Shown here in pieces: positions 1-64,000 of a stretch of DNA of 64,000 nucleotides. Both the position numbers and the translations under genes were made by a program. The notes beneath the pieces were generated by a model. It was not told the DNA's origin, did not search any database, and saw only the letters and a list, made by a program, of their open reading frames with translations. The DNA comes from Odontesthes bonariensis. Taxonomy: Eukaryota; Chordata; Actinopteri; Atheriniformes; Atherinopsidae. Within the stretch, counting starts at the first letter, position 1. The number at the start of each line of letters is the position of its first letter. The stretch lies in contig NC_134510.1 of the NCBI RefSeq assembly GCF_027942865.1, positions 28,003,163 to 28,067,162 on the forward strand. Reading direction: 5' to 3'.

Positions 1-163
1 TAAGTAGAGGAGTCATATCTATTAAAAGAGACAGTTTCAGTAATACGACACAAAAAAAGGATTCCAGTCTAGTGTAGAGTTATTCAAATGTTTACATTGT
101 TTGTTGTTAAATGCCATTTTCCAGTTAGAAATTTAAATTTAGCAATGAAAGCATTGAGCTCGC

Positions 164-3100
164 CTTGAAAGTTTAAGATGAAAATGGCACTCCCTCCTCT
201 GAGGAAATCTCTCTGTTGCATGTCTTCCAAAGACGCAAACTGGGAAAAGCCAAAAAGTGTTCCCGCAAAGAAGAACTCATCGTTCTCATCCACTAATTCA
301 TATCCAGTCTCGTGAGGATTGTTCCAATATGACACACCTGTTTAGAGAAAGTACATGTAACATAAAGGCAAATAGGTTTTGACGACTTTATTTTCTTCAA
401 TTATTTTATTGTCTTGGAGTCTTACCATCGGAGGTGAGCTGAGTTTCATCAGTGATGAAACTTCTTTGCTTTGACATCTGCAGTTGAATGTTGGGGCTCT
501 GATCCAATATTTGGAAAGTAATTTGCCTTTGTAGGCAAGGCCACTCCAGCTGGTCATCATAGTCACCCGAGATGATATGAAAATACAGTCCGAAAAACGT
601 CTGACGGAGTATAGTCACTATCCGGAATGCATAGCCCTCATTGGAATACTGCCGTGGGCTGTATATTCTGGTTCCATCAGCACTCGTGTTCAGAAGTTTC
701 TCAAAGTCATCTATCTGCAGGGTCAGATGTGGACACTCGGTCTCAGAAAGATTGATGTCATCAATTGAGAAGCCCCCTGTAGAGCTTCCTGCTCCTTTCC
801 GAACCTCAAACACCACCTGGAACTGCTTGATGGCATTCAGAGAAACATGCTGGAGCTTCCAGTGAGATGTTAGTGCACCTAGAGGGAGGATTTTTGAAAG
901 ACTGTTTCACTATTTGAATAGTACTTGCCACTGACTATTACATCGTCACAAACATTCACAGTTCAGCTGTCTTGAGTACCCTGACATTACCAGTGATCTG
1001 TCCCATGAGGCGGAGGGTTCCACTGGAGTCTTGATCATCTTGAAACTCTCTGATCCAGATGTTAAGTACATCTGACTCATTCCCACTATTGTAATAGTAG
1101 AACTGGAGGCACTGGACATGACACCCCCTTTTGGGATTCATCATCTGGGTCTCCAGTCGGGCTGAGTCTCCTTCCTGACCTGATGCTGTGCTAACGTGCA
1201 TGAAGTAACCGGTGTCTTGATCTACAAAAAAGAAAAGTACTATATATTTGCTTGTATAATTCAAGAAATTTAGCCAAAGTTACCGTATATTGTAAAAGTT
1301 TGCTCAAAGTCATGTTTCCCTTAAAAAAAAAAAAGCTCCTTTAAATTAAAATGTAGATTTAAAGGAGGATTTTTAATTTATTTTTAAATTAAATGTAGAT
1401 AATACAAACACTGGGGTGAACAAGCCTTTTCTGTCGCTGCCCCCAGGCTCTGAAATAAGCTTCCCGTTGAGCTGCGTCTTATTTCTGACTTGGGCCTCTT
1501 CAAATCTAGGCCAAAAACCTACTTACTTAAGATTGATTTTAATACCCAGTAGTATGATGACACTTTTATCTTATTTGATTTTTTTGTATTTTATTGCTTT
1601 CACTGTTCTTTTATTGTTTTTATTTGTTTTTACGTATTCTTCTCTTTATTTATTACCTGCTGTAAAGCACTTTACAAACAATCGTTACTATGTACCAAAG
1701 GGCTGTATAAATAAAATACATTTACATTACATTTACATAATAGAGTTGTCAGGTTCTGGAGGCTTGCTTGTGTTTGGCTGCTGCTTACAGCTCTGTTCCA
1801 GGAGGTGGCGTCTGACTTCAGGAGGCACCAGCAACAGGTGTAACCTGTTATCCACTCATCAGGAGAGGCACCTTGTCTGCAGTTCCTCGTCGGAGTGTTT
1901 CACACGTAGGCTATGGTACGTTCGTTACCACCCCGACCAAGTCTATGCTCAAATCTTGCTCATGTATCTTGTCCTGTTTTTGACATCAGGTGTTTCCAGA
2001 ACTTCTTGCTTTTGGATCAAGCCAAGGAACTCACTTGAGAGTATTACCCTCATCCAGGAAACCCTCTGCCAACCCTCTGGAAAGCTTATCTGACCAAACG
2101 CTGTTCACCCTCCAATGCAGCCCATCTCCGGATTCTCCAAGAACCTCACTACTCCTCCCTGGCGGATTTCGTTCACTCACCAGTAAGCCGTCATCCACTT
2201 CACCTTCCAGTATCCTTAAACAACTCTCTGCTAATTTCCTCCTCTTGTACAGTGCTCATCCAGTTCCAGGATCTTCAGTTGCCGACCATCCAGTCTTATT
2301 TGCAATAAACATTTATTATTTATATCGGTCTTGTGTGTGTGTTCTGCATTCGGGCTAAGCCATGACAAGAGTTAAATATTTATTTTGTTGAGATATGTAA
2401 TTTTCTGGGGGGGGCTTACAGTACATAGCTATTTTTTGTTAATTAGAGCTGACAGTAAAAGAGGAATGTGGGGAAATACTGTAGATGTGGAATGAGCTAA
2501 GTAATTTGATGACATCAAACATTTTGCAGTAAACCAATGTAGAATCTGAATGCAGAAGTTCTTACCTTGAACTTTACCATGTTCACTATTTCCACTGGGT
2601 AAACTGGTGTGGTCAGAGTTTGGACCCCCATAAACTCGTGTTACCACTTCCCAGCCATTACCGCTCTGTGAACAGCAGCTTATTTGACATAGGGTCCCAT
2701 TAGAAAAGCCACAGTACATCAGAAAAGCAATGGTTGAGTCTGTTGATGTGAATGAAGAACACAGTATTGAGGATTACTCATGCATTTCATACCATTTGAA
2801 AATGTCAATGATATGTTTGTCAGCACTGGTCTATATAGGGAGTATAGGGAATTATTCACTGAGTCTGGTCCTTTTTTATTTATTTATTTTTTTTCTTTAG
2901 CACAAGTTTCTTGTGTTTACCTTGTATTTAAAAATGTCAAAGCTTTACTCATATCCTAAGCCTCCGAAGATTCATAGTTGGATATTACCGTGGCAATGCA
3001 AGCAGAGGTTTTCATCTGCTCTAATCCATTTTGATCTTTACCTCAGCAGTCCTGCTCACACAGAGGCTGCACTATTTTGCCACTTAAAAGGTACCTATCA

Positions 3101-6100
3101 GTGATGCGCAGGTTACCCGAAGCCAGCAGGCATCCGCGGTCACCCGCAGTTGTGGGTCATTAAAAAATATTTTTAAAGGATAAGATCGTTTTTTTGACAT
3201 TGGGCCCTTGATTTCACATTATAACATGATGTTCTACTCACCCCTGCTTGTTGTTGGTCATTTGGAGCTGTTCCGAAGATATTCGCGAGGCGTCTGGCTG
3301 CTCTCTTGAGATATTCGGCCATGAAACGGTTTCCTATGGGCAAGCTTATACAGGCACAAACTATGCTGTTTATAATTTATTAATTACTGTACACTAGCAC
3401 TGATAACGTGGAGGTGCGTCGCTTACTTAAAAAAATCCGGGTTATTGTAATTTTGATTTTTTTTTTTGTCGTAAAGTGGGTGTTACTGACGTCCTCGTCG
3501 TGCTACTGCCACAGACAGCCCACAGACCTGCTGCCTATTTATTCATTCGGCTAAAATTCAAAATTAGTAACCCGGATTTTTTTAAGTAAGCGACGCACCT
3601 CCACGTTATCAGTGCTAGTGTAGAGTAATTAATAAATTATAAACAGCATAGTTTGTGCCTGTATAAGCTTGCCCATAGGAAACCGTTTCATGGCCGAATA
3701 TCTCAAGAGAGCAGCCAGACGCCTCGCGAATATCTTCGGAACAGCTCCAAATGTTCAACAACAAGCAGGGGTGAGTAGAACATCATGTTATAATGTGAAA
3801 TCAAGGGCCCAATGTCAAAAAACCGGTCTTATCCTTTAAAAACACACAAGCAGAAAAAGTAAGGTTTGGGACTCATTTGCCGAGATCATCAAAAATGATG
3901 AGCAAAGTGCAGGCTTTTCGCTTTGTCATGTGCACCTCCTGTGAAGCAATGTATGCATTTGATAGCCACAAAACTGGAACGACCAACATGGCCTGTCACA
4001 AGTGTGTCACCGGGATGCCATCGCAGCCAAAGAGTAAACAGATCAACACCTTTAAAAATGAATGCAGGTAGGCTATATGAGGTGCGTTGCCAATGACGCT
4101 AGGATGTTCATTAAGACCATTGGTCGGGAAGCGAGTCGGGTTCACATTTTTTCATAAATATTTCTTGCGGTCTGAGTTAACGGGCGGGTTAGTGGAAAAA
4201 GCGGTCGGTTGCGGGATGTTATTTCGTCGACCCGCGCGTCACTGGTAGCTACCTATGTCGCTGTTACTCAGTCAAAATAGTGAGAAGTTGGAATAGTCAG
4301 AATCAGAAGAGTGAAAATGTCAGGAATTTGTGGAACAGCGAGTTATAACGACCCTTTAACAACAAACACATCAAATAAACGTTATGACCGTCTCTGATGC
4401 CGACTCAGAGGTACACAATATTAGACCCCCCCCATTACCAATTCAGCTTCTTCAAAGGCTTATCAGTAGGCTACCTCAGCATCTCCGACACAAGAGTTTA
4501 ACAGAGCAGTTTTCATTGTCTAAAACTCCATCATGAAGTAGTCCTCATTTGTTTGGTTTTGACTAATGAATGCATCTTGTTCATAAAGAAAATTATTTAA
4601 AATTATTCCCCTGAGAAATAAGAGCAGGAAAAGTACATTTATGTCACTTATGCCCAGAGTAAACAGTTTTTAAAACAATGAAAAGTACTATTCTTTGCAT
4701 AATGGAACATTGTATTCATTGTGACTATATTCGCTGAAGTACAAATAATGTCAAAACATTCTTGAAACTGGGTGTCGGTCTTCTTTATATTTAAGCACTT
4801 ACTACATTTGTAGAGAAGGTTTAGTTCCAGAACATCAAGCGGACTCATTCCCAGAGTTTGACCAATCACATCCTGGAATTTTGGGTCTTTTGTTATTATT
4901 GTAGGGCCATTGCCATTGCTGAACATATTTTTGGGATAATGCATCACTGACCAGTGGTCATATGGGACTACATGGGTGGTGCTGTGGTCATTTTCAACCA
5001 GTTTGAAATTATTCTCTTTACCTAGATGACACAAAAAAAGAAGAAAAAGGAATTCCAAAATAATTGCCACACAATAAACTAATTGGTTCATTTAATCTAA
5101 CTTTAGATAATCCTGAATTTAATCTAACAAATATTAATTTATATATTTATGATCTTCATATTTATGGGTGGACATAGCACATTTAAGGTAGATATCTCAT
5201 TGTCAATAAAGTAATATGTAATGAAAGCGTTTCTCAAACCTTCTATGATGTTTTCTTTTACAATTGTCACATAAGTATCTCTGTCATATCTGGACTGTTC
5301 ATGGTGGAAGCCAAGAGCATGGAGAATCTCATGTTCAACAATATCAATAGATGCACAGTCTCTCCCGATGGAGATGACCTGTCCATTGGGTACTACTTTT
5401 CCAATAACAGAAGAACAACTAAATGGAAAAGGAAAAAAAATATTATTGGTCATTTTCATAACATTACGCAATCAAGTCAAACAAAAGCTTAATTCATCAG
5501 AGCAGGTGCAGAACCATCAAATGCAAAAAAATGCTTTAAAATCATCATCATTATGTCTTTTCAAAGCCCAACAGAAACATATGAATCGTGTTTCACTTTT
5601 TTTCTTCAATACTTTGCCAAAATGGCAGAGGGCTGTCTTTAACGAACAAAACCATTAAATCTGGAAACCTTAAAACAAACAAACCAAAAAACATACCCGT
5701 TTAACTTTTGTACAGAAATGTAATAGTCCTCTGAGACTCGTGGTGTGAAGTCTATGCATGACTTCAGCCTGAAACTGTCAAAGGCTTTCAGGATGATCCC
5801 TCTAGCATTCAACTCTTTCAGATTTAATGAGGAATGATTCACAGAGACAAAGAGAGAAATGTTACCCAATTTAGAAAAATAGATGAACAAATAGTCAAAG
5901 CTTTCATTAAATCCTAGAGGATGAGATGGATATGTGACTTTACACAATTTATCAATGTAAGAAAACAAGCTTTCGTTACGCTAACTGAACTTACTGAACT
6001 TTCACAGGGTGTAAAATCATGTAATAATCACTGTCATCATGAAGCAATTCAACTTCAATAAATAACCTCTCAGAGGTGTTCTGCCAACAAATATACATAT

Positions 6101-6946
6101 TCTAAGGGATCATTCAAAACATAATATTCACCAAGGTCTTCGTCAAACTCATATGGGACTGGGGGTGTCCACAGTGTGCCCTTCACGGTAGAGCCACTCC
6201 TTTGTGTGTTTACAGGCTAAGACAGTAATGGATGTCACAGAAAATATTTTAAGACATGTTCATCATAATAATGTATATTCATTATAACTTTATAATAATA
6301 TACCAAACATACTAAACTCACCATCAAAGTGTCGTTATATAAGAATGCTGTGATAAAGAAATAGTATAGTAGAGTAGAGTTTTTTTATTAGTGATGTCAA
6401 TACCTAATCTAATTAAAGGGGCATTGACTTATTCAAAATTTTAATGAAATTAACGAGTTTAACATCACCCTTGTTTGCCTCTGCAATGTCCAATTCTTCA
6501 CCAATGTCTATGGAAAAAGATGAGAAGCTCCTTTATAATGTACAACTGATTCATTGAAAATCAGGTGAAAGTACATCAATAAAATGGTAGAATGATAAGC
6601 AATTCTACTTACCCACAATCTTTAGTCCATTCTGGAAAAATATGGTAGGATTTAAAAAGGAAAATACCTCACATCAATAAATAAAATGATGTTAGAAAGA
6701 AATGATTGAGCTCTTTGTGATCAAGATTCAGTAGCATTTCAAACTTTTCTGATAGTGTGAAGTTGTAAATTTAATCAGATTAACATTGTATAATACATTT
6801 TATGACTTCTACTACCCCCCCTCCCCCCTTCATGCTTGAAAAATGGTAAGTAATGACAGTAAAACTGATAAACTTACTTGATTCTTGAGGACTGCAGATA
6901 AAACTGCCCGGCTCACCATGAAAAAAAAGAAGCATTTCATCATCAT
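164..6946 (-). CDS. Meprin-like astacin metalloprotease, gene A (3' end outside window)
   Basis: Secreted or surface zinc endopeptidase of the meprin type. Exons (5' to 3'): 6946-6878, 6631-6613, 6507-6469, 6347-6322, 6216-6132, 5814-5697, 5418-5240, 5021-4803, 2739-2578, 1221-991, 878-426, 337-164. All junctions keep one frame, and donors are GT except the last. Exon 1 encodes a hydrophobic signal peptide starting at a triple ATG. Exons 2-5 give the propeptide and the catalytic-domain entry (LWTPPVPY). Exon 7 holds the zinc site [19 protein letters not shown] and exon 8 the Met-turn SVMHY. Exons 9-11 form the MAM domain and exons 11-12 the MATH domain; this combination is known only in meprins. 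The linker and tail exons seen in B and C would lie left of base 1. Exon 9 could instead end at 2566 (a second in-phase donor). I cannot say whether it is closer to the alpha or beta subunit. Confidence 0.9.
1540..1741 (+). mobile_element. 3' end of a LINE (L2/CR1-like)
   Basis: T-rich 3' untranslated stretch with the typical fish ending (TGTAAAGCACTTTACA, then ATAAATAAAATACATTT) and a short ACATTT-type tail. No coding part remains. It lies in intron 9 of meprin A and is abutted by the solo LTR at 1747. Confidence 0.5.
1747..2367 (+). mobile_element. Solo LTR, 621 bp
   Basis: Starts TGTCAGGTTCTGGAGG and ends ATGACA, flanked by an exact 5 bp target duplication AGAGT (1742-1746 and 2368-2372). 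An AATAAA signal sits at 2304-2309, near the 3' end as in LTRs. There is no internal retroelement sequence, so this is a recombined solo LTR (Ty3/gypsy-like by its ends, inferred). It lies in meprin A intron 9. Confidence 0.8.
3173..3839. mobile_element. TTAA-flanked fold-back element
   Basis: Two arms of about 285 bp (3177-3465 and 3548-3835) are inverted copies of each other around a short centre. The ends are TTAA-AGGATAAG and CTTATCCT-TTAA, so TTAA is the target duplication, as for piggyBac or Kolobok-type transposases. No coding capacity. It is inserted in the hAT element 3099-4244. Confidence 0.8.
3877..4071 (+). pseudogene. hAT transposase N-terminal BED zinc-finger fragment
   Basis: The 64 aa reading frame contains CTSCEAMYAF, then DSHKTGT, then ACHKC: the C-x2-C ... 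H-x-C layout of a BED finger as found at the start of hAT transposases. The catalytic part is absent. It is a remnant inside the short hAT element around it. Confidence 0.65.
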
Positions 6947-7145
6947 GGTGTGCTTTGGTCTAAGATTAAATCAGAGAAATGTATAAATAAAGTCAAAGAC
7001 TCGATACAGAAATCACGTCTGTACTCTCAACCAGAGCTATAGAGTGAATAGCTCTGCTCTCTACGACCCTGACTGTTCTTCCCTCAGCTAGAAATGAGAA
7101 TCTTTGGCTGCATGAGGAGAGTTTTAAACTACTTAGTTTAAGTAA
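6947..7145 (-). promoter_or_regulatory. Probable proximal promoter of meprin gene A
   Basis: Directly upstream of the gene A start codon. A TATA-like stretch (TTATTTATAC on the minus strand, 6981-6990) lies about 35 nt before the ATG. The segment is missing from gene B, where the sequence jumps from about 30 nt upstream of the ATG to DNA that lies 200 nt upstream in A. No transcription start can be proven from sequence alone. Confidence 0.3.
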
Positions 7146-8650
7146 CAAAACAGGTTTTTCAAACATTTCAGCAAACAATGTCAACAATGTTAGGGTTTTG
7201 TATCGGTTTTAAGATAAAAATCTCATTGGAGGACACAAAGAATTTGTGAAAAGAGGTTTCACCTGGAAAACTTGAAAGGCCAGATGGAGTGTTAATGATT
7301 TATGTAGCTTTAACACTACAAAGCTCTACACAGCATACTGGTCAGCAACAGTCTTTAATCAGAAGCCCTCTCAGCTCCACCACAATAGGGACAGGTACAG
7401 CAGGTAGAGTAATTCCTTCCAGGGCTCTCTAGTTTTGAATGCAGGCAGAGTGAGACGATGCATGTTTTTGATGTTTCCCTCCTCCACCACACCTGATTCA
7501 AACGATCAGCTCGTCATCAAACTCATTTTTGGCGAGTGAAAAAGCCCATTTTGTGTTGTAATGGTCCTTTAAAAGAGTTAAAAGCTGTCCTGCGCGCTCA
7601 TATCTTTATATCATGAAGCTCCAGAATGAGATCAAGTCATATTTAGGCAGAAATCACCTCTCAGTAACTATACTATGCCTTCTATCAGTTTTTGACAAGT
7701 GAAAACTGATTGAAAACTGCAAAACACATCCAAACCTGAGAAGCAAATACTAAAGGGCCCAGATCAGATAAAAAACAATGCAGAGTCATGAGGATCTTTA
7801 TTGAAAACCCACCAATTAATCATATTCATAATAGTCTAATTTCCAAAGACATGGCTACACAAAGTCATCAGACATACCAAGCACATAGAGGCATGTCCGT
7901 ACGTAATTGCCATGTCTGACTTCGCTACAAAATGCTCTTCTTTTGACCACAGTTGTAATAATTACGTAAAACAAACGTTGAACTTTAGAGGAGACATGCC
8001 TTTGCTATAATTACATTATAATGCAGTTGTGTGTATCTGCATATTATGACCGTTTAATGCAGAGAAAAGCAGACGGTTTTGCGCTACCGCTCATACGGGC
8101 TGGTATGAGGAACACTGGTAAGAAACTGGAAGGGACTGATGAGGGGGACACGGTAAATACCTGTGCACATTCTGCAAATAAGTGGAGTTGTTATGTGACA
8201 ATGTGAGCGGACAGCAGCTGGTGTCTTTCAGCCTTCAGGATGAAGTAGAGACGATAAACTCACAAAGGCCCCTCAAGCCTGTCAGAAAGCTTCCATACTT
8301 GGAAGATGAGCTGTAGACCACGTTCAGACACGATGTTAGATTTTTAGTTTTGCTTTTTTTGTGTGCGTGTATGTGTGTCCTCTGAATATCTTTGTAAAAA
8401 AACATGATAGTCATTATTTTTACCCTTTTTTTACCCTTATGAATTTGTTGCTGCTGTCTGAGTTGCATGGGTCCTTGGGTAGCTTCAGGCTGCCTGCTCC
8501 CATGTGTTCATTTCATTTTCATCTGACGTCAGTGATTGAGGGTAACATATTTTTGGGTATATTTTATCCAGGGAAGGATCTTTTGCCTTCACTGGACAAG
8601 GCTCACATGTCTCAGGAATGGGTGGACCAAAGAACAAGTTCCCAGCTTCA
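7146..8650. other. Duplicated spacer without a recognisable gene (copy 1)
   Basis: Matches 29469-30945 closely. Contains a 61-codon plus-strand frame (8021-8206) kept in both copies, but with no known motif and no sign of coding constraint beyond recent duplication. Part of 7380-7560 resembles a common fish interspersed repeat. No gene call is made. Confidence 0.4.
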
Positions 8651-8654
8651 TTAT

Positions 8655-11045
8655 TAGGGACCGAGCAGTGAAACTGCAAGGACCCTATTGTATCTGTACT
8701 ATTTCTTATTATTCCGTCCGTCTTCTGTCCGTCTTCCGTCTTATTCTATGTAAAAGGTGCTCGAAAACTCTTGAAATTTTGCAAGCACCACCTGCCAGTC
8801 GACGACATGAAAGAATCTAAACTTTATATTTTTGGGAGTCGATTATTGACTCTGTAGCGCCCCCTACGATGCTTAAAAATGGTCCCCCCATTGGGCTTAG
8901 TTTCACGTGGGACGACAAAATTCGGTACACTCATTCATCATGCCCAGACGCACAAAAAAGTATCGTGCCGCCATGGTCCCACATTCACAGGAAGGCGGCC
9001 ATTTTGGAAGGAAAGTGCGTTTTTGTGCGCTTTTTGACCGATTCCACGCCTTGCATGTGATCGAACTTGTCCTACAGATTTAATGCTACAGACTTCAAAC
9101 CTGGCCAGGTTACTCTTAAGACATGGGGGAAAAAAAATAATTGGGCAACTTTTTCAAAACTTAAAGGGCGTGGCGACGCCTCAAAGTTCGATGACTCGCC
9201 ATCACTCGCGACAAAAAATGAAGCCGGTAATAACTCCCACATACATTATCCAATCTGTCCCAAACGTCATACGTTCAATGCTGGAGCCAGCCTGAACGCG
9301 TACATATTATCAGAGTGACATCCACCTATAGCGCCACCAGCTGGTAGTTGGAAACGTCTTTTTTTTCCCACACCTCGCATTTGATCAAACTCCTCCTACA
9401 TATTTAATGCTATAAGCTTAAAACTTGGCCAGGTTACTCTCAAGCTAGGGGGGAAGAAAACTCTTGAAAAACTTTTCCAAACTCTGAACGGTGTGGGTGT
9501 GGGCGTGGCCAGGCGGTGAATATCGTGCGATGGCGTTTGTGGTTTGAAAGCCTTATCATCATCACAAGGTCATGAAACTTGGCATAGACGTCCACCCTGA
9601 CGACCTCCTATGTATGGAAAGGGTATCGTGTGTGGGCGGAGAAAAATGGCTCATTGGCGCCCCCTACAATACTTAAAAATGGTCCCTGCATTGGGGTTAG
9701 TTTCGCAAGGGAAGACAAAATTCGGTACACTCATTCATCATGCACAGACGCATAAAAAAGTCTCATGTCGCCATGGTCCCAGATCCACAGAAAGGCGGCC
9801 ATTTTGGATGGAAAGTGCGTTTTGGTGCCATTTTGCCCGATGCCACGCCTTGCATATGTAACGGGGTCCTCGCCAGCAGGCAGCGCTGCCTCCTCACCTG
9901 GGGAGGCTATTTAGGTAGGCCGGTAGCAGGATCCGTCCTTTCTCTTCCTCTGCCAGGTCATTGGGAACTCAGCCAGTGTGAGGGGACGCCTGGCTTCTGT
10001 GCTCAGTCGCCACTGAATATACGAATCAGTTGTTGTACAGGTACACACGTTTCGATAATGCAGGTGATAATTAATCCCCGTTCATGCGCACATTGTGCAG
10101 CAGGGTAATTGTTGTTTACCGTTCTGATTTCCTCAGCGTCCCACGATTTGCAGCGCGAACGCAGGGGCACTGATCACTAATATAAGGCGTGTATATGTGA
10201 GTATTATATACTGATGCATGAAGGTTTATGCAAACTGAATGAATGTCGAGTGTAATATGTTTCTTTATGCAATAAGTTTTGGCTGATTGGCGGACGGGGA
10301 CACGCGGCTCGTCGGGCGTCCTCAGACTGACAAACGGACTGTCGCTGTTTTTTCTCCCCATATAAGGAGTCTGTTAGGGTGGGCCTTCGTTCTCTTTATT
10401 TCTTTATTTGTTTATAATACATTTGTATCGTTAGAGGGCATAATCCATTCTTTTATTTGGTATTGAGCAACTTATTCCTCAGACAGCCGTCTTAGACCAG
10501 GTGTACATTTGGGGCACCTTTTTTGCTGTGACTTGAACTGTGTGAGCACCTTATCTGTGTGTAGTGTGAGACGTGTACTTGGTGCCATATTTAAGTAGCT
10601 CTGTGGATATGTCGTGTTTTGGGTCCTAAATGCATAATTCTGAAGTCTAAGATTGGCGGCCTGAAGAGTTACTGGGTATATTGTTTCTAGACTGTCTCAA
10701 TTGCTCTGATACTATTTTTATCCTATTGTGTCCGAAATCATTGTTAATAAAAATAGTAATTTATTGATAGACGCATCTCTCTGTCGTCCTGCTTATTCTG
10801 GACACTTACCTGGAGTATAGTTAATTAGGAGGGTTGAACACCTTTACACCAACACCCTTAGACACTTTTGCCCACTACACATATGATCAAACTCGTCCTA
10901 CAGATTTAATGCTACAGGCACCTCCGCATTTGGGTTATTATGTGCTCGTATGTACGCAGAGGGTATTGTGCGTGTGGGCAGAGCTGCGCCACTACGACGT
11001 CCAGCGCATCTCGGTCCCGCATACAGCTGCTTGCAGCTTTCTAGT
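8655..11045 (+). repeat. Unclassified interspersed repeat, copy 1 (interrupted by an LTR)
   Basis: Starts GGGACCGAGCAGTGAAACTG and ends near CAGCTGCTTGCAGCTTTCTA. Internally it repeats a module of about 330 bp (examples at 9057 and 9384) with the phrase TTGGCCAGGTTACTC or a close variant. No protein is recognised. It is interrupted by the solo LTR 9857-10879. A truncated copy occurs at 30950-31360. Confidence 0.55.
9857..10879 (+). mobile_element. Solo LTR, 1023 bp (spacer copy 1)
   Basis: Begins TGTAACGGGG and ends CACTACA, with an exact 4 bp target duplication CATA at 9853-9856 and 10880-10883. The same insertion at the same place exists at 31361-38175, so it predates the spacer duplication. 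No internal retroelement coding region. Confidence 0.75.
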
Positions 11046-11053
11046 TATCATTA

Positions 11054-12962
11054 TTAGGGACCGAGCAATGAAACTGCAAGGACCCTATTGTATCTGTAAG
11101 GATTATTTTTCTCCGTTATTATTATTATTCTTTCCGATTCTTTGCAAAAGGTACTCGAAAACTCAGGAAATTTTGCCAGCACCACCTGCCAGTCGACGAC
11201 ATGAAAGAATCTAAACTTTATATTTTTCGGAATCGCTCATTGACTCTGTAGCGCCCCCTACGATGCTTAAAAATGGTCCCCGCAATAGAATTAGTTTCGC
11301 GTGGCACAACCAAATTTGGTACACTCATTTATCATGCCCAGACGCACAAAAAAGTCTCTTGGTGACATGGTCCCACGGCCACAGGAAGGCGGCCATTTTG
11401 GATGGAAAGAGAGTTTTTGTGCCATTTTTGACCGATTCCACGCCTTGCACATGATCGAACTTGTGCTACAGATTTAATGCTACAGACTTCAAACTTGGCC
11501 AGGTTACTCTTAAAGCAATACAATGTAACTTCTCAAAAAGCCCACTATGGAGCTCCCCCTACAGGCTTGGAGGTAATGTATGGTTACACTGTCGTAAATA
11601 CAACACCCTTTCGCTTTCACGTTTCACGTTTGTTGACGAACCGGCGAGGAGTTAGAAGGTGCAAGCTATGTCGACCGAGATGGTAAGAGTAATCAAATGT
11701 ACCTGGGAGCGTGAGAGGGGTCTATTTGTTTTTGCGGTAGGTGTGCCAGAAAGCAAGTCGAAGTACTTCCGCTCAGCTCCCGGGCCGCTACCGGGCCGCT
11801 CCCAGGCCGGTCCAGCAAAGTTACATAGCGCAGTTTTTCCAACTCAGACCCCCGAAGGACATAGGAGACAGGCCAATCGTAATATTAAAACTCATTCTAG
11901 CCGCACAATTTTTTTCAAGCTGTTATTTTAAGGTAGAAATGTTACATAGTATTGCTTTAAGACATGGGGGGGGGATATTCATGGAGAAACTTTTTCAAAA
12001 CTTAAAGGGTGTGGCCGTAGCGACGCCTCTAAGTTTGATGACTCACAGTCACTCGCCACAAAAAACATATATTATCCAATCTGTCCCAAACTTCATACGG
12101 TGAATACTGGACCCAGCCTGAACTCGCATATATAACATAGTGACAGCCACCTTTAGCGCCACCTTTTCGTGGTTGGAAACGTCTTTTTTTTCCCAAACCT
12201 CGCATTTGATCAAACTCCTCCTATTTATTTAATGCAAAAACCTTCAAACTTGGCCAGGTTACTCTTAAGACATGGGGGGGAAAAAATCATGGAGAAACTT
12301 TTTCAAACCTCAAAGGACGTGGCCATGGCGACGCCTCAAATTTACGACTCGCCATAAAAAATTAAGTCGCTTATAACTTCCACATACATTTTCCAATCTG
12401 TCCCAAACTTCATACGGTGATTGCTGGACCCAGCCTGAACGCGCACATATAAAATAGTGATATCCACCTACAGCGCCACCTGCTGTGGTCGGAAACGTCT
12501 TTTTTTTTCCACACCTCGCATTTGATCAAACTCTTCCTACATGTTTCATGCTAAAATCTTCAAACTTGGCCAGGTTACTCTTAAGCTATGGGGGAAGAAA
12601 ACTCTTGAGAAACATTTCCAAACTCTGAACGGTGTGGGCGTGGCCAGGCGGTGAATATCGTGTGATGGCATTTGTGGTTTGAAAGCCTTATCATCATCAC
12701 AAGGTCATGAAACTTGGGACACACGTCCACCCTGACGACCTCGTCCGTATGTAAAGGGTATCGTGTTTGGGCGGAGATAAATGGCTCAGTGGCGCCCCCT
12801 ACAAATTTTCAAAAACCCCTCCGTATTGGGGTTATTATGTGCTCGTACGTACGCAGAGGGTATCGTGCGTGTGGGCAGAGCTGCGCGACTACAACGTCCA
12901 GCGCATGCCCCAACGTGCGCACATCTCGGTCCCACATACAGCTGCTTGCAGCTTTCTAGTTT
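11054..12962 (+). repeat. Unclassified interspersed repeat, copy 2
   Basis: Same family as 8655-11045, in head-to-tail order directly after it: begins GGGACCGAGCAATGAAACTG at about 11055 and ends with the same CAGCTGCTTGCAGCTTTCTA phrase. Contains at least three TTGGCCAGGTTACTC modules (about 11497, 12250 and 12565). No gene recognised. Confidence 0.5.
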
Positions 12963-13665
12963 TTTTTATGAATCTCATTAACAAAGCCCTATTTTTTCAG
13001 TAATTCTAGAGCCTTTTTATAGGGTCCCCCCATGGTACATTTTGTTTTGTTTCATGAGACGTATAGCTGGAAAAAAAAGAAAGGTCCTTCAGTTTACCAT
13101 GTATTATTGTGTTTTAATATATTCTAATGAGAAGTATTTCTTTGGGGGCTATGTTATATTGGGTAAAATACACCCAACGTTAGTGATGGTGCTACAAAAG
13201 TAAAAAGGTAGAAATACTAAGTTCAGAGTTACAGAGATCATTGGAGGAATACCAAACCATTTCCGTGATAGAGGAATAGAAAAACAGTGAGTGTCCACAA
13301 ATAGGAAAGCCATTCATTTTCTCCCTTTGCCTTTCCCACATTGAGGCACATGTCTTGTAGGATGTGTTGTAGTGCTGTTTAATGATGTTGGCAGCTCTTC
13401 AGGCACAGCTTTCATCATAAATCTTCAGTGGAGAAGAGGGGCATGATAGCCTGGGAATTCCCATGCTGCTTTGCGCTCGATTTCATTCTCACTGCAAAGT
13501 CAGCCTGGAAACCACCGCCCTTATTTTTGTCAGAGTTTGGGAACCAATCACAGAACGGGGGGGGGGCAGCAAGACGATGACGACGTCTATGCGCTACACC
13601 GAAGCTTGTAGAGTGTTAATCCAACATGGCAGCGGACACAACGTTACCGTTCAATGCAGCCTTAG
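12963..13665. other. No gene seen
   Basis: Spacer-copy-1-only DNA. It has a G-run at about 13559 and small open frames without recognisable motifs. Nothing supports a gene. Confidence 0.4.
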
Positions 13666-14165
13666 AAAGTGTTTCGGAGTAGATTCACCCTAGGGTCATT
13701 TGAACCGTGACATCCAGCCAAGTAGCCCACCTGAAGTTTTTCCGATATTGGCTGAACATCAGCTGAGTTACCGAGTTATCCCGAATAGCTTAGTACAAGC
13801 GCTAACGGACCCTGGCAGTATCTCCAAAATTACCACACTAGAATCACATGTCATGACACCAAACTTCTACAGTAGTACAAATATGGTCTGTACTCACAAA
13901 ACGATGCATTTGGAAGTTTGTACATAGTCCAGGAGTTTATTATTATCATCAACACAAGCCTGATAGCTTTTCTGCTGCTAAAGCTGTGTCGACGTCACTT
14001 CTGGGAGCTGGGAGCTTCAAAGTAAGATGAGGGTTGATCTACTACTGTAGACAACAAAGCAAGGCTGCTCAATTTCTCCATTATTAAAATAAATTCACAA
14101 CTCTACAAGATAAAAATTCATGTAGAATATAGCATATAGGCCTACTTTGTTGTCAATTTAAGTAG
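13666..14165. mobile_element. Degraded relative of the 14973 fold-back element
   Basis: About 400 bp align with the left arm of 14973-15857 (shared phrases such as TCATTTGAACCGTGA and CATCAGCTGAGTTAC), followed by part of the loop. The right arm is missing, and divergence is visibly higher than between the two arms of the intact element. Confidence 0.65.
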
Positions 14166-14972
14166 CTTAGAGCGCAAGTTTACTTTTATTTTCCATTTTT
14201 TTCTTCTTCCTCGTCGAATTTCTGTCGTCATCTGGTATAGGTGATACAATTGGCTATGAATCGCGCGCAAAGCAGCATGGGAAGAACCTGACGTCATTTG
14301 ATAGACATTCGTAGCGCCCAATAAACGGCTCTAGGCATTCGTAAACCACGCCTCAAATACGAGAAAATGCACACCCAGTTCCCAGACCACCATCTCATCG
14401 AGATTGTGGACGCGTCAGCCAGGCTAGGGGCATGAATGATTTTGCCATCAGTCTGTTTAGGTCCTGTTGGTCCAAGACTGTTCAACAGCCTTGCAGTTTC
14501 CAAACCAGGAAGTAAGTGAGTCAAAACTATTTTAATGGTGCCGCCATAAAAGAGTCCTGTGATGAGAAGACACTCCCTCTACGCTGTAGAACGGAAGGAG
14601 TCTTTTTAACAATGGCTGAGGCATCGACAGCAGAGGCCAGGTAATGTGTGAGGTGAACACCTAGGACTTCACATTGTTGACGAAAAGGGGCCTGAAAAAA
14701 ATGCGGTTCAGATTAGAAAAGCCTCATTGCTGGCATTAAAACTAACCCTGTAATTATGTATTTATTTAAAATATTATTTTCCTGGTTTACTGGCTGCTGA
14801 GACGAACCCCTCTACTAAACAGACAAAATGTGTTTTGACACATGAACCAGACATTCTACGGAAATATATTACGATTGGTATTTGTGCTGGATAGAAATTC
14901 ATTTTGTCTTCATATATGCAAATACATAGTTTTTTGTTGTGGGAGTAATTCACTTTTTCCACGAGACGGGAC
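14166..14972. other. No gene seen; duplicated spacer DNA
   Basis: From about 14519 it matches 38325-38777. Short frames on both strands show no recognisable domain. Confidence 0.4.
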
Positions 14973-15857
14973 TTAAAGTGATACTCCGGAGTAGATTCAA
15001 CCTGGGGTCATTTGAACCGTGATATCCAGCCAAGTAGTCCACCCGCTGTTTTTTCGATATTGGCTGAACATCAGCTGAGTTACAGAGTTATCCCGAATAG
15101 CTTCGTACAAGGGTTAATGGATCCTGGTCCGTATCTCCAAAATTACCACACTAAAATCACATGCCATGACACCAAACTTCTACAGTAGTACAAATATGGT
15201 CTGTACTCACCAAACGATGCATTTGGAAGTTTGAAAATAGTCCAGGAGTTTATTATTATCAACACAAGCCTGATAGCTTCTCTGCAGCTAAAGCTGCGTC
15301 GACTTCACTTCTGGGAGCTGGGAGCTTCAAAGTAAGATGAGGGTTGATCTACTACTGTAGACAACAAAGTATATGCTATATTCTACATGCTTTTTTTTAT
15401 GAATTTTTATGTTGTAGAGTTGTGAATTTATTTTATCAATGGAGAAATTGTGCAGCCTTGCTTTGTTGTCTACAGTAGTAGATCAACCTTCATCTTATTT
15501 TGAAGCTCCCAGCTCTCTGAAGTGACGTCGACGCAGCTTTAGCTGCAGAGAAGCTATCAGGCTTGTGTTGATAATAATAAACTCCTGGACTATGTACAAA
15601 CTTCCAAATGCATCGTTTTGTGAGTACAGACTATATTTGTACTACTGTAGAAGTTTGGTGTCATGGCATGTGATTTTAGTGTGGTAATTTTGGAGATACG
15701 GACCAAGATCCATTAACCCTTGTACGAAGCTATTCGGGATAACTCTGTAACTCAGCTGATGTTCAGCCAATGTCGAAAAAACTGCGGGTGGGCTACTTGG
15801 CTGGATATCACGGTTCAAATGACCCCAGGTTGAATCTACTCCGGAGTATCACTTTAA
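14973..15857. mobile_element. TTAA-flanked fold-back element, 885 bp
   Basis: Arms 14977-15370 and 15465-15853 are inverted copies. The outer ends read TTAA-AGTGATACTCCGGAG and its complement, so TTAA is duplicated. Spacer copy 2 has the empty site at about 38777-38783, with a single TTAA between the same flanks (GGGAC and CCTT). No coding capacity; it would be mobilised in trans. Confidence 0.88.
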
Positions 15858-16238
15858 CCTTTCGGTCCTGACAAGTCTTATCACTTGTCAGAAATAATCA
15901 GTACTTTATGTACAATTACCACTGGTGTAACACTTTAACATTCAACATCAGCAGCTCTGAATAAAACACATTCTTAATAAAGGCTAAAAGATTGTGTCAA
16001 TTTACAAGAACTGAGTGTAAAGAAGAAGGCCACACAATTTTTGCTTTTCAAACTTTTTATTTAAATTTTTTTATATGCAACCAACCACGAGGACCCATGA
16101 TAAAATATACTAGAAACTGGTTAAATGTACAAGCAAAAGATAAAGATTTATAATAAAAAATAATCAGGCTCAGAATTAGATGGATTGCTCATAATTAAGA
16201 GATGTAATTATTTCAAATATTGCTTTTTTGCACTAAAC

Positions 16239-17110
16239 CAGTGGTTCCCAAACTTTTTTGGCCTGAGTACCCCCTGAGCCTTCTTGTCACACCACGAGTA
16301 CCCCCTCACACATACAACGCGTGCGATGATTCTCCAAAAGTAGAGCAACACAGTGGTTATTACATGGAGAAGCAGCATTTAGCTGTTATGCTGCAAACAA
16401 GTGGAACAAACTGCCAGTGGAGATTAAACTTTCACCAAATGTAGACATTTTTAAATCCAGGTTAAAGACATTTCTGTTCTTATGTGTCTATGCATGAAAT
16501 ATCTTTTAACTTATCTAGACTGTTAGTTGTTTTTAAATTCATTTAAATTATTTTTTTGTTTCTCTTTATATTCTTTTATGTATTTTAATGCTTCTTCCAC
16601 TCCCTGCTGCAATTCTTTTATTTTATGTAAAGCACTTTGAATTGTTTGTACATAAAATGTGCTATATAAATAAATTTGATTTCGATTTTTTTTTTGGATA
16701 CATGAACATCATTTTATTTAATATCCTTAACTTGAACATAAAATTCTCAGGCTTTCTATCTCTTTTTTTTTTAACTTCAGTTGAAAAACATTTTCTTGAA
16801 ATATAAATAATTAACCAAAATAGCATAAATACTAAATCAAAAATAATCTTCCTTTGTTATCTAACTTAAACAAGTAACATTTCTCTTTTTTTTTTTAAAT
16901 ACATGAACATAACTCATTTCTCTCTCTTTTTAAGAATACATTAACAGGCCTAACTCATGAACATTCGTCACAAAACTGGAGTCTCCTTCATAAACAGTCC
17001 TCCATAAAAGTGTGACGCCTTAATAAATAAAAAAATAAAAAAAACTCCCCGTGCGCCGCGTACCCCCTGCAGTACCTAGGGGTACGCGGACCACAGTTTG
17101 GGAGCCACTG
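16239..17110. mobile_element. Non-autonomous hAT element, 872 bp
   Basis: Ends are inverted repeats: CAGTGGTTCCCAAACTT and the complement of CAGTGGCTCCCAAACTG. The 8 bp target duplication is CACTAAAC (16231-16238) and CACTACAC (17111-17118), one mismatch. The empty site is preserved at about 39156-39165. A LINE tail is nested inside. Confidence 0.88.
16345..16690 (+). mobile_element. 5'-truncated LINE 3' end nested in the hAT element
   Basis: The plus-strand frame reads KWNKLPVEIK then FKSRLKTFLF, the C-terminal signature of fish L2/Rex1-type reverse transcriptase proteins. A T-rich 3' region follows, with GTAAAGCACTTTGAATTG and an ATAAATAAATTTGATTTCGA tail. Confidence 0.7.
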
Positions 17111-17117
17111 CACTACA

Positions 17118-17388
17118 CAATTTTCTAAAATAAGCTACAGATTTTTATCTAACATATATATACATATATATATGGTATATATGGTCCCACCACCAAATGT
17201 AAAACATATATCAGACTTAGCTGTAAGCATGTTGGTAACTCAATTTGGCAAAGAGCTCTGACTTTTTCAGTCATGCCCATTTATTTCCGACCAAAATTCT
17301 CTGCTCACTGTAGACTTTCTCTTTTGATCAAATTTAGGAAAACTTAGAAAACATCAGAGAGGAATAAATGAAGAGACTTTTGTGCACA
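17118..17388. other. 3' flank of meprin gene B
   Basis: Short AT-rich stretch with a small TATATA run near 17155-17175. It contains the candidate polyadenylation signal and otherwise nothing recognisable. Confidence 0.5.
17280..17285 (-). terminator. Candidate polyadenylation signal, meprin gene B
   Basis: AATAAA on the minus strand, about 105 nt after the gene B stop codon. The same hexamer sits at the matching place after gene C. Confidence 0.5.
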
Positions 17389-20300
17389 TCAAGCTGCCAA
17401 GAGCATCAGTACGAGCAGGACAGTGAAGACAGGAGAGGCCACCATTCCAGGAGAGAGGCCAAAAATACTACGGCAAAAAGAAATCGATAGATTAATTCAA
17501 ATAATACATGGAAAATGTCCCACTATACCCACAAGCTGTGTCTACGAGCTGTGGTGAATAGTACACCACCGTGTAACGTTGTCATGTCAGTGGTTCTGTA
17601 ATGTATCCAACCGTGTGTATATGGGTGTGTCCACTGTATGCAGCTAAGTAAAAGATTTTTTGTGGAATGCTGATGCACTCCGTTGCATTAAAAGTCATAT
17701 GTCTACATTTCTTTGCATTACTACAACAATTTTTGCAAGTGTAAAATAAGTGAGCAAAAGAGGGACATACCTGTCTTATGTTGTTGTTGGAGGTTTAACG
17801 GTGGTGGATGAGATCCTGTTAAAGTCACAAAATTATTTGACAAGAGAAAAACTGAAATCCAATTTCGGTGCAGGCCATGATGTCGCTGCCCTACTTTAAG
17901 CATTACATGTTGAGGAGTCAAATCAAGTTAGAGCTCTAAACTTTTCAGTCATATCCTACATAGTCCTATCCCATATTCTTATCAAAATTCTCTGTTCTTG
18001 GTAATCAGAATAAAAATTTAGGGAAATATGCAAATATCAGAGAGGAATTTAGCAAATTTACAGATGCGGTCCACACAAAGTCAAGAACCTTTAAAACATG
18101 CACATCAAGATGCCGAGAGCATCCATACAAGTATGATAGTGAAGACAGCAAAGGCTTCCATTTTAGGAGAAAGTAAACGACGGGACAGCAAAAGGTAAGA
18201 AATTAATTGATTTATATAATACATGAAAAAGGTCCTATTAAACCCACATGCCGTGGTCTGCAAGCAGCAGTGAGTAGTACACCACTATGTAACCTTATAA
18301 CCATTCACACCAGTGATTCTGTAATGCATTTAACCGTGTGTATATGGGTGTGTCCGCTGTACGCGGCTAAGTAAATGATTTTTTGCAGCATACTGATGTA
18401 CTCTATTGAATTCAAATTTGTAAATTCCTTTGGATTAGTATAACTACTTTAGCAAGTGTAAAATACATGAGCAAAAGAGGGACATACCTGTCATCTGTTG
18501 TTGTTGGAGGTTTAACGGTGGTGGTTGAGATCCTGTAAAAGTCACAATATTATTTGACAAAAATACTGAAATTTGAAATCCAATTTCAGAGCAGATTGCA
18601 ACATCTTTTCAAGCTTTGTTCGAAGCAGAACTGTTATTATACTACGAATACTATATTGATTTTTATTTTGTCCTACCGTGTTGAGCATGGGCTTTCATTC
18701 AGATTTGTGGGAGGCTGTATAACATTCAATGGTCTCCCTTTAGGACATGGTAGAGTACTTCCATTAACTACTGGAGTGAGATCTGTTAACAATGCAAGAA
18801 TTTTAGAAACACAAAACAGAGTAAATTTTAATTTGTTGTTGAGTGATTTAAATGTTTCAAGGATGTTTTAAGCAATCACCATTCTATGTCCCATACCCTC
18901 CCATTATGCCTCTACTGTGAAAGACACAAAATGACAATCTAGAGTCCCAGAGGTGTTGTGTTGTACAATGTAGTAACCAATGAAGTTTAGTTACTTCTTC
19001 TTTCCTACTGCATTACTGTAAGGTCAGACTGCAGTGACTGCCAAGTAAAGGCTTTTGGGTTTATGCCCCATAAATATTGATTTATACCTGGGGTATTAAC
19101 CCCGGGTACTCCACCTCGGTTAAAATTTTATTTTCCACATTATCTTTGATTGGATATATAATGACGGCGTCAAATCTAACGTGATCATGCTCACATCCTT
19201 TATCACCACACAACCAGCCGTCTGAGCACCCACTGTAATCTATGTCTCATTTAACATTGATCAAAACTGGCAGGGTCCATTTCTAATGTGAAAAGTATGT
19301 CAAGAAATTTGAAATCTGGGTGCATAATTTTAGCTGTGAAAAACATTCAACCTGCCTTGAAAGTTGAAGGTGAAAATGGCACTTCCTCCTTTTAGGAAAT
19401 CTCTGGATTTCACTGTGTTCATGTCCAGAAATTGACTATTACCCATCAGAGGTCCACCATAGACTATCTGATTATTCTCATCTAGAAATAGTTCACTTCC
19501 AGTCTCACGAGGATTGTCCCAATAAGAGTTGCCTGTTTATATAAAACATTTAGGCAATAGAGGTTAATGACAATTTGAACTATTATTGCATTTTCTTAAA
19601 AGAGTTTTCTTTGACTTTTTTGGCATTTTTATTTGTTCTTGTAAACTTACCACTGGAGGTGAGCAGAGTTTCATCAGTGGTGAAACTTCTTTGCTTTGAC
19701 ATCTGCAGTTGAATGTTCGGGTTCTGATCTAGCATTTGGAAAGTCATTTGTCTTTGAAGACAGGGAAACTCAAGCTGGTCATCATTGTCACCTGAAAGAA
19801 TTTGAACAAACACTCCAAAAGACGTCTGACGGAGTATAGTCGCTATCCGGAATGCATAGCCCTCATTGGAATACTGCCGTGGGCTGTATATTCTGGTTCC
19901 ATCAGCACTCGTGTTCAGAAGTTTCTCAAAGTCATCTATCTGCAGGGTCAGATGTGGACACTCGGTCTCAGAAAGATTGATGTCATCAATTGAGAAGCCC
20001 CCTGTAGAGCTTCCTGCTCCTTTCCGAACCTCAAACACCACCTGGAACTGCTTGATGGCATTCAGAGAAACATGCTGGAGCTTCCAGTGAGATGTTAGTG
20101 CACCTAGAGGGAGGATTTTTGAAGGACTGTTTCACTATTTGAATATTACTTGCCACTGATTATTACATCGTCACAAACATTCACAGTTCAGCTGTCTTGA
20201 GTACTCTGACATTACCAGTGATCTGTCCCATGAGGCGGAGGGTTCCACTGGAGTCTTGATCATCTTGAAACTCTCTGATCCAGATGTTCAGTACATCTGA

Positions 20301-23300
20301 CTCATTCCCACTGTTGTAATAGTAGAACTGGAGGCACTGGACATTACACCCTCTTTTGGGATTCATCATCTGCGTCTCCAGTCGGGCTGAGTCTCCTTCC
20401 TGACCTAATGCTGTGCTAACGTGCATGAAGTAACCGGTTTCTTGACCTAGAATGATGAGGTCCGAAACTATGTCATGGTCTATTCCTGGTTTTATTAGAT
20501 AGCAGTTTACATGGAACAATGATTTGACGAAGCATTATTTAATAATAACATTTTTAATTCTTCATTTAAAAAAATCTGATACCCTACCATGATCACTATT
20601 TCCACTGGGTAGGTAGGTGTGGTCAGAGCTCGGACCCCCAGACACTTGTTGTACCACTTCCCAGGTATTTCCCCTCTGTGAACAGCGGCTCATTTGGCAC
20701 ATTATTCCATTAGAAAAGCCACAGTACGTCATAAAGGCAATGGTTGAGTCTGTGAAGATAAATCCAGAAAACAAGATTTTAAATCGCATAGTATTGTTTA
20801 CACTCCTGACCATGTTGTCATTGCAAAAAGGTACAAAGGCAAACCTTAAAAACCTCCATCACACAACTCTATGAAATGCAGCATCCAGTTAATCAGGAGT
20901 ACATTCATGTCTGTTTGGCTGGTTTTAATTTTTCCCTCACTCCTCAAAAAAGTTATCCTATTCAACCAATCTGACAGTCAAACAATTGGTATGCTGGTAA
21001 CCGAAATATCTCAGCTATTAGGTAACTTAGCTCTGCAACTATGGTCTGTCTAACATATAGTCACTGAGACGCTGAGGTGTGTGTACATGCATGAGTAATT
21101 CAACTGTGAGATGACAAACAGCTGGATGGAAAATATTTCCACTCGGAAAGTTTTGTCCATGATATTTTTAGGCCCTCATACATAAGTATGTGACGCTTTG
21201 CTTTGCGGTAAGATGTATTGCATCACTTCCTGTTACCTTGCTTGTGCACGGTGGAGTTTCTTGCTCCGCTTGGACTACTGATAATTACTTTTTCTATCTA
21301 TAACTTACACATTTTTGCACAGTTAAACTCTATAGCTTACCGTTCTGTTCTAACACACTCCTACAGATCTTTAATCTTTATTCTCACTTTTTAACGGTGT
21401 GTCTGGTTCTCTAGCGTAGCATGGCTACCGGTTCTGTCCCTTCATCTCCTGCTTTCACCTGCTCGTGTGTCAGATGTTTAGTTACTCCTCTGCCTCCTTT
21501 AGCGATAATGGTACATGTAACAAATGTAGTCTTTTTGTAGTTTTGGAGGCGAGGTTATCTGAATTGGAAGCTCGGCTCTGCACTGTTGAAAATCAACCGA
21601 TAGTGAGCCAGGTCCCTTTAGCCAGTGTGGAGCCACCTAGCGTAGCTAGCTCAATTAGCCTCCCCCTAGCAGAACCTGAGCAGCCAGGATTACAACGTGG
21701 CTGGGTGACTGTCAGGAAGAGGCATAGCTCTAAAGTCAAGCCCCCCCACACCCCCCCTCCCGTCCCAGCTCAAAGTCGACCTGATGAAAAAGAAAATACA
21801 TAAATATATAATTCTTCAGATATGGCTACCCATATTGATACTCAAATCCAGACACAGCGGCAGGCCACTTCAGTTGGGCAGAACCTCCAAGTTTGCAAAA
21901 TAGGAAAGAAAACATTGCCATTTTTGGTAAAACTTCTGTGTAGACCCTCGGAGGGTGTACTTCATTTTCTCAAGCTTCAAAAAGAACAACATGTCTTTAA
22001 CCCAGAGGGATATCGAGGGAAATTTATCAGACTTCCAGCATAACAGTAAAATACGCCTAGCCAATAAAAATGTAAAAGCAACAATTTCCCTTTGATCAAA
22101 ACTTAGCACCAAAGTAGGGCTGAGGTAGCCTGGCGACGCCATCCTACGTACTTCCGCCCAAAGATTTTGGCTCCGCACATAGTCTGGCCAAATCCCCCTA
22201 CCTCGGTTCGCTCAGTGTTTTGCCAATCAGCAAACAGTTGCGAGTGGTGACGCAGAACTCACGTGCGGAGTCCATTGTAGTCCATATAATTGTAGTTCAA
22301 CCGCAGCGGAAATAAACATGGCGACGGAAGAACGCTAGAAGCTATCCATGAAGTTGTCTCAACTCTGGAGAGCATTACACAATTAAAACGAGAGCAAGAG
22401 GAATGCCTATTCAATATTGTTAGTGGCAAGGATGTCAAAGCTCTCCTTCCAACTGGCTTTGGGAAAAGTTTGATTTATCAAATGGTACCGGTATAATGAA
22501 AGCGGATGTGGGAAGCATGATTCGCGAGCTAGAGCCTCGCGAGAGTAAGCATGAACCTCGGCGCATAACCAACGTCATTTCTAAACATTATGATTGGTTA
22601 AGGGAACTCCGTTACTCCAATGAATTTAAGTTGCTGGGTAAGGTCCCGCCCTCCATGGAAACGGATTCCTCTTGGGTTTTCCCAGATTGTTTGACAGAGT
22701 CAACAGTCGGCTTTTGCCCAGGCTAGGGCTGAGGATACCAAATATAGCAACAAGAGGACAAGGTTGCAAATTTACTTTCAGAACAGAAGATGTAATTGAA
22801 AAGTATTCAGACCAAAAATTATATAATTTGGGACAAAGAAAGAACATGTGGCCAAAATTACAAGGGGAGCCTTTGCATTTATCACATATATCCAAAACAT
22901 CGGGATAAATCTGAGAGAGTCTAGATTTAGAGAAATGAATCCTATGTACAACTTTGAATTGAATCAAACTAAGACGAGCACAAGACGAGGAAGATCGAAT
23001 TCTGTCCATAGCGTCATCCCAAAGATCTTCGGTCAGCTGAATTCCCAACTCATTGTCCCATGCATCTCTAATTTTAACATTAGAATCGACCCTTAGATCT
23101 AAAATAAGACTTTAAATCTTTGAAATCATACCTTTCTCAGGTGGATTACGTGCAATCATCTTTTCCCAGGGCTGTTCAGGGGGTACAGAAGGAAAATTTG
23201 GAAAACATTTAGAGGCAAAATTCCGAATTTGTAAGTAACGAAACAAATCCGTACTAGGTAGACTGTATTTGGAAGATACATTTGCAAAGCTATTAAATAC

Positions 23301-26300
23301 TCCTGATGTATATAGGTTTTTTATTTGTTTTAAACCCCTATCATACCAAACTGAAAATGTGGGGTCAGAAAGAGACGGAAGAAACAAATGAAACAAATGT
23401 CAAGCGGCTTGAAGATGAGGCATCAAAAAACTCAAAGCGCCTTCTAAATTGAAACCAGATTTTCAGTGTGTTAAGAAGAACTTGATTCTTGGTATATAAA
23501 GAGGGTCTTACAGGTAGTGAGGAAAAAGGTGGAGTGAACGATTTAAACCAATAACTAATTTTTTGTATGTGAGCAGCCCAATAATAGGCTTGAAAATCAG
23601 GCAAAGCAAGTCCACCACTGAGTCTACATCTTTGCAATAATGTTTTGTGGACCCGAGGAGGTTTCTCTTTCCAAATAAAACCACTGATCAACCTATCCAA
23701 GGAATCAAAAAATACTTTTGACATATAAAGAGGAATAGACTGAAATAAAAAAAGGAATTTATGTAAGATGTTAATTTTGACAACATTGATCCGACCTAAA
23801 AGGGAGAGAAAGAGGAAGTTTACGGAAACTCTGGAAATCAGATGTAGTTTTTGTAACAAGAGGCAAAAAGTTAGCAGAAGCAAGGCCAGATAAAGAACGT
23901 GTCACATTTATACCTAGGTATTTAAATCCTGTGAGACTGAGTTTGAATGGAAAGTCTGAATGTTGAAGACCACAACAGTAATGTTTATAGGAAAGCATTC
24001 ACGCTTTTCCAAATTCAATTTGTAGCCTGAAAAGGAGCTGAAGTTGTTTAAGATATGCAAGGCAGTGGGGACAGAAGTAGCGGGCTTAGATACATATAAC
24101 AACAGGTCGTCCGCATATAAACACAATTTATGCTCTGTCCCATTTCGAGAAATCCCTGTAAATGAGGGGGAAACGTGCAAGGCAATAGACAAAGGCTCAA
24201 TTGCAATGGTGAAAAGCAAAGGCGACAACGGGCAGCCTTGACGTGTTCCCCGCCCAAGAGAGAAATAATCTGAGTATATATCATTAGTATGGACACTGGC
24301 TTTGGGAGATGCATAGAGGAGACGAATCCAGGAAACGAATGTATCACCGAAACCAAACTTCTTCAAAACCGCAAACAGGTAATCCCACTCAACCCTATCA
24401 AACGCTTTTTCAGCGTCAAGGGAAATAACCATTTTGGGTATATCAGAAGAATGCTTTGAATAGATTATATTGAAGAGGTTGCGCGTATTAAAGAATAACT
24501 GACGTCCCTTGACAAAGCCATTTTGCTCCTCAGATATAACCAAGGGGAGGGCTTTCTCCAAACGAATAGCAACCAACTTGGCTAGCACCTTTGCATCTGC
24601 ATTTAACAAGGACAGCGGTCTGTAAGAACCACATGAAGTCGGGTCCTTGTCCTTTTTGTGAAGTAAAACTATAGTAGCCTATGTCAATTTTGGAGGTAAA
24701 GCTAAAGATTAGTTAAACATGGCCAATAATAGTGGTGCCAATTTTACTATAAACTTTTTATAGAATTTGATGGGAAACCCATCAGGGCCAGGAGCTTTGT
24801 TAGACTGCAGCACTTTTATTGAATTATCACTTTACTATGTAAAAGTAAGCGTTCAGCTTCTTTGGTAGAACTTAAATCAATCTCTGATTGAATACCCATA
24901 CGCTCTTTAAATGATTCTGGTGAGGGACTTATGGCATATTTTTGATCAAGCTTAGCAAAGGTTGTTGCCAATTCAGTAAGCCTTGAGTTATTTTATTAGA
25001 ACGAGATGTATAGTAAATTATTTGTCCTCTGAGACAGGCCTTGAGTGTCTCCCATAACAACGAATGAGAAGTGGAGTCATTCTTATTAAACACCAGAAAC
25101 TCATCAATGGCATTAGAAATAAAGTCACAAAATTCCTCATCTGCCAATAAGAGAGAATTAAACTGCCACAAAGGTCGGCTACGTTTGTAGGAAGTTAACT
25201 GAATATCTAACAACAACGAAGCATCTGATATCATTATAGTCAAATAATCAGAGAGAACTACACATGGATTGAGAGCCTGGTCGATAAAAAAATAATCAAT
25301 TCTGGAATAAGAGTGATGCACTTCAGAAAAGAAAGAATTTTTTTTACTGGTTGGGTTTCGGGATCTCCATGGATCAATAAGACCACTCTGCCTCATGACG
25401 TCAGAGAATGCTTGGGCCATTAAAGATTTAGTTGAATTCCGGGAATTCGATCGGTCTAACTCTGGATCTATGACACAATTTAAGTCACCCCCTAAAATTA
25501 GCAAATGAGAATCCAAGAATGGGAGGCTACTCAATAACCTATTTGCAAACTCAGCATCATCAAAGTTAGGAGCGTATATATTCACTAGAAGAACCTTTTT
25601 CTGCATTAATATTCCAGCAACTATTACATATCTGCCATATTTATCAGCTATGACATCAGTGGGCGTGAATTGTACTGTTTTATTAATCAAAATGGCTACC
25701 CCTCTTCATTTAGAATTAAAACCTGAATGGAAAACTTGATTCATCCAAGAGCAACGTAACCTATCATGATCCTTGATGCGAAGATGAGTCTCTTGTAAAA
25801 AACCACCGAGGGTTTTAACCGCTTGAGGTGGGAAAAAACTTTTGATCTTTTAACAGGGTGGCCCATGCCCCTGATATTCCAGCTAATGAAACGAAGAGAG
25901 GTGCCTGGTCCTTTCACAGTGGGGTCTACAGTGGTATTAACCATTTAAGAAAATGAAAATAAGAACAACCATAAAGAGCTGAGATGGACCTCCCCCCAAC
26001 CCAAACCCAAAAGTAAACCCATAACGAAACAACACCCAAAGTCTCCATACAAACAAAACAATGGAGACACCAGAGCTATACACTAAATAAAACGTGAACT
26101 CGGAGAGAAAGCAGAGCGAACAGATACAGCAGTGTATTTAACAAAAACCGGCTAATAACCCCCCCCAACCTCCAAATCAAAATAATAATATGTGCATTAT
26201 TATGCCACTTTAAGATTATTTTTATTATATTGCAACAAGATTGAGAACCGCAAAGTCCCTATATAATGGAGAAAAAAAACTACACAACGATAAATATCAA

Positions 26301-28915
26301 TATAGATGCTCAGGAGCATTACCAATTTCTAAACTGAGCGGCATGTAAACATATCTTTAATATCTACATGATGTAGACATCAAGTCTGAATGAATATTAA
26401 GAACGCTATATTCACCCGAGCACAGGGTTCACTCAGAAATCAAAGTCTGAACATATTGCTTTGCATCCTCAGCTGCCGTAAACTTTTTTACAACTCTATT
26501 GTAAGTAATGCGCAGCTGCGCTGGGTAGAAAAGTCCATATCTGATCCCTTCGATACCACGAAGTAGCCGCTTTACCTCATTGAAGGCTGCACGAACCCGG
26601 GCAACCTTAGCAGTGTGATCCGGAAAGATTGATAGTCCCGGTAGTCCCGGCTCCGACTTTAATCCGCTGGCGCTCCCTCGCACAACGTAAAGTGTAGGAA
26701 CAAGTAGGCCTATCTCTAAAGTTTATACCTTTTTTAGGATAACTACTTTTCTCAGAATAATAGCACATTGCTATTACTGAATTAAACCTAAAATATTAAA
26801 TAAATAATCTTGTTGGCACTTACTGCAATTGTAGAGAAGATTCAGTTCCTGAACATCCCTATTACTAATTCCCAGTTTTTGACCAATCACGTCCTGGAAT
26901 TTTGGATCTTTGGTGATAATTGTTGGGCCATTTCCATTCGTGAATGCATTTTTGATGTAATGCATCACTGACCAGTAGTCGTATGGGACTCCGTGGGTGG
27001 TGCGTTCATCACTGCCGACCTTTCTGAAATTACGCTCTGTTCCTAGATGACACACGTAAAAGCTACGCATCAATTACAGAAAAGTGACAATTTATAACAA
27101 AATGATTAATTTATTGTTGATTTGTAAAAACTTTTTAAAATGTATTTATTAACTTGTTGATTTGTGTAGATAGTGTAAATCTTGACACACGAAAAAGAAA
27201 ATGTTATAATGACAGTGTGAAACCTTCTAAGACATTGTCCAACACAATTGTGACAAATTCGTCTCTGTCATATCTGGACTGTTCATGGTGGAAGCCAAGT
27301 GCATGAAGAATCTCATGTTCAACAATGTGAATAAATTCACAGCCTCTCCCGATGGAGATGACCTGTCCATTGGGTACTACTTTTCCAATAACAGAAGAAC
27401 AACTAAATGGAAAAGGGAAAAAAATATTATTGGTCATTTTCATAACATTACGCAATCAAGTCAAACAAAAGCTTAATTCATCAGAGCAGGTGCAGAACCA
27501 TCAAATGCAAAAAAATGCTTTAAAATCATCATTATGTCTTTTCAAAGCCGAACAGAAAACATTTGAAACGTGTTTCACTTTTTTCTTCAATACTTTGCCA
27601 AAATGGCAGAGGGTTGTCTTTAACAAACAAAACAATTAAATCTGGAAACCTAAAAACAAACAAACCAAAAAACATACCCGTTTAACTTTTGTACAGAAAT
27701 GTAATAGTCCTCTGAGACTCGTGGTGTGAAGTCTATGCATGACTTCAGCCTGAAACTGTCAAAGGCTTTCAGGATGATCCCTCTAGCATTCAACTCTTTC
27801 AGATTTAATGAGGAATGGTTCACAGAGACAGAGAGAGAAATGTTACCCAATTTAGAAAAATAGATGAACAAATAGTCAAAGCTTTCATTAAATCCTAGAG
27901 GATGAGATTTATATGTGGCTTTACACAATTTATCAATGTAAGAAAACAAGCTTTCGTTACGCTAACTGAACTTACTGAACTTTCACAGGGTGTAAAATCA
28001 TGTAATAATCACTGTCATCATGAAGCAATTCAACTTCAATAAATAACCTCTCAGAGGTGTTCTGCCAACAAATATACATATTCTAAGGGATCATTCAAAA
28101 CATAATATTCACCAAGGTCTTCGTCAAACTCATATGGGACTGGGAGTGTCCACAGTGGGACCTTCACGGTAGAGCCACTCCTTTGTGTGTTTACAGGCTA
28201 AGACAGTAATGGATGTCACAGAAAATATTTTAAGACATGTTCATCATAATAATGTATATTCATTATAACTTTATAATAATATACCAAACATACTAAACTC
28301 ACCATCAAAGTGTCGTCATTTAAGAAATCTGTGATGAAGAAATAGAATATTAGAGTGTTTTTATTAGTGAAGTCAATACCTAATTAAAGGGGCATTGACT
28401 TATTCAAAATTTGCTGAACAATCTCACCACTTCTATTTAATGAAATTAACAAGTTTAACATCACCCGTGTTTGCTTCTGCAATGTCCAATGCTTCACCAA
28501 TGTCTATGGAAAAAGATGAGAAGCTCCTTTATAATGTACAACTGATTCATCGAAAATCAGGTGAAAGTACATCAATAAAATGGTAGAATGATAAGCAATT
28601 CTACTTACCCACAATCTTTAGTCCATTCTGGAAAAATATGGTAGGATTTAAAAAGGAAAATACCTCACATCAATAAATAAAATGATGTTAGAAAGAAATG
28701 ATTGAGCTCTTTGTGATCAAGATTCAGTAGCATTTCAAACTTTTCTGATAGTGTGAAGTTGTAAATTTAATCAGATTAACATTGTATAGTACCCCCCCTC
28801 ATGCTTGAAAAATGGTAAGTAATGACAGTAAAACTGATAAACTTACTTGATTCTTGAGGACTGCAGATAAAACTGCCCGGCTCACCATGAAAAAAAAGAA
28901 GCATTTCATCATCAT
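17389..28915 (-). CDS. Meprin-like astacin metalloprotease, gene B (chimeric, apparently intact)
   Basis: Exons: 28915-28847, 28627-28609, 28503-28465, 28328-28303, 28197-28113, 27795-27678, 27402-27224, 27042-26824, 20749-20588, 20446-20216, 20103-19651, 19532-19356, 18782-18677, 18532-18488, 17467-17389. They sum to 2007 nt, in frame, 668 aa. Order: signal peptide, propeptide, astacin domain (zinc site [19 protein letters not shown], Met-turn SVMHY), MAM, MATH, a Thr/Pro-rich linker (exons 13-14), and a hydrophobic tail ending in LLVLMLLAA with no cytoplasmic part. Mammalian meprins have an EGF-like module before the membrane; I see none here. Exons 1-6 and the 5' part of exon 7 follow gene A almost base for base. 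The rest of exon 7 and exons 8-15 follow gene C. Intron 8 (about 6 kb) carries an L1-type LINE. Between exons 14 and 15 lie two dead exon copies that must be skipped. Confidence 0.88.
17771..17815 (-). pseudogene. Dead duplicate of the meprin B linker exon
   Basis: This 45 bp stretch is a second copy of exon 14 of gene B (18488-18532) with intact splice signals. Read in the phase used by the gene, it hits TAA after the Thr run (PPTTT then stop). Using it would truncate the protein before its hydrophobic tail. The partner terminal exon, 17389-17467, is intact. Confidence 0.75.
18105..18183 (-). pseudogene. Dead duplicate of the meprin B terminal exon
   Basis: Homologous to the terminal exon 17389-17467 and encodes a similar hydrophobic tail ([13 protein letters not shown], then stop). 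The acceptor that reads GTAG in the good copy reads GTCG here, and no other AG is nearby, so it should not be spliced. It pairs with the intact linker exon 18488-18532. Confidence 0.65.
21189..21805 (+). mobile_element. LINE 5' fragment with ORF1-like frame
   Basis: Plus-strand DNA absent from the matching place in gene C intron 8. The frame from 21465 reads [20 protein letters not shown] then [13 protein letters not shown]: a short cysteine pair, a coiled-coil-like stretch and a basic end. I recognise this as the N-terminal protein of a common fish non-LTR element. An upstream ATG at 21421 is in another frame, so it is broken. Confidence 0.5.
22126..22725 (+). mobile_element. 600 bp TIR element carrying a helicase fragment
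   Basis: Inserted in L1 ORF2. Its ends are TAGCCTGG and CCAGGCTA (perfect inverted repeat), and it is flanked by an exact 9 bp duplication GGGCTGAGG (22117-22125 and 22726-22734). Removing it restores the L1 frame ([10 protein letters not shown] continues into [10 protein letters not shown]). The superfamily is unclear; 9 bp duplications are typical of MuDR-like elements, and Merlin also makes 8-9 bp. Confidence 0.75.
22341..22496 (+). pseudogene. RecQ/DEAD-like helicase N-terminal fragment
   Basis: The 51 aa frame ends at a TAA and contains [16 protein letters not shown] followed by [12 protein letters not shown]: the Q-motif-like stretch and Walker A motif (GFGKS) of RecQ-type helicases. 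The ATG at 22319 is out of frame with it. Only the first motif survives; the rest of the helicase is absent. Confidence 0.7.
26429..26683 (-). pseudogene. L1 ORF1 protein C-terminal fragment
   Basis: The 84 aa frame includes [15 protein letters not shown] and [11 protein letters not shown], the signature of the L1 ORF1 C-terminal domain (RNA-binding chaperone). The coiled-coil part is missing because the element is 5' truncated. Confidence 0.7.
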
Positions 28916-28951
28916 GGTGTGCTTTGGTCTAACAAAACAGGTTTTTCAATC

Positions 28952-29468
28952 TGTTAGCCTGGTTCTTTTATTGGAAGCCCAAGAACAAGTTGGAGCAGTC
29001 TAGTCAAACAAAGTATTTATTGGAGGTCACAAGTTAAGTATCAGCGCTCGACATGGAGAGACAGAGTCCTCGCATGAAATCCGTCCGACCAAGTCCCGAT
29101 ATCCGGAAACATTTCATATTTATGTTCACCTTTATCTCACAGAGGTTGTACCTACACTTGACAATGCATCATTGAACATTTGATGTGAGCAGGCCATCCA
29201 CCGTCTTCGTCATGTTCTTTGGATGTGATAAGCGATGTGTGTATGTGAGTGTTGTTTCAGGCGTGCATCTACTGTACCAGACCTATCTGTCCTAATAGAG
29301 ACGCTTTATCTGACCCAGTTATTTTATCCCGCTACGTTATCTTAAAGTGTTGGACATACAATGCGTTTGTATGAGCAGAGTGTACACGTACAAACTAGGA
29401 ACATAGATTATTTAGTGAACTACAGAATATAAATACATAAAGTCTAAGAATAAAGCCGATTTATAACA
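28952..29468 (-). mobile_element. Insertion next to the meprin B start, possible solo LTR
   Basis: 517 bp present here and absent from the matching position upstream of gene A. Its ends are TGTTAG and TAACA, an inverted pair as in LTRs. No clean target duplication is visible and no protein is recognised, so the type is uncertain. Confidence 0.45.
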
Positions 29469-30945
29469 AAACATTTCAGCAAACAATATGAACAATGTTA
29501 GGGTTTTAAGATAAAAATCTCATTGGAGGAGTTTCACCTTGAAAACTTGAAAGGCCAGATGGAGTAAAAATGGTTTATGTAGCTTTAACACTACAAAACT
29601 CTACACAGCATACTGGTCAGCAACAGTCTTTAATCAGAAGCCCTCTCAGCTCCACCACAATAGGGACAGGTACAGCAGGTAAAGTAATTCCTTCCAGGGC
29701 TCTCTAGTTTTGAATGCAGGCAAGAGTGAGACGATGCATGTTTTCGATGTTTCCCTCCTCCACCACACCTGATTCAAGCGATCAGCTCGTCATCAAACTC
29801 ATTTTTGGTGAGTGAAAAAGCCCAATTTATTTTGTAATGGTCCTTTAAAAGAGTTAAAAGCTGTCCTGTGCGCTCATATCTTTATATCATGAAGCTCCAG
29901 AATGAGATCAAGTCATATTTAGGCAGAAATCACCTCTCAGTAACTATAGTATGCCTTCTATCAGTTTTTCACAGGTGAAAACTGATTGAAAACTGCAAAA
30001 CACATCCAAACCCGAGAAGCAAATACTAAAGGGCCCAGATCAGATAAAAAACAATGCAGAGTCACGAGGATCTTTATTGAAACCCCACCAATGAATCATA
30101 TTCATAATAGTCTAATTTCCAAGAACATGGCTACACAAAGTCATCAAACAAAGCAAGCACATAGAGGCACGTCTGTACGTAATTGCCATGTCTGACTTCG
30201 CTACAAAATGCTCTTCTTTTGGCCACAGTTGTAATAATTACGCAAAACAAATGTTGAACTTTAGAGGAGACACACCTTTGCTATAATTACATTATAATGC
30301 AGTTGTGTGTATCTGCATATTATGGCCGTTTAATGCAGAGAAAAGCAGACGGTTTTGCGCTACCGCTCATACGGGCTGGTATGAGGAACACTGGTAAGAA
30401 ACTGGAAGGGACTGATGAGGGGGACACGGTAAATACCTGTGCACATTCTGCAAATAGGTGGAGTTGTTATGTGACAATGTGAGCGGACAGCAGCTGGTGT
30501 CTTTCAGCCTTCAGGATGAAGTGGAGACGATAAACTCAGAAAGGCCCCTTAAGCCTGTCAGAAAGCTTCCATACTTGGAAGATGAGCTGTAGACCAGACA
30601 CGATGTTAGATTTTTAGTTTTGCTTTTTTTGTGTGCGTGTATGTGTGTCTTGGTAAAAAAACATGATAGTCATTATTTTTTACCCTTTTTTTACCCTTAT
30701 GAATTTGTTGCTACTGTCTGAGTTGCATGGGTCCTTGGGTAGCTTCAGGCTGCTCACTGACGTCATCAAAGGTAAGTGTGTTTCCCTGCTCCCATGTGTT
30801 CGGTTCATTTTCATCTGACGTCAGTGATTGAGGGTAACATATTTTTGGGTATATTTTATCCAGGGAAGGATCTTTTGCCTTCACTGGACAAGGCTCACAT
30901 GTCTCGGGAATGGGTGGAGCAAAGAACAAGTTCCCAGCTTCATTA
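29469..30945. other. Duplicated spacer without a recognisable gene (copy 2)
   Basis: Second copy of 7146-8650 with small indels. The 61-codon frame seen there recurs at 30297-30482. No domain recognised. Confidence 0.4.
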
Positions 30946-30949
30946 TAAG

Positions 30950-31360
30950 GGACCGAGCAGTGAAACTGCAAGGACCCTATTGTATCTGTACTATTTCTTA
31001 TTATTCCGTCCGTCTTCCGTCCGTCTTCCGTCCGTCTTCCGTCTTATTCTATGTAAAAGGTGTTCGAAAACTCTTGAAATTTTGCAAGCACCACCTGCCA
31101 GTCGACGACATGAAAGAATCTAAACTTTATATTTTTGGGAGTCGATTATTGACTCTGTAGCGCCCCCTACGATGCTTAAAAGTGGTACCTCCATTGGGCT
31201 TAGTTTCACGTGGGGCGACAAAATTCGGTACACTCATTCATGATGCCCAGACACACAAAAAAGTCTCATGCTGCCATGGTCTCACATCCACAGGAAGGTG
31301 GCCATTTTGGAAGGAAAGTGCGTTTTCGTGCCCATTTCGCCCGATTCCACGCCTTGCATA
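30950..31360 (+). repeat. Unclassified interspersed repeat, truncated copy
   Basis: Same start phrase as 8655 (GGGACCGAGCAGTGAAACTG). Only the first part remains before the LTR at 31361; about 150 bp of the family resumes after 38175. Confidence 0.55.
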
Positions 31361-31761
31361 TGTAACAGGGGCTATTTAGGTAGGCCGGTAGCAGGCAGGA
31401 TCCGTCCTTTCTCTTCCTCTGCCGGGTCATTGGGAACTCAGCAGGGGTGGAAAGTAACGAATTACATTTACTCACGTTACTGTAATTGAGTAGTTTTTAT
31501 GAGTAATTTGTAATTTTCTGAGTAGTTTTTGAAATGTGTAATTTTTACTTTTACTCGAGTACATTTTGACCCAAGTACTTTTACTTCGCTACATTTGAAA
31601 CCCCTCACGTTACTGAGTAAAACAAATATTGATGGTGAAAAATTAAATGCGGGCGGAAATTTAAACAGCTGTCCCGGCCGGAACTGAAAGTCAATTGCGT
31701 GGCCTTGCCTTGCGCGCGCCCTTTTTCATCTGGTGTGGTGGATCTAGTTGCGCTTTGGAAG

Positions 31762-34700
31762 ATGGCTGTTGCTAACGTAGACGTCGTGGAGACTTTGGAG
31801 GAGGAAAGGTCCGAAGAAGACAATGAGGTTACACATTCTGGAGGAGACGAAAGCCAGAAAAACCCGTGGCCATATTTAGAGAATTTTTTCGTTTTCAAGC
31901 GCATGAAAGGCAACACTCACTGTGATTATGCAGTGCAAGATGTGCCTGCCAGCCAAAACGGAGCTTTCGGCTTTCAGAACATCGACATCAAACCTACGAA
32001 AGCATGTGGTGGTAAGTTAGCGCATGTGTTTTTCTCTCTTACATCCCAAACGGTTTATTTATTGTTTTTTTGTGCTTCCCATGTAAGCACAGTGCCTTCA
32101 TGATATTATTATTTTCCACCCTGATCAAGTGAAGCAGACGAAGGAATAGCTAGCTCGCCTCACATTTTAAAAACTTGCTTTAGTGATCAGCCTGAAATTA
32201 TAAGGATGCAGAACTTTTAGTTTTCAAATGGTCTCTTAATAAATCAGCTTGTATGTTGGGTATAAGTACGCTCTTTGGTTGTTAGCCGTTGCCTAGAAAT
32301 TCGCTTGTTTGGAGTGGATATAGCTCATCAAAAGTATGGGTGGGTTGGGAATGCAAGCGTTGCAGGTATTGATGTTTGCTAAATGTGACAATAAATTAAA
32401 TGGGGTGATGGTTTTGAATATTTGGAGTGAGGGGAAATAATAGACTACACCACATCAAGTAATTTTATTTGGCGAGAATTTGGCGAGCGATCACCTAGCT
32501 ATTCTCTTCTTTACTCGTTTCCATCAGCCCACAGAACGTTAGCTCCCTCTAGAGGAAGCTAACGTGTAGCCCTGTCACATTCAGTTTGAAGGAGTTCCAT
32601 CTTTTTACCTGAGACTGCATTTATGCAGCAATTGACCGACCCCCTTCTGAACAACTCAGCTTTGCTGTAGTTTTTTTTTTTAAAAAAAGACGGAATTGCT
32701 GTATTTAATTTAATAATTAAATTAATTTAATGCTTAGCTAACTGCAGCAATCCTACAGTAGGCCTATTACAATCTGCATTTTGTTCAAGATAACCGTGAC
32801 AGTAAAGCACTTTTTTTTTAAAAAGGATGAGATTGTTCTATCTTAAAAAATGTATTTTAAAAATAGTATTTTCTAAATATGAGTGTGCCTACGAATACAT
32901 AACTATTCTGCACCCTCTTGTATTGTGTGTTCACAGAGAAAGCATCCATCAAAGCTTGCAGTTTATAGTGCATGTTCACGGAAGTTACCACAGAAACAAG
33001 GAGGCAAAAGTCTGCAGAGCAAGTTCCCAGACAACCAGGCCAAACTTGCAGTGAGTGGTGCCATCCGTGTGTCTCAAGGGACAGTTGATCGGTTTCTCAT
33101 CAAGCTCATTTGTGAAGGTCACCATCCCTTCTCTTTGGTGGAACAGCCAGCATTTAAAGAGTTTGCTGCTGCACTCAATCCTCAGTATAAAATACTCTCC
33201 AGACCCACAGTCAAAAGCAGAATCGCTGAAGCTGCTGCTGAAATGAAGACGACGTTGATATCACATCTTAGTAACACCAATCATGTCGCTACCACCACAG
33301 ATTGTTGGTCTGCCCACCAAAAAAGCTACATAGGTGTCACATGCCATTGGATCGACGAGGAGACTTTCGAGAGAAGATCTGTCGTGTTGGCATGCAAGAG
33401 GTTAAAAGGATCACACACCTTTGATGTGCTTGCAGGTGTCCTGGATGATATCCACTGCCAATACAGAATAAGAGGAAAAGTGCTTAGAACCACCACAGAT
33501 AGTGGCTCAAATTTTGTGAAGGCCTTCTCTGTTTTTGGTGAGCAGAGCCAGTCGGAGGATGAGGATGGCGGGTCAGACTCAGACCAAGAAGGTTCAGATT
33601 CAGATGATGACGTTGAGTTTCAAGACACATTCAGAATCCTAGAGCAAGACAATGGCCTTGAGTACCAGCTCCCCAAACACCAGAGATGTGCATGCCACCT
33701 ACTCAACTTAGTTGCCACGACAGATGCTGACCTTGCTGAAAAGAAGAATGACACCTACAAGAGGCTTTCACGTGCCGCCTTTGGCAAATGCCAAGGTCTC
33801 TGGAATAAGTCAGGACGCTCGCACACTGCAGCAGAAGCTGTAGAAGACAAATGTGGTCTTCAGCTCATTCGACCCAACAAGACACGGTGGAATTCAACAT
33901 ACATGGCTGTGGAGAGAATCCTACGCATCATTAAAGAACAAGGGGAAGATGCCATCAGGCGTGTCTGCGAAGAACTGAAACTGAAAATGTGAGTGTTTTT
34001 TGTTTTTACATTTTAAAATATTTAATTAGCAAACAGTCTATAACTTTACAATTGTCATAATTCATGATGAATAAACTCAAGAGTATGATTCAAGAGTATA
34101 AAATACACAAACATATAATATAATGCAAATTCCATATGATGTAAATGCTGTTTTGTTATTTATGATTACCCTTCTATGTTACTGAAAAAAACTTAATTAT
34201 TGTTTTTTCATTTATTTATCTTGTGCAGGTTGAGTCAGGCAGAAATTGCCTTTCTGGATGAGTTCTGCTGTGTGATGAGACCAGTGGTAAGGGCCTTGAA
34301 TATTCTTCAGTCAGAGACCAACACACACCTTGGGTGGCTGCTCCCAGTGATCTCTGAATTACAGTCCAAACTGAGAAGGCATGAAGCGTCGGTCAAGATG
34401 TGCCTCCCTCTCATCTTGGCACTACAGCAAGGGGTTCAAAGGCGCTTCAGAGTCATGATGGAGGACCGAGAGCTCATCTCAGCAGCAATCCTTCTACCCA
34501 AATTTAAGACGGGCTGGACTGACAAAGCTGTAGTCATTGAAGCAGGTATGATATTTATTTTAGTCTTGTTAATTTGTTTTCTATTAGCATATACACATTT
34601 TACTTGCCACATTCATAGAAATACTAAAAATGATGTCATTTGGTGAAATTAGTTGACCATCTCCACTGTGCAGGTGTGTTTTGTTAGTGGGAGGTGGGGT

Positions 34701-35190
34701 ATTAAAGTGTAATAGTGCCAAAGTGCTCCAATATGTTATCTGATTTAGCTATCCATAGTACTCTAAGAACAAATAGCTCAGTACTTAATTTCCCTACGCC
34801 GTCTGTCATTAAACAGGACTACTGTATCTGAGGCATCACCTTGACCAGATGGCCGAGGCTGAGGTGGAGCAGGGTATGCTCAGGCAGAATTCGTCAGACG
34901 AAGAGGACTACTTCTCCACAATGAAGTCCCGCAGGTCAGAGGGTTCTGGGGAATTGGAGGGGTACCTTGCCTGTGTCTCGGAGAGCATGGACCTGCTGAA
35001 CTCCTTCCCAAACATAAAGAAGCTGTCTCTGAAACTAAACACAGGGCTTCCAGCCTCAGCTGCCTGTGAGAGGCTTTTTAGTTCAGCCGGGTTGCTCTTC
35101 ACAGCCAAGAGAGCAAGACTTACATCAAAAAACTTTGAAAATCAGCTGCTGCTGAAATTAAACAAGAGCTTTTCCGGTCTGAAGTTATAG
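31762..35190 (+). pseudogene. hAT transposase (BED finger, RNase H-like, dimerisation domain), one frameshift
   Basis: DNA transposase predicted to cut and paste the surrounding element. Exons: 31762-32011, 32937-33988, 34229-34545, 34817-35190, with GT-AG introns in matching phases. Exon 1 has an acidic start and WPYLENFFVFKRMKG, then a BED zinc finger CKMCLPAKTELSAF ... NLRKH completed by RKHPSKL in exon 2. Exon 2 carries TTDCWSAHQKSYIGVT and TTTDSGSNF (catalytic-core acids). Exon 4 ends with the hAT dimerisation motif AACERLFSSAGLLFTAKRAR. Exon 1 contains one extra base between FKRMKG and the zinc finger (near 31915), which shifts the frame. The other exons are fully open, so inactivation looks recent, or the base is an assembly error. 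Confidence 0.88.
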
Positions 35191-35204
35191 ATTAGGGCAG
35201 ATTT

Positions 35205-37250
35205 GTGGGATCCTGTGGGCACTTTATTTTGAGATATTTGAGATGTGGGATCCTGTGAGCATTTTGTTTTATTTTGGAGATATTTGAGATGTGGGATCCT
35301 GTGAGCTTTTTGTTTTATTTTGGAGATGTATGAGATGTGGGATCCTGTGGCATTTTGTTTTATTTTGGAGATATATGAGATGTGGGATCCTGTAAGCACT
35401 TTATTTTGGAAATATGTGAGATCTGGGATCCTGTAAGCATTTTCTTTTGAGATATTTGACATGTAGGATCCTGTGAGCTTTTTGTTTTATTTTGGAGATA
35501 TTTGAGATGTGGGATCCTGTAAGCACTTTATTTTGAGATATTTGATATGTGGGATCCTGTAAGCACTTTATTTTGGAAATATTTGAGATCTGGGATCCTG
35601 TAAGCACTTTATTTTGAGATATTTGACATGTAGGATCCTGTGAGCTTTTTGTTTTATTTTGGACATATTTGAGCTGTGGGATCCTGTAAGCACTTTATTT
35701 TGAGATATTTGAGATGTGGGATCCTGTAAGCACTTTATTTTGGAAATATTTGAGATCTGGGATCCTGTAAGCACTTTATTTTGAGATATTTGAGATGTGG
35801 GATCCTGTAAGCACTTTATTTTGGAAATATTTGAGATCTGGGATCCTGTAAGCACTTTATTTTGAGATATTTGAGATGTGGGATCCTGTGAGCTTTTTGT
35901 TTTATTTTGGAGATATATGAGATGTGGGATCCTGTAAGCACTTTATTTTGGAAATATGTGAGATCAGGTATCCTGTAAGCACTTTATTTTGAGATATTTG
36001 ACATGTAGGATCCTGTGAGCTTTTTGTTTTATTTTGGAGATATTTGAGATGTGGGATCCTGTGGCATTTTGTTTTATTTTGGAGATATTTGAGATGTGGG
36101 ATTCTGTAAGCACTTTATTTTGAGATATTTGAGATGTGGGATCCTGTAAGCACTTTATTTTGGAAATATTTGAGATCTGGGATCCTGTAAGCACTTTATT
36201 TTGAGATATTTGACATGTAGGATCCTGTGAGCTTTTTGTTTTATTTTGGAGATATTTGAGATGTGGGATCCTGTGGCATTTTGTTTTATTTTGGAGATAT
36301 TTGAGATGTGGGATCCTGTAAGCACTTTATTTTGAGATATTTGAGATGTGGGATCCTGTAAGCACTTTATTTTGGAAATATTTGAGATCTGGGATCCTGT
36401 AAGCACTTTATTTTGAGATATTTGACATGTAGGATCCTGTGAGCTTTTTGTTTTATTTTGGAGATATATGAGATGTGGGATCCTGTGAGCTTTTTGTTTT
36501 ATTTTGGAGATATATGAGATGTGGGATCCTGTGGCATTTTGTTTTATTTTGGAGATATATGAGATGTGGGATCCTGTGGCATTTTGTTTTATTTTGGAGA
36601 TATATGAGATGTGGGATCCTGTGGCATTTTGTTTTATTTTGGAGATATTTGAGATGTGGGATCCTGTAAGCACTTTATTTTGGAAATATTTGAGATCTGG
36701 GATCCTGTGAGCACTTTATTTTGAGATCTGGGATCCTGTGAGCATTTTATTTTATTGTGATTTTATTGTTTAGTTTGATTTGTGGTATCCTGTGGGATGT
36801 GCGCTTTAATACCCCTTCGAAATTTATTAAAACAGCTTGTACTGAATTTGATTCATGACTCATCCTTTTTTGCATTAAGAAACTGAAAGTAATTAAGTAA
36901 CTTTTACTCAAATTACATTTTAAATGAAGCAATTTTGGACATGTAGGATCCTGTGAGCTTTTTGTTTTATTTTGGAGATATATGAGATGTGGGATCCTGT
37001 GAGCTTTTTGTTTTATTTTGGAGATATATGAGATGTGGGATCCTGTGGCATTTTGTTTTATTTTGGAGATATTTGAGATGTGGGATTCTGTAAGCACTTT
37101 ATTTTGAGATATTTGAGATGTGGGATCCTGTAAGCACTTTATTTTGGAAATATTTGAGATCTGGGATCCTGTGAGCACTTTATTTTGAGATGTGGGATCC
37201 TGTGAGCTTTTTGTTTTATTTTGAGATCTGGGATCCTGTGAGCATTTTAT
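35205..37250. repeat. Minisatellite inside the hAT element
   Basis: About 45 copies of a 38-46 bp unit built on GTGGGATCCTGT followed by a T-rich stretch and GGAGATATTTGAGAT. Several unit variants alternate in blocks (AAGCACTTTATTTTGAGATA and GGCATTTTGTTTTATTTTGG types), which suggests higher-order duplication. It starts about 15 bp after the transposase stop codon. Confidence 0.93.
36727..36932 (+). repeat. Duplicated hAT subterminal segment, copy 1
   Basis: About 205 bp nearly identical to 37224-37430, including ACCCCTTCGAAATTTATT and TTCATGACTCATCC. After this copy the sequence falls back into minisatellite units instead of reaching the hAT terminus. Confidence 0.85.
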
Positions 37251-37430
37251 TTTATTGTGATTTTATTGTTTAGTTTGATTTGTGGTATCCTGTGGGATGT
37301 GCGCTTTAATACCCCTTCGAAATTTATTAAAACAGCTTGTACTGAATTTGATTCATGACTCATCCTTTTTTGCATTAAGAAACTGAAAGTAATTAAGTAA
37401 CTTTTACTCAAATTACATTTTAAATGAAGT
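37224..37430 (+). repeat. Duplicated hAT subterminal segment, copy 2
   Basis: Second copy of 36727-36932. This one continues into the true 3' inverted terminus ending at 37554. Confidence 0.85.
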
Positions 37431-38179
37431 AATTTTGTACTTTTACTCAAGTAAATTTTGAAATGGGTAATTTTACTTTTACTCTGAGTAGAATTTAGGC
37501 AAAGTAAAGATACTTTTACTTAATTACAATTTTTCAGTACTCTTTCCACCTCTGGAACTCAGCCAGTGTGAGGGGACGCCTGGCTTCTGTGCTCAGTCGC
37601 CACTGAATATACGAATCAGTTGTTGTACAGGTACTACACACGCTTGGTGATACTAATTAATCCCCGTTCATGCGCACATTTTGCGGCAGGGTAATTGTTG
37701 TTTACCGTTCTGATTTCCTCAGCGTCCCACAATTTGCAGCGCGAACGCAGGGGCACTGACTGATCACTAATATAAGGCGTGTACAGACATCCCAAGTTCC
37801 AAAAACTCATTTCAGGGAGATGACTCAGTCTCCTCCTCCTCTTCCCCCTTATCTGTGTGTAGTGTGAGACGTGTACTTGGTGCCATATTTAAGTAGCTCT
37901 GTGGATATGTGGTGTTTTGGGTCTTAAATGCATAATTCTGAAGTCTGATTGGCGGCCTGAAGAGTTACTGGGAATATTGTTGCTAGACTGTCTCAATTGC
38001 TCTGATACTATTTTTATCCTATTGTGTCCGAAATCATTGTTAATAAAAATAGTAATTTATTGATAGACGCATCTCTCTGTCATCCTGCTTATTCTGGACA
38101 CTTACCTGGAGTATAGTTGATTAGGAGGGTTGATGACCTTTACACCAACACCCTTAGACACTTTGGCCCACTACACATA

Positions 38180-39300
38180 TGATCAAACTCGTCCTACAGA
38201 TTTAATGCTAGAGGCACCTCCGCATTGGGGTTATTATGTGCTCGTATGTATACGCGGAGGGTATTGTGCGTGTGGGCAGAGCTGCGCGTGACTACGACGT
38301 CCAGCGCATCTCGGTGCTTGCTAGTCAAAAACTATTTTAATGGTACCACCATAAAAGAGTCCTGTGATGAGAAGCCACTCCCTCTACCCTGTAGAACGGG
38401 TGGAGTCTTTTTAATAATGGCTGGGGCATCGACAGCAGAGGCCAGGTAAAGTGTGAGGTGAACACCTAGGACTTCACATTGTTGACGACAAGGGGCCTGA
38501 AAAAAATGTGGTTCAGATTAGAAAAACCTCATTGCTGGAATTAAAACTGACCCTGTAATTATGTATTTATTTAAAATATTATTTTCCTGGTTTACTGGCT
38601 GCCGAGACGAACCCCCTCTACTAAACAGACAAAATGTGTTTTGACACATGAACCAGACATTCTACGGAAATATATTACGATTGGTATTTGTGCCGGATAG
38701 AAATTCATTTTGTCATCATATATGCAAATACATAGTTTTTTGTTGTGGGAGTAATTCACTTTTTCCACGAGACGGGACTTAACCTTCCGGTCCTGACAAG
38801 TCTTATCACTTGTCAGAAATAATCAGTACTTTATGTACAATTACCACTGGTGTAACATTTTAACATTCAACATCAGCAGCTCTGAATAAAACACATTCTT
38901 AATAAAGGCTAAAAGATTGTGTCAATTTACAAGAACTGAGTGTAAAGAAGAAGGCCACACCATTTTTGCTTTTCAAACTTTTTATTTAAATTTTTTCATA
39001 TGCAACCAACCACGAGGACCCATGATAAAATATACTAGAAACTGGTTAAATGTACAAGCAAAAGATAAAGATTTATAATAAAAAATAATCAGGCTCAGAA
39101 TTAGATGGATTGCTCATAATTAAGAGATGTAATTATTTCAAATATTGCTTTTTTGCACTAAACAATTTTCTAAAATAAGCTACAGATTTTAATCTAACAG
39201 ATATATATGGTATATATGGTCCCGCCACCAAATGTAAAACATATATCAGACTTAGCTGTAAGCATGTTGGTAACTCAATTTGGCAAAGAGCTCTGACTTT
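38180..39300. other. Duplicated spacer, no gene
   Basis: Matches 10885-11030, then 14519-14975, then 15855-17260 of copy 1, without the fold-back and hAT elements found there. No gene recognised. Confidence 0.55.
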
Positions 39301-39314
39301 TTCAGTCATGCCCA

Positions 39315-39320
39315 TTTATT
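39315..39320 (-). terminator. Candidate polyadenylation signal, meprin gene C
   Basis: AATAAA on the minus strand, about 105 nt after the gene C stop codon, in the position equivalent to 17280-17285. Confidence 0.5.
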
Positions 39321-39424
39321 TCCGACCAAAATTCTCTGCTCACTGTAGACTTTCTCTTTTGATCAAATTTGGGAAAACTTAGAAAACATCAGAGAGGAAT
39401 AAAGTCAAGAGACTTTTGTGCACA

Positions 39425-42400
39425 TCAAGCTGCCAAGAGCATCAGTACGAGCAGGACAGTGAAGACAGGAGAGGCCACCATTCCAGGAGAGAGGCCAAAA
39501 ATACTACGGCAGAATGAAATCGATAGATTAATTCAAATAATACATGGAAAATGTCCCACTATACCCACAAGCTGTGTCTACGAGCTGTGGTGAATAGTAC
39601 ACCACCGTGTAACGTTGTCATGTCAGGGGTTCTGTAATGTATCCAACCGTGTGTATATGGGTGTGTCCACCGTATGCAGCTCAGTAAAAGATTTTTTGTG
39701 GAATGCTGATGCACTCCGTTGCATTAAAAGTCATATGTCTACATTTCTTTGCATTACTACAACAATTTTTGCAAGTGTAAAATACATGAGCAAAAGACGG
39801 ACATACCTGTCATCTGTTGTTGTTGGAGGTTTAACGGTGGTGGTTGAGATCCTGTAAAAGTCACAATATTATTTGACAAAAATACTGAAATCCAATTTCA
39901 GAGCAGATTGCAACATCTTTTCAAGCTTTGTTCGAAGTAGAACTGTTGTTATACTAAAAATACTATATTGATTTTTATTTTGTCCTACCGTGTTGAGCAT
40001 GGGCTTTCATTCAGATTTGTGGGAGGCTGTATAACATTCACTGGTCTCCCTTTAGGACATGGTAGAGTACTTCCATTAACTACTGGAGTGAGATCTGTTA
40101 ACAATGCAAGAATTTTAGAAACACAAAACAGAGTAAATTTAAATTTGTTGTTGAGTGATTTAAATGTTTCAGGGATGTTTTAAGCAATCACCATTCTATG
40201 TCCCATACCCTCCCATTATGCCTCTACTGTGAAAGACACAAAATGACAATCTAGAGTCCCAGAGGTGTTGTGTTGTACAATGTAGTAACCAATGAAGTTT
40301 AGTTACTTCTTCTTTCCTACTGCATTACTGTAAGGTCAGACTGCAGTGACTGCCAAGTACTGCTTTTTGGGTTTATGCCCCATAAATATTGATTTATACC
40401 TGGGGTATTAACCCCGGGTACTCCACCTCGGCTGAAATTTTATTTTCCTCATTATCTTTGATTGGATATATAATGACGGCGTCAAATCTAACGTGATCAT
40501 GCTCACATCCTTTATCACCACACAACCTGCCAGCTTAGCACCCACTGTAATCTATGTCTCATTTAACATTGATCAAAACTGGCAGGGTCCATTTCTAATG
40601 TGAAAAGTATGTCAAGAATTGTTCAAATTTGAAATCCAGGTGCATATCTAATTTTAGCTGTGAAAAACATTCAACCTGCCTTGAAAGTTGAACATGAAAA
40701 TGGCACTTCCTCCTTTTAGGAAATCTCTGGATTTCACTGTGTCCATGTCCAGAAATCGACTATTACCGATCAGAGGTCCACCATAGACTACCTGATTATT
40801 CTCATCTAGAAATAGTTCACTTCCAGTCTCACGAGGATTGTCCCAAAATGAGTTGCCTGTTTATATAAAACATTTATGAAATAGAGGTTAATGACAATTT
40901 GAACTATTATTACACATTCTTAAAAGAGTTTTCTTTGACTTTTTTGGCATTTTCATTTGTTCTTGTAAACTTACCACTGGAGGTGAGCTGAGTTTCATCA
41001 GTGGTGAAACTTCTTTGCTTTGACATCTGCAGTTGAATGTTCGGGTTCTGATCTAGCATTTGGAAAGTCATTTGTCTTTGAAGACAGGGAAACTCAAGCT
41101 GGTCATCGTTGTCACCTGAGAGGATTTGAACAAACACTCCAAAAAACGTCTGACGGAGTATAGTCGCTATCCGGAATGCATAGCCCTCATTGGAATACTG
41201 CCGTGGGCTGTATATTCTGGTTCCATCAGCACTCGTGTTCAGAAGTTTCTCAAAGTCATCTATCTGCAGGGTCAGATGTGGACACTCGGTCTCAGAAAGA
41301 TTGATGTCATCAATTGAGAAGCCCCCTGTAGAGCTTCCTGCTCCTTTCCGAACCTCAAACACCACCTGGAACTGCTTGATGGCATTCAGAGAAACATGCT
41401 GGAGCTTCCAGTGAGATGTTAGTGCACCTAGAGGGAGGATTTTTGAAGGACTGTTTCACTATTTGAATATTACTTGCCACAGACTATTACATCGTCACAA
41501 ACATTCACAGTTCATCTGTCTTAACCCATTGACGCCGGATGTTGCTTAGCGCAACATTGCCCCTCGCGCCGGTTGTTGCGTAGCGCAACATTGTCCCTAA
41601 CGCCGGTTGTTGCGTAGCGCAACATTGTTCATTTATCATTATTTTCAAGACGCATGCAGCATGTAATGCACAATAATTGGTTCAAATACACATGAGGTGG
41701 GTGTTTTCGATTAGCCTGTTCTGCAATAGTGCGTTTGTAGCTAATTTGACAGCTCGGCTACAATGGCTGCGGTTAACGAGACATACTGTGACAGCGATGG
41801 AAGTGATGTGGAGTTGGCGCGGCCACACACCATCCAACTCGAAGTGGAGCCCCGTGTCAAAGCAGGAGATGAAATCTTTCATCGGTCTCTGCCTAACTTT
41901 TGGAATAATCAAACTACCAACTCGCCGGGATTACTGGAGGCAGAGCAAGTGGCTGTATCAGACAAATGTAGCCCGAGTGATGGCACGAGATCGTTTCGAC
42001 ATGATGTAATTATTTATTCTTGCGCTGCATTCTGACGACTTCTCATTCTTATTTGAGTGGCGTTGCCCTTATGTAAAAAAAAGAGAGCCCGGTGCGAATT
42101 ACTGCAGTATGACAACTATAGCCGCTTTCGGACAGACCGTTCTAAGAAAGTAGTTATCAGAACTACCCTCCTCGAATTTCGTTCTGATAACTATTCTTCC
42201 CCAGCGGAACTGTTTCAGTCTGCATTCGCACATGAGTCGGGACCTGATAGGGACTGATGCGCCGCGCGCAGCAGTCTGCTTCAGTGACGTGTTAGCCGTT
42301 AGCCGTTTAGCGCTACATTCAAACACAAAACAAAACGGTAAAAGTAAGGAGAGTTGAAAAAACACCACCAAGAAGCTAATATGGAGAGCGGGGAGGCCAC

Positions 42401-45400
42401 TGTGTTCATGGTCTGCATGATGGTGATATTAATCATGGACAATCACATCAGGCGTCTAATATCGAGGCTGGAAGAGCTCACAGAGAGAGTCAGGAGATAC
42501 TTTTTTATTTCATGAAGGAAGAAAGGAGAGCAGAGCGCTGCAGACAAATGAGACCAGTGTAAGTTTAACTTATTATACACCCACCGGTTGTGTCTGTGTC
42601 GTATGAGGAAACATTTCAGCCGTGATAGCATGACATGGGGCGTAGCTACCGACCACCACACACCTCCGTCAGATTAGTTCTATAAGAACTATGAAAAGAC
42701 CCGACCTCGGAGAAGGAGCTAAATAGTTATAGGAACTAAGGGAGAAAGCCCCGAGTTCCTGTACGAACACGGGAGAAAACGGCCCCGCGGATTAAAAGGT
42801 TATTAGAACTGCCAAAGGTTCCTACAGTCCGAAAGCGGCAATTGATGTTTTAGAAGTCGTGTCACTGAAGTTTACAGTATAACTGCACAATGCAAGATAT
42901 ATTGCAGGTTTTTTTTTATCATTCATTATTATTGCTGATATTATGATTATGATTTAGTTATAGTATAGTAACAGTATAGTAATAGTAGTATAATAAATAG
43001 CAGCATTGGGTATTATCCTGAATCATAAAGCAAAACTACATGAACCAAATGTCCAACATTGATTAAAAAAAAAAGTAATACAATCCAGCCAGCGAAAATT
43101 TTTTAAATTTTTCTTAGGTGTCTTCAATGAATTGTTTTTAGTTCAAAAAACCCTCAGGCATTGGGGACCTTTTCTAAAAACTGGCTTAGGCATTGAGCAG
43201 CCTTTTTTGCAGGTGCTTTAGGCGCCAATGGGTTAAGTACTCTGACATTACCAGTGATCTGTCCCATGAGGCGGAGGGTTCCACTGGAGTCTTGATCATC
43301 TTGAAACTCTCTGATCCAGATGTTAAGTTCATCTGACTCATTCCCACTATTGTAATAGTAGAACTGGAGGCACTGGACATTACACCCCCTTTTGGGATTC
43401 ATCATCTGGGTCTCCAGTCGGGCTGAGTCTCCTTCCTGACCTGATGCTGTGCTAACGTGCATGAAGTAACCTGTGTCTTGACCTAGAATGATGAGGTCCG
43501 AAACTATGTCATGGTGTATTCCTGGTTTTATTAGATAGCAGTTTACATGTAACAATGATTTGACCAAGCATTATTTAATAATAAAAAATTTTAATTCTTC
43601 ATTTAAAAAAATCTGATACCCTACCATGATCACTATTTCCACTGGGTAGGTGGGTGTGGTCAGAGCTCGGACCCCCGGAAACTTGTTGTACCACTTCCCA
43701 GGTATTTCCCCTCTGTGAACAGCGGCTCATTTGGCACATGATTCCATTAGAAAAGCCACAGTACGTCATAAAGGCAATGGTTGAGTCTGTGAAGATAAAT
43801 CCAGAAAACAAGATTTTAAATCTGTTGAAAAATACGCATAGTATTGTTTACACTCCTGACCATGTTGTCATTGCAAAAAGGTACAAAGGCACACCTTAAC
43901 AACCTCCATCACACGACTCTATGAAATGCAGCATCCACTTAAAGGGGATAGAGAATCAAAATCATCTTTTTCACGTTTTTGATGTTAGTTCTGAGTCTCC
44001 CCGCTGTGGGGAGTACACACGAAGTGCCAGCAAGTGTCAGAACCTCTGTTTCAAGTACTCCCCCTTTTTTGAATATCCCCCAGAAAAAGTGCCAATCCGT
44101 TTTTGTGAAAAAGTGACGTCACTTTTTCAGCAATCACCCCCCCCCACACCCAAATCCAAAGCCAACCCGTTTCAGACACGCCCCTTCGGCAAGAAACAGG
44201 AACTGGTGAGCCTTCCAAGGCTGTGAAAGCGGACTATGATCCCGGAAAGCAATGTTCGCGATCAATGGCTTTTATTCATTTTTAACAGCATCCCCAGTAC
44301 ATACAGCCGCCGACTTTTTCTTTGCGCTGCGCATTTCACGGAGTACAGTTTCACAAACCTTGCACGATTCCGAGCAGGCTTCAGTCGGAATTTTGCTCAG
44401 TAGAGGGTCAGTTCCGACAGGGACAGACATAGACTGCAGCGAGTTGTGCGCTCCGCTGAGAAGGTGATCGGCTGCAGCCTCCCATCTATCCATGACCTGC
44501 ACGTCTCCAGGACTATGGGGCGAGTAGAGCTTAGATCGGGCCTAAAAAATCAAACCGACCCTTTCCGAGCCCGTGCACATTGTGTCCGAGCCCGACCCGG
44601 CCCGGCACATTAACTGTAATTATGAGCCCGAGACCGCTTTAAACCCGACCATTTCTTAATATTTGGCCGTAATAGCTGACGTTGTCAACTACAATTTTGA
44701 GTTGTTTGAAGTGAACCACAGACATTTGTTAACAATTATCTTGATGAACAATGCAACAAGGGCGACATGTATAGCCTAAATGTGTGTTTATAGGCTGTAA
44801 GGTGAACCTCGAAAATCCTTCAGAACACCAGGCTTGTTCCACGCTCTCCGTACCAAACACGCTTCAGCTCATAAAAAGATTGAGTTATGTTGAGGTTTAA
44901 AAAAAAGTTTCGCCGCTCAGAACACAGTACTTTTTTAGTTCGCAACGTTTAAAGGAATAACTAGTGCCTGGCAAGGCGTATGTACATTTTCGGCAGGCGT
45001 AATAACAGTTTGGCTCGCGAGAGGTGCCACGGTTGAGACGTCATCAGAATGGACGAATCGGATAGCTGGTATGTCAGCTGAGCTTGTAAACAAACAGCAC
45101 CGCAGTGGCAGCGCGATCATCCAGCAGTACCGAAGAAGACGAAATTTCGACCGAAAGATTTGTTACATGCACATATCTTCTGTTAAGCATGAGGAAATTT
45201 CATGAGGAAATTTCACCTGCACAAGGTGGAATGGAAGGAATCAGAAGGAACAAATAAAGAAGCACTTGCTGAGTTCTTATACGATGCGTGGCCACATGCT
45301 GATCTTACAGCAGTGGGAAGAAACCTCAGCTTGTACATAGCACATCAACACCAATGTCACTGTGTGACTGTACTGGAAGGTGTGCAGTCTGTTCATGCTG

Positions 45401-48400
45401 TGGAAGACCTGCAGCGTGACCACGAAGAATGTGACACTGTTGTTTTTGCATGCACAACATGCTGCACAGGAACATAAGACTGTCATTATTAAGAGCCCTG
45501 ACACTGATGTAGCAGTCATTGCTGTGAGTCTGCAGAAAGATTTGCCATGCAGCTTGTACTTTTTCACAGGGACGGGCAACAGAACACGCATAATGGACAT
45601 TACCAAGGTGTCATCAGCTCTCGGAGCCAGTGTGTGTTCAGCCTTGATTGGGATCCATACATTCACTGGGTGTGACTCCACAAGGCAAAAAGAAGACATT
45701 TGCTGTGGCATGCGAGAAAGATGTCTACCTGAAGGCTTTCAGAAATGTGGGGACTGAATTTAACTTGGACCAATCTACATTTGCATTACTTTGCAAATAT
45801 GTATGCCATTTGTACGATCAGCCAACCGCAGAAAACATCAATGAGGCTAGGTACAAAGCTTTCTGTATGGCATCATCAGCCTTGCCAGAATTATCTATCC
45901 CCCCAACAAGTGATGCCCTCCACCAGCACTGCAAAAGGGCAAATTATCAGGCTAAAATAATGAGGTCATGTGTAAAGAAAAAGATTGGCGCTCCATCTCC
46001 CACTGGACATGGTTGGCATCTGGAAGATGGAAATCTTGAAGTGACATGGATGACAAGAAATCCAGCCCCTGTTTTACATGTCATACACTGTGGTTGCAGA
46101 GGGAGTGCCTGTGAGACAAAGAGATGCTCCTGTTTCTCTGCAGGACTCTGTTGTACAGACTTGTGCAGGTGTTCCAGCTGTTCAAACACCACAAAGGAAA
46201 CAGAGGATAAAGAAGATGACAGCTGCCCTGACACTGACAGGGGGGAATAGTGTGTGTGTGTGTGCGCGCGTGTTTTTTTTTACCTCTATTCTATTCCATT
46301 TGTATATATGTATATAAGTTTATGCCGGTTGATGTACATGCCGGTTGATGTGTATGCCCTACTTGTTTTGATTTTGTTATGTGTTGTATAGTTATTAGTG
46401 AATACATCAGTAAATGAATACCTGAATGGTCTTTATCATTGATAATTAGAATTATTTCCATTCATTAATAAAAAATGACAACATGAAAAGGTAACCTTAT
46501 CATCCACTTGCACAATAGTTGTTTGTACTACAAATAAAGCACTGTTTGGAATCAATTTAGCCCACGTTACAAACACGTGGATGGTTATCAATAATTATTG
46601 GAATTCCATTAATTGATCAAAATGACAACATGAAAGGTCACTTGCATAATTGTGCTTCGTGCTGTAAATAAAGCACTATTTCGAATTTATTTGGCTCAAT
46701 TCAGAAATACATGAATGAGCATTATCGTTGATAATTATTATTTTATGTTCACTTTAAAATGATATTTTGCGAGATTCCTTTCTGTAGGTTAGATTTGACA
46801 GCACCTGGCAGGTTGTCATTTTTCCAGTTTGTTGTCGTAAATCGGCAACGTGATTGGTCCAGCGCGGTCACGTGGTGTCTTGTGACGTCAAAATCGTCAT
46901 TCAGCCCTGCGGAAAATATTTCTTCAGAAAACGTCTCGGTTTAAAAAAAGTACAGGATTCTGTGACGCGAAACTTTTTTTATATGTGCAAAATAACTTTG
47001 TCATTTTTATCAGCGAACGGGCATGTAATTCGGAGAGCACGGAGCGAGCCTAAACGAAAACGGGGTTCACCTTACGGCCTATTATTCGTGATTGGATCGT
47101 AGCGTACATGGATCCGAATGAAGAGACTTAAAATAACAATGATGATACAGTAAAGGTTTTAGAGCCGTCCGTCTCTGCTCAATGGTTCGTCCCGCTGCGC
47201 TGAAGACGCGCTCACTGCTGCTGCTCGCTGGAATGCAGAGGACGGACCGCGCCAGCCTGGCTAGTTTTGGGATTTAAAAAAAAAAAAAGAAGCTTGATCA
47301 CGCCTGGTCCGGTCAGACCCGAGAATAGTGGCGGGAAATATCGGTTCAAGTTCGGGCTCGGGTGCGGGCAGAGAATCTAAACTCTAGGGGCGAGCAGGTC
47401 GGATCACAGCTGACCCTTCATGGACTATTTGCACCACTCCCCTCGGGCAGGAGGCTTCAGTCCATTCGGACCAGAACCTCCCGTCACAAAAACAGTTTTT
47501 TCCCCCTTGCAGTTGGACTTATGAACACTTCATAATCACCTCATAACCTGCCCCAGTCACTTTACCATCATTAAAATTGCACTAATGAAGCTGCACTGTT
47601 GATGCTCTGTATATTGGATACTGTGTATTGTTGTACACACCTTGTACATTTTATATTCATATATTTTTATTCTTTATTTTTTATTATTATATCCTATGTT
47701 ACATGTTTGCACCTTACGCCGCAGCCATTGTTAGTGAACAGTGTTCAATAAAACGAATTCTGATTCTGATTCTGAACAAAATCAACCCCAGCAATCAGTA
47801 CAGCCTGTAAGTATCTCATTTTATTTTGTTTTAAATGTGTGTTGTGCCATATTCCTGTTGTAAGAATTGCACGTTAGCTCTGGCTTGTTCATCTAAAGGG
47901 AATGAGCTTTCTTTTCAGTCAGTGTATTACTCTATAGCTCTGTTTTCAGTGAGAGCAAGGGCAGCCAATCAAGCAACGGCAACCGAATAGCGCCAACGCC
48001 TACCTGCATTTCATAATGAGGTTGCCAGATAAGCTCTGAAACGATGCCAATAAGGGCAAACGACGCATTCTAAACCCAGCATAGTAACATAGCTGTTTCA
48101 GAGAGCCTTTTAGGGAGGTTCTGAGCCATTACAGACCCAACCAATTTTTTTTGGGCTACATATCACGTCACAGAACAAGGATTAATGCCCCATTCAACCA
48201 TTCTCTATCACCTTTAATCGGGAGCACATTCATGTCTGTTTGGCTAGTTTTGATTTTTCCCTCACTCCTCAAAAAAATGATCCTATTCAACCAATCTGAC
48301 AGTCAAACAATTGGTATGCTGGTAACAGAAATATCTCAGCTATTAGGTAACTTAGCTCCGCAACTGTGGTCTGCCTAACATATAGTCACTGAGACGCTGA

Positions 48401-51028
48401 GGTGTGTGTACATGCAGGAGTAATTCAACTGTGAGATGACAAACAGCTGGATGGAAAATATTTCCACTCGGAAAGTTTTGTCGATGATATTTTTAGACCC
48501 TCATACATAAGTAGAGCTCCTAAGACAGAAAAAGAGTTTGGAGGTGGAAAGGAACAAGTATCTCTAAAGTTTATACGTTTTTTAGGATTACTACTTTTCT
48601 CAGAATTATAGCACATTGCTATTACTGAATTAAACCAGCAATATTAAATAAATAATCGTGTTGGCACTTACTGCATTTGTAGAGAAGATTCAGTTCCTGA
48701 ACATCCCTATTACTAATTTCCAGATTTTGACCAATCACGTCCTGGAATTTCGGATCTTTGGTGATAATTGTTGCGCTGTTTCCATTCGTGAATGCATTTT
48801 TGCTGTAATGCATCACTGACCAGTAGTCGTATGGGACTCCATGGGTGGTGCTTTCATCATTGCCGACCTTTCTGAAATTGTGCTCTTTACCTAGATGACA
48901 CACGTAAAAGCTAAGCATCAATTACAGAAAAGTGACAATTTATAACAAAATGATTCATTTATTGTTGATTTGTAAAAACTTTGTAAAATGTATTTAGTAA
49001 CTTGTTGATTTGTGTAGATAGTGTAAATCTTGACTCAAAAAAGAAAATGTTATAATGACAGTGTGAAACCTTCTAAGACATTGTCCAACACAATTGTGAC
49101 AAATTCGTCTCTGTCATATCTGGACTGTTCATGGTAGAAGCCAAGTGCATGAAGAATCTCATGCTCAGCGGTGTCAATGGAATCACAGAATCTCCCAATG
49201 GAGACGACCTGTCCGTTGGGCTGTGTTCTCCCAATGAATGAAAAACACCTAAAATGGAAAAGGCACTGATCAGTACAATAATAACTTTCTGTAATCATGC
49301 TGCACTGCTTTTCAGGCAAACCGATGCTTAAACTGTTCTGCTTTAGAAGTTTCCATTTTTAATTCATCTAGTATTTAACTATGTAGTGCAGTCTGCTAAG
49401 TGTATTTTCTGTGTCAGAGTCACATCTATTAACAAACTGCAGTACAACAAAAATGTCCAATGATTGTCCAATCTCTTGCTTTCAGTCTTAAACCATATGA
49501 CACACCCCTTTACAAAAATTCAATTTTCCATCCAAATATAAAATTCAAAGTAATGTCATAGCTATCTGGGCCATAGTTTAATGACGTCCCACTTGGCCAT
49601 AATGAAATGATAATCTCCTCATTTAATAAAAAACTGACATGTATTTACTTTTGGGTTTTGTCTAACTGATAAAATGAGAAGCTGTGTTTATATGAATGGT
49701 ACTTTGTTAAAATTAAGTAAAACTAAATACGTACCCATCTCTTTTTTGGAAAGAAATGTAATAATCCTCGGAGTCCCATGGTTTGAAGTCAATGCATGTC
49801 TTCAGCCTGAACTGCTCGAAGGCTCTCAGGATGACTCCTTTGGCATTCATTTCTTCCGTTGATCACGAAAATAATTTTAGAAACAAACAAACTCAAACTT
49901 TAATTAAATCAGTGTATAGGTTAATCTCTGCTGATTTACTTCCTTCACAAACTGTGTATACACGCTAAGCTGAGTGGTGAGAGGGTGCGGCTGTTGAGTA
50001 TGTGCAATAGGATGGGGCAAAAAATGTTTGCGTTTCCTCCTGAACCTGATCCTGTTTCCTCTTTTTTTTTCCCAACTAGTTGTACATGACTGTCAGCAGC
50101 ATCCCGCCTAACCGTAACCGTAACCATTACTTAAGCAATGTCCTGATCAAAAAAAGACAGATAACTTTTTAAAGTATTTACCAAGGCCGCTGTCCAAGAC
50201 ATATGGGACGGGGGATGTCCACAAGTTGTTCCCATCAACAATGCTACTCCTCTGAATGTTTGGAGGCTGAAACATACAAATATGAGTTATGTGAGGTTCA
50301 TGGGTTAGATGAGACAAATATATGGATACTTATGTGTTAATGACACATTTTAAGAGTTTGACTAAAGAAATACTTAATTTACCTCCAGAATGTCATCATC
50401 TAACAAACCTAGGATGTAACATGGAAGTTCACGATTTTAATAAAGAACTCATTATTATGTAATTAAAGGTGCAGGGTCAAAAGTGAAGCTTGTAAAAAAA
50501 ACAATCCACAATAAGTACAACAAAATGATATGAAGATAATTACCTTTGTTTGCCTCTGCAATGGTCTTCTCTTCACCCATATCTATACAAATAGATGAGA
50601 TGCCAACTTATACACTGATTAAGTTAAAGAAATTTCATTAAATACAATCAAATAAATAAAATCAAATAGCTTACCCACTATGTCTGGTTCAGTCTGTAAT
50701 AAAACGTAAAACAGTAACATGAATGAACTTTGGTAAAAATAAATAATTCACACGTAATCATTATTATTTCAGATATGGCCTTATAGTGTAAAGTTTCCAA
50801 ATTTCACATTAAAATCATTGCCGTGTTGAAAATAATCACTTCGTCATTCCTCAAAGCTTTTAAATCATGCTGCTCTTATTTCATAGATTTGTTTCTTAGA
50901 CTGAAAATAAGATGGCTAGAAATCCGATATTTCATTAGAAACAACAATAAGTAAAATCTTACGGTGTTCATTGAGAATACCGATGAAACTGCCAAGTTCA
51001 CCAGGAGAAAAATGTAGCCTTTCATCAT
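39425..51028 (-). CDS. Meprin-like astacin metalloprotease, gene C (apparently intact)
   Basis: Exons: 51028-50963, 50693-50675, 50582-50544, 50408-50383, 50266-50182, 49852-49735, 49248-49070, 48890-48672, 43786-43625, 43482-43252, 41427-40975, 40856-40680, 40094-39989, 39851-39807, 39503-39425. They sum to 2004 nt, in frame, 667 aa. Approximate residues: signal peptide 1-20, propeptide to about 60, astacin domain to about 250 with the HEILH zinc motif near 147 and SVMHY near 200, MAM 255-420, MATH 421-590, linker 591-641, hydrophobic tail 642-667. The zinc motif reads [19 protein letters not shown]. All catalytic residues are present. Introns 8 and 10 contain TTAA-flanked transposons, but exon edges and donors are untouched. 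The tail has a Gly/Ser-rich stretch followed by a hydrophobic run to the stop, which resembles a GPI-attachment signal (inference). Confidence 0.9.
41531..41640. repeat. Three subterminal repeats of the piggyBac element
   Basis: Three copies of a unit of about 33 bp containing CGCCGGTTGTTGCGTAGCGC or a variant, each with the palindrome-like core GTTGCGTAGCGCAAC. Such subterminal repeats are candidate transposase binding sites (inference). Confidence 0.8.
41763..42009 (+). pseudogene. piggyBac transposase N-terminal fragment, frameshifted
   Basis: One frame gives the acidic start [18 protein letters not shown]. The overlapping frame (to 42009) gives [17 protein letters not shown], then DYWRQ and MARDRFDMM, the start of the piggyBac transposase core (the FxGxxxxMGxxxLP ... 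YW ... MxRxRFxxI pattern). The catalytic acids lie beyond this and are missing. It is non-functional. Confidence 0.75.
42121..42839. mobile_element. Unclassified TIR element nested in piggyBac, 719 bp
   Basis: Its ends are inverted repeats GCCGCTTTCGGAC and GTCCGAAAGCGGC. A short frame from 42380 ([15 protein letters not shown]) is present but not recognised as a known transposase. No clear target duplication. Confidence 0.65.
44791..47081 (+). mobile_element. Innermost TIR element with a PIN/FEN-like gene
   Basis: Ends TAGGCTGTAAGGTGAACC and the complement of TAGGCCGTAAGGTGAACC (one mismatch), flanked by TTA on both sides (44788-44790 and 47082-47084). A 3 bp TTA duplication would fit PIF/Harbinger, but no Harbinger transposase is visible. 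It carries the broken gene 45202-46250, then two diverged copies of an AATAAA-containing segment (about 46430-46560 and 46585-46700). Confidence 0.6.
45202..46250 (+). pseudogene. Transposon-borne PIN/FEN1-like, cysteine-rich protein, frameshifted
   Basis: Read across three frames (breaks near 45440 and 45672). Recognisable stretches in order: [10 protein letters not shown], then [14 protein letters not shown], then [14 protein letters not shown], then RANYQAKI, then a cysteine-rich tail [19 protein letters not shown] ... [11 protein letters not shown]. The S-x-DTD-V and h-TGCDST motifs resemble the acidic motifs of XPG/FEN1-type PIN nucleases; that link is my inference. The family is widespread in fish as uncharacterised proteins (recalled). 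It is inactive here because of two frameshifts. Confidence 0.6.
48218..48671. other. Meprin C intron 8, remaining native part
   Basis: Matches 20889-21188 plus 26696-26823 of gene B intron 8, without B's LINE. No other feature seen. Confidence 0.6.
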
Positions 51029-51555
51029 GGTGGTGAATCAAGCAATAAATCAGGGCTTTAATGAAGAGCAATTAAATTAATTCAAATATTTAAATACTGA
51101 AATGCAATAAAAATTACAGTTTAATTCATTCAAGAAAGATCAACGAAGTTTAATTTGTCCATCATCTTTGCTTACCTTCGTCCCCCTTCTGTAACTGTCT
51201 GATCCTCAACTGCAAATGAGAGGTTTTACTGTAATAGGACGGAAGCAGTAAAACCAAAGGTAACCAAACAGGTTTCAAATTGTCAGAGTCATAGCCATTG
51301 TCTGAAGTTATGTCATATACATTAACAATTGTCAGTATGGTTTCTGAGATAAAAGACTTGACTTTGTCATTGTCAGACATCTGAGATATGATCTTTAAAA
51401 GTTTTCAGTCGTTCCATTCCAGCCAGATCACACAAAGTTCACGGGTTTAGTCATTTTGATTACTGTGGGGGGAAAAAAACTGTATATTATTGATAGAAAT
51501 AATAAAGAAAGGCTGTTTATTCTCTGTAGTACACTATATTGTTAATTCTATACAT
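51029..51555. other. Upstream flank of meprin gene C
   Basis: Not homologous to the spacers upstream of genes A and B, so the tandem duplication ends here. It would hold the gene C promoter. No clear TATA box is seen next to the ATG. Confidence 0.4.
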
Positions 51556-51559
51556 GATT

Positions 51560-51945
51560 CATGAAAGAGATAACAGCACAGTTAAGACATATTGTATTTA
51601 GGCTTCAAAAAAATGTATCAGATCAGTTTAAGAGGGGTGTCAGGGTGAAACAGTTTCTTCCCCTCTGCAGCTGGCCTCATAAACAAGAGCAGAGACCCCC
51701 ACTGACACTGACCCCCCACCACCCTCTACACATTACATTAATGTGTACTATCTCCTCCACAGACTGTCTACACAATACCTGTACCAATACCTGTACATAC
51801 TTGTTCCATTTTTTCACTTTTGCTTCCTGTTCTTTTTTATTGTTTTTATTTAACTATCCGTAAAACAAAGCTCTAGCACACCACAACAAATTCCTTGTAT
51901 ACGTAAACCTACTTGGCAATAAAACTGTTTCTGATTCTGGAATGC
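51560..51945 (+). mobile_element. LINE 3' end (same family as 47387-47790)
   Basis: Contains the degraded C-terminal phrase VKQFLPLCSWPHKQEQR and a 3' region ending AATAAAACTGTTTCTGATTC. Heavily 5' truncated. Confidence 0.5.
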
Positions 51946-52843
51946 TCCATTTTTCTAGCTATGAGAATAAACATTTATCTTATGGACACATATTAACAAA
52001 AATGTCCAAGTTGAATAACTAAAATTGTGCACTGCACACAAGATACAGTTTTGCACACTGTGTACACATTTCATATGCTCAAACCCAATTTGCAAAGATG
52101 TTTTCCACTCTTTCTAAGAATCTCAAAGAATTTCCGTGTTATATCTTTTCTACACGATGAAGAATAATAACATTATAGCACCTCGCTTCGGCATGGAAGA
52201 AATATTTACCTTTGATTTACTTCATTTCATGGTACAGTGAAAACTTGTTAGCTTTACAGTTATTTTACTGGAACTTAAGTTACATTGAATGTAATACTTT
52301 GAATAAATCAATAAAGACATCAAATCTTTTAAGTCTAATATTTCACATTTCTTGACACCAGAGCTATATTTCTCTTGATCAGATCCTTTTTTGTAGTCTT
52401 TAGATACACCTGTTCTCAAAATATTCTTAAAATTTCAACCTGGGCTGAATATTTGTAACTTTTCTGTGCTGAAAATGTTCTAACTGCGAAGCTGACAGCC
52501 CTATCAAATGTTTCAAAACCTGCAGAATATCTTAGGCAAGTCAAAGCGTGCATATGGGCAAGACGCACACATTTCCCTTCAGGTCGATAAAGAATTGATC
52601 GTTTTACCGTCTCTTTTGGTGCCACAAACAAATCGCACGTCAAAATTTAAATACTGTATTTGAAAAAACATTTTGATATGTCCTAGTATAATTTAAGTTA
52701 AGTATAATTGAGTATAATTTTTGTTGAGGGCCTTGTTGCCAACTGCTCTTATTCTGATGTCTTCATCAACTGTCATGTAGTCTTGTGTTGAAGTTTATTT
52801 GGTGTAACTTTGGTGTTGCTATGCTTAATAAATTCACTGATAC
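51946..52843. other. No gene seen
   Basis: AT-rich intergenic DNA. The small frames have no recognisable motif. Confidence 0.4.
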
Positions 52844-52854
52844 ATGGTAAATGG

Positions 52855-53703
52855 GGGTCCGGTTTGGCGACCTCAGAATCGGGTCTCTGCTTTTTGCGGA
52901 CGATTTGGTTCTTTTGGCGTCCTCAGGCCGTGACCTTCAGCTCTCACTGGAGCGGTTTGCAGCCGAGTGTGAAGCGGCTGGGATGAGAATCGGCACCTCC
53001 AAATCCGAGACCATGGTCCTCGGCCGGAAAAGGGTGGAATGCTCTCTCCGGGTCGGGAATGAGATCCTTCCCCAAGTGGAGGAGTTCAAGTATCTCGGGG
53101 TCTTGTTCACGAGTGAGGGACGAATGGAGCAGGAGATTGACAGACGGATCGGTGCGGCGTCTGCAGTGATGCGGGCTCTGCACCGGCCCGTCGTGGTGAA
53201 GAAGGAGCTGAGCCAGAAGGCAAAGCTCTCAATTTACCGGTCAATCTATGTTCCTATCCTCACCTATGGTCACGAGCTGTGGGTAGTGACCGAAAGAACG
53301 AGATCGCGAATACAAGCGGCCGAAATGAGTTTCCTCCGCAGGGTGTCTGGGCTCTCCCTTAGAGATAGGGTGAGAAGCTCGGAGGGGCTCGGAATAGAAC
53401 CGCTGCTCCTCCGCATCGAGAGGAGTCAGATGAGGTGGCTCGGGCATCTAGTGAGAATGCCTCCTGGACGCCTCCCCGGTGAGGTGTTCCGGGCCCGTCC
53501 CACTGGGAGGAGGCCCCGGGGAAGACCCAGGACACGTTGGAGAGACTATGTTTCTCGGCTGGCCTGGGAACGCCTCGGGGTCCCCCCAGAAGAGCTGGAG
53601 GAAGAGGCCGGGGACAGGGACGTCTGGGTCTCTTTGCTCAAGCTGCTGCCCCCGCGACCCGATCCCCGGACCAGCGGAAGATGATGGATGGATGGATGGA
53701 TGG
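52855..53703 (+). mobile_element. Rex3 (RTE clade) LINE, 5' truncated
   Basis: 849 bp in GC-rich contrast to its surroundings. The frame is open from the 5' junction to about 53684: SLLFADDLVLLAS (reverse transcriptase active site FADD), FKYLGVLFTSEGR, then RSQMRWLGHLVRMPPGRLP and RRPRGRPRTRWRDY. It ends in a (GATG)n tail, typical of fish Rex3. An exact 11 bp target duplication ATGGTAAATGG lies at 52844-52854 and 53704-53714. The uninterrupted frame implies a young insertion, but the 5' truncation makes it inactive. Confidence 0.88.
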
Positions 53704-53860
53704 ATGGTAAATGGACTGTAGTTATATAGTGCTTTTCTGGTCTGGTTGACCTCAAAGCGCTTTTACACTACAAGCAAGCCGATTCGCAGACGATTGTGCA
53801 TTCCAGTTACCTAAATGTTCATCTAACTGCGTCACAGTAGAGCCCCTCATTTTTGTCTCA
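53704..53860. repeat. Short fish interspersed repeat
   Basis: The phrase TAAATGGACTGTAGTTATAT followed by AGTGCTTTTCTGGTCTGG and CAAAGCGCTTTTACACTACA is a common fish repeat. The Rex3 element inserted at its left end. Confidence 0.5.
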
Positions 53861-56840
53861 TTTTCACGTGTCATTCTCACGTCTCAAATACCTTTAAGAA
53901 TCTGTCATCACATTCAAAAATAAAAAGTCACAAGAAACTAGACAATAACTAATGATATGAGAGTGACATGATGATAAAAGTGTTCTCCTTCTTTCTTTCT
54001 TAACATAAGACAAAATGCTGGTTCGGTAACACCCGCTTTTCCACATTCTATGGAACAAAGTTTCCTTGTACACTCATCAAACACATCTGTCAACCAACTA
54101 ATTTGCACTTTGCTTCTTACATAAAAGTATAATCATAATCTTTGTTACTTTGAAAAAACTCTGGTCTGGTTTATATACCCATGAAATAAAAAGACACTAA
54201 ATTGAATTCAGATTTTTTTTTTTTTTAAAACAATGTTTTTGCTTGATCACTGATGGAAAAGTCTGATGACGTGAAACTTAATTCCTACTTTTCTGCTTCA
54301 TTGGTGTCCAACACAAAACATAATAAAGGACTATGTTCAGTTTTCAGGTGGGATCACATTCGCAGATGTGAGCTTAGAAAGATTGCAGATCAGCCCTGGA
54401 CAAGTCAACAACATACGTCACAGCTGCTCTCAGGATAAACACATTCTTTCTACACCTATGAAACTGTCAACTTCAGAAACTGCAGCTATTGTTGTTTAAC
54501 GCCACAACAGACCTGAATTGGTTGTGATGAAAACTCTGACAGATGGCTGATACTCAGCTGCTGATATGAGCTCATTGAGCATTTGATATGACTGTGTGGG
54601 GTCACAACTTTGGTCGTTGAAGTGTTACGTCCCTTATCGTGCATGTGACTGAAACAGATTAGGCTTTAGATGAGGACATAGATAACAATTTGCAGTTAAT
54701 GCACATCTCTGGGGAGGCTAGGTAATCTAACATGCCACTTGCAGTATATTCTTAGTAAATAAATATTGCTAAAAGTGGTACACATAATGAAGGAAGCTTG
54801 ATTTTTCCCAAAATGTCAAACAATGTCCTCACGAAAGAGCGATGTCAGTTGATACAGACATAAAAGCTTTGGACATATGATTTCTATCAAAAGAAAGTGA
54901 AAAGGGATTTGTATGAACTAATCAAAACTGAGTTGTTTTTAGTCAAAGTTAGTGCACAGGTAGTGATTTACTAAATGAATGTAAATATAAAAACTTATTA
55001 CAGGTTCTATTTTAAAGCCAGTCACAGGTTACTAGAAGACAGTACAAAGTGTCCTCTTAGTCTACTCTGGATTATCCGCATTGTTCATCATATGACAAAG
55101 AAATGCAAACTTCCTGTAAGACAGCTTAGTAGGTAGCTGCATGCTGTAAAGTCACGCAGAGATTCACACCAGGGGAGCTGTACAGAATGACATTTCCTGT
55201 TGAGCAAAGGGAAAATATTTTTAGGACTGGAAATAAAGGCAGATTCATTGAAGTTCGGAATTGGTATCGAGATAGTATGAATTATTGAGCTACACTGTAT
55301 GGTGAAAGAGCAGATTTTCTTAGTTATAATATGTACTCTTCTCAAAAATCACTGCCAGTTACGAGGGACATGCCAGACAGGTTTCCAGAGTTTTGCACTG
55401 ACACTTCAATGTTTCCTCGCGTGTTTGTCTGTTTGAGTTAAAAGATCTGCTAGATTAATAAATGTAAATGTAATGTATTTTCATTTAAAAAAAAAAAACT
55501 TGTTCGATATTGAGTTTAACACCTATGTTCTGTTGATTTTGACTTAACTTTATTAAAGCTGTGGGTCCGACAGATAAAAGCGCTAAAAAAACCACAACAA
55601 TTTATGTATAGTTTTTACAAAGTGAAAGATGTTAAGTAAAAGACAGTTTAGTATGACTAACTGGACCAATGGGTATTTAATTCAGTGTATGATGCACTAT
55701 AAAAAAAGTTGTTATATTCTATTGAAAGTACTGGATGTGGCGACAGTGTTGCTGAAACTTCGACTTGAGATTTAATTTCTTTTAAATCCCAAATTGAACA
55801 AAACCCTCATGGTTCCTTGATGTATAGATGTCTGAATATTCTGTTACTTGATTTTAAATCCATAATACTTCTTCAAGCAAAGGAGTGCACGTAAAGTTTT
55901 AAAACAAGAAAAATTACTTATCTTTAGACTATTTTTGCAGTTCATTATTGTACTGTGATAAAATCATGACTGAGCCACACCTACTTTAAGCAACAGGAGT
56001 GCAGACAAAAACACAAACACATTCTTTTTACGATCACCAAAGGTCTTTAAGTGGGACTATGTCACTTGTGCTTAGTTTTACAAATCAGTGCATAAATGTG
56101 TCTTATGTGTGTTGCTCTCACACAGTTTTGCAGTTGCCTTGAAGTGTTCATTGGACTACCCGGGTCACTGCTTACTTAACCTGTTTGATGTAACAGAATG
56201 TTCATAAAGCACTGGTTAATTATCCACTCTTTTGTCAATGCATTCATGTTTTTTAACTTTCTAAACTCCACAATCCACCTACTTCACCTTACTTTCTCTT
56301 TTGCCCTCTTTTTAATTAACAGAACCACAAGGCATTAGTCATTTAATGATGAAAAGTTGCATTGTGTCACAATAAGCTACTTTCACATTAAAAACCTATA
56401 AATTTAATTTATTTCCAGAGTTTGTGCGTACTTTGTTGCTCTATGCATATTTACACTTGTCATCTTGCTTTATTGTTTGTAATCATTTAATCTAGTTAAG
56501 ACTGTATGGAGGCAGTGGATGTTTTTAAAATGTTTTCAGATGTTTCCTGCTGTCTTTCAGTTTTTGTATCTGTTATCCTCCTCACCCAATTTCTGCACGT
56601 GGCTTTCTTGAATCTGTTCTTTCTATGCCGGAGATTTCGTTGTTTGGGTCCAAGCTGGGTCATTTGTCAGGAAGAAGTGGAACAAAAAGCAGACTGGAAA
56701 TAGGAGTTTTTACCTTTTAAAAAGTCCAAACAAAAATCCGAAAAGATAGGTGAAAAAGCTGATAACTAACCAAACAGCAAAAAGACCAGTGTTGAATTAA
56801 CTCCCACAGAGTTCATTTCAACACTTTTTCAGGGTTTATT
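53861..56840. other. No gene seen
   Basis: AT-rich DNA. A trace of an L2-like tail (AATAAATGTAAATGTAATG) is at about 55460. Short frames without domains. Confidence 0.4.
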
Positions 56841-56844
56841 AAAA

Positions 56845-58000
56845 CCACTGAAAGGGCGGTCTTTAAGCAGGTCACTGATTACCTCTCACAACACAACCTC
56901 CTTGATCCAAACCAATATGGTTTTAAAAGTGTACACTCCACTGAAACTCTGTTGGCTGTGACAGAAGCCTTAAAAGAAGCCAGAGCGACAGCTAAATCAT
57001 CAATACTCATCCTGCTTGACCTATCGGCTGCATTTGACACTGTCAACCATTGTATCTTTCTGTCCATACTCTCCAGCATGGGCATCACAGGGAGAGCACA
57101 CTCCTGGTTCGAATCGTACCTCACTGGTCGATCATTCAAAGTGTCCTGGCTTGGTCACACTTCTGCAGCGCACCACCTCGCCACAGGGGTCCCCCAAGGT
57201 TCAGTACTGGGACCTCTTCTCTTTGCCATATACACCACCTCACTGAGCCAGATCATCCGATCACATGGCTTCTCATACCAAAGTTATGCTGACGATACCC
57301 AGCTCCATCTGTCATTCCCACCTGACGACCACACGGTCTCAGCACAAGTGGCACTGTCTCTCTGACATATTAAAATGGATGAAAGCCCATCACCTCCAAC
57401 TGAACCTCTTTAAAACCGAACTGCTCGTCTTTCCAGTCAAACCAACCATGCACCACATCATCTGCATCCAAACTGAATCCCTATCTCTTGCTCCATCAAA
57501 GGTAGCTAGAAACTTGGGTGTCATGATTGATGACCAACTAACCTTCAAAGATCATGTTACCTCCGTTGATCAATTATGCCGCTTTGCATTGCTAAACACA
57601 AGAAAGATCAGGCCATACCTAACCCAACACGCCACCCAGCTCCTGAGGCAGGCCATGGTCATCTCCCGGCTTGACTACTGCAACTCACTCCTAACTGGTC
57701 TCCCAGCCTGTGCTGTGAAACCGCTGCAGATGGTCCAGAACGCGATGGCGCGTCTGGTCTTCGATCAGCCTAAAGAGCACACGTCACCCCTCTGTTCATT
57801 GAACTCCACTGGCTACCCTTAGCCGCCCGCATCAAATTCAAGTCACTGATGTTAGCCTACAGAGTCCTTAATGGAACGGCTCCCGTCTACTTGAATGCTC
57901 TCGCAAAGACTTATGTCACAACTCGGTCACTCCGGTCGTCACAGGATTGTCGTCTAGCAGTGTCTACACCATGCTTGTATGAAACTGCAGTGAAACAGCC
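56845..58000 (+). pseudogene. L2-clade LINE reverse transcriptase, broken
   Basis: Starts inside the reverse transcriptase domain: NLLDPNQYGFKSVHSTET, LDLSAAFDTVNH, GVPQGSVLGPLLFAIY, YADDTQLHL. After a frameshift near 57360 it continues with HLQLNLFKTELLVFP, LGVMIDDQLTF and ISRLDYCNSLLTGLP; a second shift lies near 57820. The motif wording is that of the L2/Rex1 group. The 5' part is lost. Confidence 0.85.
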
Positions 58001-58439
58001 CAGTGACCACGTAAACTCCCAAAACTCGTGGACAGAGATTGGAAGAATTGGTGAAGAAGAATATTGCAGTTTGCAAAATGGAAGTAAGCAAGGTTTTTCT
58101 TTTGTTTTAATGTGCTATTTTGCAATATTTGTGACAGACAAGGAAGGAAGTAACATTTTTTTAATTTTATAATATGCTATGCTCTCTGTGACGATACACT
58201 GTGTTCTTAGTTATTAGCTTAGTTATTATCTTACACCACGGAGACGACTGAGAAACTCAGCGCTAACTTTCAACGTCTGCATTTGGGTCCAGTCCTCTGC
58301 AATTCATGACATGTACATGGTTCGTGAGATGTACAGACAATCTCTGGTGTATGTTTTTGTGTCTGTTCTGGGGAAAAGCTATAAAAAACTTTGTTTTAGA
58401 TATAGGCAGATGGATCAAATTATGCACAGGAAGAAAAAA

Positions 58440-58745
58440 GAAGATCTATCTATCTATAATTAAAATTGTTTTATTTATATAATTATCTATTTAATATATA
58501 TAATTGTTTCATATATATAATTAAATAATACATATAATTATAATTGTATGGATAAAATTATGGACAGGAACAAAAGAAAGAGAAGATCTATCTATCTAAT
58601 ATATATAATTATAATTGTTTCATATATATGATTATCAAATATATATATAATTACAATTGTTTTATATATATATATATAATTATCTATCTAATATATATTA
58701 TTATAATTGTTTCATATTTATATATATATATAAATTGTATATAGC
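58440..58745. repeat. AT-rich microsatellite
   Basis: TATA and ATCT-type simple repeats with several near-identical phrases (TAATTATAATTGTTTCATAT). It separates the L2 coding fragment from the 3' end at 58925. Confidence 0.85.
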
Positions 58746-58924
58746 TATAATTGTTTCCTTATTTTAGGCAACTCGGTGCTGCTTGCTGTTTGTGAATGTG
58801 CTGCATTGTCTCCGCCACCAGATGGCGCCCGCAAAGGAGTCAAGCGGGACGCAACGTGGGCGTGCCTCAACGTTGAGCTCCGCCCCAATCTGCGGTCTGC
58901 AGTCCACGATGGTAGAATGACCTA

Positions 58925-59225
58925 CCGAGCGCTACCAGAACAGGGGCGTCCCTGAATATCTTCAAGAAACTCTTGAAGATCCAGCTCTTCAGAGAGCATC
59001 TCCTATCCTAGCGCTTACCCTGTACTCCCCTACCCCCTCTACTGCATTTCATCTTTCTGTACTTCCCTCTGTGCCTGCACTCTATCGCTACACTGTCACC
59101 CCTTTCACCTCTGACAGTCTGACTTCTATGTAGCTTATTCTTAGCTTTGATATTAGCTGTAATGTTATATATTTTTCAATAGTAAGTCGCTTTGGATAAA
59201 AGCGTCTGCTAAATGCATAAACATA
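58925..59225 (+). mobile_element. L2-type LINE 3' end
   Basis: The frame fragment FKKLLKIQLFREHLLS-type end is followed by the standard fish L2 tail AAGTCGCTTTGGATAAAAGC, then GTCTGCTAAATGCATAAAC. Probably the 3' end of the element whose coding part is at 56845-58000. Confidence 0.65.
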
Positions 59226-62200
59226 AACATTATATAGCTCTACACTCTCCAGAGTTAAATGAACACTTTCAAAATATTTAAACAATTAACACCATGCCAG
59301 AGTTCCTTCTTTAACTCTTAAAACATGGTTAAAGTAACGCTGAGGGATTAGACAAGTAACTCTGCTCTGAGTTACATTGTGTACTATTCGGGTAGAAAAA
59401 ATGTTAATTTATTATGAGAATTAATTCCAATAAACAAAATCATTTACAAAATAACATTTATTTTTACTTTTTCACCCATGCACTCATTCATACAGTTGAA
59501 TTAAAACATTGTGAATGAAGGTATAATATACAAACTTTCATCTGAAACATTGTATGAACTTCAATATCAAACGGAAGGAGTCCCATGGGAAACTAAACAC
59601 ACAAAATGATCTGGCAAAAATAAAACCAGGAATATACATACACAGGAAGTTACTTCAAAATGAATGGCAGGTGAGGCAAATAACAAAAGAAAAAAACAAA
59701 TGTGAGATAAGAGCGTAGGTAAATACAAAACAAAAATAAAACAGGAAGCAAGCAGAATGAAAATCAATAACAGTAATTTAACCAGAGTACAAAACATGTC
59801 ATGAAATGGAAACTGTGACTGCTCTGTCACAGTTTCACCACTGGGTGACAGTGTAGCATATTCTATTAACACAGACAATACAGTGGTCTCAATATAATAC
59901 ATCCATGGGTCTAACACATTACAGCTGGGAGTCAGTCCTTTTTCAGTCAGTGGTAGTTCAATATTTTCCCAAGTTAAATGTTATTCAAAATTGTACAAGT
60001 CAATGTTCTCATCACAACACTGTTGGATCAGACCGTTGAATTGAAACCCGAAGAATAACTGGAATCAAATGAAATGGACAGAACCTCTCAATGAAATACA
60101 ATGAAGAAGAAATATAAAACAGCATCAAAATGGAAGTATCCAAAGTGTAAATATTTGTGAATTGTGCAAACACATATGTTGAATAAAAGCATTTCACAAC
60201 TCAAAACCTTTCTGAACTTTGGGGTTTTAGGGAGGACGAATCAGACAGATTTCCTCAAATCTTCAACATGTGATTCTACACCCAGGGAGGGGTAAGAAGC
60301 CATTCTTCATAGTTGACTAGTGATTCTTAGCTGGATGCGTTTTGTCTCTGTTTTTTTTTAAGTTGAAAACAATCCAGTTGTGTCTGTTGGCTTCAGATCA
60401 GGAGCCAACAGCACTTTGATCTGGGTTTAAAATCATTTTTCTTTTCTGCCAAACTTCTTTAAACACACCACAGAATCACCTTTTAATGGAGTGTTTGTGG
60501 TGTACAAACGTTTTGCTATTCAATCAAACTTCTTCTTTACTATACCTTAAAACACGTTGCCATGCAATAACTAAGACAAGTCTACATCCCACTGGAGAAA
60601 TAAAAAAATAAAAAAAATATTTTGTGTATGTTTGACCAAAACCAGACTTTTAAAATTAATTAAAATTTAGTCTCTCCAAATTTGTGTGAAACTGAGCTTT
60701 TAACACTAACACACCCAGACAATGCAGTTAGGGATCAAATCCCTCCTGCATGTTGACATGCTCGCTCGACCAATCTCAAACGGGCCGCGTTGCTCCACAC
60801 ATGTTCCATCTTTTTGTTAAAACAGTAAAGTGTAAGCATATATTAATATTTAGGAGCTCATTCACATATTCTTCTTTCTTTTGTCAGATGGCAAAACCTG
60901 TGACTAAAAATCACTAATGCATCATGAAAGCATTTTCAGACTGTTACTGTGCTCTGATAAAATTTTGATATCATATGTGCAGTGTCATCTGACAAAAATA
61001 AGCATTCAAGTAATTCAAAGACAACGTCTGTGCAGTGAATTCAGCTATACTTACTTACTTATGATCACCTACAGAGAAAGTTAAAAGAGAGATGTCTCAA
61101 AGATTTTCTAACACAGCCCACTCCATTGCAGCATCAGACACACTGCAGTCAATAACTGAATTCCCTTCCTGTGCATGTAAACTCCCACAAGGACTGTGGT
61201 CCAGTTAAATAGCCCAGGTGAGCTGTAACCATAGCTCGACTCAACTGCATGTTACTGTGCTGATAGTGGTACACCAGACCAGACCCACACCAAAATCCTG
61301 ATCCCTATCTGTTTGAATGGGCTTTAAAATGGCTTTGTGATCTTTGGGTCTTACTTTATTTTAGCTGTGGTTTTCTTTTTAGATACATTCTGTCGAAGGT
61401 GGCTCTGAAGTAGAGTCTGAGGACGCATTTGACCAACACTGATGATCCTGCACACAGTCAAAATAACTTGCCCAGTGAATTTTTGCTTTGCAAATGGGTA
61501 ATTAAGGATTTATACTTAGCATATACTGTATTTAAGATATGGCTACCTGTTAATGGTAATAAGGGTCTTTCTACTTTCCAACCACTGAAACGGTACTTGT
61601 TCAGTAGTCTAGTTGTGCTTCTGTTCCCTTTCCCACCTTTATGAAGTCTCACAGTCAGGTTTCAGTCCTCATCCAATGTAGCCATCTGGCAAGTTTTGTT
61701 CTATGCTGTACGCCTAATGCTTCACTAAATACTCTATGGCTACCTTCCACCACTGCAGTTATGTTGGAACACTATGCTAAATACTACCCTCAGTTCCAGT
61801 TTCCAAATGTGCACTGTTCATCTGTAAAATATTTTCCATGTTGCAATGTCCAACAAATTTTAAATCCTGTCTTCACATATTCCTTGCAGGGGTGCTAGTT
61901 TTAATTGTTCTTTTTCTGTTTCTTTTTCTATCTTCTTTTTTTTTTTTTTTTTTTTACATGTTCTCTCCCCCAAGTGTACATGTCATAACCATCTCAAAGT
62001 GACATTGTATCACATTCAAATGATAAGAGACAACAAGATGGAATAAACAACTCAACCTGAGGGCACTGACTGTGACAAGCTACTGACGTACATCTATCTT
62101 CTTATCATCGCTGGCACCACTATGCTTGTCAACCCAGCACAGAAAGTCTAGTTACAGCCTCTTGTCTGCATCAAAACAAGACCAAATTAGTGTCACTGTG

Positions 62201-63425
62201 TGCAAGATGTGTCTTGTTCAAAGAATCTTGTTTGCGTCTGAGACCGTCTCCGCCTCCACATTGTTATTAGTTGTAGAGTTTGACCGAGGCAGACATCAGT
62301 CTCAGTCTCTTAAAGGTGGTCATTGGTATCAAGTACTTAAAAACACCTTTTGGCCATACTGACTGATAAGGCAGTCTAAATGGTGCTCCTGTCCGCACAC
62401 GTGCTAAACGGTTATAAAGCAGGCTGGAATGTGGTACTTGATCAAATGTGCATTTCACTGCTATGACGCAAGTCTAACTGTGTCTCCCTGAATTTAGCAT
62501 TTTTAAATATCAAAGAAAAGGCTTGATCTTGCAGAGTAACAAAGATTTTCTTCCTGTAAATTGATGTTTTTGACGAAGCTGTTCACATCTCATGACAAGT
62601 AATATGGAAGCTGTTTATTGAAAAAACATCAATCTCAATCTAAATCTTAGCTAATATGTAAAGATTGTCTCATAAACAGTTGTGTGAAGCAGTTTTTGCA
62701 GTTTGTGCTTTGAAGTAGCCAGATTACAAATGTATATTGTGTGTGCCTGCATTTGTATGGCTTTGACCAATTGTCAGTGGACTCTAACCCTCCACGTTGG
62801 ACGCTGGCACTATCAGCAGTGGAAGGATAAGCAGGATAAGGGAGTGTGTTTGATTTACAGCAATAAGAGATAGAATAATGTTTTTTATGTTGGAGAAAAT
62901 CCCATGGGGTTCAAAATGGCATCAGAACAAGCGGGTTTTCAATGAAAAGCTAAATGTAACATATTCCTATTACAGCTACGTTTTAGTATGAACTCTGAGG
63001 GGACTTCACTCATTTAAATCTTTCTAATAATCACAAAGGTCCTTCTTTTCTTTCAGAAGTTATTTGATTTTGGTGTTGATACATCTAAGGTGTAGTTTCA
63101 TGGCATGCATTGACAAGTACCAGAATAAGAACAATAATGTCTCTGGAGAAACTGGGAGACAAAGCTGTGACAGAAGGCAGGACATGTCAAGACACGGAAG
63201 AAAGAGTAAAAATACTGGTTTCCTCCTGGGGAAAAATACAGCACATGTCCCATCAGTTATTGTGGATTGTGACCAGTCATTATCAGTCAGTATGTGGTTA
63301 CAAGATGGTAAATACACAGTACGTTCTAGATGGGTGTTGAGAAAGTAAATGTCTGATTTGTGTGTGTGTGTTATAAAAGTGTACACGGATTCACAGATTC
63401 TCTGAAACAGTGCATTTTTTAAATC
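59226..63425. other. No gene seen
   Basis: AT-rich intergenic DNA. A hydrophobic minus-strand frame at 59567-59917 looks like chance reading of T-rich repeat or LTR-like DNA. A T-run is at about 61930-61956. No exon with splice support was recognised. Confidence 0.4.
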
Positions 63426-63431
63426 TATTTG

Positions 63432-63437
63432 TTTATT
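63432..63437 (-). terminator. Candidate polyadenylation signal of the apolipoprotein gene
   Basis: AATAAA on the minus strand, about 265 nt after the stop codon at 63703. Confidence 0.4.
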
Positions 63438-63702
63438 TTTGATAACTTACAGAGATTACAAAAAAGGTAACAATTTCTAACTTTACAACACAGTAAAAAC
63501 AGTATATACATGTTTAGCAAGTGCAGGGTTTTGCTTTGCAATTTTCAGCTTAGCAATAAATATTATGCTGTTGGTATTCACTCAGTTTAATTCCTTTTAC
63601 AGTATAGTTCATCTATATAAACTCTTATATTTCATGGTAGACCAGCAAGGTCAGGGTTTTGTTCAATTGTGCCTTGTGACATGGAGATAGGTGGAGATTG
63701 GT

Positions 63703-64000
63703 TTAGTTGGCGTCGACAAAAGACTGGTAGAGGGACATGAGCTGGGCCTGAAGGTCCTGGGCATAGGGGTCCAACTTTCCTCTCAAGTCCTCAGCATAGG
63801 GAGTAACCATTTGCTTTACCAGATTGGCTCTCTGACTGAGCTCAACTTGGACCTTCTCAGTCATGGGGGCCACACTTTTTTGGAACTCCTGCAGATGCTG
63901 GTCAACTTTCTGCTTCAGGTCGTCAGTGTAGGGTCCCAGCTGGGCCTGGAGATCCTTCACACTCTGCTCCAGGTTGGTCTTCAGCTCCTCGCTCTTCTGC
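63703..64000 (-). CDS. Apolipoprotein A-I/A-IV family protein, C-terminal part (5' cut by window end)
   Basis: Lipid-binding plasma apolipoprotein. About 98 codons are in the window, ending LMSLYQSFVDAN-stop. The sequence shows the amphipathic 22-residue repeats of the ApoA-I/A-IV/E family, punctuated by proline: LGPYTDDLKQKVDQHLQEF, then VAPMTEKVQVELSQRA, then VTPYAEDLRGKLDPYAQDL. The repeat wording (PYAEDL, PYAQDL) fits A-IV-type sequences best, but A-I cannot be excluded without the N-terminus. The reading frame stays open to base 64000, so the exon continues beyond the window. It is unrelated to the meprin array. Confidence 0.88.
   Translation of the reverse strand, partial: QKSEELKTNLEQSVKDLQAQLGPYTDDLKQKVDQHLQEFQKSVAPMTEKVQVELSQRANLVKQMVTPYAEDLRGKLDPYAQDLQAQLMSLYQSFVDAN

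Follow-up and report, generated by a model that had tools for sequence, protein, structure and literature searches.

The middle gene of a tandem meprin-type array in Odontesthes bonariensis, gene B, is a hybrid of its two neighbours: its 5' part is that of gene A, its 3' part that of gene C, and the switch lies inside the exon that encodes the zinc site. We put the probability that a single duplication event produced B from A and C at roughly 0.93, a figure that excludes the mode of exchange and the function of the product. That the hybrid gene is real is clear and the mechanism is well known; the features of interest are that the join falls at the catalytic hinge of the protease and that cleft residues of B are unlike those of both parents. 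The case is unusually readable, with both parents, the duplicated spacer and the join all present.

Coordinates are positions in the window, that is, the whole stretch of 64,000 nucleotides of NC_134510.1 analysed here, which lies within a 42-Mb contig (C6) of an assembly of 945 Mb in 187 contigs. The window carries three meprin-type genes in tandem on the minus strand, with B between both parents (Table 1). For B and C, splicing gives full-length models free of internal stops; in all three models the end of exon 12 at a GC donor is a guess. The tail exons of A are probably to be found at the left end of the window or beyond it, and tail-like matches occur in the flank (L024) at 9995-9912 and 9353-9285. 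Apart from these, the 10-kb flanks hold no further copy at E 1e-5, only matches of 74, 183 and 312 bp. The Pfam search of B gives Astacin (5.7e-60), MAM (1.4e-32) and MATH_2 (6.9e-13), all in one protein, and no match to an EGF family; behind a Thr/Pro linker its C-terminal end is hydrophobic, as read from sequence alone. The possibility that B is a pseudogene is ruled out by its intact frame. No RNA genes were found with Rfam at the gathering score or with ARAGORN.

Table 1. Coordinates of the genes, the join, the duplicated unit and selected codons
Feature	Position	Strand	Remark
Parent gene A	164..6946	-	exons 1-12 in window, frame open throughout
Hybrid gene B	17389..28915	-	15 coding exons; 2007-base CDS, 668 codons + stop
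Parent gene C	39425..51028	-	15 coding exons; 667 codons + stop
Exon 7 of B	27224..27402	-	zinc site; crossover inside
Crossover interval	27261..27318	-	best split 27318-27306; alternative: 28-bp run 27289-27262, shared exactly by all three genes
A-derived 5' part of B	27262..28915	-	signal peptide, propeptide, N-terminal protease subdomain, introns included
C-derived 3' part of B	17389..27261	-	C-terminal protease subdomain, MAM, MATH, tail
First copy of ~22-kb unit	5278..27289	.	A 5' part + spacer + B 3' part; ends approximate, private insertions
Second copy of unit	27262..49135	.	B 5' part + spacer + C 3' part; ends approximate
Converted C-type tract in A	618..1227	-	exon 10, intron 10, start of exon 11
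B codon for meprin beta residue 146	27333..27335	-	Ser in A and C, Phe in B
B codon for meprin beta residue 184	27038..27040	-	Lys in A and C, Thr in B
B codon for meprin beta residue 238	26876..26878	-	Thr in A, Asn in C, Lys in B; third-base change B-private

The switch inside the zinc-site exon

The initial annotation had read B as a crossover hybrid with C at its 3' side and A at its 5' side, and site patterns, introns and a chi-square test all agree with that reading; exon 7 of B runs exactly from 27402 to 27224 on the minus strand, as annotated. First of all, sites on three-way aligned codons were classed as AB (B like A and unlike C), BC (B like C and unlike A), AC (A and C agree against B) or all different. 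Exons 1-6 (353 sites) hold 95 AB, 2 BC, 5 AC and 3 all-different sites, and exons 8-9 (381 sites) hold 7, 63, 10 and 2, respectively. Exon 7, with 179 sites, is mixed (23 AB, 18 BC, 2 AC and 1 all different), the A-like sites mostly coming first and the C-like sites mostly last. When the 208 AB and BC sites of exons 1-9 are divided at one point, the best place is between 27318 and 27306, with 117 AB and 4 BC sites on its left and 8 AB and 79 BC sites on its right. In the recombination test that had been proposed as a check, the maximum chi-square is 161.6, the top value in 2000 permutations being 19.1. Uniform similarity of B to A and C, which would have spoken against a hybrid, is not seen; there is instead one sharp switch, at homologous positions.

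Second, intron 6 of B equals A at 266 of 275 positions and C at 148 of 275, while intron 7 equals C at 174 of 181 and A at 100 of 181, the lower figure of each pair reflecting the forced alignment of unlike DNA. The introns thus repeat the signal of the exons without selection on the protein. The coding sequence at the 3' end of exon 7 (27261-27224) equals C at 38 of 38 positions and A at 24 of 38. Third, synonymous divergence (dS) is 0.046 between A and B in the 5' part and 0.054 between B and C in the 3' part (515 codons); the A-C value for exons 1-8 is about 0.64.

The patchy differences that had been noticed near the switch are indeed there: 27337 and 27327, both BC, are surrounded by AB sites, and 27290, an AB site, comes after the BC sites 27306 and 27300. 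In gene order, 27343 differs in all three genes, 27337 is C-like, 27336 A-like, 27334 different in B alone, 27333 A-like, 27329 again different in B alone and 27327 C-like; 27325, 27324, 27322 and 27318 are A-like, 27306 and 27300 C-like, and 27290 A-like. The exchange may have taken place at 27318-27306, in which case position 27290 changed in C afterwards. Alternatively, it may have taken place in the 28-bp run 27289-27262, preceded by several changes in A or by repair patches. This run, which encodes the third zinc histidine and the residues after it, is the longest exact match of A and C outside a recently converted 3' tract.

It had also been proposed that the hybrid pairs the catalytic N-terminal half of one gene with the MAM/MATH half of the other. 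The MAM and MATH domains do come from C, but the join cuts the protease domain itself: the predicted B protein is made of the signal peptide, propeptide and N-terminal protease subdomain of A, followed by the C-terminal protease subdomain, MAM, MATH and tail of C. Mapped onto human meprin beta, 27318-27261 corresponds to residues 151-170. In a structure paper on meprin beta, N- and C-terminal protease subdomains flank the cleft, the active-site helix spans Ile147-Leu158, and Phe160-Trp161 forms the hinge between the subdomains (PMC8197800). Taking these subdomains together with the residue mapping, we place the join at the hinge, and the cleft of B would owe its upper rim to A and its lower rim to C. 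The hybrid is thus that of a protease, with its join in a stretch conserved for catalysis and at the natural boundary of two protease subdomains.

Duplication and the origin of the hybrid

An unequal exchange between an A gene and a C gene, as initially suggested, is supported by the order A, C3'/A5', C, by the duplicated spacer blocks, by the like divergence of the parts and by the single switch. One such exchange inside the conserved zinc-site exon would have duplicated about 22 kb and left the hybrid between its two parents. The 28-bp run would have seeded it, the identity of A and C there probably having been kept because it encodes the active site, and crossing over is the mode that we favour. 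What speaks against a clean join is that accounting for the alternating AB and BC sites within 27337-27290 takes repair patches, a small conversion or several changes private to A; A and C today agree at 137 of the 179 positions of exon 7, which is short homology for meiotic crossing over. The same tandem duplication might have come about by replication-based template switching, either break-induced or microhomology-mediated, an alternative that concerns the mode alone and is included in the probability given above. The same limited identity at the join (28 bp perfect, 137/179 across the exon), the unlike introns of A and C and the patchy sites beside the join would suit such a route. On the other hand, homology-directed exchange would put the switch where it is, at homologous positions and in the exon with the longest A-C run, the converted tract apart. 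With so little A/C homology at the join, template switching with the same outcome is indistinguishable from crossing over, and we regard it as possible but rather doubtful.

When 4.7-27.4 kb is aligned to 26.7-49.3 kb, a collinear chain runs along the whole unit. The claim that the two spacers are copies stands for the collinear blocks and fails between them, where each spacer has stretches that are partnerless in the other. Blocks 7135-9059, 9964-10193, 10549-11015, 14519-14976 and 15854-16238 of the A-B spacer pair with blocks within 29441-39163. One further block, 17109-17873 against 39154-39906 (95.3%), was left out of the chain because a duplication in the tail of B misaligns it. Divergence was taken in 27 alignment windows of 300 aligned bases, 23 of which were compared; two of the dropped ones lie outside or straddle the unit at its A-B edge and two are misaligned by the tail duplication. 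K2P averages 0.026 for the 5' part, 0.036 for the spacer and 0.034 for the 3' part, values that do not differ significantly (Kruskal p 0.53). Across the 23 compared windows K2P ranges from 0.010 to 0.056. Divergence is not perfectly even, one stretch of 385 bp being at 99.0% (K2P 0.0105), and later conversion could be the source of this unevenness.

These values bear on two further explanations. B could once have been a full third gene that was later converted on two separate occasions, in its 5' half by A and in its 3' half by C; conversion does happen in this array, as the C-like tract at 618-1227 of gene A attests. The idea would need two long tracts of the same age that reach into the spacers and meet at one point, yet the 5' part, the spacer and the 3' part have diverged alike, and we consider it highly improbable. 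Alternatively, haplotypes or paralogues could have been wrongly joined in the assembly into an apparent hybrid; tandem paralogues are a common place for such errors, and B is read here from the assembly. However, the duplicated blocks differ by the K2P range just given and carry private insertions, the contig is 42 Mb long, and B-private changes occur in exons on both sides of the join, so that an artefact is barely credible.

One unequal exchange between A and C remains the best explanation. As to a fourth paralogue as parent of B, the assembly was searched with the 513-residue C protein, and none was seen among the 53 matches listed, with 56 candidates scored. Those of the listed matches that reach the MAM/MATH part are only A, B and C on contig C6 and one gene on contig C19, the others being confined to the protease part.

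Gene A has its own record of exchange. A and C are identical over 281 bp at 618-898 and at 97.3% over 972-1227, and positions 676-875 are identical in all three genes (200 of 200 in each pair). The A-C dS, about 0.64 in exons 1-8, is within the tract 0.022 in exon 10 and 0 at the start of exon 11. The tract in A is without the 1.7-kb insertion present in intron 10 of C (41523-43232). Since A is nearly identical to C in the tract and distant from it on either side, A is also a mosaic, by later conversion from the C type; with both A and B mosaics, whole-protein gene trees of such meprin arrays can mislead.

The substrate cleft and the ends of gene B

The zinc histidines 152, 156 and 162, Glu153, Met209 and Tyr211 are kept in A, B and C, as are the cysteines at 103, 124 and 255 among those checked. 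With its catalytic residues kept, B is probably an active zinc protease, and it would work as a membrane-tethered or secreted enzyme of the meprin type. According to the structure paper, Arg146, Arg184 and Arg238 form the basic cluster behind the preference of meprin beta for acidic substrates (PMC8197800). At all three of these positions B is, by parsimony, unlike both parents, and so it is at 212, where the base change is unpolarised. Columns in which B is unique number 11 of 172: in five of them all three genes differ (143, 145, 186, 212 and 238) and in six A equals C (146, 148, 184, 193, 196 and 254). The chance of these columns including all three arginine positions is 0.0002, in a test that is partly post hoc, 184 and 238 having been noticed in the alignment before the naming of the arginines was read. 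By comparison, a single one of the three sites (238) is found among the 23 columns unique to A, and the same one among the 30 unique to C. Cleft positions may simply be more variable; taken as suggestive and partly post hoc, the pattern hints that the substrate preference of the hybrid has moved.

Replacement changes point the same way. B-private changes in exons 1-8 comprise 12 replacement and 3 silent ones, compared with 6 and 9 in exons 9-12 (Fisher p 0.06), and the branches of A (5' part) and C (exons 7-8) together have 6 and 7 against the 12 and 3 of B (p 0.11), all these counts omitting sites at which all three genes differ. Faster replacement in the protease part of B is thus suggested but not significant. 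Relaxed constraint on B would fit these counts too, dN/dS being 0.77 between A and B in the 5' part and 0.38 between B and C in the 3' part. Tentatively, and against our own leaning, one might join these observations with the site of the join: the exchange would have fallen at the hinge because the active-site DNA was the longest identity left between the diverged paralogues, making a working protease with a cleft from two parents that selection later retuned (146, 184, 238 and 212). If true, conserved catalytic motifs would be natural seams for domain shuffling in proteases. In any event, the set of A, B and C offers a direct test of whether a subdomain swap alters substrate choice.

As for its ends, B would use A-type 5' control and a C-type tail. 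The sequences directly above the start codons, 28950-29468 in B and 6964-7142 in A, are partnerless in each other; A-type control of B is therefore less well supported, and the proximal 5' control of the two genes may not be the same. At the other end, B has a second copy of the linker and tail exons (17383-17873 and 18099-18594) and C has one. In the second linker copy, 17815-17771, the ends resemble splice sites but there is a TAA stop, and the first tail copy has lost its acceptor AG. Depending on whether the second linker is used or skipped, the tail would be truncated or tethered-looking.

Relatives, known systems and neighbouring sequence

In the protease domain, the gene on C19 is 81.5% identical to human meprin beta, and A, B and C are 51.7-57.0% identical to it and 49.7-50.9% identical to meprin alpha, the margin of beta over alpha being small for A and B. 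Over 513 residues, C scores 511.8 bits to beta and 345.9 bits to alpha. Marin describes meprin-F as divergent fish derivatives of MEP1B, some of them in tandem (PMC4545420). The divergence of A, B and C from the C19 gene, their being nearer to beta than to alpha, their tandem layout and the lack of an EGF match in B would fit meprin-F. In Poecilia formosa that paper gives seven meprin-F genes, at least four of them in tandem, like the array here; unlike what we find for B, a hybrid or crossover among the genes is not reported in the parts of it consulted (PMC4545420). Among the literature matches listed, which cover few subscription journals, no title or opening of an abstract names a hybrid or crossover meprin gene.

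In the haemoglobin anti-Lepore duplication the hybrid is flanked by both parents, as it is for B, but those are human globin alleles. The CYP11B1/CYP11B2 chimera of glucocorticoid-remediable aldosteronism likewise arises by unequal crossing over of similar genes; it joins the promoter and 5' end of one gene to the coding 3' part of the other, with crossovers in regions of high similarity (PMC8750845). That chimera is a human disease allele of similar genes (PMC8750845), whereas the parents here stand at a dS of about 0.64 in exons 1-8, and the duplicated blocks of B have had time to diverge by about 3%. A close known system is that of the chimeric spiggin genes of sticklebacks, which encode a glue protein derived from MUC19 and include many chimeras across populations, B being a protease (PMC4989455).

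Intron 8 of B has an insertion at 21189-26695 with LINE-like pieces on the minus strand, including a reverse transcriptase match (23917-24678) and a weak endonuclease-like match (24932-25705) below the curated cut-off. Intron 8 of C contains other, unmatched DNA and, on the plus strand, a match to a TCR cysteine-rich domain (45648-46247). The B-C spacer has a minisatellite at 35204-37437, whose units measure about 41-46 bp and which shows higher-order periods, and no array with a score of at least 150 is found in the A-B spacer. Plus-strand open frames of the B-C spacer at 32883-33989 and 34197-34643 look DNA transposase-like by eye, the first having no Pfam match. In the A-B spacer, 13675-15857 has inverted and direct repeat arms that are about 93-97% alike and have no match of at least 150 bp in the B-C spacer; perhaps this is a mobile element that landed after the duplication. 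To the right of gene C, reverse transcriptase matches lie on the plus strand at 52851-53681 (just below the curated cut-off) and 56796-57362. Elsewhere in the assembly, contig C20 has four tandem astacin-like matches at 11.67-11.72 Mb, with open frames of 331-335 residues and one TAA each, which are possibly single-exon genes of the hatching-enzyme type.
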